Shown here: positions 1 to 64,000 of the stretch, in pieces
Layout of the letters: each line of letters opens with the position of its first letter
Position numbering within the stretch: position 1 is the first letter of the stretch
Assembly (NCBI GenBank): GCA_034620365.1
Contig: JAQGEQ010000206.1
Location: 271,504-335,503, forward strand
Direction: 5' to 3'
From: Pegea sp. RAD2-039
Lineage: Eukaryota > Chordata > Thaliacea > Salpida > Salpidae
DNA length: 64,000 nucleotides
Notes under the pieces: model-generated
Told to the model about the DNA's origin: nothing
Seen by the model: the letters and a program-made list of their open reading frames with translations, nothing else
The model's database searches: none
Translations under genes and position numbers: made by a program

Positions 1-3000
1 TGAGAATTTAATATACTAAATGATTTATCCTTCTCTGTAAACAAACTTTAAAAAATATTTTCGAAAAATGTATTTCACTGTAAAATATTTAGTTGTATGA
101 ATTAATTGCAATAAATTTTTTAGTTTACTAAACTAACCTGTATTGATTAGTATAAAAGCTTTTTTTTGGAATAAAAGCAAAACATTTACGAGGTTTTTTT
201 ACGAGGAATGTATATATAGGTTATTTTATAAATACAGAAAGAGTAGCAACAACAAACTTATTGATAAAGTTAAAAATATTATGAAATTGATTTCTGAGGA
301 GTTGAAAGCCGAGATTTAATAACAAGTTTTAAAACTACTGTTTTAAATGTAAAAAAATTGATAAATGATAGCTAGCTACGATAGAGAAATATTTCGAAAA
401 ATAAATTGAAACTATTTATTTAAGCATAAAGCTTTAGAAAGCTATAAATCTTTTACTTCAATATAAAAATCTTCTAGAGAGAAAAAGTTACTATAAAATT
501 GTTGTAGAATTTTTTAGATTGTTTTTTAAAAAATTTATGTTTGTTCAATTTAAACTAAACTTGTTAATTTGATATTCCTTTAAAGAAATCAATTAAATTA
601 GAGTCATATATATTTTGTTGACTTTGTGTAACTTACAATAAAGAATTGTAATAACTTTATGTACAGTTGTGGAAAAACTTAGGTTTTTATCAGTTTTGAT
701 TTATGGTAATAAAAGACATTTTAATTTGAGAGACGTTTATAAAAATAATTGCGTTAACACTTTTAAACTATTTTAATAAAATATTATGAGCTCTCTAAAT
801 GAAATAGGTTTCTGATTTTTATTTGAATTAAATTGTTGGTAATTTGATAATGATATATCAACCTAAAGATTATTTTTTCAGTTTTTTTTATAGAATAGCG
901 AGGTTAGGCATTTAAAAGATTGGAATCGAGCTGTAGAAAACCAAATATGAATCTTGAAACGAAAATTAATAGTTCAAGAATAACAAATTTGAACAAAATA
1001 AATATCAATATAATCATTTACAAGATCTAATTGATATTTACTGACTTTAGTAAAATAGTAAATCCTTTTGCACTATCTAGCGGATGAAATATGTGTACAG
1101 ATTCTTCTTTAAAATTCTTTAGATTTAAAAGTTTGTAAAAAGCTCTTTTAACTTCACAATTTTCTCAATCAACTTATTTTTTCAAGAATGTAATAAAAAG
1201 CTAAAATATATTTGACTATAATTAGGCAATACTATCACTAACAATACTACTGACAAAATTATTCAATTTTTATTGTTAAAAATGAGTTTGTATTTTTGCT
1301 ATTACTATGTTCGGTATTTTGCTGTTCTCATATTTATAAGTCAAAACAAATTTTAACTTTATTCATCTAAATTTAAAGTCTTTTAAGCAAAAGTACTGCG
1401 GCCTCATTACAGAAGGTTTAAAAAGAGTAAATAAAACAAGTAGCATAAAAGAGGATGGGACAAATTTTATAACTAAAAAAATTTAAACAAATTAAAAAGT
1501 TATAAAGTTCCAAAATAAAATCAGAAACATATATATAAGAAAAACAGGGATTTCCGGCACTAAGTAGAAATTATTACCTTAAACTGATGGTTTGACATTT
1601 ATAGTTTAATTTTTTACTAGTTAAATTAAAAGAGTTAAAAAAATTACTCGAAGATTTTAACTAAATTGTATAAAAATTCATCTTTGATTAGCTAACTCAA
1701 TTAAACTTTTTAATTTCAGTTTTACTGATTGGAGATTAAGTTAATCATCACAGAGAAATAACATATATTAAAAAATTGATTAAGATTTCTACTTATAAGA
1801 ATAAAGCAAGTTTTACTAATAAATGTTTTTATGTTTACTTTAACAGTTTAAATCATTAAAAATATATTTTTAATCTAAATATAATTAGTTCAAAGTTCGA
1901 TTTTTCCTTACTAACGATAAAAGCTAAGTTTCTTGAAAACAATTTGTACTTTAGGATATTATCGAAGAATAGCTTAAAAAGCAAAAGACTTGAAATGAGT
2001 TCAAGAAATGTTTTCTTAAAAATAATCTAACTTACATAATTTAAGCGAAGAATTATTTTATTTATTGACCTACAAAACTTTATTACCAAGAGATTTGTTT
2101 TCTGAACAACAAAGATGACAGTTTTGAAAGAAAAATTTCGTAATTCTATTAAGAAACTAAAATTGAACATGAAAACTCTTTTAAAGATAACATCAATTTA
2201 TAAAGCAAGCAAAGGAATAAAGCTAGAAAGTTTGTAGATCAAATACAGTCCAATTGTAGAAGGAATGTGGTTTTAAAATTTACTTTTGTCTTTATTTTTC
2301 ATATAAACAACCAATTTTCTGGATAAAAAGAAAACTTTTATGTTCTTTAAATGCTATGACATAAATGGTATCACTATTATTATTAGATAGATATCCTTTA
2401 CTTTTTACATCTTATAATTTATTCAGACTAAAAGCAAAACAATTTATATGGAGTTCTTAGATTTTTTAAATATTATGTACGAGAGAAATTTGTTTTATTA
2501 GCTAAACTATCAAGGCAATATATTTTTATGAGAGTATTATTTATTCACTTTTATTTCTCTATCGTCTAAACTTTATTATCTATCGTTTGCATATCAGTTG
2601 TAAACTTATTTTATTTTAACTTTTAATGAGCCAGTGTTTATAGCTTTTTTTACATTGTAACTGTTTTCATTTTGTATTTCTAAAGATAATAATTTTTAAT
2701 AAAATATGGGTAGATGACTATTAGTCATCGTTTCAGATATAAATATTGGCCTGTTTAGTATTTCGACTAAAGATTTCATTATTTTGGTTAGAAATTATTT
2801 AAGTTTTTACAAATAGCGTCCACAAGAATAATAAAATTCATCAAAAACACTTAAAGTTAATGACATCGCCAAATTTTAAGTATGTGTACATTGATCTTTA
2901 AAATTGGAAAGTTTGAAATGTTTTAATCTATAATTATGTTTAATGTCAATAGTTTCATCATATATGTTTTTAAAATAAAAGAATATTGTTGTATGTTCTT

Positions 3001-3929
3001 TAAATTATACGAATAAAAAGTATTTGATTTTATCATCATAGTAATACTTTTTGTAAAATTACTGTTTAAAGTTTTGAAATTTAAGATTTATAGATTTTAT
3101 CATAAGTATTGATATAAATAGATAATAGTAGATAGTTTTATAGATTATTTTTATAAGACGAAACATCTGTAATATCAATATTTACATTTTAGTTATAAGA
3201 CAAAGTGAAATTATTTTATAATATTTAAAACTTGATTTTATCTATTCCTAATTTTGTTATAGCCAAAAATATATTTTTTATGGTTTTAAAACTTTTATCT
3301 TAATATACTTATATGATTATAATATATTAATTCTATTTTATTGAAAGTATGCCTATATATGCTTATGCTTAGATCAAATATAATAATAATATTTTAAATT
3401 TTACTAGAATATATTATAACTTTTGTTATTTAAAAAATTTGTAATTATTTTTTAATTTTTTTTATATATTTGTAAATTAATTACAAGTTTTGAAGGCATA
3501 GTTTTATGAATAATGTATCAATTAATTTAGTTTTTTAATGAATTTATTTTACATGTTTTATATATTATGCTTAAAATGTGTTTGTAATTAAGTATTGTTG
3601 TTTTATAAGTAAATCATTAATGAGATAATGTATTTAAGAATTTATATTTTCTAATCACACAATATTTGTTTGCATTCAAAGAACTAATTTGGTTTAGTTA
3701 TAATTAAAAAGATGCTATTTTTATGTAGACTTTTTTTACTTTTAGCAAGTAAAATATGTATGTATAATCTTGATTAATTATGATTAAAGTTCTGATTAAA
3801 ATCACTTAAAAGATGATATACATTTTTTAAAACTTGAAAAAGTGTTCTATTAATGTTTTTTATAAAAACTTTCAATTTTTCTCCAGTTTTATAATCTATA
3901 GAATCTTTTAAAATAGCTGATTATCAAAG
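1..3929. other. AT-rich gene-free stretch upstream of Rheb
   Basis: I see no supported exon, RNA gene or clear repeat in these 3.9 kb. The sequence is AT-rich with many short poly-A/T runs and stop codons in all frames. The last few hundred bases should include the promoter and 5' untranslated region of the Rheb gene starting at 3930, but I can point to no specific element. Confidence 0.6.
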
Positions 3930-5371
3930 ATGCCTGCCACAGTAATAAGAAAGTTAGCCATAATGGGATATAAGTCTGTTGGTAAGAATATTTGTTGATT
4001 TGATGCTGCATCTAATGAATTTCATTTATAAATCTCTTAATAGCTATTATATGTTTAATTTATTATGTTAAAAATTATTCTGTTTCATTAATTTATATTT
4101 TATTTTAAACTATATTTATTTTATAAGTTAATCTTTATTTATAAATCATTTATTCTAATATTTAGTATAATCATCTATAAATTATGTTTGTTGTTTGATT
4201 ATTTTTTTAGCTTGTTAATTTGACCATTTTTCATTTAGGCAAATCATCTATGGTGATTCAGTTTGTAGATAATCATTTTGTTGAAACATATGACCCTACC
4301 ATTGAGAATAGTAAGTTATACAAATTGTTTTATGAATTAACTTGTTAAATTTAATTAAATTCAATTTTGTACAGCATTTTCTACTAGCTTGAAGTTAAAA
4401 AATCAACAATTTGAACTTGAAATAATAGATACAGCTGGGCAGGTTAGTATTACATAAGAATCATGAATGCTGCAACTTAAGATAATATGTTGATGTTTAT
4501 AGGATGAATACTCATTATTTCCTGATTCTTATGCACTAGATATACATGGTTATGTCCTTGTTTATTCTATCACTTCATCTAAAAGGTAAGTCAGTTTGAA
4601 GTCACTGTTTATTTTTTGCTTGATTAGATGACATTTTATTTATGATTTCAGTTTTGAAATAGTGAAAGTTATCTATGAAAAGATGAATGATATGCTTATC
4701 AAGTTAGTTAAAGTTTTAATGTTTGGTTATTTATTTAAAACTTTAGATGCTTTTTTTAGCTAACTGTCTGTAGGGTTAATGTAAGAACCTTCTCTAAGTA
4801 TGAAATGCTTTTTAAACGATATTTAGATTAAATTTTACAGTTTTCACAACTTTGTATAAAATCATTATTCACGATACTAATATTTTTATTTACTAAAAAA
4901 CTTCTGAAAATAGACTTTGTATTTTTAAATAAAACAATTTATTATAAAGTTTCAACTTTCTACTTAAAAGTTTACAAATTAAATTTTTGATTTTTATTAA
5001 TCTAATAGTCTCAAAAAGCTGAGAAGTTAGATTTAAGATGTTAATGGCGTCTTATATTATCTGATTGTAAATAAACATCTCACAAATGATTTAATTTTTA
5101 GGGTTCCAATAATTTTAGTTGGCAACAAAAATGATTTGCATATGGAAAGAGAAGTTGCTTGTGAAGAGGGGAAGAAGTTAGCTCATTCTTGGGGAGCAAG
5201 TTTTATGGAAGTATCAGCCAAGCAGCATTCTGTAAGTAACTTATTTTTTATCATCACATCAACTATGAGATGATCTTTCAGGAAATCTCACTCGTCTTCA
5301 AAGGTCTCTTAACATCTATTGAAGAGAAAGAAGGACATGTTCAGAGTAATAAGTCCTGTTCTATTCAATAA
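3930..5371 (+). CDS. Rheb: Rheb small GTPase (Ras homolog enriched in brain), 7 exons
   Basis: Ras-superfamily GTPase that activates mTORC1 at the lysosomal surface and is switched off by the TSC complex (family knowledge). Exons as I read them: 3930-3981, 4239-4310, 4375-4442, 4503-4585, 4652-4702, 5102-5231, 5282-5371; all junctions are GT..AG and the sum gives 181 aa, close to the 184 aa of vertebrate Rheb. Visible motifs: P-loop [10 protein letters not shown], in which the glycine-poor YKSVG matches the Rheb signature (YRSVG); switch I with YDPTIENTF; DTAGQDEYS (G3); [12 protein letters not shown] (G4, Rheb-type); EVSAK (G5). The C-terminus CSIQ is a CaaX box, predicting farnesylation. 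An AATAAA hexamer overlaps the stop codon at 5367-5372, which could imply a very short 3' untranslated region. Start chosen because it gives the conserved MP...RKLAIMG beginning. Identification is very secure. Confidence 0.96.
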
Positions 5372-8147
5372 ACTCATTCCCTGCGTACACATCATACAAA
5401 CCTCATATACTTAGCATTCTACCCAACTAGTCTGCTAACTTTTTGTTCTCGATGTAAAGACGGAGCCGTAACATGTTTTTTTTTGTTAATTTCTGTTTTG
5501 AGTGTTTATAGTGTTCACTTGTTTTTTATTACATTGTTGTTGAAATATTTTTTTGCATCCCAAATATAAAGTTTTACTTTTTGATTGTGAGTGCTTACAG
5601 TGGTTTAATTCAACTTTTTTTTATTAGGGTATTGCTTGCAAAAGTATCAGATCAGTTTTATATTTAAGATTTTTTAGAAAAAGAACCTTTGTCACCTCCA
5701 CTGTCAATTTTTTTCTCCAAAATTCTCTGTTAAATGTTAAAAAAATGATTACACTAAAAAGCTGACACAAAATTTACAAACCTGAAATTACTAAAGTTGT
5801 TTGTTGAGGTAGCTTTAATTTAAAAAGACTTTAAAAACTTTCTTCTGATTAAGTAGAAGGTTTATAATAAACTTTAAACTTATTTGTTTGTGATACATAA
5901 TTAAGAAATATGTATTTAGATGGTTTAAGTCCATCAAATTCCAAACTTGACTGTCATTTGTCACTAAAAAATGTTTGCAAGTAAAAACCTTTAATACTCA
6001 CTACATGATTAATCATTTTGATGACGCGAATCACTTTTGAAACAATATCTGCAACTTTGCAATTGCTTTAATGACGTTCTCAAAACTGCAAATGTTTGAT
6101 GGCGAATAATAATTTTTCAACTATAAGGTGAAGAAATTCTTAAAGTTTAAATTATAACCTTTATCATTTATATAAAGGTTTAAAATAACATAAATGGATT
6201 TCTATTAGTTTTATGTAAACAGATTTGGCCGTTCAAACTCTTATATCAGTTATTATTTTTATTCCAATTTACAATGAATTGCAATTAAATCTGTTTTAAA
6301 AGAGTTGTCAAAATACGCTGTACATTTTTAAAAATAAATTTTACACAAATTTCAGCAGCTTTTACAAAACTCTTTTAAGGTTTTTATATTTATTTATCCT
6401 TGATTAAGCAAAAATGTTCAGCTAAAAATACAAATTTTGAAGTCATAAAAACTAGATGTTCTAAGAAAAACGCCCGATTAACTTTTGAAAGAAAAAAACA
6501 TCTTGAGAAAATGTTTTAGATACAACTTCATTTTAAACTTTATAAAAACTATCAAAGACTAATGTAGAACAAATTATAGATGTTTAAACTTTTGACAAAA
6601 AACTTTATTTAAGAATTGTTCTTATGAATAAATTCATCAGCTTGAAAGTAGAAAATGAGCGACCTTACATAATTTTCCCTCAAAATTTATCTATTTTTGT
6701 AAGTTCAAACTAAGTTCGATAGAAACTTAAGAATTTATAGAAGCTGATGCTTATAGTTGTAAACACTTATTCAAAGCTGCAACTGAAGATTATAATGCTG
6801 ATGGCTAATCTTCCTAATTAAGATTGCGACTAAAAACTTTCACTACTTCCCGTATCTCAATGAAATAATCCTTTTGTTCGTTAAACTAAGGTTTAAAATG
6901 TTTGTGGGCGTAAAATGGTATCAAGTATTTATTTTAAATCTCTTTCGAGTTTCATTTAGATAAATTCAGATTCATTTTGCAAAATTATTAATCTCTAGCG
7001 CCAAAGTGTTTATTTTTTAGTAACAATTGTAATTTTGCGAAATGGCTGGATCTGAATTAAAAAGAAAGTTTCATTAGAATTCTGAATTCTCTGCAATTTG
7101 CCGCTAATAAATATCAGACTCGTTTCTCGGCTTTTTATGTATTTTTAATTTTAGTATTATAATTGATTTAATTATTTTTAATTATTTCTATATGTAAGGT
7201 CGTCTTGTTTGATCGATAATATTAAGTATGATGAATGTTGAAATAGTGATACACTTTTTTTTCTTACTTAAGCTATTTACTGATTTTATCTTTAAATAAT
7301 ATTTTTGTTTTACAAAAAAAATTTTAGCCGAATTTTGTAGCTACATGTAACAAAATAAAATTTATAATTTAAATTAACCTTTATATATAAGATTAATTTA
7401 TTAATGTATCTACTATTTTATTAATTATATCTAAAATGATAATTAATTTTGCTTTATCAAAACTATCTACTAAAATAAAAATAAGTAAAATATATTTAGT
7501 AGATTTTATATCTACATATTTTATTTTGTGTCTTATTTTGGCATAATATATTGTTGTATTAATGAAATTGTTTTATGAATTTAGATTTAAATTATGATAG
7601 CTTTAAATTTGTTTTTTAAGAACATTTTATTTACATTTATATGTTTATTTGGTTTCTTTAGTTGATATATAATGAAAGTTTTTATATATTAATACTTAAA
7701 CACTTTGTTTAACATAACATGAATGTTATTCAATTTGTTATACTTTGTAAATTTAATTTTAGTTTTTAATATTCAAAATATTCTAATTTTTTATTATTGT
7801 TGATTATATTTTGGCAAAAATGTGATAACATTCTTTTCAATTGCCAAAATTAGGACAAAAAAACAAGTTTATTAAGAAAGAATGTTATAACTTCAAAAAT
7901 AGAAATTTGCATAACTTCCTAAATATTTTTTTAAATTTTATAAATATTTTTATGGCAATTTAGTTATTGAATATATTTATCAAAAAAATTTAAGTGGAAT
8001 TTGTGATTGATTAATTAAATTATGTAGTTTTGAAAAGAATTTTATCTAAGAACTTATTAAATTTTTTAACAGAATATAATTTTTTTTCAGAAAATTAATA
8101 TATTCAGATACATTAGTTTTTGCAGAATATAATATTCTATAAAAACC
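5372..8147. other. Intergenic AT-rich stretch between Rheb and NCOA6
   Basis: About 2.8 kb without an ORF I can support. Runs of poly-T and poly-A are common. Nothing here resembles a tRNA, a repeat array or a transposon end. The distal part is presumably upstream regulatory DNA of the gene beginning at 8148. Confidence 0.5.
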
Positions 8148-11100
8148 ATGGAAGAAAACATTGTTGTAATTTATCAGGCTAATTATGAAGACAAGGATAT
8201 TATGAAAAAATTAGATAATTTGGGCAATAGTTTATCAACAGCAGTTAATTCAAGTAAATCTTTTTATTTATTTATTTACAAATATTTTTAGGTGAATTTA
8301 GTTTTTTAAATTAAGCTCAAAAATTTGATTATTCTAATTTATTTAGATAATTAATCAGGTAATGTATGTAAATATCTACTTGAGTATTTATGAATCATCT
8401 AAATTTAATACTTGTTGGATCTTATATAGATTCTTATCAAATTCTAAAAAAATGTTGTTTACTTTTTAGCGTTTGATAGAGTGAATTTTCAGAAGTGGAA
8501 TAGCGTAAAAGTTACTTTTAAAACTAAAAAAGAAGCAGTTGAAAAGTTGAAAGCTCTGGTTTCAACTGATCAAAGTTCTTTAATTGAATTGGGAATTTTA
8601 CAAATAAAAATTGGAAGTAAGTTTACTTAAAAGTTTATGAAATTATACAATTAATTTAATTAATCTTGGCATTTTAGTTGGTTGAAGAAATAAAGATTCT
8701 TATATATTTAATTAAACAAATTTTTCTTTTAATATTTATTGATATTTTTATTCCTCAATTTTAGATGAAGTTATAGACTTGACTAATCCTGAATCTAACT
8801 TCAGTATGCAAGGTAATTAGAGAAAACAATATTCCTAATTTATTATTATTATTCCAAATTATTTTTTATAATTACTAAAAACAAAAGTTGATTTGTGACA
8901 AGTAACCATAGATTGAAATTTATTTTTCTTGCAGCACATAAATAATATCTAAAAATAATTTAAACTTCCTGTTCTAAATTTAGATTATATTTCAATTAAA
9001 GCTTGATAACTAAAACAGCAAATTTTTATTGACTTTTTAAAAGCAAATTTCTTCACATAACATCAACATCATATTTTTAGCTGGGAATCAAACCTCATCA
9101 ACTGGCTCGCCACAATCTCTTAATCAAAGAAAGCGAATAAGGAAAAGATCAAAAGATAAACCACCAGTTGATAGACAAGTAAAAGTTCCAAAAAAGCAAG
9201 AGAACGTTGTAGTCTCTCAGCAATATCACCAACAGCAACATGCTCCACCGCCAGACTTGAATATTAATATGAGAAGCAACAGCGGAGACCCCTGGTTTTC
9301 AGTTCCACAAACTCCCCAACCATCGACTCCTCTTTCTCCTGATGTAGATCAAATCATGTCAGAGATATGTACACCAGAAACTAACCAACAGCAGCAACAG
9401 GGGAACCCTGAAGATGATTTAATGTCTGTGCAACTACAAAGCTTCCACAGTGGTCAGAATCTATCAACAAGCTCTGATACAATGATTGATCAGTTTTTTG
9501 GAGTTGATCAGTTTGATTTCGACATACAAACCAGCAACTCTTTGAAACAGCAGAACAATCTTCGAGAGGTTCCGAATCCGACCACCTTAGCCGACCCGAA
9601 TCATGTGTTTCGAAGTCCTCAACAACCTGCTGCGTCTCATTTCATCACTGACAACTCAGGTGAGAGCAATATGAAGTTAATTGGAAATATTCGTTGAGAG
9701 GTTTTTGGTAAAGTTGATTTTTGCTGACTGTTCACAGAAATTTTCTGTTTCAAATTTAAACAGTGAAAAATAGTCTCATTAATCAACTAATTTATTGTCA
9801 TTTGATATTTTCTTTTCAATCTTTATGCTTCAACCATCTAACAGAAAAATTGTTTTTTTAGCAGCTTTCAACCAGAATACTTTCAACTCTGTTCAAAACT
9901 TCCAAATGAAAAAACCCATTCAACAACCACAATACATCACCCAGAACAGTGAACAGCTCCTACGACAAAACGATCCACAAATCAAACTGGCAACCAATCA
10001 AAACGCTGCAGTGTTACGACAACAAGTAACAAATGGGACCTCATCTCATGAAGTCCAACGTATCAATTGGAATAATCAAGATATGAACAAGCAATTCCAC
10101 AACATGCATCACACAGTAAACAACTCTAACGCTTCCTTTGTCCTCAACCAACAACAACAGCAACAGATTGTTGGAGGAGTTGACAGCTTAAACACACTAC
10201 AAAGAAATCACATCCAACAACAACAACTGTTCCAAGATAACAATAACAACCAACAAGCGTATAAACAACAACTACAAGCGATTGATAAACGATCTAACCC
10301 ACAACAACCACAACACGGAATGTCAGTAGTCAGTCCGTTACTCGTTGATCTGTTACGTAATGAGACTGATAACCCTAGTAACGTTCTACCTGCGATGCCT
10401 GTGCCGTCACCTGGTTCCAACCCAGCTAAACCTAAACGGAAGCGAACTCAACGTAAGAAGAAGGTAGTGAAAGGCTCGGCAACTCCTGTGCTAGCTGAGA
10501 CGATACTGACTTCTCAAACACCTCAACAACAATCAGTTATGAAGAATTATCCGCAAAATATGCAACATAACTACCCACAACAACAACAACAACAGCAGTT
10601 TGTACATGCCGTGTACCAACCGTCCCAACAAATGTTAATTACTCAACAACCATCTCAAGTTGGTCCAAATCGAATGTTGGTTTCTCAGCAAGGTAGGAAT
10701 CCAATTCAACAGAATACGATGGTTACTACAGATGACTTCAAACAAAATATGGATATGAAGCAAACAAATATGGTTATTACTTCAGATGTGGGTCAACAAT
10801 TTACAATCCCACAACAACAAGCTATTAATCAGAATGAAATGATGGCTAATCAGCCTGTCCAGCAACAAATTTGTGGTCCAACCACCCCTGGTACTTACGA
10901 CCCATACCGTCAACAACCACCAACTCCATTACCAACAGCAGATGGTCAGCAACAACAGTTTCAAAACAATTATTTCGCAAATCAACAACAGTTGTTGAAT
11001 GTCAATAAAACAAAGCAAGGTTTTATCAACAACCAAATGGTCCCAAATATCAACAACAACAACAGTAGCTTACTGCCGCCACCTAGTGTTGGAGGTGATG

Positions 11101-12752
11101 ACATAAAAAATCATCAAATCTACAGCTCACTAGGAGCTGCTAAAAAGAGTCATATGATTCCTAGCATTAGTTGGAAGCCTACAGGCGCCGTAAAACCATC
11201 GGAGTTTTCCACTGGAAAGTGTAGTATCACACGGAAGGAAAAATGTAAACCTTCAACAAAGGTGTACGATATAAAAATCTGTCTTAACCAACAGCTGGAT
11301 AGTATAAGAAGCCAGCTCCAGCTTCGTTCTAATCAGCATAAGAAGTTAAAAAATATACAAACTAAAAACAACCAACAAAATAAAGCCAAGTCAAAAGCTG
11401 CTTCTATCAATCAGAAGAAACAACAACATTTATATCAACAAGTTACTTCTAAAGAACCTCAGCAAGCTATTTATCAACAAAATCAAGCTCACAATCTACA
11501 ACAACGACAAATACTTCAACTACCTGCTATGCAACAACATGGTATACATCAACAAAGAGTTCTACAACAACCTAGTATGTCAACTCAACAACAACTAGTT
11601 CATTCAATCCCACCTACTCCTCATCAAATGAAACAACATCTACAACCTCAATTAGCTCAACAGAACGCTCAACATTATTCAAAATCGATACAACAGAAGC
11701 AACAAACGTATATACCTCGTCACCAAATGCATATACAACGTCAGTTGATGATGAAACAACAAATGATTCAACAACAACAACAGCAACAAACTTGTGTTCA
11801 ACAAGCAGTTCAACAACAACAACAACGACCCAATAGTCGTCAACCATATATAACATCTCTTTCTCCAATGCAAGATCGTATGTCGGCCACTCCAAGCCCA
11901 AACTTATCTATCCATCAAGGACCTCAGTTAATCCATTCCTACTCACAGTCAAGATCTCCAATGCCACATCACAACCAGAAATCGAATCTAAATGTAGGCC
12001 CTCAAGTGGTTCAAATGCGCCAACAGCAGAATCTACTCCGTCAACCTCTAACTAATGAAATAAAGCAACGAACGATAGTTGGAACCAAGATACCTACCAA
12101 TATCAATTCGTTCCCTGGTAACAACCAGCAAGCAAACGTACCATTTAATCATCCAGCTGGTGTTAGTATGCAGCCTCAGCAGCAGTGGAACTCTTTGTAT
12201 GGAGTTAGTCATTACCATAGAAACCAACAGCAACAAGCACAACAGCAATTAAAAACCTTTTCAACTAATCAAACACAATACTTTAATAAACCACAAACTC
12301 CAGTTCACCAGCAACCAGTTCACCAACAGCAGCAACCAGTTCACCAACAACAACCAGTTCACCAACAGCAGCAACCAGTTCACCAACAGCAGCAAGCAGT
12401 TCACCAACAACAGCAACCAGTTCACCAACAACAACAACAACCAGTTCACCAACAGCAGCAACCAGTTCACCAACAACAGCAACCAGTTCACCAACAGCAA
12501 CAACCAGTTCAACAGCAACAACCTGTGCATCAACAGCAACAAGTACAACAGCAACAACAACCAGTTCAACAGCAACAACAGCCAGGTCACCAACAACAAC
12601 AACCAGTACAACAGCAAGCAACACAACAGCAGATATCAGTCATGAACACCCAATTTACAGAAGTCACCTCAACAACCAACCCAGCAGTCTCATCACCATT
12701 TCCTTCAACCATATCAACAACTGGTTCCAGTATCAACCAGACAACAGGCTAA
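8148..12752 (+). CDS. NCOA6: NCOA6-like nuclear receptor coactivator (ASC-2/RAP250), 5 exons
   Basis: Coactivator that links nuclear receptors to a KMT2-type (MLL3/4) methyltransferase complex in vertebrates. Proposed exons: 8148-8253, 8470-8616, 8765-8812, 9081-9659, 9862-12752; phases agree and give 1,256 aa (human about 2,060). The N-terminus (MEENIVVIYQANYEDKDIM, then the KVTFKTKKEAVEKL region) fits the conserved NCOA6 N-terminal putative nucleic-acid-binding region. At about residues 453-459 the motif SPLLVDLLRN contains LxxLL and closely matches the first NR box of NCOA6 (SPLLVNLL), followed some 30 residues later by a lysine/arginine stretch (KPKRKRTQRKKK), as in the vertebrate protein. 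Most of exon 5 is low complexity (Gln, Pro, Asn), with a PVHQQ repeat near the C-terminus. No second LxxLL box is obvious. The family call rests mainly on the N-terminus and the NR box. Confidence 0.85.
12299..12620 (+). repeat. PVHQQ(Q)n coding minisatellite in NCOA6
   Basis: About 16 tandem units of 15-24 bp built on ccagttcaccaacagcagcaa, encoding PVHQQ with 2-5 glutamines, degenerating to PVQQQ and PGHQQ at the 3' side. The unit length stays a multiple of three, so copy-number change keeps the frame. The long leucine/valine ORFs on the opposite strand (12261-12626) are only the antisense reading of this array. Confidence 0.95.
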
Positions 12753-15660
12753 CTTTCATTAGTGACTTGTATCGAATCTACAATGTGTATTTGAAGTGTT
12801 GATATCATCATCATCTTCTTCTTCATTTCCTCTTTTCAAAACACCCACCCAAACTCGAAAGTATTTTCAATCTCATTTGGTTAGTTCAGGTGTGACTTTT
12901 GTATATACATTTTTAGGTATTTTTCAACTCTTTCTTCGTTTTCTTGTATACATTTTCTCTACTCTTTGGCGTTCTCTCCTAGTTCTATATTGGATGAGCT
13001 TCTATCAGATACGCTTACTGGTTTACTGAGGATTTTTTCGATTGGTTTTCTTGATGATTTCTTCACGATCTTGAATGTCAATTTTTAAATTTAATTTCTG
13101 ATAGATAACTTTCAATCTTTTTTATCAGAATTTCTGTAATCTTATTAAACCATCAAAACTCTTTGATCAAGAAAACAGAATTTGTTTGAAGAAATAGAAA
13201 ACAAGAAAACCAATTATTTTTTAATCTATAAATGATGTTGAAGACTCCTTCAAACTTTTCTTCTCAGATTTTCATCAACATCTCTTACATATATTCCGAA
13301 ACTTTTCTGAATATTTATGTTTAAAATTTCAACTACATCTTTTGTTTGAATCATTTAATAGATTAAGGAGTTAAACATGGTTTGCTAATTCAATATCCGG
13401 TGATTCAAAATCGAATCAGAAGCAAAGCACAACAGAAATCGTATCATTGTTTAACGAAGAATAAAAAAATTAAAACATAAACTTTGATTTTTTATAAGAA
13501 ATTGCACTAATAGAAGTTATCAAATCAAAATCTAGATGAAATTAGTTAGTTGAAGTTAGATAGAAGGAATCCAGTGAGTGTTTAAGAACTCTCTGTTTGG
13601 TGGCATGTCCCAGTGACATGGGACAGTGACATTAAAGTCCATGGACTATAGGTTTTCTATCTAAGTTTAATCCAATAGCATTTACTTCTGAAGCGACCAC
13701 AAGGGTAGTCTTATTTCGAAAATATGCTTTTCGCGATCGAAGTATGACGTCATCTAGCGCGATGTCTCGTACCTTTGAAGATGAGATGGAATTCAAACCA
13801 CCTGGTGCAGAGCGCAATAGATTAGAAACCAAATCTTCAAACCACTTGACTATCTTTTAAAGTCTACTTCAGTAGTTTGCCACTAAATTAATCAATTTTT
13901 TTTCTACTATGAACTTGAAACAACGATTCTTGTAGCTTTTAATTGAACAGTTTCATGAAATCATCAAAATAGAAATTTATTAATTCAATTATGAGTTTCA
14001 AATGAACGTCACTACAAACGAGCGTTACGTGATGGCTTATGTGCTAAAATAATAAACAAAACAAACTTTGCTGCATTTTAGTTTTAATATTTTTATTATT
14101 TGATTTAAGTTCTTAAAGATCTTTCTTCTAAGATTAAATTCTCATCAAATAACTTTATAAAAAGAAAATTTGGTGATAACAGCTTGAAATATTTGTAGAA
14201 CTGTAAGAAATTATATGAAAACTAACTTATAAAGTTTAGGAAATACAATAGACAAATAAATTGTTGTGACTTTCATTCAAAAGTTTTAAATTAAAATAAT
14301 ATTTATTCAATACATGAATGCGAGTGACAAATTGTACATCTTTGCTAACAAACCAATATGAGCAGAAAGATAATGAAAAGGTCTCAGTAGAAACACTGCA
14401 GAGGCATAAGTAAAATATAAATTGTAAATCAAAAATCTAATATAACAAAATAAATGAGAAAACTGAGAGTTTAAGGAAATTACTTAAATCATAACTTTCC
14501 AAAAGAAACTTTACATCTTTTTCAATTTAAAAGCTAAACTAATTTTTTTTGTACGACTCATTATAAAAATTGGTAAAATTTTCGACTATTTTTAGTAAAT
14601 AATTTTTGAATTTAATTATAGAGTTACATAACATTAAATATTTGAAGAAAATATGAAAAAAAAAACATTACTTCACTAAATAATCGTAAATATAATAAAG
14701 TATAAGGTTAAAATGAGTTTATATAAGATTTTATGTATTATTTAATTATATATTTTGTACTAACGTGATATCAGTATTAAGTCAAAATATTATTTGATTA
14801 GTTAAAAAAAAAGTTATCTTAAAAAATACAACCTTGTCAATGTGAAGAGTAACTTTTTTTGTTACTAAAAGTTATTCGACCCAGCTGCTTTTCAACTGCC
14901 CCGGTTATATGTTATAAACAAAAAAATATTACTTTTAACTAAATTAAAAATCATCTTAATCAATGTAGTTGACTTGAAAAGTAACTAAAATATTTCAGCT
15001 TTAAGACTAAACCTAAGCAACAACTGTTTCTACTACCTTACAAATAGTACTAATTCTGAAAACCAAGTATAATAATTGAGAAGAAGTATAGTTAGAGAGG
15101 TTGTCGTAAACTGAGAATAAATCTTAAGTGCGTTTATCATCACAAATTTACAATAAATCATTAAATTGCCCATGCAGCTTAAGTTAGTTTTTCGAAATTT
15201 GTCAATCTAAATTGGTATACAAATTTAAAAAGCTTAGATTTTTCAATATATTTTATAGTTTAAAGATTGATTAAGAATGTCTCAATTATAATTTACTATC
15301 TAATTCATTACTTGGTGATAGTTTTCTAGGATTTCAAATAACAATTTTCTATAAATAAAATTAGCTGTAAACCAATCATTTGCATATTTATTCAGATGTT
15401 CATGACATCTATTTTATCTTTGTTCAAAACATAATTTTCTATTTCCTTTTCACAAAATAAAATCAACTTCAAAAAATAATTGAATTCTTTCCCATTCAAC
15501 CTACAGTATTTGTTAGAATTCTTCAAGTTACAAAATACTTGAATAAATCTCTCAACAATTTTTGATAGCAAATTGAGAAACACACTTAAAAAATAAAATA
15601 TTTTATAGAATAAAAAACTTGGCATTTTCAGTATGAGTTTAAAAAGTGCAAATAAAAAAT
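12753..15660. other. Convergent intergenic region between NCOA6 and NPHP3
   Basis: Both flanking genes end here, so it should hold two 3' untranslated regions. No conserved coding exon is apparent. The exception to the AT-rich background is an island at about 13590-13860 described separately. The ORFs at 12796-13029 (+) and 15392-15625 (-) have no recognisable domain and AT-driven composition. Confidence 0.5.
13590..13860. other. GC- and CpG-richer island with hairpin, CCAAT and CRE motifs
   Basis: In an otherwise very AT-rich intergenic region this stretch contains a 7-bp inverted repeat TGTCCCA/TGGGACA (13606-13612 and 13619-13625, 6-nt loop), the palindrome GTCCATGGAC (13637-13646), a CCAAT box, CpG-containing words such as TTCGCGATCGA and one TGACGTCA (13745). 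A 66-codon ORF runs on the minus strand (13632-13832) but matches no family I know. It could be a cryptic promoter, an unrecognised RNA gene or a repeat copy; I cannot choose. Confidence 0.35.
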
Positions 15661-18600
15661 CTAAGAAATCGAAAAAGTTGACTTTGTGGCAACTGATACT
15701 CCATTCATACTTTCTTTATAGGCTTCTGCTGCTTTTTCATGGTCTCCTTTTTGATAGCTACAATTAAATGAAGTCAATCAACTATCAAAATATGTTTGAT
15801 AACTAACAGCAAAAGTGCAATGTTGCGAAGAGTCTGAACAACTTGATGACTTGCATCACCATAAAACCTCCGATAAATCTTTAATGCTCTTCGATAAAGA
15901 GGTAATGCAACATCTAAACTCCCATTCTCACTTTCACATACGGCTTGATTCAACTGAAACAACTTTTATCAACATCTATATCTACATCCTGAGATTAACG
16001 GCACCAGGGCATTGGCTAACTCTGGTGTCTCCTCTTCACTCTTCTGATGTTGTATCTTGACAACCTCTGAGTACAGTTCCGAAGCTCTGACCAAGTCCTT
16101 GTTCTTCTTACACAACAGGGCCAGGCTCTTCAACGCTGCTAATACTGTGACGTCACTACCTCCTAAAGTTTGCCTAAGTAAAAATCAAGTCTTAAGAGCT
16201 TAAGATGAAGAGAGAAGACAAGGACACCTAATAGAGAGCGCACGTTCCATGTAGAGGACAGCAGAAGCAAGTTTGTTCTGTTCGGCGTGAACTAGTGATA
16301 AATTGTAGTAACTTTGTGATAATTCAAAATCTTTTTCATCTAAAAGTTCTTCTCTCATCTTTAAAGAGCGAAGAAAAAAGTCTTCGGCTGTTCTGGAAAG
16401 ATGACGTCACAGAAATTCGAAATGATTTTGAAACTTACTTAAAGTTGTTTTGTAAATGATTAACAACTCCCAAATCATTGAGGACTTTTGCAACTTCCAA
16501 CGAGTCTTCATCTAGAGTGAGACCTTCCAAACTAAAAGTCTTTCTTCTCAATCGTTCAAAACTCCTCTGAAATTATCCACAACATCCACAAAGAACCTCC
16601 GAGATCAGATCTCTTACCGCATTTAACGAAGGACTTCTTCTGTAAATCTTCATCATTCTTGAATGCAAACTTCCCAGATCTTTGCCACTTTTTCGATTGA
16701 TCCTAATGATTGAAGAGATCTCTTGGGCCACACGATAGTGGTACTGACCGGCAACTCCTTCCACTAACTCCAAAGCTTGTCTGTTGGTCATCAACCACTG
16801 GTCACTAACCACTGACAACTATTAGGTGTACCTGAACAAGGGCTGGGCGGTGCTAGGTTTGCCCCATTGAACATAAACACACGCAAGGTGATGTAGAGAG
16901 TCTGCAACATCCGGATGATCTGGATCTAAATGAGTCTCGCTGATCTCTAAGGACTTCTGCATCGATGAAACTGCCTGTAACGTCAAAATCAAGATTAGCG
17001 CGCATTGAGAGGTATTTAATCAAGGGCACCTCTTCAATAAGACCCAGTTCAGATTGGAACCTCCCAAGTGATAAGAACATGTTGGAAACCTTCCTCATCC
17101 CCACATCATCTTCTTCTTTACTCACGATCTTCGATTCTAATTTCTTTAGTTCGTCATGGTAACGGCTTCCACTGGTCAGTTTGTCCTCATTCAAATAGTC
17201 CAACAGGGCCACAAGTTCACTCACTCTGCCTCTAAAGTCACCATTTTAAGGTTGAGGATCATGGTCAAGCCCTGGTACCTAGTGTGCATGTGATGGAGTA
17301 ATTTTGGCGAATAAATAATTTCGAATAATCCGTCGCGGTCGTCTAGTTGATGTAGTAACCATGGTAACGTATGGATGTTGCGCGGAGTAAAGATGTTACA
17401 ACTGGATCTTATTTGAGAGATCATTTTCAGATGACATCTTCGTTTGTGAGTCTCGTTGCTGACGTAGAATTCATAGATGACGTCAGAGACCTACAACGAT
17501 CCAATCAAGGAAGAACAAATTGATGATGTGATCATTTACCTGGGAGTTATGTGCTTTATAAAATCCTGCATCTTCTTTCAGAACGAACAAGTGAAGCAAC
17601 TTGTTCAGATGACTAAACCATCGTGCGTTTGTCAGTTGTGACGTCAAAAACAAGAATAGTTCCTTCTCTGACAAACCGTCACGTGAGCAAGCAACAAACT
17701 GATGAAGAAATTGATGAAGAGTTGATGACGTCACTTCAGTGCTTACCTGTAAGATGGATTTCAATTGGTTTCGATGTTCTCGATTTTCAGATCGCGCTTC
17801 GATTTCGCGTAGCGTCACTCGATACAATTCGATGACGTCACGAGTTTTGAGTGCTGCAGACCAAACAGCCTCAGAAACCTGGTTGGTGGACACACTGTCG
17901 AAAGAAGAAGATAACCAGAAGTTATAAGAAGAACGGGAACCAACCAGAGCGCGAGACGAGAAAGAAGTTTGCTATAAAGTGGATCATAAGTGGAAGCGTC
18001 GCGACACTGCGCTGTGACGTCATCACGCTACAACAATAACAACTATGAAAATTAAGTGGTACTGGGACATGCATACCATTTGTGGTGGTAATTGTTGGAC
18101 CAGTTGTCGGACAGAAGCAGCTGAAAAAGGTTCTAAATGGAGAGTGGGCCAATGTTGCCAGACTTCTGGACAGTTGTCACTGGTCACTGAAATCACGACC
18201 CTTACACCAACATGAAGGGGGTCTAGTAACCACTGAAAGTGGATAGGTGCGTCCTATAGGACAACACTAGTCAAGTGACATCATTGATGACGTCATCAGA
18301 AGTGACCTTGACGAGATGCAAGGAGTCGATGACCATGACAACGCGATTATTCAATCTCGCTGACAACTGCTCCAACCACCTCGGGAAGTTCTCGCGTAAT
18401 CTTGTGACGTCATAGCTAGCATATGAGCGAAGAGGTGGAAGCGATCCTAGAGGTAGACGATCAACTAGTTGTGAGAGGAGACGTCTGAAGATCAAAAAGT
18501 GAAAGATCAAAAGATGTAGTAAGATCAAATCTCACCGGAAGATGATTACGGGTTGAACATCGAGAGATCCTGTTCCTGTCACGTGATGCTGAAGCACTAT

Positions 18601-20983
18601 GACGTCAGAGCGGTTTTCTCGAAGCTTGTGTACCCAGCTGTAACCAATTTGCATGATGACGTCATCAGTGGTTACGTCATAAGTGACCTCGATAGCAGCA
18701 GTGTCTTCCCGGATGCGTTTCCTCCGGACACTAGGAGCGGAGGAACAGGTCCTGGTGACGTCACTATCTCATCGAGACGATCGTAGCACTACAGAAAGTA
18801 GGTTGAAGTAGTGACGTCACGTGTTGATGACGTCACCTTCTCGAATCCGAGAGGCGGTGAAGAGCGGAACTGAAACGCGATCTTCTCTTGCTGCATCTCA
18901 AGAGTTTCATCAATTGGGATCTCCTGGATACATCGGATCACTTCTTCTTCTTCTTTCTTGATTTTGTTCTTCTCTATTGAAATGCGGAATGCAAATTTCT
19001 ACAGATGAGAGGATTGGTAATAAGATGAGGAAGAAGTCAGGGAGTCAGGACTCACGAGTCGGATGGATTTGATGATCTGAGAGATGAGAAAGTGATCCGG
19101 AGGTAGATCAGAGGAGAAGTCAAAATACTGCTTGACTTGACTCTTCATCTCAACCTGCATCTTTTTTGCTCCAGAGTTAATCTGTGAAGGCTGAGCAGAA
19201 GAAGATCAGAAGAAGATCAGAAGAAAGGAGTCAGTTATCTGATGTAAGGACCTGTTTGCAGCATAAGAAGCTTGAGATGTTGTTGGAAGGTTCTGTGATT
19301 CCCTGATTACATTCAGCAGCTGTGAAGCTGAAAAAAGATATTGGGAGTTAATTAAAGATGCAAGGAGTGAAAGAGCCACCTTCCAAATTTGGTGCCCAGA
19401 AAGCAGATGAAGATGTCGGATATAGAAATAGAAAATCTGATGTCTCTTTCAGTATTCTTCAGTTTTAAGTCGCTGACATCTTTTGTACGAATACGATCAT
19501 AGGAAGTTGATCCTTTAGAAGATCTCAGTTTGAAGCAAATAAAAGAAGATGAAAAGAAGTACCAATAAAATGAGAGATGATTAAAAAACGATCTTCCATT
19601 TCACACAGATCTTCAAGATCTTTAATCATTGGATTGCTTAAGAAGCTCTTTGCATCATTGATACAATCAGGAGATGAAGAAATATAAATCCTAAAAACTC
19701 TTTCAGTAACAATGATAACAACAAAGAGTGCTTCACCTCAATAAGTTGCTCTCTTCTATTTCAAAGACATTAGAAGCAGGTAATATCTCAGACAAGTTGT
19801 TCGATGACGTCATCCACTTCTCACTAGATAGTGACGTTGTATCAGCGATGTCTTTGGAGGTTTTCTACAGAAGAGTTTGAGTAGATGAAGATAATTGTAA
19901 TAAAATCACTGACTTGTGAACTATCATTAAAATGTATCATCGATGACTCGAAAAGAGATGCTGCTTCACTTTCAGGAGCAGCCCACCATTCAGCTAGAGG
20001 AGACGTTGATCCAACTATAAGTGGATTAAAAAGATGATAAGAGATGAGATGAGTTAAAGCCACTCACAGTTAAGGAGTGAATTATCGACATTTTGAAAGT
20101 TATGGTCATCCACCATCACTATTCCCTGAGCTTCAAGGCGATGAAAGTTACTCTCTAGCTGTCTCTTAGTCTAAAGAAGATGTTTTGAATAAAAAAGAGA
20201 GATTATGTAGCATCACCTGTAGTATAGCTTGAATTTCACTTTCTTTAGTTTCCCGGAATATTTTAAATTGTCTTTGTATTTTCTCTCTGTTCTAAAAACA
20301 AATTTATATAAATTTGTCTCAAAAACTTTTTTGTTAAATCAAACTAACTTGTTCTAAGGCAAAAGCTCTTTCAGCAGCTTCGTGGCTGTTAGCAAGAGCG
20401 AGGTCTCTCTCACTACGAAGTCTTTGGCACTGTTTGTTGAGAGCTTGTAGTTCTGCACGTAATCTTTGGTTTTCTGTTTCTAATTTTTCTTCCTAATAAA
20501 AGAAGAATTAAGAGGAAGCTAATAGAAAGATGAAATCACTTTTCTTTTCAGATTTTGTATCTCTTGTTCCAAAGTGACTTTTTGTGTTTTAAAATCTTGA
20601 CGTAAATTTTGATCATTTAAATTACCACCGTTTATTGAAGGTGATAAAATGTTAGGATCAAAAGACCCTGATGATCTTAAACTGGCAGATTTTTTCACAC
20701 TTCCCTCTAGATGCTAAAAAATTGATATTTTCACTGAATTTCATGAAAGTTTTATAATATTCTTAAATGAACTTTTTAATAAAATAGATTAAGTATAAAA
20801 ATTAGTTTATTAGGATATAAATAGACATTTCAAAACCTTTGGACGAAGCTTTAATTGGTTAAATATTGATGGTTGGCTGATATTTCTTTTCATTGAGCGT
20901 TGATTAGCTGAAGGAGCTTCATCAGCAATATTCATTTCAATATTATCATCTTTATTTCTAGCTACAGAGCCTGTTGTTCCCAT
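15661..20983 (-). CDS. NPHP3: Nephrocystin-3 (NPHP3), complete, about 28 exons
   Basis: Ciliary inversin-compartment protein. Exons in coding order: 20983-20837, 20713-20540, 20492-20349, 20291-20217, 20170-20068, 20014-19910, 19851-19737, 19690-19563, 19472-19380, 19327-19252, 19181-19056, 18998-18837, 18788-18688, 18637-18536, 18484-18307, 18232-18077, a less certain exon near 18042-17930, 17894-17747, 17698-17540, 17490-17279, 17225-17030, 16974-16832, 16780-16597, 16566-16439, 16392-16228, 16173-16005, 15953-15808, 15757-15661; about 1,280 aa (human 1,330). MGTTGS at the start keeps the N-myristoylation signal (Gly2, Ser6). A coiled coil follows ([28 protein letters not shown]), then an NTPase: Walker [17 protein letters not shown] (exon 13), Walker [10 protein letters not shown] (exon 15), [15 protein letters not shown] (exon 16). 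The C-terminal TPRs include [20 protein letters not shown] and [17 protein letters not shown]. The exon 17 boundaries are the only weak part. Confidence 0.94.
16567..16596 (-). other. 30-nt intron in NPHP3
   Basis: Between the exons ending RDLISE and starting [11 protein letters not shown] the only non-coding bases are 30 nt, beginning GTTCTTTG and ending ATAATTTCAG on the minus strand. Reading through meets an in-frame TAA, so it must be removed or the gene is broken. It is close to the smallest spliceosomal introns known in animals. Its neighbours are 46-55 nt. Confidence 0.75.
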
Positions 20984-22004
20984 TTTTTTTATAATTTAAA
21001 ATATAATTTCTACACCTGAAAGAAGAAAATACATTTGTTATGCAGAATTTGGTTTTGATTATAAACATTTTTTATCGCGAGGTAAACAGTATGAATAAAC
21101 AGATTTTTTTGAATCCTATATTCTTTAATATTTTCTAAAAATGTGACAAAGGAAAACAAACACAATTTGGCGTTATGCAAATATGTTTTGGTTTAAAATT
21201 TGATTTGACCTTATTTGAATCTGTATCAAGCATTTAATTGTAAAAATAACTATATTTACAATTATTTGACAATAAATTTTCATTCAAAGAAGTAAATTTT
21301 ACCTTTTTAAAGCAAATGTTTAGTTACGTTTTGTTTAAAGTATTTCTTATTTAGAATAAATCTGTAAATAAAGCTGTTAGTATAAATTTTCTAATACTTA
21401 AGCAGGTGTCAAAATAATAAAGAAGTTCAAATAAAAATACTCAGACTTATGTAGTATCTAATTATTTCGATTTTATAAACTAAAATTCGTTGAAATAAAA
21501 TCGCTTAAGGTTGAAGTTGATGCTTTCTAAACTTCTATATTTCATACAAAAATTTCTAGTTTTGTAATTTTCTAATTCCTATCGTTTCTAGTAGAATAAT
21601 TTTTGTTCTTTATGTTTAGAAACTTTAAAAAGCCTTATAAATGTGAAACTTTTACCACTTTTAAATCTAAAAATATTCCTTGTGCCAGAGTAAACTACAC
21701 TAATTAAATATAACAGCTATTGAAGAATAGTTTTAAGTTTTTGCAAGTTTTATATGCGCCAGCAGTATATTTTGAATGCTTATAAACATCATTAACAGTA
21801 ATTACAATTAAACTTTGACATATTTAAATCTTTGAGTAAATTTTAACAGCGGTTTATTAAGATATTTGATTTTTGAAAAAAGTTTTATTGATAAAAATAT
21901 TTCAGATGTTCAATGGCGATAAACGATTTTATAAAGATTGATTTGAAAGTAGTTTACAAAATATACATCTTAATCAATTTCTTTCAAATAAAGATGATCG
22001 ATTT
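20984..22004. other. Intergenic region 5' of NPHP3
   Basis: About 1 kb of AT-rich DNA between the NPHP3 start (minus strand) and the stop of the docking-complex gene. It should contain the NPHP3 promoter. I see no TGACGTCA copy here, in contrast to the bodies of both neighbouring genes, and no X-box that I can defend. Confidence 0.4.
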
Positions 22005-24237
22005 TTATCGTCGTTTTATTTGAGTGGTAGCTGTGACGTCATATCGACTTTGACCATGACTTTTCGAGGCTTCTGCTTCTTTCTTCTCGACCTGAAAGTC
22101 AAAAAAGTTGACAAATCGTTCACTAAGAGACATCTTAAACATACAGAAGCAAGGACTTTCATTTTAAGCTCTTCAGAAGTCAGTGGATGAAGTTGCTCAT
22201 GCTCTTCATCATCATCTAAATCAGGATCTCTATCAGATGGATCAAATCCCGTTGATGGAGGATCCACAGTCAAACGACCAACAACCTCCTCCTCGGGAAC
22301 CTTACCCACCATTTTCCGAGCAGTTTCATACGGATCGTAAGACTCAAAGTTTTGCTGAAAGATACATGTCAGTGATGACGTCACTGATATATGACGTCAT
22401 CATCACCTGTGAATCGACGTAAGCGCTCGATAGAATCAGTTGATTGGCTCTTTGCTCTATTAACCCGAGAAACATCATGACGTTGTCATCATCAACTTGA
22501 ACACCTTCACCAAGCTGTTGCTTCTGATGACGTGATATCAACTCATCCTGATCCGCGCTGCTCCCTATAATCTTATGGAAGAGTGATCCAGCAGCAAGTT
22601 GTAATTGACCAAGGATCTTCCCGACTCTCATCAAGACCTTCTCACTTGCTTCTACATCCTTTTCCACTTGCTCTAACTCTTCCTCCATTTCTTTTACAAG
22701 CTTCAACCGACTCTCTTGCATCTTCACATCTTCATCTTTGTACTCTTTGATATTTGCATGTATCTGTAATCAGATCATTTGATGACGTCACATCCGCGCA
22801 TGCGTCGCGCACCAACCACTCGAATTTCTTCGCCGAGCTGTTCAATGGAGTTGTTCTGTTCATTGACGAGATTGAAGAGCGCGAAGTTTAGATCTTCGAC
22901 GCGAATGAAATTGGTCACGACTTCGTTGACGTCATCTTTTCCGCTACAATCGACGATGGCGCTAAAGGCGCGTTCAAAATCGTCAATTTTCTCGTCTCCT
23001 TCTCGCTGTGTTTCCTTCTCTGTCATGACAACGACAATACTGATGACATCATCGCTATGATGACGTCACTAACCCTTCTTTGTTGCGTGATAGGTGATAG
23101 TTCGGGTGACTTCTTTCGCTCTCATAAACTCGCGGCGTTTTTTGTCGTCATCAATAATCCGCTGCAGCTCCTATATATATAATCTTGTTCGATGATGACA
23201 TCACGTGATGACGTCATTGACTGACTCGAATATCGCCGTTAAAGAGCTGAATATCTTTTTCGCATTTATCTTTCAGTAAAAACATTTTGTTATGAGACTC
23301 ATCACGTGCTTCATACGCAGCGGTCGATGCTTCGGTGACGCGCGCTACTTCTTTTTTCAAATCTTTCAATGCCTGTTTCGACAAGTTGCAAATTATCGCG
23401 ACGCGTCACTATGACGTCACCTTTTCGTTTCGTCGAAATTTGGACAAGTAGTTTGATTTATCGATGCGTAAGTTTTCGATGACGTCACGCTTCTTGTTGT
23501 TTTCAGCACAGATTTTGTTGAACTTTTCAGTAGCCTGATTATTATGAATATTAAATCACGTGATGATGACATCATAGCAACCAGTTACCAAGTGAAGCCG
23601 ATTGTCAAGCGTTTTACGCAGCTTATCGGTATCTTTGATGAAATTAGAAATCTTTTCTTCACCTCCAATTTTCTTCTTCTCCGAATGAATTTTTTCGAGA
23701 AGATATTTAATCTCTGATTCGATCCTCATCTTCTTCTGCATCTCTTCATCAATTTGATCCGACAGCAGCTCTGTTACACCAACCACGGCATCAACTAGCA
23801 AGACCAGGGACACTTAGTGGACACACTTGCCTCTTTCATCGATTAAATCTTCAATCTTCTTCTGATGACACTCATCTCTTTTTTGATTCTGATCACTTTC
23901 AGCTAGAAACAATTCTTTTTCCATTTCAACTCTTTCAGACTTCAACAGATCAATTTCTCGTCTAAAGTGAAAAGATGAAGATGTTACAACTGATTTATGA
24001 AATGAATAGCAACAGACAGCTGTCTTCTTATCTGTTCCTGTGATTCAACAGTGTAATCATGTCTATCGACTTCCATAATCCGATATTTCTCTTTAAGATT
24101 TTTCAGTTCCAAAGCTGTAAAAGTGCAAAATGTAGGACTGAGAATCCAGAAGTTGAAATCTTACTTGAAGTCTCCATATCTGCATCACTCGCATCCGAGC
24201 GAATAGAATTCAAGTTACGAAAAGAATTTCTTCTCAT
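22005..24237 (-). CDS. ODAD1: Outer dynein arm docking complex coiled-coil protein (CCDC114/CCDC63 family), 11 exons
   Basis: Member of the coiled-coil family that anchors outer dynein arms to axonemal doublets (CCDC114 = ODAD1; paralogue CCDC63). Exons in coding order: 24237-24165, 24114-24018, 23961-23831, 23794-23589, 23534-23421, 23372-23226, 23170-23074, 23019-22817, 22763-22407, 22354-22157, 22091-22005; total 1,710 nt, 569 aa, near CCDC63 length. Diagnostic stretches: LKNLKEKYRIMEVDRHDYT with EESQ-type follow-on near the start; TAAYEARDESHNKM; ELQRIIDDDKKRREFMRAKE; NFALFNLVNEQNNSIEQLGE; FLGLIEQRANQLI; and C-terminal NFESYDPYE and PLTSEELKMK. Nearly the whole protein is predicted coiled coil. 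The third intron appears to be GC-AG. The last exon (VEKKEAEASKSHGQS onward) was placed by phase and is less certain. It lies 1 kb upstream of the NPHP3 start on the same strand. Confidence 0.88.
23795..23830 (-). other. 36-nt GC-AG intron
   Basis: On the minus strand exon 3 ends AGAG and is followed by GCAAGTGTGTCC, ending GTCTTGCTAG. Only this junction joins the frames (AGA G + TT GAT). The site AG/GCAAGT is the classical GC donor consensus. A GT donor three to four bases on gives the wrong phase. Confidence 0.7.
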
Positions 24238-25617
24238 TTTGATAAAACTACTCAAAGTATCTCAATCCTAAAAAATTTTCTTAATTTTAAAATGAAGTTT
24301 ATTTTTTGCAAAAATTTAATTAAAGTTGGGAAGATACTTTCAAAGATTATTTCATTAAGATAAACAAATCTCAATGTTTGTTGATATAACTTTACTATTT
24401 GTCTATTTTTTTCCAAGTAATTTATATAAACTTAATCAAGTAAGATATCAGCAACTTATGAATTAATCTCAGAGTCCAAAGATTTTCTTGATATTCCTAA
24501 AATAATTAAACTTGCTTATAAAGTTTTTAAATAAATCTAAACATCAGATTCTAATTAAATATGAAAATTCGAGTTATATTGATATCATTCTAGTTTAGAC
24601 ATATCTAAAAGTAAATTTAAGTATTATATTTTGCTTATCAATTATATCTCATCAAAAACTTATTTCAGATTAAATTTCAAAATTTTCATTTTTTTACATA
24701 ATTATTCACAAAATATATTTCTGGAGCTAGATAAAACAACATTTTCATTTACAAAGTAAAATTTTTATTATTCTAATGATTTAATGAAAACCATAAAAAG
24801 AAATCGAAAAATACTAAAAAGTTTAGTGAAATCGCGTTTAAGTGTAAGTACACATATTCCATGACAACAAAAAGATATTTAAATCTAGCTGTTATACAAT
24901 TTTTGATTTGCTGTTTGCTGGATCGTCTTATTTCAAATTTTGTTTTAAAAACTTTTGATTTATGCCAACATTTAAACTAAAAAGTGTAAAAAAAAATTAA
25001 CTGCAAAGAGCTTCGAGACAAACGTTTTTAAACCACTAAGGTAAGCTCAGAAACAAATGATCGATATATAAGTTTGTTGCAATTAAAAGTAATTAGAAAT
25101 TTTTAATAAATAGAACTGAATATGATAAAATCGTCTCAATGAATATTTAAATCTTCAAATTTTTCCCTTGCAAAATTATCAGCATGAAAACTATATTTTC
25201 ACTAATAGATCTTTTCAAAGTGATGTTCTAATTAGCTAATTATCAAGAGTAAAAGATTATAAGTTTTGTTGAAAGATATACGGAAACAGACTGCCAACTA
25301 ATTTTCTATTTAAGACTTAAATGTTGGCTCAGTTTTGACAACTGGCTCGACTATCAACTTATTACGTTGTCAAGGAAACAATGACTTTATCACGAGCTCA
25401 ATTGTTTCAAATTTAAGTTTCTTTACAAACGACAAATTTTTTATTAGATTTTATTTAACAAGTTTCTCACGATTTAGTGACGTCATAAGAAGATCATTGA
25501 GACCAAAGAACAATTGATAAGCGCAAACTTGATTATACAAAACTATGACGTCACCAGCGCAAGAAACACCCGAAGTTTTTACAAGAACTGGTTGAGTATG
25601 ACGTCATAGAATGAAGA
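24238..25617. other. Intergenic region between ODAD1 and ELMO
   Basis: About 1.4 kb. The part near the ELMO stop holds three TGACGTCA copies (25478, 25546, 25599), whereas the rest, presumably the docking-complex promoter, has none. The short plus-strand ORF at 25335-25517 has no recognisable content. Confidence 0.4.
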
Positions 25618-27894
25618 TCAAAAAGCAGCGAGAGCAAAGTTGTAGTCAGTGGGAAGAGGAGGAAGACGAGGAGGTGATTCTGGAATGGGAATATTTTCGA
25701 GTTCTAAGAGTTGAAGTTTCATCTCCAAGTTAGTGATTCGGTCAATATCCAGTTGAAATTGACGGCTGTTGAAAGTGCGGCCCATCAAGGCATTAATACC
25801 ATCTGTCCACATATTCCAGACCAATTCAGTTGGCGCCACAAAATGTAAGACTTCATCTGGGTCGTAGGATAAGCTGAAGATCAGATGATGGGGCGCTTTT
25901 TGATTGGATCTCGCGTTTTTGAAGTGTTGATTGTTTTTACCAGTGGCCATTTCTTTGATGTTTGCAACTGCAAGGGTGTGAGGAAGGACTGTTGTTTGGG
26001 ATGGTTCTATGTTGTCCTCAATATCACCATACTGTAAATATTTACCATCGGGAGACAAACGACAAAGCCAAGGGGTCTTATCTCGTCTCTTGCTACCCAA
26101 TTTGTGGAAAACAGACCCATGTTTGAGATAATTCAATCTTTGTTGCTTGATGAGATTAGTGATTGATGGAAGCAGGCGATCACGAAGCTCGATTACTGGT
26201 TTAGCTTTCAAATAAATATCATCTTGATCTACTAATTGTTGCTCGCGTTTTTTCAAGATAGCGTTGTATTTAGGCAGCTTCTGTCGAAAAGTATCCATAT
26301 TCTGAGGGTTCATGTTTAAACTACTTTTTATCTGATCGCAAACCACTCCGAGCACTTTGTCAAAGTCTTCACGAATTGCGTTCATTTCTTTCCATGTCTT
26401 GTTGAAGAGAATGATGCAGATACAAAAGAGCTCTTCGACAGCGCGATCGTGAGCGAAGAGCAGCGGGAAGAATTGTTGCCCAGCCTCATCAGGAGGTTCT
26501 CCAATGCGCAAGACATCACAGATAGCGTTAGTGACGTAGATAGCGGATTTGACAAACGGGCAGTTGTGTTTTGTCTCACGTGAGTTGTTCTCGAGAACTA
26601 ACTTGTTAAAGTTGTCTTGTTGGGTTCGAGCAAAATACAACATAAAACTCAAACCCAAATGTCCGTTCGGATTAAAGTCCTGAATAGGATCAGCTAGATT
26701 TGTGAATCCTAATTTATCTAAATCCACGGCAGTTAGATTTCCTCCTTTTTTGTGGTCTTGATTCAAAGGTTCTTCAGCAAGTGAACAAAACTCTGATAGA
26801 TCTTTGAGCTCCGAAGCTCCAGCTTGCTTGATTTCTTTCCCATCAGCTAATAAGTTAAGTGAAAGAACTTGAAGTACATAAAGTTGATGGGCCATCTCAT
26901 CGCTTACATGATTGCTACCTCTAATTACATTATTCATAATTAAATTCCGAAACTGCTTCTGGGTCATTGCATCTGAAATCTGACGGCGTCCAGATAGCTT
27001 CGCGCGATTTGAAGGGGCTTTCATGAACAAGCTGTTAATTAATGCCATTGTGCTTACTTGTACTTCCATTTCTGGGGTCTGAATATGCGTCATCACGTTA
27101 CCAACCACAATGACGTCACTAATAATAGTGTATAAGTGGTCGCTATTGACAACAGCAAGCTCAAGAATTCCAAGTGCGCATTGAAGTGTCATCTGGCTAC
27201 TGCTTGATTTAATTTCTGTTTGTTGACAAACATAACGAATAAAACCATCAGTTAGCACAGGTGATAAATCATGTGGATGATGATAAATCAACTCGAGCAC
27301 CGCCTTTAACATAAACCCCACATCTTTCTGGGGCAACTTTTTACTCTCAACTTGTGCGACTAAAAATTTCAATCCATTTTTTGAAATGAAAATATCAGCA
27401 AAAGTTGGATCTGATGATTCTTTAATAAGTTCTTGAATAGCTAAGTCTCTTTTGTTGCTGGGTTGGTCGGGTTTTAAACTTTTGATGATGTCAGTGGCCA
27501 CTTTTAGAGGTGCTATGACAAGACGAAGCATGTTCCCATCTTTCATTTTAGTTCGATTGGCTTCGGTGATGTATAAGCACTCTTTAGTATCTAAATTTTT
27601 TAACGCATACTGCCCTACAGGCACTTTCATTCGCAAGCAGAAATCATCTATATTTTTTTGAAGAGTCCAATCCTGATTAAAGACATACAGAGTCTTATGA
27701 GCTTGATTAGGGATCTCAATTCCAACTTTCAGGACATTTTTAGGATTTGAAGTTGACTGATTATCAATTGTATTGATTTGAATACCTCCAAACTTTTCAT
27801 CGGAAAATGAGAGGCGATTTACACTTCCAGCAGTCAACTGGTCAATATATGGACCCACAGCTGACATACTAGCCGATGATGTGACACGGCTCAT
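25618..27894 (-). CDS. ELMO: ELMO (engulfment and cell motility) protein, intronless
   Basis: Scaffold that binds DOCK proteins to form a Rac exchange factor for phagocytosis and migration (ELMO1/2/3, CED-12). A single open frame of 758 aa from ATG 27894; human ELMO1 is 727 aa. The N-terminal armadillo-type region begins near VLKVGIEIPNQAHKTLYVFN and continues through FLKAVLELIYHHP-like helices. The central ELMO domain includes HLGLSFMLYFARTQQDNFNK and the following FVKSAIYVTNAICDVLRIGE. A PH-like domain spans roughly residues 560-690 (WLCRLSPDGKYLQYGD; LVWNMWTDGINALMGR). The C-terminus is proline-rich (PIPESPPRLPPLP), suited to the DOCK SH3 domain, and ends DYNFALAAF. The in-frame TTG before the ATG is not needed. 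The gene has no intron although nearly all its neighbours are intron-dense. Which vertebrate paralogue it corresponds to cannot be said. Confidence 0.96.
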   Translation of the reverse strand: MSRVTSSASMSAVGPYIDQLTAGSVNRLSFSDEKFGGIQINTIDNQSTSNPKNVLKVGIEIPNQAHKTLYVFNQDWTLQKNIDDFCLRMKVPVGQYALKNLDTKECLYITEANRTKMKDGNMLRLVIAPLKVATDIIKSLKPDQPSNKRDLAIQELIKESSDPTFADIFISKNGLKFLVAQVESKKLPQKDVGFMLKAVLELIYHHPHDLSPVLTDGFIRYVCQQTEIKSSSSQMTLQCALGILELAVVNSDHLYTIISDVIVVGNVMTHIQTPEMEVQVSTMALINSLFMKAPSNRAKLSGRRQISDAMTQKQFRNLIMNNVIRGSNHVSDEMAHQLYVLQVLSLNLLADGKEIKQAGASELKDLSEFCSLAEEPLNQDHKKGGNLTAVDLDKLGFTNLADPIQDFNPNGHLGLSFMLYFARTQQDNFNKLVLENNSRETKHNCPFVKSAIYVTNAICDVLRIGEPPDEAGQQFFPLLFAHDRAVEELFCICIILFNKTWKEMNAIREDFDKVLGVVCDQIKSSLNMNPQNMDTFRQKLPKYNAILKKREQQLVDQDDIYLKAKPVIELRDRLLPSITNLIKQQRLNYLKHGSVFHKLGSKRRDKTPWLCRLSPDGKYLQYGDIEDNIEPSQTTVLPHTLAVANIKEMATGKNNQHFKNARSNQKAPHHLIFSLSYDPDEVLHFVAPTELVWNMWTDGINALMGRTFNSRQFQLDIDRITNLEMKLQLLELENIPIPESPPRLPPLPTDYNFALAAF

Positions 27895-29332
27895 CAAGAG
27901 GAAGGTCCTTAGGTTATTTTGATGATAAAAAAGTTGACAAAAATCTCTTTAGATAGGAAAGGTAGATAAAAATCTGAGAGATTAAATAAATTAAAAATGA
28001 TTAGTTTAAATCTTTCTGAATTTATTTTAAACTAAATAAAATAATCTTTATTTATTATATTTACTATCGTAATAATTTTTCTATAAAGTTTGTATAATAA
28101 ATTCTGTATGAAATAATTTAAATAAAAGGAAAATAAATTATTTATCTTTAGATAAAAATTTATTTATCTATTTGAATAAAATATCACTAAAAGTATTTAT
28201 GAAATACAAAAAAATTAATATAAAAAGATAAAAATTTATACAATGAATAAAAATTTATTTAAAGAAGTATTTATCAAGTTAGATAAAAAAACTACCAATT
28301 ATAAATATTTATTTATAAACTAAATGATATAAAAATAATACTTAAAATCAAAATATTAACTTCAAATAAAAATTTCAAACTAAGTTAAATCTTTAACAAG
28401 GCTGTTTAGAAATATAGAAAATACAAAAAACTTTTGAATAATATTTGGACAAACAAAATTTGTCTACTTCCTTTTCTGAGGTCATTTCTTAAACAATTTT
28501 TAGATTAAATCATTTCTCATTTCAGTTAATCAAAGAAAGCAAAGTGTAAATAGAATAAAATGGGTTTTCTACAAGTTCACGTCAACTATAATTTTTATAA
28601 TTGAAATCGGAATTTGCCATGAAATAGTTAATTTTTTAATGACCTTCTCCTTTGGAAGAATGAAAAATGAAAATTTCCACTAGTAACTAAAATTTTAAGA
28701 AAATAAAATATTTCTCATAAAAAAGTGTTATATAAAAATTCGTAACATTATTCCAAAAGTTTCGTGAAACAAAACATTTCTGTTAGAGCTTGAAAAATTA
28801 ATTTTAAACTTTTTATGATTTATTACTCTCTTAGAATTAGGAAAGTGTTTCTTTGAGAAGCACCATTAAAAGTATTTCAGATTTTCATAACTTTTTACCT
28901 GAATTTTACAAGTCAAGATGATAAATTAACAGAAACTAGTTTTGCTATTTAATGGCGTTCTAGTGTTTAACCTTAAGTTACACTATAATATCATCTACCT
29001 TCAAAAACAATTTTTTGTCAGCATATACACCGCCGAAGATATTTTAGACACCATAGCTTATTTACAACCTAAGTTGTTAAGTTTCTGAATGGTCTTTGGG
29101 AACATAAAATAAGTTCCTCGCCATACTAATATTAAAATAGTTAATGGGTCTTATTTTATATTCTGTAAACTTTTAAGCTAAGAATGAAAAAGCCATTTAT
29201 TAATTCAGTTATTGTTAAAATAGCAAAACCAACACAACTGACTTTTGATCGTTTTTATAATCTTGTGAGGCAACAAACAAAAATACAAAATAAGTATTAA
29301 ACATATTAAAAGTTTTCTTAAAAATTTAGAAG
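27895..29332. other. Intergenic region 5' of ELMO
   Basis: About 1.4 kb of AT-rich DNA with no supported exon. It includes the presumed ELMO promoter. Confidence 0.45.
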
Positions 29333-29527
29333 TTATCGATTTTTCTGATGAGATTTCATATGAGCCATTAAAAGCGAGCCAGATCTAAACTTTTGCAGAG
29401 GCCTGCAGATGCTACATCGAAAAGGTTTAACACCGCGGTGTACTCGATAGTGTTTTCGCAAAAATGATTTTGTCCAAAAACTTTTTTCACACAATTCACA
29501 TTTAGTTCGAGCTGCTGGTGGGACCAT
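29333..29527 (-). CDS. Small C2H2 zinc-finger ORF (gene or fragment)
   Basis: A 64-aa ORF starting [10 protein letters not shown]. The first finger is regular: [21 protein letters not shown] (C-x2-C-x12-H-x4-H). The linker RGVKPFR leads to a second, CSIC...HMKSH, with 14 rather than 12 residues between the second Cys and first His. It ends KSHQKNR then stop. I could not find further exons on either side, so it may be the last exon of a longer gene, a tiny two-finger protein or a remnant. The TGEKPF-like linker and finger spacing make chance unlikely. Confidence 0.6.
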
Positions 29528-30249
29528 GATTATTAAAATTGATAAAATTTGGCTTTCTGTAATAAAAACATAAAGTAAAGACAGTTAAAAACATAAATTA
29601 TGTTAAAAGAAGGTGTATAAAAGTGAAGCAAGCAAAACTATTCAAAAAATACCCACACAATGCCTAGAATAATCTTTTCACACTTACTTGTAGCATAAAA
29701 TAACGACAGATAAAACTAGGGAAATATTCGAGCCTTTTATATCTATTTTTTTATATTTGTTGGCATTTCATAATATAAAAAAAGCAAAAAGTTAAAAGTA
29801 TTTTACAATATTTTAATTTATGATTTCGAGGACATTTGCTTCACTCTGTTTAGCAATGATAAGCTTTGCTATCTCAATATATTTGTTTGAAGTAAAGAGC
29901 TTACTTTCAAACTAAAGATTTCTGACTGTCTTCTGAGTAAGACTATTCAAGATTTGATCTTTATAAACATTATAAGCCTAGAGGATTGATACTAATGATG
30001 CTAACTTACTAAGCTAATATTCAATTAGCTGAATTTTTAGGGCAGACCATTATTTAAAAAAAATCTTCTGTAGTTCATTTACTTTATGATTGTTTTTAAA
30101 TGTTAAAATTTAATGTTTTTTAACAGCATAAATACAAATTTGATATTAATAGAAACGTAAAATAAGACTATTGGATATCATCTATGATTAACGACTAAAA
30201 TATCTAAAATATAAAAAAACGTTTATTCAACATGCTACAACTTAAGAGG

Positions 30250-30369
30250 TTAATTGGCAGCTACAGCTGTAATAGGACCACAAATTATTTGTTGAAACCA
30301 CATCACTCTAATCTTTTGACCTTCAAAACTAACTGCTTCTTCACGTGCAACCGAAGAACGTTTTTGAGG
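30250..30369 (-). other. Orphan protein-like 3' end (terminal exon or retrocopy remnant)
   Basis: Minus-strand open stretch encoding RSSVAREEAVSFEGQKIRVM, then WFQQIICGPITAVAAN and TAA. It is bounded upstream by a stop without an obvious AG acceptor. AATAAA follows the stop by about 20 nt (within 30221-30232). The composition is protein-like rather than AT-driven, but I do not recognise the family. It could be a truncated processed pseudogene or a real last exon whose partners I missed. Confidence 0.35.
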
Positions 30370-30547
30370 TTAATTAAATGTCATACTAATTGGTAAAATG
30401 ATTTTAAATAATTTAATTTGGTCACTTACTGTACAAAATAGATAATAAGTTACAAGCAAAGCTTAGTTTTGTAAAAAGATACCAACCAAAATCTTATTGT
30501 CACAAACGATTTTTTTAACAAATTATAAATGAGTTCAGATTGAAGTG

Positions 30548-30643
30548 ATGACTAATCTGTCAGCTGCTGATGACGAATCGATTTGTGATAAACTTCTTTC
30601 CGTCGCTTACTCGAAAACGGTTTCTACGGATTTGATAATTTAA
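30548..30643 (+). other. Possible upstream ORF before the IQ/Ig gene
   Basis: A 31-codon ORF (begins MTNLSAADDESICDK) ends 46 nt before the ATG at 30690. If it lies in the same 5' untranslated region it could dampen translation of the downstream gene. Alternatively it is chance in a locally GC-richer stretch. Confidence 0.25.
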
Positions 30644-30689
30644 AACTGCAATCAGTTTGGAAGCAAATTAGTTTCTATTTGGAACAAAT

Positions 30690-31742
30690 ATGCCGAGGCC
30701 AGCAAATTGTAATGTAGATATCAACTCTTCGGAGATACAAGATGCTGTCAAGATAATTCAAAGCTCTTATAGAGGACACTCTATTCGGAAAGAGATAAAG
30801 AACAAGGGTCGACCCAAGTATGAAACCAAGTTGTTTTTTGTTTTCAAAATTGTTCTTTTTAAGATTTCCAACTATTGTTTATTTTGAGTCATACTAGATA
30901 ACAATTTTGAAGAATAATTTGTGAGATAAGAAGCTTGTTGAAACGTCTGATAAAATCTTTAAAGGTTTTTAGAAGAGCTTAGTGACTTAACAATTGTTGA
31001 AGGAAGTGCGGCTAGAATTGATGCCAAGATATCGGGTTTCCCTGACCCTTCTGTGAAGTAATTTATCTATATTTCTACTTTACCAATACAACTTAAGTTC
31101 AAACCGCTAACAGATGGTATAAAGATGGAAAGGAAATAATTGAAGATAACAAATACAAAGTAGAGTTTGAAGAAAATCATATTTGCGCTTTAATCATTTC
31201 AAGCGTTGGAGAAGAAGAAGTTGGAAGCTACTCCTGCCGGGCTTTTAATGTATTTGGAGAAACTTTTGATTGCGCAAAAGTCTTCTTACAAGGTCTGTAT
31301 CTGTTTTTAAAAGTTGATTTTTAACATTTTAAAGTCAATTTAGTTTCGGCCAAAATTGTAAAAGGACCAGAAAGTGTCAAGTTACAAAGAGGTGCGACTC
31401 TTATATTAGAAGCAACTGTTTCTGGAGATCCAGACCCTGAGGTTTGTTTTTAAGATGGGTTGATGATAATTTTTGCGAAGTTTTTAATTGATTAATTTGA
31501 TACATGCAAATGTTCTTGCCGAAAAGTGTAATTAGTAGTAAGTTGTAATTGCCTAAAAGGTTGGTTGGGCAAAAAATGATGAAGATCTTGAAGAAGACGA
31601 TCGTATAACTTATGAGATTGAAAAAGATATTACAATGCTCACAATCAAGGACTTCAAGAAGAAAGATGTAGGAAGATATGAAGTGTATGCTGAAAATAGT
31701 GCTGGGTCAGATCATGCTTTTTGTGATGTTGAAATGGAATAA
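30690..31742 (+). CDS. IQ motif plus two Ig-like (I-set) domains, SPEGNB-like small protein
   Basis: Exons 30690-30817, 30965-31057, 31114-31292, 31344-31441, 31560-31742; phases close to 226 aa. Near the N-terminus, EIQDAVKIIQSSYRGHSIRK fits the IQ consensus (IQxxxRGxxxRK), a calmodulin or light-chain site. Two I-set immunoglobulin domains follow: the first has ISGFPDPSVKWYKDGKEI and GSYSCRAFNVFGE, the second LEATVSGDPDPEVGWAKND and GRYEVYAENSAGSD. In the second the usual F-strand Cys is replaced by Val. No signal peptide or membrane segment is present, so it is intracellular, like the titin/SPEG/MLCK group. Length and order (IQ, Ig, Ig) match the vertebrate SPEG-neighbour protein SPEGNB, which is why I favour that family; an unrelated small sarcomeric protein is possible. 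Confidence 0.82.
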
Positions 31743-33200
31743 TCATTTGTTTGATGTCACTAATGGACACTGAACTTTTTGATTATTTAAAAAAAGCTTT
31801 GTTTTGAATAATTGAATAAAATTTTCCTTAATGTGTAGTTGTTGTCAGTTTTTTTGTTGTAAAAATCCTTTTTAGTCTTTTAATAATTAGTTTTTAATCA
31901 AAAAACTTTTTGGCAATCTATTTTAAAAGGAATGAAACGTAGTTGGCATTAAATTGCAAGTATTTTAAAAAGCTTTTGTCAAATTTACATTTATAAACAA
32001 AATTTACAAAAGTTTAAGAGTTAATTAGAAAGAAACCTAGCATTTAAATAAGTTAATTTACTTCTTAAAGTAGTTTGACCTTTACATGCTAACAGGTATA
32101 TAAAGACTGACAAAAAGCTTAGATATAATTCTTATTCAGTTTCGTTTGTACAAACCTTTTTACGTTTTATATTACTGAATTTTCAAGTTTGATTTATTTT
32201 GATATATTACAAAGTGTTATAGCAAACTTATACTACTAACCATGGATTTTGCAAGCTAAAAAAATGCTTCATAAACATTAAAAATCAAAGATCTTTAAAT
32301 AGACAAGTTAGTTACCTGCATGAAGGTCTTATAAACTGTCCCTAATGAATTGTAAAGATTTATAAAGGTTAAATAATCTTCAATTACATCATCGTAATTT
32401 TAGCAATATACGCAAATTATCTAAAGTTAAACTATGCGATTTAAATGATAAAAACTGCAGAAGACAAATTTTACATATTTAATATTTAACTCGTCTAAAA
32501 GAAGACTACTTTTCAGCTGATTTGTTGACTATCCAAATATTTATAAAAACAGTTTAAACAAGATTATTTAAAGTATCTCCAATAAACATTTCTTTAAAAC
32601 GATTTAATTGAATAAGTATTTTTATAGAACAAATTAATATTTGAAAAAGTGACATTTCATAATATAACGATAAGTAAAATAGAATTCATTAAAGTTAATG
32701 ATTAGTTACAATATTAAAAATCTGTCAATAATTATCTTGTGATGTCAACTAAAATTAAATACTAATAAACATAATTATACATTTCAACCTAATTGCAATT
32801 ATTATGAACTTCATTAAGATTATAAAATTACAACCAGTTAATCATGTAATTAAAGATAGAAATATCAAATAGAAACTATAAAACTGTAAATTTTATTTTA
32901 ATTGGATAATTCAAAAATGCTTTTTCAAAGATATTTGTGATTTGGAATTTTATACAAAATTTTGAGAGTTAAATGAATAATAAAATTAAATTGAGGTAAT
33001 AGATCATACGGTGCTTTCCATTATAAATAGCAAACTATTTATAAACAGACTGACAAAAAATATTTTATGGAATATGATGCTTCGTTGGAAGATGATATTG
33101 GTTGTGTAAACAATTTAAAAAAAGAATATTTTCTAGAAAATAAAAAAATCACTTTTATTGAGGAATTGATAAACAACAAATGATACAAAAAAAACTCAAG
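31743..33200. other. AT-rich intergenic stretch
   Basis: About 1.5 kb between two converging genes. No supported exon, RNA or repeat seen. Confidence 0.5.
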
Positions 33201-35486
33201 TCAGCTGATAAAAACTTTCTTTCTTTCGCGAACCCTTTTCATTTTATATAAAACTTGGTCTAACAAGTCAAAGTCCGAAGAGTTTAAAATGTTGTAACAT
33301 TGAGCAGATTTACAAGTTTGAAAATCGTTATGAACATGTTTATCTACGTCATTGTCTACATCTGAGGCATATACTACAATTATTTTGGTTCTTTTTTGAA
33401 AAGGAATATACGTTTGATTTAAGAGAGTGTAAGCTCCAATAACAAATGTATCTCTCCATGTTGACAAGTCTTTTCTATCTAACAACTCTGAATAACTGTT
33501 TTTACCGAAAGGAGAAGAAAACAAAATCGCAACTGTACACTTTAAAATTTCTTCTCTAACGCGTATAATATTTTGTTCATTTGACTCCAAAAACCAGTCA
33601 TTGAAGAAAACATCTTCATAATTTTTACTTTCTTTCAATTCTGAAGCAATTTGATTAGCATAGTCACGATATTTTGAATCTGTATCTCCAGTTGAAACTA
33701 AAACTAAAGCTCGATGTAATTTGATTGCTCGTTTTCTTGTAATCAAAACAACAGTGCCTGAATAAAACGGAATAAATTTGATGAAAAGATAGTTTTGTTT
33801 TAATGTTACAACAAATTAAAACTTACCAATAATAATTAAAACTGTCAATAAACTGCATCCACAAATGATAACGATTTTTTGTTTTTTGAAGTTTGTCAAT
33901 GTCGTGTCTTTAACTAAAATAATAATTGAGATGCCTCCTAAAACTGATTTAACAATTAAAATAGGACTCACCGAAAGGCTCAGTCAATCCAGCACTTGTA
34001 GTCACATTTTTTGAAGAATGTTTTGCTTTAAGAAAGTTTGAAAAAACTTATTCAACGAAACTAATAAATCTTAGAAACTTACGACATGAAAAATATCTGC
34101 AAACAGCCAGCTGCTTCTTAGGATTTCTTAAGCAACATCCTACAAAAATAAAAAGGACCACATTTAGTGAATGTAGAAGGTCTTTTTGTGTATAGTTGTA
34201 GATTTTAATCACAAAATTTGAATAAAAAGTTTACTAAGAATATTTATCACTGTAAACAAAATTGACGTTTATTTGAACAAGTTTAAGTCAAGAATCAATT
34301 TTTATTTTATTTATTAAGGTTACCAGGAGATACTTTTCTTTTGATGCAAGATGGTTTCCTTCTAGTATTAGCATGAGGAATCGCTAGAACTTCGATCATA
34401 TGACCTTCAGCGCTACTAACTTTTCTACAGTCTCGGAGGACAAACTTTGCCTAAAATATTCAATTGTTTTAATAAATTTCTGTTTAAATGTAGAATTAAA
34501 CCGATACTCACATCTTCTTCCCAATATTTATAATTTACAGGTAAATGTACTTTGTAGTAGTGGCCTACGCCATCGAAGGTACGAATCAAACGAAAATATT
34601 TGGGTTCCATCAATTTTGGTGATTCTAAAATAATTGATCAAACTCAAAATGTTTTTATTGTTTTTGAACTTTTGATCTTATAAGATTTTTATTTTTATTT
34701 TTCGTTGTATTATAATTATTTGCTATAAAATATCAGCTGTTTCCAAGTTTACAGTCAGAAATGTTTTGTGAGCTAACTGCTAGTTTAGATACAGTATTTT
34801 GTTCATTCTTTTTTTTACAACAATTTATAAGAATTCTTCGATTTTTATAAGTCGTTGAAGCCTCCAGAATTTTCTTTTTATTCACACACTTTGGTTTAAA
34901 AATGTTTATTTAAATGATTTTATTTGTTTGTTAGCTCGTGCTATTACTTTACGCTACTAAAAACATATAATCTATTAAATTCATTGTTAATATTTTACTT
35001 ACTTGAGTAAACAAAACTGTAGACAGCAAAAACATCCTTTAAATCTGGATGCTTTGGCGATGGTTTTAATTTAAAAGATATAGAACAGCCACTCGGCTTT
35101 GGAGGGATCGTTCGACTCTTATTCGTGGTTTCAACAGTATTAGAAGAATCTAAAAAATTGAAATTTAAAGATTTTAAAGTTATTTTCTTCATCAGAAACT
35201 TGTCAAAGTTATTATATATAAATAGATGTTCAACAAGAAAATTATTTGTTAGTTTAATGTTTTACTAAGTATTTTACATTATTTGTCAACCGATGTGAAT
35301 AATCAATTTTAAAGAAGTTGTTACAAAATGGGGAATTCCCAACTTACATTCTGTGTAGCAAGTTGTCTCATTGACCTTGCTATTGCATAGTGAACATCTA
35401 AAGACTTTCAGGGGAGTTGAAAGCTGTGAAAAAACCACTAAAATAATAACAATTAAAATTATCAAATATCCATTTGAGTTTTTCAT
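33201..35486 (-). CDS. Single-pass receptor with cytoplasmic SEFIR domain (IL-17-receptor-like), 8 exons
   Basis: Exons in coding order: 35486-35348, 35149-35003, 34624-34512, 34450-34324, 34139-34083, 34025-33972, 33913-33827, 33757-33201; sum 1,281 nt, 426 aa. The N-terminus is a signal peptide (YLIILIVIILVVFSQL), followed by a cysteine-containing ectodomain (LKVFRCSLCNSKVNETTC; CSISFKLKPSPKHP; YFRLIRTFDGVGHYYKVHLP; KFVLRDCRK). A membrane helix spans the exon 7/8 junction (IVIICGCSLLTVLIIIGTVV) before a basic stop-transfer (TRKRAIK). The cytoplasmic part reads as SEFIR: ALVLVSTGDTDSKYRDYANQ, then RVREEILKCTVAILFSS, KIIVVYASDV and a C-terminal DLLDQVLYKMKRV helix. SEFIR domains recruit ACT1/CIKS in IL-17 signalling. 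The ectodomain is not clearly the IL-17R fibronectin type, so the ligand is open. Paralogues of the ectodomain lie at 47.5 and 50.3 kb. Confidence 0.85.
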
Positions 35487-38400
35487 TTCAAAACCTGTTC
35501 AAAAATTTAAGAATCTCATTTTTAAAATCATAACTTGTTATTATTAAATGCTTTTAAAAAGATGACTAAATGACCTAAGCTTTTATCTGGAGTAATGATG
35601 CGCTAAGCAAATACTCACTACTGTTTTAATAATTTAAACTGATTAGATCGGTTACTCTCATGAGCTTTTCAGTAAAAGCATTCAAGCTTTTTCTAATTTG
35701 TCAAAGTTATTGTACCAATCTTTTAAAAACTTGTATGACATAAACGCTGACTGGAAAAGATAAACCTGCTATCTCACACAACTTGCCAAAATATGTTTGT
35801 ATGAGCTAAACAACTTGACTTTCTCACAAATACAAATAACAATTTTAAAACTGTTTTTGTTTATAAACAGTCTAACGGAGTTTCTTAGTACATTTTCAAA
35901 ATTTATTTTTGTCTAATGCTATTAAATTTATTTTTGTTTCTAAGAAAAATATTGGCTTGCCATCTGTAAACAAAAAGCTCTTTTACTTAATTTTTCATTT
36001 TAGAATTTTTAGTCTAAAACAACTTTACCAGCCCGTTTCTTAACCCACAAACAACGTTTAAAAAAACTTGCAAAAATAAACTTTACTTCAAGGTTAATAT
36101 GGATTTATATATAATATTCAAGGTTTATATATTAGTAAAATTATTATGTTTGCAAAAAAACATTTGTCAAATCAAATTCTATTGATTTTCAATGCTGATA
36201 AATTAATTTAATTTTATTGTAGATTTTTCTTGACTGTTCAAAGATTAATGATTTGTCTTTAATGCTTCAGTTTGTTTTGAAAAATATTTTTTTCCTCAAA
36301 TCAATTTTTGAAATTTTTGAAATAATTTTAGTTTCAAGCTTTGCATAACTAAAAAGTTTTTTTTTCTGCTAAAGTTTAGCTTATTTAATTTGAAAACTAT
36401 TTAAGTAATCACCATTAATTAAAAAAGCTTATTTCCTATTACCTTTTACATCAAATCTGATAAGCTTCCATCCCACTCAAAATTGAGATAATAATAATTG
36501 ATAAATAACATCTAAAAATAAAATAATTTTACAAACTCCAAATTTAATTTAAAACAAAAAGTATTCTTATCTACTAAAGCTGACAAACATCACAACAATT
36601 TTCAGTTGTTTTTAAAAAGCAGATGCTTTCTTTAGCGTTATTCTGCTTATTAGATATTGAATTATTATAAGATCGACAAAAAAAATTGAAATGTTATGTA
36701 AATAATTTACAAATCTAAAATTGAACTTCTACAAACTAGCACTAGTAAAAAATAGTATTTAAGATGTCATGTAAGATTTATAGGTACATATGTTTCATCC
36801 AAAACAAAAAGAGAAAATGCATAACATAGATTTACTGTGACATAAATAATATGACAGTTACATATCTAAGAATAAATCGAAAAAATATGTATAGTTACTT
36901 AAACGTAGATACTTGTTACGTTTGTTGTCATAATCTTTTGTTACGGGTAGAAACATCTCAAAATCATGATGTAATTGAGCTTATATATTTCAGATGAAAA
37001 CAAAATCATCAATGCAATCTGTAATCACCTTGCTAACTGAAACCGCTTGATTAATAACTGGATGTCTTAGTAATTGAACTTTACTTGAAAAACCACTCAA
37101 ACTTACAACTGAAATTTTTATGAATTAAAACTTTTCTACAAATACAGAGAAAAAATTAAATCACAAATCAATAAAAGAGATATAGTGATCAAAATGGTTC
37201 AAAACTTGTTTTTATGCCAATTCAAAAAGAAACCTTCAATATAAAACACTATTTTTCCATTAACATTATTTTTAAGCTCAAACATTTGAACTGATGTCAG
37301 AGAAAAAGCAGTTAAGAGACTTCAAATAATGAAAAAAATTAAAATATTAAAAAAATAATTTAAACTCGAACTAAATGAAAAAGTTTAAGTAGATAAAAGA
37401 ATTTTATCATTTTTTTAAAAATGTCACTTTTAACCTAAAAGTAAAAATATTTTATCTCGATACAAAATTGCTGCAAAGTTTTACGGTTACTCTTTCTTCA
37501 AAAATAAATTCTCTCATTTGTAAATATTACAAATTAGTAAAAAAATGTTCCAAAAGCTAATTGTTACTCTGCAAGGTTTTATAAAACGAAAAGAGCTGAA
37601 AAATCGATTTAATTTGACTTAGATCAAATTTATTGACGTCAATTTTGTCCATGTTATTTGAGCTTATTACTTCGTCGAATAAAACAATTATGTTAAGTAT
37701 AAAAACATTTTAATTAGATTTTAGCAAAAATTTAAATCAGTTTTTTAACCTAAAATTCAAGCAAAGCACCTAAAAACTATTTAAATGAAACCTTGAGTTT
37801 AAACAAACGAAAGATCTGATTTAAAACATAATTTTAGAAGGTTTCCTCTGTTACTTTATCAATAACTCAGCTGAAAATATAATCAAATGGAAACTTTACA
37901 GATTATATTACAAAAGAAGGTTTGAAAATCAAATTATTAATCCAACTCGACTTGATTTGAAATACTAATAACTAAATTCAATAATTCTTTGGGTAAATGC
38001 TGCATGTAATACTTATATAAGTAATAATCAGCAAGTTTTTTAACCTTAGATTAAGTAAAAAGATTGAGTTACAAACTAGTGTAAAAGCTTTTTGTTACTT
38101 TGATAAATAATTAGCATTTCTTTTCCAGGTGTTTCAATAAAATTCGAATTTAGACAATATTCACAAATCTGCTATAATTTGTAACAATTTTATTTCTTTA
38201 AAACATAAAAATAATCTTCCCAAAGTTGTTAGTTTGCTATTTTTTGTTAAATTTATCTAACTTCAGTTGAGCAGGAAGCTATTAAAAAAGCCATTAAAAT
38301 CTTTCATGTGATAAATTCTGGTTGACGTCATTTTCTTTTTTATTTACTAAAAATTAAATTTAAAATCGATAGCGTGTGCTAATTTTAACTTTTCATATTA

Positions 38401-41400
38401 AATCTAATATATCAATGTTAATTAAATTTAGATATGTTATCTGTTTAAAACGCAGTTTTAGTTAGTTTTTTCCACTAAACAACTTTTTAGAAATTAATCT
38501 AATGTAAATGATAAAAAATATTTTTTGTGTCAAACATAAACATTCAAATTACTTGAATGAGAATATTTTTTCAGTTAAATAATTAATAAATTATATAAAC
38601 GTACTTATCTATTTTACAAACTTTATAAAGTCTGTAAAAGTTTATTTCAAAAAACTGATTGGAAGTTATGAAATATCTCTAACTTGTAAGACGATATTTT
38701 TTAAGTATGCTGCTACAAACAGTTCTTCTTTTACTTTTACTTTTTTTTGATGATCTTTTTTTGCTACGTTTTTTAACTGCTTCCAGCAATACAGATTTTG
38801 TTTACTATCTGAAAAAGGCAACAATAAAACAAAAAAAGCTGTTTAATGCAAAGCTGTCAGACTGTTCAGACTAAAGAGAAAAGTCGGATATAAAGTCGAA
38901 GTTGAAATCAGAAACTGTAAAACAGTTTATAAGCCCATCTATAGGCTAGCAAAAAAATCAAAATAGATTGCGATGGTTTATATACTTCATTAAATTTTTC
39001 AAGTATTTTAAAAAAGAGTTGTTTTTTTTCTCATTAATTTGTCACAGTACACGATGCCATTAAAATATTCATAAGCAATCTTTTACAACAATAATACTTT
39101 TTTAATCTTTTTAAGCTTCATAAACTACGGCTGAAAATCACTGATAAATATTTTATAAATTCAACTTTTTAATTCAGTTTAAAGTAAATAATATAAATTG
39201 ATTTTTTTGAGGTATACCTTAAACTACTAAAGTTATATACCAAATCTTTCAGAAATTTCTATAGTAATTCTCATTTTACTCTCTCTTACATATTAACCAT
39301 TCAATAAGCTGGCCTTTGTCTGCTTTGTTGCTAATTAAATAAAAAAATGTTTCAAACTATTTATCTAAATCTAATTTAATTACAAATCATTACTGAGCAG
39401 CTTCATCTCAATTTCTTTTTATTAATTTGTAAAACTTGTAAGACCATTCTAATTTGAAACATGTTACATAACAATTAAACATTTTACTAGTTGTCAAAAG
39501 CTTAGAAAAAAAGTTACTTTTCTTGAAGTCGTCGCTTATTTACAAGAGCACTTGATATATATTTTTGCTTAAGTCATCAACTCTGTTATGCTAAAATCAA
39601 TCTATACTTTTTTAAGTATGTTATAATTGAAATCTTTTATTTTTTTCAATTTGGAGCAATTCATTTTCAAGAAATATATCTATAAATTTATCTTATTTAA
39701 CGCATGGTTGCAGATGACAACTTCAACTGTTTCTATAGCAAACAAAAACAAAATAATATAAGTAGAAAAATAATGAAAAGGTCTTAAGTATTAAAATTTG
39801 GAATAATTTATATAGAAAGAATTAGAACGCAGAAGAAGTTTGGGAAAATCACATTCTATTTTTTAAACACAATTTTAAAAGAGGTTATAGAAAGCGTTAG
39901 GGTTCGAGAAAAACATTTCAAATTGTGGTTACCCTATTGAAAAATATATTAAAGAAAAGATTAAATTTAAATGATTATCCCCGTGTATTAAAAATTGCAA
40001 TATTCAAAGAAATCATTAAAGTAAAGATGAGAGAAATCATTATAAAATTGTGAATAACAGAACAAGATTGGAGAAAAGGTAGGAGTAAGAATTTTATATT
40101 GAGCTTATTTACAGTTTCAACATTAAAAGAAGGGCTACTTCTAAGAAAAACTATTAAATTTCGTTTTTACGATGATAGCAACTTTTAAATTTTTAATAAT
40201 CTTTATATACGATAAAATGCTTTTGAATAACTACTATTTTTTTTTATGAAATCGAGATTAATTTAAAAATTGATATTATCTATTTTCTAAACTGTAGCTA
40301 TAATTTTTCATAAAATTTTAAAAGAAGAATCAAGCTGCTCATTTCTTGAAATACTACTCAATAAAATACTGTTAAAATCTAATATTTTATGCTTATAAGT
40401 ACTTTTCACACTACAAATAAGTAAAAAGTGATTTAAAAAGATTTAGTTTTAAGCAAAGAGTTTGATAATCTTGCTTTGTAGGAAATTGGAAGACATTTTC
40501 AATGGGTTTTACACTATTGATCGGAAATCTTTAAATCTCATTTCCTTTAGTGACATAATCTTGGCAAGTTTACTTTGTAATAGTAACTCAAACTGGTAAG
40601 ATCTATGGTTCTTATTGATTTGGAAAAGTTGAGTTAGTTATACTGTATAACTTAAATAACTTTTTTAACTTGTAGTAAATGCTTTTATATATTTCATTAA
40701 AGAAATGTATATGATTTTTACTGGTTACAAAACCTGATAATAAAATTAAATTTGTAGAACTACAAATCTAAAATCATATTTTGATTCTAGTTTTGGCGGA
40801 TTAGAAATACATCAATAGCATAAAAAGACTTTGGCTTTTATTATATCTTCTATTAAATCGAAAAAAATCATCAAATTTATGAAACTGATGGTTTAAACCA
40901 TTTCAATATTTCTATTAGTATGTAATTTTAGGTTAAAAATTTGGTTTTAATTCTATAAAGATAGAGTATCTGTTTGTAAATCTTCAAACCAAAAAAATTA
41001 AAGTAACTGCTTTAAGCTAGAGTTCAAAGCCTTTAGCACCCAATTCTAAAACTGATTTATTTTTTTAATTTCATCTCAATTTTATATTAAGTTTATTACC
41101 GATTACAAAACTTATCTTATGAAATACACAAAACCATTTTAAAATGATTCATGTTTCTTAATGGATCTTGTTAAGTAATAATAGAAATAAATGACTTTTG
41201 AAAAGCAAAGGATTAAACTTGTTATAATCATCCAAAATTCTAACACTTTTCTAATCCTTTTGCCTCAAATTTTAAGTTGTATTCAGAGATTTGGCAACAT
41301 TTTAGTGATATGAATTTTGTTACTATCTATTATTGACTTTTATGGTAAACTACCTTAAATTTTATTCATTAAGCTATTTTATCTAATAAAAACAGTTCTT

Positions 41401-42743
41401 GAAAAGAAAGAAACTTACAAACGAAGTAAAGAATATAAACAAATCGCTCTTTGCGTATTTATAAGACACGATTGAATTCTTTTATAAGTGGCTACAAAAA
41501 TTCTAATATTTACAATAAGGATATAATAATGAAATTTATTTAATATATTTATCTGATTTATATATATGATAAGATACAATATTCCTAATATATATAATTA
41601 AAACCTAATTCTATATATATAAATACGTAATATATGATATAATATACACTAAAATTTATAGTGATTGCTTTTTGCTAAGAGTCATGACAGTCTGACAAAA
41701 TTTCGAACTCAATGGTTAGTCTACTGATTATGATATCATTGAAACTAGTGGAATACAATTTCACAAAATTATTAGTTGTTTAAATAAAAAGCTAGAAGTA
41801 AGGTTCCACTGCAAAAAGATTGTAGGAAAAAATACGGTTGGTAGGAATACAAAGCTTAATCTTGTTTTAATAAAACGTAGAATACGTTTTTAATCTTTGA
41901 TTAGTTATAAGTAAGCTTACTGCTGACATTTCTAATTTTGTTGTTTAATTGCAGTTTTGAAATACTCCAAGGTTTGACCTTTGACCTTTTTACTAAAAAT
42001 ATACAATGCTTTTATTTTAGTAGATCTTAATTGCTAAAATTTCTAAACTTTTGTACAAACCTAAAAAATAACTAATTTAACCTCATTGTTCTGACAGACA
42101 TTCTTCTTATAAAAAATTGTTTAATTTTTAAAAATGATTAATTTACATTAATTTTAAAGTCTTTTACTTTTTTCATAAGATTTTTGTATATCTTGAAAAA
42201 CACAATATTTGCCTACCATTCATTTTCCTAAAATCTGTTGTGTTAATTCAACTTCAGACTAATTCAATATAAAGTGTAATAAGTAGTAGTTGAAACACCA
42301 AACAAGTTATTTAGTGGAGTAAGCTCTATTTAGAAAGGTCATCTTTTAATAGAATTAGGCAAGATCAAAATTATTGATTTTTTTAAATCTTTAGTAATAA
42401 ATCACTATTACTTCCGATATCTTACCTATATAAACAACTTATCAGGACTTTGAAACATTAGCATGCGTATTAAATAAAACATCAAAATAACAATCAGTTT
42501 AACAAGAATGAATTACTTGATTTAAACTGTTATTAAAAGCATAAAATCATAAGTCTAAAAAGGCTAAGTATTGTAAAAAGCAGTTGAGTCAAATAAAAGC
42601 AAACAAAATATTTGAGGCATCTTACAATAATAATTTTTCTAAAAACTCTAATTTCAAATAAATCCATTTTTCTTAAGAATAAAGCATTTCAGTTTTAACT
42701 TTAAAAACTAAGAAAAACCAAAAGATAAAAATAAAATATCAAC
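35487..42743. other. Large gene-poor AT-rich region
   Basis: Over 7 kb with no supported gene. Two isolated TGACGTCA copies occur (37634, 38323). A possible single exon at 38684-38808 (minus) is listed separately. Around 41500-41660 the DNA is nearly pure A/T with TATATA runs. I saw no further exon of the receptor family here. Confidence 0.5.
38684..38808 (-). other. Possible isolated exon (lysine-rich), unidentified
   Basis: On the minus strand an acceptor-like TTTTTCAG precedes 125 nt that stay open in one frame (SKQNLYCWKQLKNVAKK, then KSKSKRRTVCSSILKKYRL) and end at a GTTAGA donor-like site. No partner exon was found. Open length in such AT-rich DNA is only mildly surprising, so this is a weak candidate. 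Confidence 0.2.
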
Positions 42744-42859
42744 CTTGCAATAAGTTGTGAGCTTCAGTCTTCTGCTTCTAAATAAGGAACAGATGATACT
42801 TGTATCAAATTATATTCAAAAGAACTCAGTTTTCTGCAATCGCTGACAATGATCTTTGC
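42744..42859 (-). pseudogene. Relic of receptor-family exon 4
   Basis: After an acceptor (AATTCTAG) the minus strand reads AKIIVSDCRKLSSFEY, then IQVSSVPYLEAED and an in-frame TGA. This aligns with exon 4 of the secreted paralogue at 47.5 kb (AKFILSDCRKMSSKEI; VSSVPY). The span to the next plausible donor is 116 nt against 127-133 nt in the intact genes, so the frame is also shifted. No exon 1, 2, 3 or 5 was seen nearby. It is a decayed, partial duplicate. Confidence 0.75.
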
Positions 42860-44849
42860 CTAGAATTAAAAAAGTCACATTATGTAAAACTTCTCAATAC
42901 TAAAATTCCTTACAAATCAATTTTTAGTGCTAATAAAAATTAACTCTAAGATATTAAAACTTATAAGAATATTTAAAGCTTGTAGAAATCAAATAATTTA
43001 AACTCTTTTGTGAGACTTGAAAACATTAAAAGCAGTTTTAAAGCAGTTTAAAAGATAAAAAAATAAAATATTGAAGTACTTAGCTAATTATCCGTAGATT
43101 TTTAAGCGAATTAACATTTCTAAAGACAAAAGAAGTATTAAAGGCTATTATTTTGTTTCGAAAAAATATACATCAAAAAATTGATATAAAACAAGTTTCT
43201 AAAAAGATAGAACAAACCACAAAATTACTTCTACCCTTAAATTATCTCATTTTTAAATTTTATTTCAAAACGATTGCTGAAAATTATAGAAGGTTCTTAT
43301 AGAAGATAATTATTAGAAGATCAAAAGTGTTAAATTTAAATATGATTTTTTAATTTTATAAAATTAATGAAAAAGCTTTGTATCATTGATGAAAGACTTA
43401 GTAATTTTTTTCAATCTATTATGTAAAAGTCGATAAACACAATTTAGTTGATTAATTCATTATTTGAAAACTAAAACTGTTTCCGTAAGAATTTGTAAGA
43501 ATGTTAGATGTTCGACAAATTTTTATTTATAGAAATACTGAAACCTAAATTTATTTCATATTTTGATAAGCGAAAAATCTTTGAAACGTTAAAAATTCAA
43601 TTTTCACGTAATATATTAGATCTTTTCAGAGTTTTGTAGTAAAATTTTCAAATTTTAACCGGCAAAGAATTTCATAAATGTAAGTTAAAAGAAATGTCAA
43701 CAGATATATTATAGTAAATATAGTATAAGTATAGTGAGCTTGCGGGTAATCATATTATTCATATAAAAACTATTCATATAATTTTATGTCAATTGTATGT
43801 TGTCAAAAGTGAAAGCAGTTTTGGGAACTTATCACATAATTTCTGCGTTTATATCAATCTATTATACCATTTTAAATAATAGTTTTAGAATAACTTTCTA
43901 TTTCTAGAGTTGAATGAAGCATTCACTTCATCAATAAACTTATATATCTAATCCAATTAAAATTAAACTGTGAAAAGTTTTTATAAAGTTGGTATCTTTT
44001 CATCCGTATTAACCAAAACTAAAGAGTCCTAATTTGAACACCAAATGTGAAGTTAAAAAAACAAAAAGAGTATAGCTATGCTCAGTTACTTTCCTGACTT
44101 CTTAAATTAGTTGTTTAAACTTCTGAGTTTAAATTTGAGAAATATGAAAGAACATATGTTTACATTTCCGCTAAAAGATATTAATTATGTTTTAATGAAC
44201 TATAATTTCTACCTAGATAACAAATCTTTAAACATTTTGTAATGTACTTATCTCGAAACTAGATTTATCTTTTCCGAAACCACGTAAATGGATAAATATA
44301 TTTTACAAACCCTTTTTAGTTTTACCAAAAAATAGAAATAGAAGATTATTTCTATAGATGTTATGAAATATGTAGAATTTCTCTATGAAAATGCTTAGAA
44401 TTTTTCGGATTTCTCATAACTTTGATATAAAATAAATTTAACCTGCCAAAACGTAGATTACTTTGTTTGTTTTTAGTTATTTCTACTTTCAGGTGAGATT
44501 TCAGATTGTAGATATACTGTAAACCCATATTTATATGAAAGATATATCAAAATTATTGATATTTTCTATCATTTTAAGTTTAGTGATTTCTTTAATGACT
44601 GAAACCTTCTCAGAGGCTAGCCATGAAAGACTAACAGATTCTAATAGAGTGACCACAAATTAGTTTCGAATCTTTATCGCATAGTATAGAAGCGAAAACT
44701 GGACTTTTGATGTAACTTAAATTTACGTATTTACAATTTACCCATTTTTATTCATTAATCAATTTATATAAAAACTCTTCTTTATCTATCTACTGATAAT
44801 ATTTGTTGATTCTTATAAAAGGTTTAATTTGCAATCTTCAGCGTTTTCT
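42860..44849. other. AT-rich stretch, nothing recognised
   Basis: About 2 kb between the exon-4 relic and the SINE-like element. I see no exon, RNA gene or tandem repeat that I can support. Confidence 0.5.
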
Positions 44850-45235
44850 TCTACTGTTATCAGTACAAAATGCTGAAATGAACGAGTAATTAAGGGTTCA
44901 AATCCTATCTCGTTGTCGAAAGTACGCTATAAGGTGCCGTACAACGCCACCTACCGAAGACGAGAAGTATCGTCTCTATTATGTTTAAAAAGTAGTAACC
45001 TTGTAAATCCAGACAGAACATCTGGATTAGGAAGAAGACTCTGCATTACAAAAAACTTGGTTGGTGACCTCAATTAGTCTGGAAGGCAGCTCATCTAAGG
45101 CAGGAATGGTCGTCTTTTGTTAGTGGTCCAATGCATGCCGCTCTCTATTATAGTTGGGGCCAGTTCGTAGGCTGGAAGGAAAATACAGATGTTAGCTTCC
45201 CTATCTCTACTGCTTTTGCTTACGAAACTTGACCT
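44850..45235 (+). mobile_element. tRNA-derived SINE-like element
   Basis: A block of much higher GC than its surroundings. GGGTTCAAATCC at 44894-44905 is a good RNA polymerase III B box, with a degenerate A-box-like word (TTATCAGTAC) about 35 nt upstream, as in a decayed tRNA head. The body (45000-45230) holds GGCAGCTCATCTAAGGCAGG at 45088 onward and ends near GTAGGCTGGAAGGA. I recall similar central words in conserved animal SINE domains but cannot confirm which. It is not an intact tRNA gene, since no cloverleaf can be closed. Confidence 0.55.
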
Positions 45236-46299
45236 ACAAAAAGGTTTTTAAATTTTGCTTTAAATTTAATAGTTCGAAAAAAAAACGTTGTAACCAGCAA
45301 TTGTTGATTTGTTGTTTAAAAGTTAAGTTAAGTTACATACCTTTGATTGAATAAAAACACTGAAAAGTTTTTTTGATATGTTGAATATAAATATTTGAAG
45401 TAATTATAACTTTTTACTTCATAATATCTGAATATATTCATTATGATTGTTTTACATTACCGAGATTTGTATGTTTATACTTTGTTTAGGTGAGAAAACT
45501 GAAAAAAACATTGTGTTGTTTTAAGTTGTGATTTTTTATAATCGTTTGTAAGATTTAGTCAAATTAGAAAAAATTAGACTAAACATTATTAACATATTTT
45601 TATAAACTACTTGATAACTTTTAAAACTTTAAAATAACGTATGCGCCCAGAAATTTAGTTAAAAATAGTTTTCAGTTTAATAACTTGACCAACTAAAAGA
45701 TAAAATTATGGAACTTCGTTAAGAGACACTAAAAAGATTTTGCTAATTATAAAAACTAAGCATTTTAAGTATTTCATTTTTATAACTTAATTAAACTATA
45801 TTAAATTTCTGTGTGAATATTTTTTATAAACTTTTTATGTACTGTAAGTTTTCAGGAATTCAACTTTAACAATTTATGACATAACATTTAACCTACGTTT
45901 ATAATACGAAAAGTTTTTATTTTAAAAATAAGTTTCTGAGAAATTATTCTTGTGGTAAGACTAAAGACTGGAGCTATTTAGAGATATGATTTACAAAAAT
46001 ATTTCATTCATTCATTTGTGAAATTCATTTGTCTATTTTACTCTATGTGTTTGCTTATTTTTGAAGTGAATTTTTTTAAATCTTTATTATTCTTTCAGTG
46101 TAAAGCTTTTAGAAATTAGAACTAATGATCGTTAAAAGTTGATTTTCAAAGAACTTCTTTTATTTTATTTTGATAATTTTATTAAATCTAGCAGATTCAA
46201 TTTTACTTTTATTTCTTCTAAATATAATCAAAATATTAAATTTTTGAATATCGGTGTATTTTTTCTGACCATTCAACAATTGAACTTATTAATGGTTTT
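45236..46299. other. AT-rich stretch, nothing recognised
   Basis: About 1 kb of very AT-rich sequence with no feature I can support. Confidence 0.5.
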
Positions 46300-46790
46300 C
46301 TCCATCAAAACTTCATAGTATAATAAAGATCACAATTTCTCATACATCCTCAGAGGCTTTTCACTAAAAATTAAACCGCTCATCAACTTTAATAATATCC
46401 AGTGGATTAACCAATGTATGGAATTCCCTTCCTGATTCTATTAAAACATTAAAATCTATCATATTTTTTAAAAGATATGCTAACTAGATATTATTTAAAT
46501 AAATGCTTTGACAATTGATATATAACACTGCCAGTTTCCTCACTTTTTTTTATATTTTGCCATATTATATATTTAATTCATAATTTACGTTTTATTCATG
46601 TCTTTATAGTGTTTCCATTCTTTTTGTAATTATTGTTAATTGTAATACTTAAGACCTTTCCATTATTTCTTCCATCATAATACTTGGTTTTTGTTTACTA
46701 CAATAACTATTGAATTTGTCACTTATTTATTGAATAAATAAATAAACGATATATAAATAAATAAATATAATAAATTTTGGATTTTTATAA
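46300..46790 (+). mobile_element. 3' end of a non-LTR retrotransposon (LINE) with AAAT-type tail
   Basis: A plus-strand frame reads NVWNSLPDSIKTLKSIIFFK then RYAN and a stop (about 46410-46490). This is the typical C-terminal end of CR1/L2/RTE-like reverse-transcriptase ORFs. Weaker, frame-shifted homology (KIKPLINFNNIQW) lies just upstream. Roughly 250 bp later comes an (AAAT)n-like tail at about 46730-46785. Such a 5'-truncated copy with a microsatellite tail is the usual form of a dead LINE insertion. Confidence 0.65.
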
Positions 46791-47531
46791 AAATAAAGGA
46801 AAATCTTTTTGAAAATTTGTATAAAAGAAGGAACAAGTTACTTTTAAATTAGATTCTACAGTTTTTTTTCTTCTAATTTATAGGTAGTTATTTAAATTCA
46901 CTTTTAAACAAATCTAGCCAAAATCTGTTTAGTATTTATAATTATTTAAGTGGTTTTCAAACTCTGTAATGATATTTATAACTTTTTATGACAAATAATA
47001 AAAAACTAACTTAGCAACTTATTGTATTGACAAACTATTTACTAATTGGCTCAAATTTTACTTTCTTGTTACTTTTATAGTTTCAATATATTTAAACACT
47101 TGATCCTATATATTTGGTGAATTTTTTTGATCTTTATTTGTAACTAATTGAAATAAAAATTAGTTTTATACTTTGAGTTCAACCTCTACATTTTATTAAT
47201 GAAACATTTTTCTTAGGTAGTTATACAACTTTATTGTCCAACAATTTTTATTAATGAAGATTATTTTAAATTGACCTTTCTGGTATAATTTTATAAACTT
47301 TTATTAAAATTGTTTATACTAATGGGGGCGTTATCTAATGTTTTTTAAAACTAAAAATATTTATTAAAATTTTAAAAGATTTCAGAAATAAGAAAACTTA
47401 TATTTAATTTAAATTAACTTTACTAAAGGTTGATCGAATAAACTTTTCCGAAGAAATTGAAGAATATCTATAGAACAATAACTAACTTATAACCTCAATT
47501 CAATCAAGTTATAGGTTTTAAAAAAAACAAA
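46791..47531. other. Intergenic stretch 5' of the first secreted paralogue
   Basis: About 740 bp of AT-rich DNA holding the presumed promoter of the gene at 47532. No specific site identified. Confidence 0.45.
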
Positions 47532-48858
47532 ATGAAAGATTCAAGGAGACACTTAATGATATCGCTGGCTTATATCATCCTCGCTTTTTCACAGCTGGCA
47601 GCTTCTTTAAAAGTCTTCAGATGCTCTTTATGTGAAGAAGAAAGAGATGAAAACTCTTGCTATGCACAACGTAAGTTAAATTTATTTACAAAGTACTATT
47701 AAAGGAAGGGTAACTGTATATACACATACTGACAAAACGTAAGCCAATATTAAGGTTACATACAGTTATTCACTTTGTTCTAAATAAATTTAATTTCAAA
47801 TTGTACAAATTCTATTTAAAATTTGTTTAGATTATCATACCCTCAATAAACTTAAAAGTGATTTTCAAAATATGTCTAGTTTCTAGTTATTTTTTTATCT
47901 AGTAAACTAATTTACATTCTTGATAATAAGAAGAATAAAAAAAAATTTGTAGAATGGTCTCTTGGTCTTTCTAAAGAAGTCTTTAATGATCCTAATAATC
48001 TTCCTCCCTTACCAACTAATTGCTCAATATCTTTCAATTTGAAGCCAGCACCTAACCATCCTGGATTGAAAGATCCTTATGCAACTTACAGCTTTGTATT
48101 TCCAAGTTAGTAGTTGAGCTACTTAAACAAGTTTGAAGAATTTCAACAAACTTCTATCTATTACTTCCTGAAAATTGTTTGAAAGAGTTTTGTTAACTTT
48201 CGGAACTAGTTTGAAATATTTTACTTTGATAAAAAATATTTGTTTATTTACTAAATATTCTTATTATATTTCAGAAACAAACAAAAGCAAAAAGCCCAAA
48301 TATTTTTTTGTTATGTACACCTTTGACGGATTTGGATATTATTATAGAATAAATTTACCAAGCTCTTATAAATATTGGAGTGAAGATGTTGGTAACACCA
48401 TTCAGTTGAACAAAAAATGTTAAACTTTATTTATACCTAAATATCTTTAGTATCTTAGTGATCAATTGCATCATCTCCTTTTTTAAATTGAAAATATTTT
48501 TTTTAAATTAAGGCAAAGTTCATTCTAAGCGATTGTAGAAAAATGAGTTCTAAAGAAATCCACTATCTCCGAGTGTCGTCTGTTCCTTATATCAAGCAAG
48601 ATGGCTTACCAGAAGCTTGTAAAGTTTACAAATTATCGCTAGGTTATTTTTTTCACAACTTTGTTTTAAATCATGTTTCAATCATGAAAAATTTGTTGGT
48701 TTTACATACTAACAATACAAAATGAAACATGTTTAGAAAAATATATTAAAAATATTTTACAAGAATTCAAGTTAATCGTAATTTGCTTTATAGGTTGCTG
48801 CTCCAAAAATCCTGATGAGCAACTAGCTGCTTGTAGATACTACAGATGTAGGAACTAA
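47532..48858 (+). CDS. Secreted paralogue of the SEFIR receptor ectodomain (copy A)
   Basis: Exons 47532-47670, 47953-48105, 48275-48387, 48513-48642, 48794-48858; 600 nt, 199 aa. The signal peptide (MISLAYIILAFSQLAAS) is followed by LKVFRCSLCEEERDENSCYA, CSISFNLKPAPNHPGLKD, YTFDGFGYYYRINLP and KFILSDCRKMSSKE. Each matches the receptor gene at 33-35 kb, and exons 1 and 3 have identical lengths (139 and 113 nt). Exon 5 (CCSKNPDEQLAACRYYRC) matches receptor exon 5 (CCLRNPKKQLAVCRYFSC), but instead of splicing on to the linker, membrane and SEFIR exons it runs into RN and TAA. The product should be a soluble, cysteine-bearing extracellular protein. Role as a decoy receptor or free effector is inference. 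Confidence 0.82.
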
Positions 48859-50284
48859 GTGCAGCACTCTTACTATAAAAGCTATTAAACAATTTCAAGA
48901 ATTAAATTGTTATGCTAAAAATGATTTCTTAATGCTTGAATATTAACAAACTTTCTATATAAACATTTATGTAATTGAATGAATTAATGAAGATAATTAT
49001 TAATAAAATATAAGATTAAGAAAAATACATTGCAGAAAAATAAGTTTAAATAGATTGAGTTATAGAAAATTAAAATTTGTTAAGGCAGTAAAGTTAAAAA
49101 ATAGTTTTGCAACTCCTGACAAACTAACTAAAATGCTAGTTTCATTCGATTTTGACATTTTTAACTATCTGCAAGTTATTTGAAAGCTCCTGATATGAAA
49201 TAAGTTTAGCAATCACTATAAGAGATGGTAATTATTAGAAGGTAGAACTAACATTAATTAGAAAGCGACTCTTTTATAGTATTGTCATGAAATTATTGTT
49301 GTGTATTACTAAAACTAATTTAACATCTGCATAACCTTTTCTGTAAAGACCACAAAGCAAATTAAAAGTTTAACATTTTGTCTAGTTGGTCTTTTAAAAA
49401 CTAATGACTTTTATGAAAACTGTTAAAATTCCCTATTACGAAAGTCTAGAAGCAAAATCTTTCCACACATTTCTTTGAAAACGACGTAAGGTTTGACAAA
49501 TTGTGAATCATTGGCTTAAAAGGTTTTGCATTGTACTAAACTTAATTTGCAAAAAGCTCCAAAAACTAAACATGGAGAAGTAAATATAGCTCCTTAGCGA
49601 CCGTACAAAATCTTTAGCTAAACTCATGATTTAATCTAAGTTTATTAAATTAAGTTTATAGTTTTTTCATTTCTTCAAAAAACAAAGATGTAAATAGTAT
49701 GTTTTCATGTATATCAATGAAAGAAGCAAACAGTAAAGTACTCTTTTTGTCTTTGGCATATATATTCTATCAAAAAAACATTAACACCAATTTCTGTTAA
49801 AGCTAAAACATAAATTTCTATAAGTTCACAAAAAGTGGTTTAAAAATTTCAAAAGTATTACTTGATTATGTAATCTTATTTTCTTGTCAATTTTTTTAGT
49901 TTTGCTTCTAGAACTACTTTAAGTTTTATATAAGTATTTCAAATTTTGCATAGACTTAAATTTTTGGTTTGGAATGAATGCTTTAATTAGCTCATTTATT
50001 TCCAGAGTTTGGAAAGTATCTTTTTTTAGTTTCAGTTAATCAGCTCAAGTTACAAATTCTAAAATTAGTTTTTTTGCCTCATTATATTAAAACTTTATAG
50101 GCTTCAGCTTAGTTACTCAATGGCAATATAACAGCTCTGTATGCTTCTAGCTACCTTTAAAGTAAATTTATTAAGCTTTTTAGTACTTTTATTTTGCTTT
50201 TAATTTCCAGCTTGAGTCTTTTTCATTACTTAATCAAATAAAGAAATTATTGCTTCTGTTGCTTAGGTTATTTTCGAAAAGAAG
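48859..50284. other. Intergenic stretch between secreted copies A and B
   Basis: About 1.4 kb of AT-rich DNA. I looked for linker, membrane or SEFIR exons downstream of copy A and saw none. Confidence 0.5.
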
Positions 50285-51496
50285 ATGATAAAATTCAGAT
50301 TAAGCTGGATAATTTTGTTAGCATTTGCATTAGTTAATTGTTCAGGTCGTAAAACACCATTGAAGATCTTTAGATGCTCATTATGCGAACCAATAAAAAG
50401 CTCTACCACCTGCTATGCATCACGTAAGTTTTCAAAGTTGTTTCAATACGAAACTTAGTATAGAAGTAGCAAGAGATAAAATAAACTTAGAGTGCTAACA
50501 CAATAACTTTTTCTTTTAAATATTTTAAATTGCTTTTGTTAGTTATAATTTATTTTTGAACATATTGGCAATCGAATCATTGTATTTTATCTTTTCACTT
50601 TCGAGAAAATAGAGTGTTTGAAACAGTTTATTAGAAACTATGAAAAATATCTAAGCACTTTACATTTCTCTCATTTAAGATAAAAAGTTTTCAAAATATT
50701 TTTTAAACATTTTGTAGGTTTAGATGACATAGTCGATACTCCGACAAAGCCGTTAAAGTTTCCCCGCAAAATAAAGAAATGTTCTATTGATGTGGATCGT
50801 GATTACAAGAAAAGAGTAGTCACAAGTTTTACTCTTCGAAGTTTGTGAACCCATTTTTAATTTTGAGTTTAGAAATAAGTTAAAAATATGCTTAAAAGCC
50901 TGAATTTAATAAATTACAACTATTTTTAAACTAAACTTTCAGAATCTAGCGAAAGTAGAAAACCGAAATATTTTCGTTTTGATTATTTTGTTGATGGAAC
51001 AGGAGATTATTACAAGATAAACTTTCCAGAGTCTTACAAATATTGGAAACATGATGTAAGTGAACGATTTTGGTAGATGATGATTAGTTTACATAAAACA
51101 TTACTTTTCAGGCAAAGTTTGTTATTGATAGCTGCAAGAAGCTTGACCAAAGTAAGAAACACTCGATAAAAGTTTCTACTGTTCCTTTTAGAATGAAGAA
51201 ATCAGGAAATAGTTTAGCTTGTACAGCTACATTAACTACGCCTTGTAAGAATGAAATAAAATAATTTCAATGATTTATCAAAACTAAAAAATATAATTTA
51301 ATATTACGAACAATCTTTCTTTATTAATATTACATTTTACTTGTTAATCATAAATTCATTTAAATACACTTTTTGCTATTTTACATAAATCAGTTTATTA
51401 TACTAACATTTTTGTTCTCAAGTTGCTATTCTGGATTCTTTACTGGTTGACACATCTTTCGATTCATCATCAGGAGCAGAGTGGAACTTGAATTAG
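50285..51496 (+). CDS. Secreted paralogue of the SEFIR receptor ectodomain (copy B)
   Basis: Exons 50285-50423, 50718-50840, 50943-51055, 51112-51244, 51423-51496; 582 nt, 193 aa. The signal peptide (LSWIILLAFALVNCSG) precedes TPLKIFRCSLCEPIKSSTTC; then KKCSIDVDRDYKKR, KPKYFRFDYFVDGTGDYYK and KFVIDSCKKLDQSKK. Exon 1 (139 nt) and exon 3 (113 nt) are exactly the family sizes, and exon 4 (133 nt, phase 1) fits the 127-130 nt of the relatives. If the exon 4 donor is not used, translation stops at 51262-51264 and gives 175 aa instead. Exon 5 encodes an acidic tail (FAILDSLLVDTSFDSSSG) unlike the cysteine exon of copy A. No membrane helix or SEFIR domain follows, so a secreted product is expected. 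It is the most diverged intact member. Confidence 0.78.
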
Positions 51497-54028
51497 GATG
51501 AAGATCATATTTTCACCATCGACTAAGTTTGAAACTAAAATTTTAAAGAATAATTCTATTTTTTTGAGAAGAATCTTTAATAAACAAAACTTTGAAATGG
51601 TCGATCCAAAAACTTCTAATGATTTTTTATTTAAAAAGTTTTTTAATCAACTTGAAATATTGATAATCTGATAATGAATTTTTCCATTTCTTTTAAAACT
51701 AAATCATTAAACAAAAATAAAACATTATAAACAAGTTTAAAGGTAGAAGTTGTGCATCTAAACAAATTCTGATAAAATAGGTTCAAAAATTAGTGATGAT
51801 ACCCTTTATCAAAAGTTACATAGAAACAAATGTTCTATGTTATCTTTAGAAGTAAAAAGTATTAATCAAATCCTTATGTTTAATCTTCATCATGATCATA
51901 GCATCATAAACGAAACTACTTTTTACAAACAACACCAACAAACATTTTGATAACATGTTTAACTCCAAAGTTAAAATATTTGAAAATAATTTTATTGTTT
52001 AAATATCAAACTTTTATTGGTATTTGAAAAAATATATAAAATATAGATATATTCTTTGTTCATTTTGGACTATTTACAAATAGTAGTCCATTTCAAATGC
52101 AACTAAAAATGAATGTCTTTATAATAGTTTCAAAGATTTTAAAAATCCAACTTGAAAATTAAAAGACTTTGATAATATTAACAACTAAGAAACATCAATA
52201 AAATTTTAAATAATATAATTTTATTCTTAGAAATAAAGAATAACAATTTAATTAGAATCTAAAGCTAACAAAATAATTTAAAGTTTGAACCCAACATTTG
52301 AAACAAAAGGTTTTCTTTAATTAAGGTTTACAGCAAAATATCTTTGCTTTGTTAGGAACTGTAGAAACTCATCTATTACCGTTTAAACTTTTCAGTTTTG
52401 TGCATTTTTAAGATTTAAAAATGAAAATCTTTTACAACTCTAAGGATTTAAAAATAATTCTTAAAGAGTTTTTATAATATTTGTGAGATTCTAAAATGTT
52501 TTTTATGTTTATGTAATAATCTATAAGCTCAAAGGTAAAAAATAAAGAAACTTGAGTAATGAAACGTAATAGGACAGTTTTATTTGACCAATTTCAATTC
52601 AATGTTGATTATTTTGATATAAAAAGAATTAAAACAATCATTAGTAGAGTCTTTGAATTTTATCATTGTGAAAATGCAAGCAGTTCTGCAAATGAAAAAT
52701 CTGATCTTTATTTAATGAAGCTTAAAATAACTTTTTACTCAACAAATAAATTAACTAGATGTAAAAGTATTCGCTTCAATCTACTATTCATATTTATGGT
52801 AAAGTAAATTTCGTGAACTTAGTGAAAGAAACTAAAAGAAGAAAAATGTTGGGAAATTTTAAGCAAAAATTATTTTACTAAATCTATTTTAGCTGAAAGT
52901 TTGTAGAAACTTACATTTTCTGAGATTATAGTTCTATAAAAGTTTTTAGCAACTAAAATAGATGCAATTAACAATTAAATTAGTTAATTTTGCAAAATTA
53001 TTTGCAGAACAGACGCAATACCAAACTTTGTAGATTGATAAACAGACAGTTGTATTTATAGTAATTACATTTTATGCTTACAATAAAGTTTTATTTTATC
53101 CATAAATATTACGACAATTCTTAAAACTGATAAACATCTAATAAGCTAAATTCTTAGATATTCAGGAAACATTTTTGAAAATATATTATTTTCTTTAATA
53201 ATAAGAAATGTAGACGTTGATAAAAACAAAAAAATTATTTGTAAATATTTGGTTTACTAATAAAACATTACATTAAATAAACCTCAATTTATGATTCTAA
53301 ATTATTCTAGGAAAGTTAATAAATTTTGTTTTAAAAGTGAAATAGATGATGACAAAATAACTAGATGATGTTTTCATCTAATCAATTAGATCTAATAAGT
53401 TTGTGAAATAATTTCAAATTTTTTTAGACATTTTTCAATATTTTAATCATTCAAAATTTTTATTTCAGTTTTTTTCATTGTATAATAATTATTAATTCAA
53501 AACTTAAACTATTAAAATGACCTATCTAACAACTTGTTTAAATCTTGGGTCATAAAAATTTGTTAAAATTTTCATCTCTTTCTTATGTGAAGTCAATTTT
53601 ACTGATGTAGAGTTATCTTACTTTTAACTTTCATATCCTTAATATATTGAAGTAGCAAGACATCATATCAAACGTAGTTTGCAGAAAATATATTTAAATT
53701 GAAAGCAAGTTGCATCAAACTAAAAACTTTAATTATATAAACACTAATTTTACGACTGATCTCAAATTTCTATATAATAAGAAAACTGCGAGAGATATTG
53801 AAAATGTAGACTAACAAAACGCTGTGGTTATGAAGTAATTAGATATTATTTATGTAGGATATAGAAGATCAATAATGAAAATAATAAGTTGAAATGAGAC
53901 TATGAGTATAGAAGAATTTTAGATGTTAGTTCAAAAAGGTCTTTTTTCAAACTTTTTAATGACGATTTTAACCAATAATTTTGCTCCTTAAGGTATTGAA
54001 AACACCAACTAAATTGAAAATTGAATAC
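51497..54028. other. AT-rich stretch with no supported gene
   Basis: About 2.5 kb. An 82-codon ORF at 52559-52807 (+) starts with ATG but has no homology, signal peptide or domain that I recognise; chance is likely given the composition. Confidence 0.45.
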
Positions 54029-54141
54029 ATTTTCTTTCCAGTATTTGTAAGATTCAGGAAAGTGTATATGATAATGATATATTTTATCATCAATAAAATT
54101 GTCAAAGCGAAAATATTCTGGTTTTCTGGATATTTTTGATT
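54029..54141 (-). pseudogene. Orphan exon 3 of the receptor family, next to a LINE
   Basis: Exactly 113 nt between an acceptor (TTTCTAG) and a donor (GTATTC), reading RKPEYFRFDNFIDD, then YHIHFPESYKYWKEN. This closely matches exon 3 of copy B (RKPKYFRFDYFVDG; FPESYKYWKHD) and has the family exon length and phase. No exon 2 is found upstream; the LINE fragment begins about 50 bp away on that side. No convincing exon 4 follows. It is likely the remnant of a fifth gene cut by insertion or rearrangement. Confidence 0.75.
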
Positions 54142-54194
54142 CTAGAAAGTAAAAACAACTTTACATAAATGAAACTAGTTTTGAATAAATTTAT

Positions 54195-56440
54195 TTTCAA
54201 GGTAAAATTTTGATATCTTCAGCACAATGTCGGAGTAGGAGAGAGAAGGAGTATTGCCATCATCAGTTATAAAAACGCTATTAAATTGCTTGTTTAGCAA
54301 CTCAGCTTTATTTTCTGGTTCCATCACAAGCTGGTCGCTGTTATCAAGTAAGGGAGGTAATTGAAATCTCGCCTTAAGCTTACGATTTATGAAACCAAAT
54401 AAGGTTTTCTTGCTGGGTGAAGATAAAACTACGATTTCTCTTCCTAAATAGAAATTAGAAATAAAAAGGTATTAATTTTTCGACTGACTCTTTAACGATG
54501 TTAGTAAATCTTGAGTAAATAGTATTGATGTCTTCGGAAGAGTTGAAAACAGAAATCCAGTCAAGATCTGATAGAAACTTGTTAATACCATTATAATTTC
54601 CACAGTAAAAATTCCTTTTGCTTGAAGTTCATAAAAAAGTTTGATGGAGCTTGAATTCAATCATGTTGTGATCGCATGTCAGAGCAAAAGGTTCTTTTTG
54701 ATCAACGTAGATAATGTTCTCATGTTTTGATGTGATGAGAAGGTCCAAAGTATTACCACTAACTTGGGTTGGAAAAGTAATCATCTGAGAAAGATTATTA
54801 GCATTGAGGAAGCTTACAAAGGCATGACTTAGAAAGATTGAATTAGTATTATCGCTATCCAAGTTAAACGATTTTCCACTAAATGCTAAATTCGGGTTAT
54901 TCCAATCAATTTTAATAAAAATAAAGTTCCCCAAAATATATAACTCAGGACACACAACACTTTACTTAACAGAACCTTTAATAAGGACTTAACAGTAACC
55001 TCATCATTAATTTTAGAGGGTGGTAGGTAGGTATATAAAAAACGAGAAAATTTGGACTTTGAATAATGAAAATCGAAAGCGATAATCTCAAACCCTGGAC
55101 AATTAATGGGATCGATCTGAATTCTAGAGATCATGGGTGCAAGCGATGTTTTGTAAATTACGCAAACACCGCCGCCTCTATCATACAGTCTATCACAACG
55201 TAAAACACAAAAAGATTACCGTCTACCAGAAAAGAATCAGGATAAAAAGGTTTCAACCAAGTTTCAGTAATAAAAACAAATGTGAAATTTTGGAAATGCA
55301 AAAGAGCTTTCAATTGAAAAATTTTGTTAATAATCGATTGTGCGTTGAAGAACATACCTAATGTGATAGAAGAATCGTCTTTTTGACGCTTGTGAGATTT
55401 GATGATGGGCTTCTGTGAACTGATATCTTGGGTATTCACAATTGTGTGCGGAGAGAATTTGAAAAAAAGAAGATGTGGGTCCAGTGGTTATTTACCACTT
55501 CCGTTTTTTGAAAAAACCTTGACAATTCTCAAGGCTCATGGTGGACCTCGAACTTTGTATTTGAAATCAGTTGGTTGTTTCTTCTGATTTCGGTTATACG
55601 CCTCTTTTAGAAGACGCTTATTTTCTGAGCGATCATCTTCACACGTATCATGTGTGAATACTCTAATGCGCTCGAATTTTTTGTCAAGCCTTAGCTTATA
55701 CAGCTTGGCAAGAAACTTGCGTTCGTTTCAGTTTTCCTGAAAGGTCACTTTCAACGGTCTTTGATGATCTGAGCTTTTTGCTCCAAGTCTAGTCATTGAT
55801 ACCTTTGGAATGTCGACAAAATCAAGGCCTTTAGAGCACATTTGTTTAAAAAACTAACTGTCATCATCTTTATCAGTCTCAGAGACATTAAAGATTATGA
55901 CATTGTTTTCTTTGTCCTCACGGTCTAAAGTGAGTTTTTTGTGCGTGTCGGTAACCTTTTTGGCAAGAAGCTGCACCATACTAGCATTTTTGTCTGAGCC
56001 GGGATCACCGACCACCGAGGCCCATGTGACAGGTTTCTGTGTAGAGGCATCCAGTTCGTCCATTGATTCAGGCAAACTAGAAACTTTCTCATTGATCTTG
56101 GCAACATCTTTGCCAATTTCCGATTTAAATTTGGCTAATTCAACAGATACAAATTTGCTGATGTCGGATAATTGGTTTTGATTACAATTGGATGAGGGAG
56201 CTGTTGTGTACATGGTTCTACATAAGATGCAGAACAATTTCAATCCCATTTACTTCATCTGGTTGTTATCAAATATATAATAAACTTTCTTGCTCACATC
56301 ACTACAGGTGATTTGAAAGCAGGAGAGACATTTAAAACATTATACTGCCAGATCTTCACCAGAGCAAATTTTATTGCAAGATTAGCAATTGCCATTGCAA
56401 TTTTGTTTGGATGAAGTCGGTTTATCAGGATTTTTTTAAA
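54195..56440 (-). mobile_element. Decayed non-LTR retrotransposon: ORF1 and ORF2 endonuclease, reverse transcriptase missing
   Basis: Read on the minus strand. About 56440-56220: remnants of a Cys-rich PHD-type finger (SCNKIC; ITCSDVSKKVYYIFDN) with stops. 56249-55854: coiled-coil ORF1 segment (DISKFVSVELAKFKSEIGKD) ending LDREDKENNVIIFN, the start of an RRM-like domain that continues frame-shifted to about 55600. 55439-54629, in three broken frames: APE-type endonuclease (LGMFFNAQSIINKIFQLKAL; FVFITETWLKP; FALTCDHNMIEFKL). 54470-54195: the linker before RT (NKAELLNKQFNSVF). Homology then stops, so the RT and 3' end are absent. The layout fits the CR1/L2/Rex group. Many frameshifts and stops make it inactive. 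Confidence 0.85.
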
Positions 56441-57731
56441 TATTTGATCGTAAGGTCTTGGTAGTTTTATGTGTATCCACCAAAGTTTATATAAGATTTT
56501 TACTGTCACCAACCACAATATATAACATATATATAATATACAATTCACTTCCTAGAAATAACTTTATCACAACTTATGAACACTTATTCAAATAAAACCT
56601 ATAACCTGAAACTTATTTAAATAGAATTATATAAGTGGATATAATTATTAATCATTAAGAAATGGCGTGAAGTTTTCAGGTATTTATTTATGACATTGAA
56701 TTAGAACTTTAAAAGCTTAGAAACTAATTATTTAAATAACACCAAAGTTTGAACGATGCTTTTTAAATTTCTTTGAAAACATCATTAAAATTGTATTTTT
56801 AAACCTTATGATTATCTATAAAAGTTTATTATTCTTCAATTTATCTAAAAATATGATAAACGTATTTCAAAAATTATTTTACAGTTCAAAATATAATATT
56901 AGTTAAATCATTAATAATTACTAATTTAAAATAATCTTCATATAATTTAGTTAGAATTTTTTAAACATTGAATAAAAAATATCCAAAAATCGGAAATTCA
57001 AATAAAATTCTGAAAACAAACATTATTTACAAACAAAAGAAATTGAATTATAAATTAACTCAACATTTCCAGTAAATAACATATCTTAAAATTTTAAATT
57101 GTTTGAATTTTTTATGTATTTATTTACGATTATTTTGCATTAAGTAAAAGTTTGTAGAATTATTCGAAGTAATTATTATTATTCTTATCTATAAAGTATT
57201 CTTTTTTTTTTCATTTAAATATTTAAATTATTGTTTTTAATTAATTCAAGAAATATTGCTTCTTCTCTACCTACTGACGAAAGTTTCAAAAAACAAATAG
57301 TTGATTTTCACAAAACTTTTACTTCAAAAATATCTAAAAAATGAAGAAACTTAAAATTACAAAAAAATTATTTTAAATTTTTAATCAAGTTAGAAGTCAT
57401 TGCCTAATATTTATCTATTGTTTACAAAACTAAGTATTTCTATCAACTAACTATTACTATATTCATATTTAATCATCACAAATCTTCAAATAAATTATAT
57501 TTCAACTCATATTAGTTTGTTTGAACATTTTAGCAAGTAACTATTTGAAATTATTTGTTTATTGATCATTTGTTATTTGCTTAGATCTTTTTTAAATACA
57601 ATTCTTTGAACTTTTTCAAATATTCAAATTGACATCACAACAAATCGTGTAAATGAAACTTTTATTAAAACAACAAATTAAACAATTTTAACAAATAAAC
57701 AAAAAGTTGAACAAATGAAAGTTTCATAAAA
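56441..57731. other. AT-rich stretch between LINE and PRDM9-type gene
   Basis: About 1.3 kb of AT-rich DNA. It should hold the 3' untranslated region of the PRDM9-type gene. The 84-codon minus ORF at 56294-56548 overlaps the LINE 5' region and is not a separate gene. Confidence 0.45.
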
Positions 57732-60498
57732 TTAATTGTGACTTCTCAAATGATTCTTTAGAGCAGAAGGACACATAAACCCTTTTTTGCAAATGCTGCA
57801 GTTATGTGGGAATTTTTTGGTGTGCATCATGATTTCGTGACTTTTCAAACCAGATGGATCCGAAAAAGATTTTGAGCAAAACTTGCAATCATATAACTTC
57901 TCGCCTGTGTGGATTCGTTGGTGTGTTGTGAGACTATTTGAATGACCAAATGACTTTCCACATTCGATACAAACGAAAGCTTTCTGCTTTTCGTGGACAG
58001 TACGAATGTGGGTTTGTAAATTACCTTTCCGACTAAATGATTTGTTGCAAATCTCACATGGATGAGATTCCTTTAAATGAACTGATTTATGATGTAAGTT
58101 GAGATGACTTTTTTGTCCGAAACATTTTCCACACAGGCGACAAACAAATTCCTTCTTTTTACTATGAGTTAACTGATGTCGTTTGAGATGACTTTCATAA
58201 TCAACAGAATAATCACATAGATTGCAAGAATGCTTTTTCTTCCCACTCTGATGTTTCCTTTTTATATGATTTTCATAAGCTTCTTTATTCCCAAAAATTT
58301 CCTCACATAACTTGCATATGAAGAGATCAGCTGCAAATAAATTATTTTTTACAAATTTGCTTTTATTTAAATACTTGAAAAATCTCAATTTACTTCTTAA
58401 TAGTAATTCTGGGTTCATTTTCAACTCTTTGATCTTCATTTGAGGAGTCTCATTAGTAGTTGTGATGCCCAACTCTTGAGCATATTGCTTCCCGTACCAA
58501 ACAAGCAATTCTGAATTCTTTTTTATCTTTTTAAACGTTTTATAATAAATTGCTTGTTTGTATTGGAAAGCAATAAGATTTTGTTCTTGTTCAAATCTAT
58601 AAAACAAATTAAGAATCAAACTTTTGTCAAAACTTACAAATAACAACCAATCACCTTGCACAATTGACATAACTCAGCCAATTACTGCATCTTCTATCTT
58701 TCCCATCAATATAATGAGATAACTTTCCTTTCTTGTAAATCTAAAAAACCAAATTGTTTCAAATTTCTACAAACTAATTTATGTTGAAAATCATTCATAA
58801 ATACCTCCCAAGCACATCCTCCTTCATACACATGTTTCAATTTTTGTACATCCTGACGATGAATCTTTTCACCCTCATATGGTCCAAATACAATACCTTC
58901 TGGTATAGTAACATTTGTCCAAACTCCTTCACCCCCACATCTTATAGAAGATTTAGCAACTCTGAGCCCTTTTGGGCAAGTAAGTTTTGCTCGTCCCATC
59001 AAATTCTCAATTTTAAAAAAGAAATAAATTTTAATTTTCCAAATTGAATAAATCGATAAAATTTGAAATTATTTCAAAACAAATATTTGAAACTAACCAT
59101 TTTGATTTTGGTATCTGGAACTTGACTCATTTTGCCATGTACAGGACAATCACCAAAATGTAGCTTATTACATTTATCACAAACTAAATTGTAAAAAACA
59201 AATTTATTTTATAGAAAATTATTTATTTGAAATATTAGTAATTTTATTTTAATGTAGTAAATGAAACTTACACAAATAATCATCTTCATCTGCACCCTCA
59301 TCCTCATAATTTACTCTTACCACTTCTCGCTTGGGATATCTTGGTTCAACTTTCTGTAAAAATTCAAATTGAAAAGTTTAATTGATAAATTTCACAAAAA
59401 TCATAAATTTATTTTTATTTCTACTTACAACATCCTCTTTTTTCGGGTTTGCTTGTTTTTTAGGACCTTAAAAATCACTTTTTAATAAATCAATTTAGAC
59501 AAAAGTTAAAACAAACCAGATTTTTTAACTGGAACATTTTCTTTTTTAGTCAGACCAGTCATCAACTTCTGTTAAATTTTTTAACAATATTATTAAAATA
59601 ACTAATTACTGATCATTAGTTGATTAATTAAATAATTAATAAAAAACTTTTTAAATTACAAATATTTTTATTTCAAATAAATAATTGTTTACTTTTTCCA
59701 CCCAATTTCTTCGTTTTGCAAAATCCCTCAAAGCTAAAATAATTAAAAAAATTGTGATTTTATTAAATAAGAAAATTATTAAATTCAGATTTTCTTTTAC
59801 TTAATTTCACTTCATCTTTACTTCTCTTCTTACTAATCTTCTGAGGAGTCCAATCTTCATCACTTTCTTCATCAGAAGTGAAATTAACTTGGAATCCTTT
59901 TTTTGGAGGCAAACCAAGTAGCGCTCTAATACTCCTCTCAGTTGGAAGAGGAAGTTCTATCATTAATAGTTTTATTTCATTATTTATCATTAAACAAAAA
60001 GATTTAAAAAATTATCATTTACGCCATCAACTATGAAATATTTAAAAAGTGAAATTTGATTAAATAGTGAAATTATTTAATTTTAATAAAATTAATATTT
60101 TTAGTAGATAATAAATAAAATAATTTGTTATCCAACTTTTAATTTAATAGAACAATTTTAACTAGTTTTAATGAAATGGTGACAGTAAAAATACTTGCTT
60201 TTATTGTCAACAAACACAAACTAAATAACAAGCGTACAAAATACAACAAAACTAACTTACCCAACACCCACAACATAGTATATTCTCTATTCATTTTTCT
60301 TATTCGTTTTCTTTCAAACTTGCTTAACTTTTCATATTCGCCAGGTTTAAGTAGTTTTTGAACGACTACCCGTTCTTTCACTTGTTTAAATTTTTCCTCG
60401 ATATTTATATAGGTGAATCCATCCCAACTGTCTATGATATCTCTTATTTCTTGGGCAGCATCGCCTCCGTTCTTTAAAATTTTTGCAATTTTCGACAT
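57732..60498 (-). CDS. PRDM9: PRDM9/PRDM7-type histone methyltransferase with complete domain set, 10 exons
   Basis: Exons in coding order: 60498-60261, 59956-59801, 59733-59693, 59568-59517, 59466-59429, 59353-59272, 59183-59098, 59005-58805, 58740-58655, 58596-57732; 1,845 nt, 614 aa. Residues 28-79 are KRAB-like (FTYINIEEKFKQ; KFERKRIRKMNREYTMLWVL, matching the vertebrate [20 protein letters not shown] pattern). Residues about 100-125 are SSXRD-like (SDEESDEDWTPQKISKK). Residues 195-215 hold the zinc knuckle (DDYLFCDKCNKLHFGDCPVH). The PR/SET domain spans about 240-370 (CPKGLRVAKSS; FGPYEGEKI; YIDGKDRRCSNWLSYVNCAR; QNLIAFQYKQAIYYKTF; ELLVWYGKQYAQELG), keeping the active-site tyrosine of WYG. 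Seven C2H2 fingers follow from about residue 420 to 612. In vertebrates this protein trimethylates H3K4/K36 at sites bound by its fingers and places meiotic crossovers. A PRDM9 ancestor-like gene is the best name; function here is inferred. Confidence 0.93.
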
Positions 60499-60596
60499 TT
60501 TAGGAAGTTCAAAAAGCTTCTGAGATTAACTGTGTAGTTACCGTAATCACGTCTGTATGAAGTGACTTCAAATTTGATGACAATAAGAAATATATC

Positions 60597-60610
60597 AATC
60601 AGCCAATCAC
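60597..60610 (-). promoter_or_regulatory. Inverted CCAAT (NF-Y/Y-box) element upstream of the PRDM9-type gene
   Basis: On the gene's strand the sequence is GTGATTGGCTGATTG, about 100 nt upstream of the ATG at 60498. The ATTGGCTGAT core is the textbook NF-Y site and the position is typical of a TATA-less promoter. Assigned by motif and position only. Confidence 0.45.
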
Positions 60611-63143
60611 AATTCAGTATCTCGAATGACAATAAAGTTTAAATTATTATAATTTACACCAAAATGTTTAATATAAATTCTGATTCTTTAATATAATTTC
60701 TGCAATCATCTATAAAAATCTTATTTATAAATAAAATTTAATATTATTATGAAAGTATTTCGAACAGTTAATATATATTGCAAGAATTTATCTTTTAGAA
60801 TTTAACTTCTAAACTTATACAAAGAGTGAACAATTTTATTTCTGCAACATAAAAGTAACAAATAGCAAATTATAAGTAAAAAGACGATCATTAACTGATT
60901 AAATTTGTTTTTTAACGATAAGATTGACCACTGTTTAAGTTAACAGTCTTTGAAAGCTAATTCAAATAATTTAGCAAGTAGAATTTAGAAACTAACGATT
61001 AGTGATTGTTACACTTTTAGAGGACTTTTGTGTCCCTAACTTATTTAGTATGTACGGAACTTCAGAAAGCAGCGTTTTATAATTTTTACTTTGATTTCTA
61101 CGATCTTTGACAACAAAGTCTGTCTCGTGTTTGATAAAAAGAAAATAATAAAAATGTTTAAATGTTAATCAGTGAACTTTAATTATCAGTTATTCATAAA
61201 TAACTTCGTAATTAAGAGTGTTAGATAAAACTCAGTCTTTGACATTTTGAAACTGTCATTTGGTACAGAGTTTTTGAAACATAATATTCTTAAAAATCAC
61301 TTAAAAACTATTACAAAGCTTTTCCGCTTTCAAATAAACTAGTCGAAAATTCTCTTCAGTTATGACTACATACAGAAACACTACAATCTTTCAAGTGTCA
61401 GTTATAAACACTTAAATCAGATCAACCAAATTTTGTGTCAGATATTATAAAATCTAAAAGATGTATTAATTAATTAAAATCACCACATATAAACGAAAAT
61501 ATAAAAAAGCAATAAACTGTATCCATCTACTAAAATAATCTAGTTAAAAATTCAGAGCGTCACAAATCATTTACTTGTTGTGATTTTCAAAACAATTCTG
61601 TTTGAAGTTTGTTTGGATCTGATTTTTTAGCTTTTATAAAGAAATAGTCAATCCTTAAGACTAAGATAAACGCGTTTTTAGAAGTATATTTCTACTTGTT
61701 TTATATCTGTAAATTTTATGTGGATCTAAAATAAGATGTTTCATAAGTGATTACTTTCTTATACTTGCACGACTATCAGCTTAACCCTAATTCAAACCCT
61801 TTTATAAGACATTAAAAATATGTTGTTTGATGTAGTTTCATATAAAGATCATTTCTTACCTAACAGAAAAGACAAACAATTAAAAGTTCGTATTCAAAGT
61901 AAATTTTTTACTGTTGTTGCTAGTCGCCTTTTACAATTGAATACAACTCTCTTAAAGAATTATTATTATAACATTAACTCACTGAGAAATTTGTATATTT
62001 TAGTAAAATGTGACCAAAAGTGATGATAATTTCATTTATTTTTTCTAACATTAATCAAATATTTGATTAATTAATCTAGTAAGAACAGTCTTTGATAAAT
62101 AAGATCAAAAATCACAAAACACTTTGATATTTGTGTTTAATTTTAACTTACAATAAACTTATAGTCAGTATAAATAACTGCAATATTACAAACAACAGCT
62201 GCGTATCTATCAAGGGAATACAGATATAAAACATTAAAGTTAATATATCTACTTTATTAGATTCAGGTAAACTTAGATAGTGTTATTTATTATCACCAAC
62301 TTGTTAACTTAAAGATTTTTACTTTTTTTTTAACTAGAATAAACTTTTTTGTAAAAGATAAAAATATTATAAATTTATTAAGAACTCATTTTTTTAATTT
62401 TGAACAGTTTATTTGTAAACGTGAAAATCAGTATATCTTGAAAGTAACGTTGTTATCATAGTTTCAAAAGATGAAGATTGTATTCTAAATGGATATGTTT
62501 CGATCAAAATAGAGAAAAAATGGAATAAATTAACAAAAATGTATCTCATCAATATAATCTTTCAGTTGCTTGTAGGAAATAGTAAATGTTAAATAACTTT
62601 ATGAAGTGAAGAATTGTTTAAACTTTTTCTATCATTCATCTATTGAAACATTTCTAAATATATTCTTTTGTTGCTAACTTTTCTTTAGCTACAAAAGTAC
62701 TTGAAACAAGTGATTTATATCAACATGCAACAAATTTAATTACTTCTTTTTATTGAAACACTAATAACGTTATTTTTAACACAATTTATTTTAGAGCGTA
62801 ACGAAATGAAAGCAACTTAACACAAATTGCTAATCTACTGGTTTGTAACAACAGTAAGTCTGAAGAAATTTTAAATTATACTTTACTGTACTATTTCAGT
62901 TTAAAAACAGAAATGAAGAAAATTATATGAGTTGAATTAAAGCAAGACTCGGATCACGAATACATTTTAATTGATCAAAGTTATTTCAAGTTCAAATCTT
63001 AAACAATTCAACAGCAAATGACTATCAGGTAAAAATCTGTTTATATTTAGCCATTTTTGTAAAATTAAAAGCATAATAGTTATGTAATAATTATTCGTTA
63101 ACAACTATTACAAATTAAACAAGTTTATTTATTGTAAAAGTAA

Positions 63144-63197
63144 TGCATCTTCATCCCATCTTCAGAGTATAATTATTCTGAAGACAGTAAAGATGCA
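63144..63197. other. Imperfect 54-nt inverted repeat (hairpin)
   Basis: TGCATCTT (63144-63151) pairs with AAGATGCA (63190-63197), and TCTTCAGA (63159-63166) with TCTGAAGA (63177-63184), leaving a 10-nt loop and a 7/5-nt internal loop. Eight-base perfect arms in both stems are unusual in this background, but the large internal loop argues against a standard microRNA precursor. Confidence 0.35.
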
Positions 63198-64000
63198 AAC
63201 ATCAAGAGTAATAATTTTTCACAAAAAAAAATATGAAAAATTGTTTGACAAACTTTTGGTGAAAAATATGTTTGAGTGATTTCAAAGTTTTTCTAAATAC
63301 TTTTATTAAATACTATATCATAAATTGTAAGAAGTTATGAAAACGTTTACTAAAATAAGACGAATTATCAAATAAAAAATCATTTTTTTAAATTCACTAA
63401 AAAATTATTTTGAGAAAAAGTTTGATTATTTGTGGGAATATAAGGATATTAATATGAGTGTGATATTCATTAAGCGCGATGAAAAGTTTCATTTGTAAAT
63501 GATGATAGTAGTTTGATCCTCTCATACAAGACAATCACAATAGTAAAATGTTATTGAATTTGATTTGGCACCTTCACATGCAAACCAACATTGTTAGCAA
63601 CACCAGTCGACAAAAACATTGATTCAAAAATTATACTTTGAATAGTCATCTGACTTCAGTTGAGTACTTTTTTTTATGTTTCCCTAAAAAGTAAATAAAG
63701 TTATTTTATTTATATTGAAAAATATAAAATTAGATATATTACAAAATGAAATGTTTAAATTTATTTGCATTTTATGTTTATTAATAATCACGATGTTGTA
63801 TCATATGTTACTGCTTTTATTTTTCATCTATTTTATGCAATAGTAATAGAGTTGCGTTATTTGATTATCATTAAACAGGTTACAATGTGTAATAATAATA
63901 TTATTCATATAATATTAGTTAAAATATAAGTGATAATAACTATTAATAATAATAAACAATTCAAATATTTCAAATATTATTTTTGTCAAGTTTTTCAAAA

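Follow-up and report, generated by a model that had tools for sequence, protein, structure and literature searches.

An exact palindromic octamer, TGACGTCA, is highly enriched across an animal genome and concentrated in gene bodies

Genes and octamer copies at the locus

The DNA analyzed here (the window) is a stretch of 64,000 nucleotides from Pegea sp. RAD2-039. The host is of animal type, not a cyanobacterium, as seen from its NPHP3, ODAD1, ELMO and PR-domain zinc-finger genes and from its short, mostly GT-AG introns, as read manually in NPHP3. Pfam supports the names of the first two genes: NPHP3_hel and ODAD1_CC score slightly above their cut-offs, and TPR_NPHP3 has an E-value of 2.4e-8 yet remains below its cut-off. 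A preliminary description of the window had drawn attention to the palindromic octamer TGACGTCA. All 31 start coordinates that it gave were confirmed to the base, and the window contains no further copy; its clusters of twelve copies in NPHP3 (within 17478-18835) and nine in ODAD1 (within 22034-23487) were likewise recovered. The features are as follows; copies of the octamer are entered without strand.

13745..13752: TGACGTCA; no predicted gene covers the site
15969..20983, minus strand: NPHP3 gene region, introns of about 50 bp (Pfam NPHP3_hel and TPR_NPHP3; gene models)
16148..16155: TGACGTCA, NPHP3 TPR exon, S-D-V-T (manual reading)
16402..16409: TGACGTCA, NPHP3 intron (manual reading)
17478..17485: TGACGTCA, NPHP3 exon, S-D-V-I (manual reading)
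17639..17646: TGACGTCA, NPHP3 exon, L-T-S (manual reading)
17726..17733: TGACGTCA, NPHP3 intron (manual reading; exon in the gene finder)
17833..17840: TGACGTCA, NPHP3 exon, R-D-V-I (manual reading)
18015..18022: TGACGTCA, NPHP3 exon, D-D-V-T (manual reading; intron in the gene finder)
18288..18295: TGACGTCA, NPHP3 intron, flanks TGA..TCA (manual reading)
18405..18412: TGACGTCA, NPHP3 exon, Y-D-V-T (manual reading)
18600..18607: TGACGTCA, NPHP3 exon, S-D-V-I (manual reading)
18657..18664: TGACGTCA, NPHP3 intron, flanks TGA..TCA (manual reading; exon in the gene finder)
18756..18763: TGACGTCA, NPHP3 exon, V-T-S, adjoining the P-loop (manual reading; intron in the gene finder)
18812..18835: two TGACGTCA (18812, 18828) in a single 48-bp NPHP3 intron (manual reading; exon in the gene finder)
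19805..19812: TGACGTCA, NPHP3 exon, M-T-S (manual reading; outside gene-finder coverage)
22016..24237, minus strand: ODAD1 (outer-arm docking complex) gene region (Pfam ODAD1_CC; gene model)
22034..22041: TGACGTCA, predicted ODAD1 exon (gene model)
22376..22399: two TGACGTCA (22376, 22392), predicted ODAD1 intron (gene model)
22783..22790: TGACGTCA, predicted ODAD1 intron (gene model)
22927..22934: TGACGTCA, predicted ODAD1 exon (gene model)
23061..23068: TGACGTCA, inside a gap of the ODAD1 model
23209..23216: TGACGTCA, at the edge of a gap of the ODAD1 model
23412..23419: TGACGTCA, predicted ODAD1 intron (gene model)
23480..23487: TGACGTCA, predicted ODAD1 exon (gene model)
25478..25606: three TGACGTCA (25478, 25546, 25599) directly 3' of the ELMO frame, which ends at 25618
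25618..27948, minus strand: ELMO gene, a single open frame of 776 aa (Pfam ELMO_ARM, ELMO_CED12 and PH_12; match to human ELMO1)
27111..27118: TGACGTCA within the ELMO open frame, encoding S-D-V-I (gap-free alignment to A-Q-E-I of human ELMO1)
37634..37641: TGACGTCA, isolated; flanks depart from the R..Y type, possibly a chance copy
38323..38330: TGACGTCA, isolated; non-R left flank, possibly a chance copy

Exon and intron assignments outside NPHP3 come from a self-written gene finder, which was trained on few frames, retrained on its own output and is rough: it agreed in class with the manual reading at 8 of 15 NPHP3 sites and called some short introns exon. Strand overlaps among its predictions were resolved by dropping 22 of 75 exon chains.

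Abundance of the octamer in the genome

The window was supplemented with 117 kb from other contigs, sampled at a single fixed offset (12 loci, L002-L013); 12 of 20 draws were usable and the remainder too short. A further locus, L001, was kept out of the palindrome count, having been chosen for its two abutting TGACGTCA. The resulting unselected sample of 181 kb holds 64 copies of TGACGTCA, compared with 1.04 expected under an order-1 Markov model and 0.93 under order 2. Among all 256 palindromic octamers, only TGACGTCA and TCACGTGA (12 copies against 1.04 expected) exceed threefold enrichment in this sample, and AT-only octamers such as AAATATTT reach about 2.6-fold. The same picture holds for the whole assembly (105,744,746 bases, or 105.7 Mb, in 387 contigs): it contains 27,792 TGACGTCA, that is 263 per Mb, against 969 copies of the reversed-letter control ACTGCAGT, a 28.7-fold excess, and 4,614 TCACGTGA against 237 of the corresponding control. 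A genome-wide favored palindrome, one of the options in the preliminary description, is thus borne out. The result set in advance as its refutation, an octamer no more frequent than other palindromes of like composition, did not appear, either in the sample, where all 256 were compared, or genome-wide, where these words were compared with their reversed controls.

Copies are strongly clustered. For the first 100 sites listed on contig C1, 38 of 99 gaps are shorter than 1 kb, compared with 6.2 expected for a Poisson process. Among 60 spacings of up to 80 bases there is no helical periodicity (R at most 0.16).

The core of the word is almost strict. The assembly contains 64,917 places matching TGACGTCA with up to one mismatch, exact copies included, and 11,070 of these are the CpG transition TGACATCA/TGATGTCA (5,535 per word, where the reversed control has 1,336). 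The other 22 one-mismatch words, taken genome-wide as a group after subtraction of exact and CpG-transition copies, average 1,184 each, which is the background level (1,154 around the control word). The CpG transition tracks the word itself, rising in the sample from 0.06/kb where the word is absent to 0.34/kb where it occurs at least twice. Since TGACGTAA/TTACGTCA is also more frequent in word-rich kilobases (11 in 44 kb versus 4 in 166 kb), the core falls short of perfect strictness. The aged neutral remains of an insertion burst should have left a broad halo of decayed copies. An exact word without such a halo fits an equilibrium bias, the alternative being a very recent origin.

Concentration in gene bodies

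How are the copies distributed with respect to genes? In the unselected loci, with strands resolved, predicted exons (19,779 bp) hold 19 copies, predicted introns (4,358 bp) 12 and the other 156,933 bp 33. Predicted genes thus make up 13% of the bases and contain about half of the copies; some of the 33 outside copies (out of 64) may belong to missed exons or UTRs. In loci picked for word density (L014-L025, leaving out L021 and L023 as duplicates), the corresponding numbers are 61 copies in 21,675 bp, 41 in 6,714 bp and 42 in 28,111 bp. A comparison independent of gene models points in the same direction: within 12 bases of GTRAGT there are 1,115 copies on the intron side versus 429 on the exon side, the latter including a tandem array on contig C8. 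The word is therefore concentrated in gene bodies, and it is densest in introns, with exons next. The preliminary description had placed it in exons and introns in roughly equal number. Per base this parity fails: the predicted models of the unselected loci give 0.96/kb in exons and 2.75/kb in introns, and the manual reading of NPHP3 has 9 exonic and 6 intronic copies though introns make up the lesser share of the sequence.

Word-rich segments also differ in composition. In 1-kb bins holding 0, 1, 2, 3 and at least 4 copies (166, 26, 12, 12 and 20 bins, respectively), with the word itself masked, GC content is 0.272, 0.323, 0.369, 0.405 and 0.403, and the observed/expected CpG ratio is 0.62, 0.73, 0.90, 0.87 and 1.00. 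Part of this rise follows from genes being GC-richer. Even so, the introns of 42 word-rich predicted genes have a GC content of 0.385 and a CpG ratio of 0.75, compared with 0.321 and 0.56 for 30 word-free ones, in a comparison made with strands unresolved and with a word-free set that may contain transposon frames.

The preliminary description had stressed that the clusters lie in two ciliary genes. Further clusters were found in spectrin-repeat, RabGAP-TBC and AGC-kinase genes, as well as in an ABC-transporter gene with a Pfam match slightly below cut-off, and an unselected C2-domain gene (in L012; BCR-like by eye) has eight copies. Three of the 10 frames scanned against Pfam, one each from L014, L015 and L018, had no match. 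Given the clusters in spectrin-repeat, RabGAP and kinase genes, we dropped the ciliary association; the tie to cilia is peculiar to this window. Separately, RFX X-boxes were counted in gene bodies, where their numbers are very small.

Flanking sequence and the extended dyad

When 63 sites were folded over both strands, preferences appeared at the three bases next to the word: A 0.63 and G 0.27 at -1, G 0.52 at -2, and T 0.46 and C 0.27 at -3. Beyond three bases the composition is near background. When 51 intronic and 80 exonic sites from strand-resolved models were aligned in the direction of the gene, a like preference appeared on both sides, in introns and exons alike. Two departures stand out: the base before the word in introns is A 29 times and G 21 times, compared with 42 and 7 at the mirror position (51 sites), and in exons A and C at -3 differ from their mirror (80 sites). 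Overall, TGACGTCA forms the core of a dyad of about 14 bp, roughly YGR-TGACGTCA-YCR and near TGATGACGTCATCA, with broad mirror symmetry. TGATGACGTCATCA itself has 1,972 copies in the assembly and its reversed form has 0. Given this broad symmetry of the flanks, a symmetric protein probably recognizes the word in double-stranded DNA; an RNA-level or protein-level cause is less favored.

Effect on encoded proteins

Exonic copies leave a trace in the encoded proteins. They had been described as D-V codons, and six of the nine exonic copies in the manual reading of NPHP3 are indeed of this kind; the other three encode (M/V/L)-T-S. The frame in which the word would contain a TGA stop is used by 0 of these 9. 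One intronic copy, at 18828, overlaps a splice donor in the same reading. Judged by its gap-free alignment, the ELMO copy, which lies in a conserved protein region, arose by substitution, without insertion or deletion, S-D-V-I standing for A-Q-E-I of human ELMO1. We had considered insertion of the whole 8-mer as the origin of exonic copies and rejected it as unneeded in ELMO; the exon carrying the 16148 copy also matches a kinesin light chain TPR without gaps, albeit weakly (best E 0.0095).

In exons of the unselected loci, strands resolved, D-V-I occurs 11 times against 1.5 expected (reverse I-V-D, 4) and M-T-S 3 times against 0.7 (reverse, 2), so that only the D-V-I excess is clear. In dense loci, selected because they are rich in the word, D-V-I and M-T-S occur 21 times each against 1.5 and 1.1 expected, and their reverses do not occur. 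Part of these tripeptide excesses comes from intron misread as exon.

A putative CREB/ATF-type site under weak fixation bias

Which protein might read the dyad? TGACGTCA is the classic CREB/ATF site, and the extended dyad presumably resembles optimal ATF/CREB sites. The second enriched word, TCACGTGA, is a classic bHLH-zip E-box. Searching with Pfam bZIP_1 yielded 12 matches. Nine could be named by eye; we assign these as Jun-, Fos-, CREB1-, CREB3-, C/EBP-, PAR- and NF-E2-like and two identical ATF6-like proteins. The CREB1-like basic region and zipper are encoded in L027. The AP-1 site was rejected as an alternative target, the 7-mer TGASTCA being scarcely enriched (21 vs 15). The CRE/ATF identity proposed in the preliminary description is therefore plausible, strengthened by the flanks and by the CREB-like gene; it is still putative and short of proof.

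Weak selection for gene-body binding of the CREB/ATF type is the reading we favor, since TGACGTCA matches a CREB/ATF site and TCACGTGA a bHLH-zip site, and AP-1 is hardly enriched. It supposes a weak genome-wide fixation bias toward the optimal site of a CREB/ATF bZIP protein in GC- and CpG-richer gene bodies, and we hold its chances to be slightly short of even. Any base change completing TGACGTCA would be favored by a weak bias, its ln enrichment being about 3.4 genome-wide. The bias would arise from a symmetric DNA-binding protein that uses the word, a CREB/ATF-type bZIP homodimer being the leading candidate, and the bound word might have a regulatory or chromatin function within gene bodies. 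Loss would proceed chiefly through CpG transition to TGACATCA/TGATGTCA. Here we infer the identity of the protein, its binding, and selection instead of conversion as the source of the bias. If the 28.7-fold enrichment is read simply as exp(B), B is about 3.4 genome-wide; the 44 kilobases with at least two copies (174 vs 0.89) give about 5.3, an upper figure, as these bins had been selected by their content of the word.

A tandem gene array on contig C50, with at least 41 units that carry two TGACGTCA sites, allowed a look at conservation. Of 41 rows, 30 keep the first site and 26 the second, which is lost mostly as TGATGTCA (13 rows). The site columns are more conserved (0.957, n=16) than the others (0.850, n=238), but windows of the two sites rank 28th and 37th of 202, which speaks against strong constraint and leaves weak support for conservation. 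Two near-identical duplicate pairs (98.4% and 98.6%) differ at one site, TGACGTCA versus TTACGTCA, and are powerless as an allelic test.

Several observations speak against this reading. Known CREB sites tolerate half-sites, unlike the nearly all-or-none core seen here. Promoter CREs are not distributed along gene bodies as these sites are, and 33 of the 64 unselected copies fall outside the predicted genes altogether. The flank symmetry is also imperfect, at -1 in introns and at -3 in exons.

Alternative explanations

A drive, in which gene conversion, repair or other DNA processing favors the exact word regardless of its use to the organism, is in our estimation unlikely, and it is the alternative that fares best. 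The nearly all-or-none core and the occurrence of the word in exons would both suit it, as would the higher GC and CpG content of word-rich segments, which is expected under GC-biased conversion. On the other hand, at hotspots of the M26 type the broken (hot) allele is expected to be converted away, so that conversion of this type predicts loss of the word, and the different word TCACGTGA is enriched even in kilobases that lack TGACGTCA (8 vs 0.77). The published record bears on drive in both directions. A mismatch-repair by-product has been proposed for exceptional words other than the cyanobacterial HIP1, while selection is named as the simplest explanation of HIP1 itself (PMC4390886). In fission yeast ade6, a point mutation that creates ATGACGT in frame yields the M26 recombination hotspot of Atf1-Pcr1, showing that a CRE-like word can start meiotic recombination; however, the TGACGTCA in ade6 is neither bound by Atf1-Pcr1 nor raises recombination (PMC9775316).

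We regard as improbable a HIP-like modification word, that is, a palindrome recognized by a DNA methyltransferase or restriction-like system. The flank preference is graded out to three bases per side, which is unusual for such enzymes, and the second enriched word, TCACGTGA, fits another transcription-factor family. What this explanation has in its favor is the near-strict palindromic core combined with genome-wide spread, as in HIP1 (PMC4390886).

Very improbable is a signal in pre-mRNA, for splicing or for an RNA-binding protein. It would account for the highest density being in introns and close to donors, and for the difference between sides in the base before the word in introns, which donors of the GTGACGTCA type could produce. 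Mirror symmetry is needless for an RNA motif, yet the flanks are otherwise nearly symmetric on the gene strand, exons included, and the 33 copies outside predicted genes, even if partly in missed exons or UTRs, do not suit an RNA signal.

Repeat spreading, another option of the preliminary description, is the most improbable general cause: the word does occur in some minisatellites (L001; C8:368047-368263) and in the C50 array, and for 116 of 189 sites the sample contains at least one other short match (E up to 1e-3), but TRF reports for 13.5-27.5 kb of the window a single row, a 30-base array without TGACGTCA, no match around the sites of different loci is longer than 48 bases, the ELMO copy is a gap-free substitution, and the flank preference is gone after three bases.

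Comparison with known systems

A single word present about 28,000 times in an animal, and dense in its introns and exons, offers a gauge of the pressure that DNA binding or conversion can exert against protein sequence. It makes testable the idea that the site preference of a transcription factor shapes a whole genome, as well as the idea that gene-body sites act on transcription, methylation or recombination. The recurrent D-V-I in proteins of this lineage may reflect a constraint on DNA and not on protein. In the open-access literature we found no account of TGACGTCA, or of any other octamer, enriched throughout an animal genome.

Three known systems invite comparison. The cyclic AMP response element (CRE) has the identical core, TGACGTCA, and a CREB1-like gene is encoded in this genome. 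A comparative study, which concerns conserved upstream elements, counts the 8-mer TGACGTCA among its top conserved regulatory predictions for several animal groups (PMC551538). Here, in contrast, tens of thousands of copies occupy the exons and introns of genes that are unrelated to one another, and a broad halo of weaker sites is missing. The M26 site is likewise a CRE-like word within a gene body, and its effects on chromatin and meiotic breaks are mediated by Atf1-Pcr1, a heterodimer of the ATF/CREB type; it differs in being one created allele with a 7-base word, for which the cited portion of the study describes no genome-wide enrichment (PMC9775316).

Highly iterated palindromes such as HIP1 (GCGATCGC) have been described for cyanobacteria, and HIP1 shares with our word the character of an exact palindromic octamer far above expectation genome-wide (PMC4390886). 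As with HIP words, TGACGTCA lies within coding sequence and is generally spread without a repeat family, local arrays excepted. It differs from HIP1 in belonging to an animal, in its graded flanks, in being denser in introns than in exons and in its strong clustering. Tentatively, and with confidence well below even, we suggest a HIP-like system in an animal, in which a fixation or conversion bias specific to the word would push one dyad into gene bodies genome-wide, with enough strength to change protein sequences (recurrent D-V-I, and M-T-S in dense genes). The gene body would then be a distributed landing array for bZIP proteins or chromatin, in place of a few promoter elements.

Overlap of the word with a splice donor

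One short intron of the ciliary gene NPHP3, as delimited by manual reading, begins with GTGACGTCA, so that the palindromic octamer TGACGTCA overlaps its splice donor.

Window 18789-18836, minus strand: NPHP3 intron, 48 bp

Such an overlap may recur, as hinted by the predicted donors GTGACG (n = 7) and GTCATC (n = 4).

Presence and absence of the word in other genes and repeats

The window also contains a long open frame in which TGACGTCA is absent, despite a GC content above that of its surroundings. No Pfam match was found for this frame at E 0.001.

Window 9783-12752, plus strand: glutamine-rich open frame, 989 aa

Elsewhere in the same assembly, many units of a tandem gene array carry TGACGTCA both at the exon start and within the exon; their identity to the query unit is 73-100%.

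Contig C50:76000-326000; unselected locus L007: at least 41 units in a single orientation

Related 17-bp minisatellites occupy three loci, the first chosen for two abutting copies of the word and the others for word density, all of which are also rich in TGACGTCA copies.

L001 1-830: 17-bp minisatellite
L024 1654-2156: 17-bp minisatellite
L019 104-566: 17-bp minisatellite

Further arrays in L001, with periods of roughly 24 and 31 bp, both contain the word, and CACGTG is also present in the ~24-bp array.

Duplicated sequences

Short exons that are identical, or stretches at 98.4-98.6% identity, were observed in three pairs of positions, and the assembly may therefore hold haplotigs or recent segmental copies.

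C21:1488155 and C37:190728: identical or near-identical pair
C8:452001 and C8:968141: identical or near-identical pair
C22:11501 and C22:34001: identical or near-identical pair

A PR-domain and C2H2 zinc-finger gene, possibly a member of an expanded PRDM-type family, has a relative elsewhere at 79% DNA identity.

Window 57732-58673, minus strand: PR-domain/C2H2 zinc-finger gene
L013 (unselected locus) 4563-5297: relative

A second palindrome

The octamer TCACGTGA occurs at 4,614 sites genome-wide, ~19 times as often as its reversed control, and at 27 sites in the sample. Its excess holds in kilobases devoid of TGACGTCA (8 seen versus 0.77 expected). Most sites are flanked by R..Y, and the palindrome itself is of the bHLH-zip E-box type.
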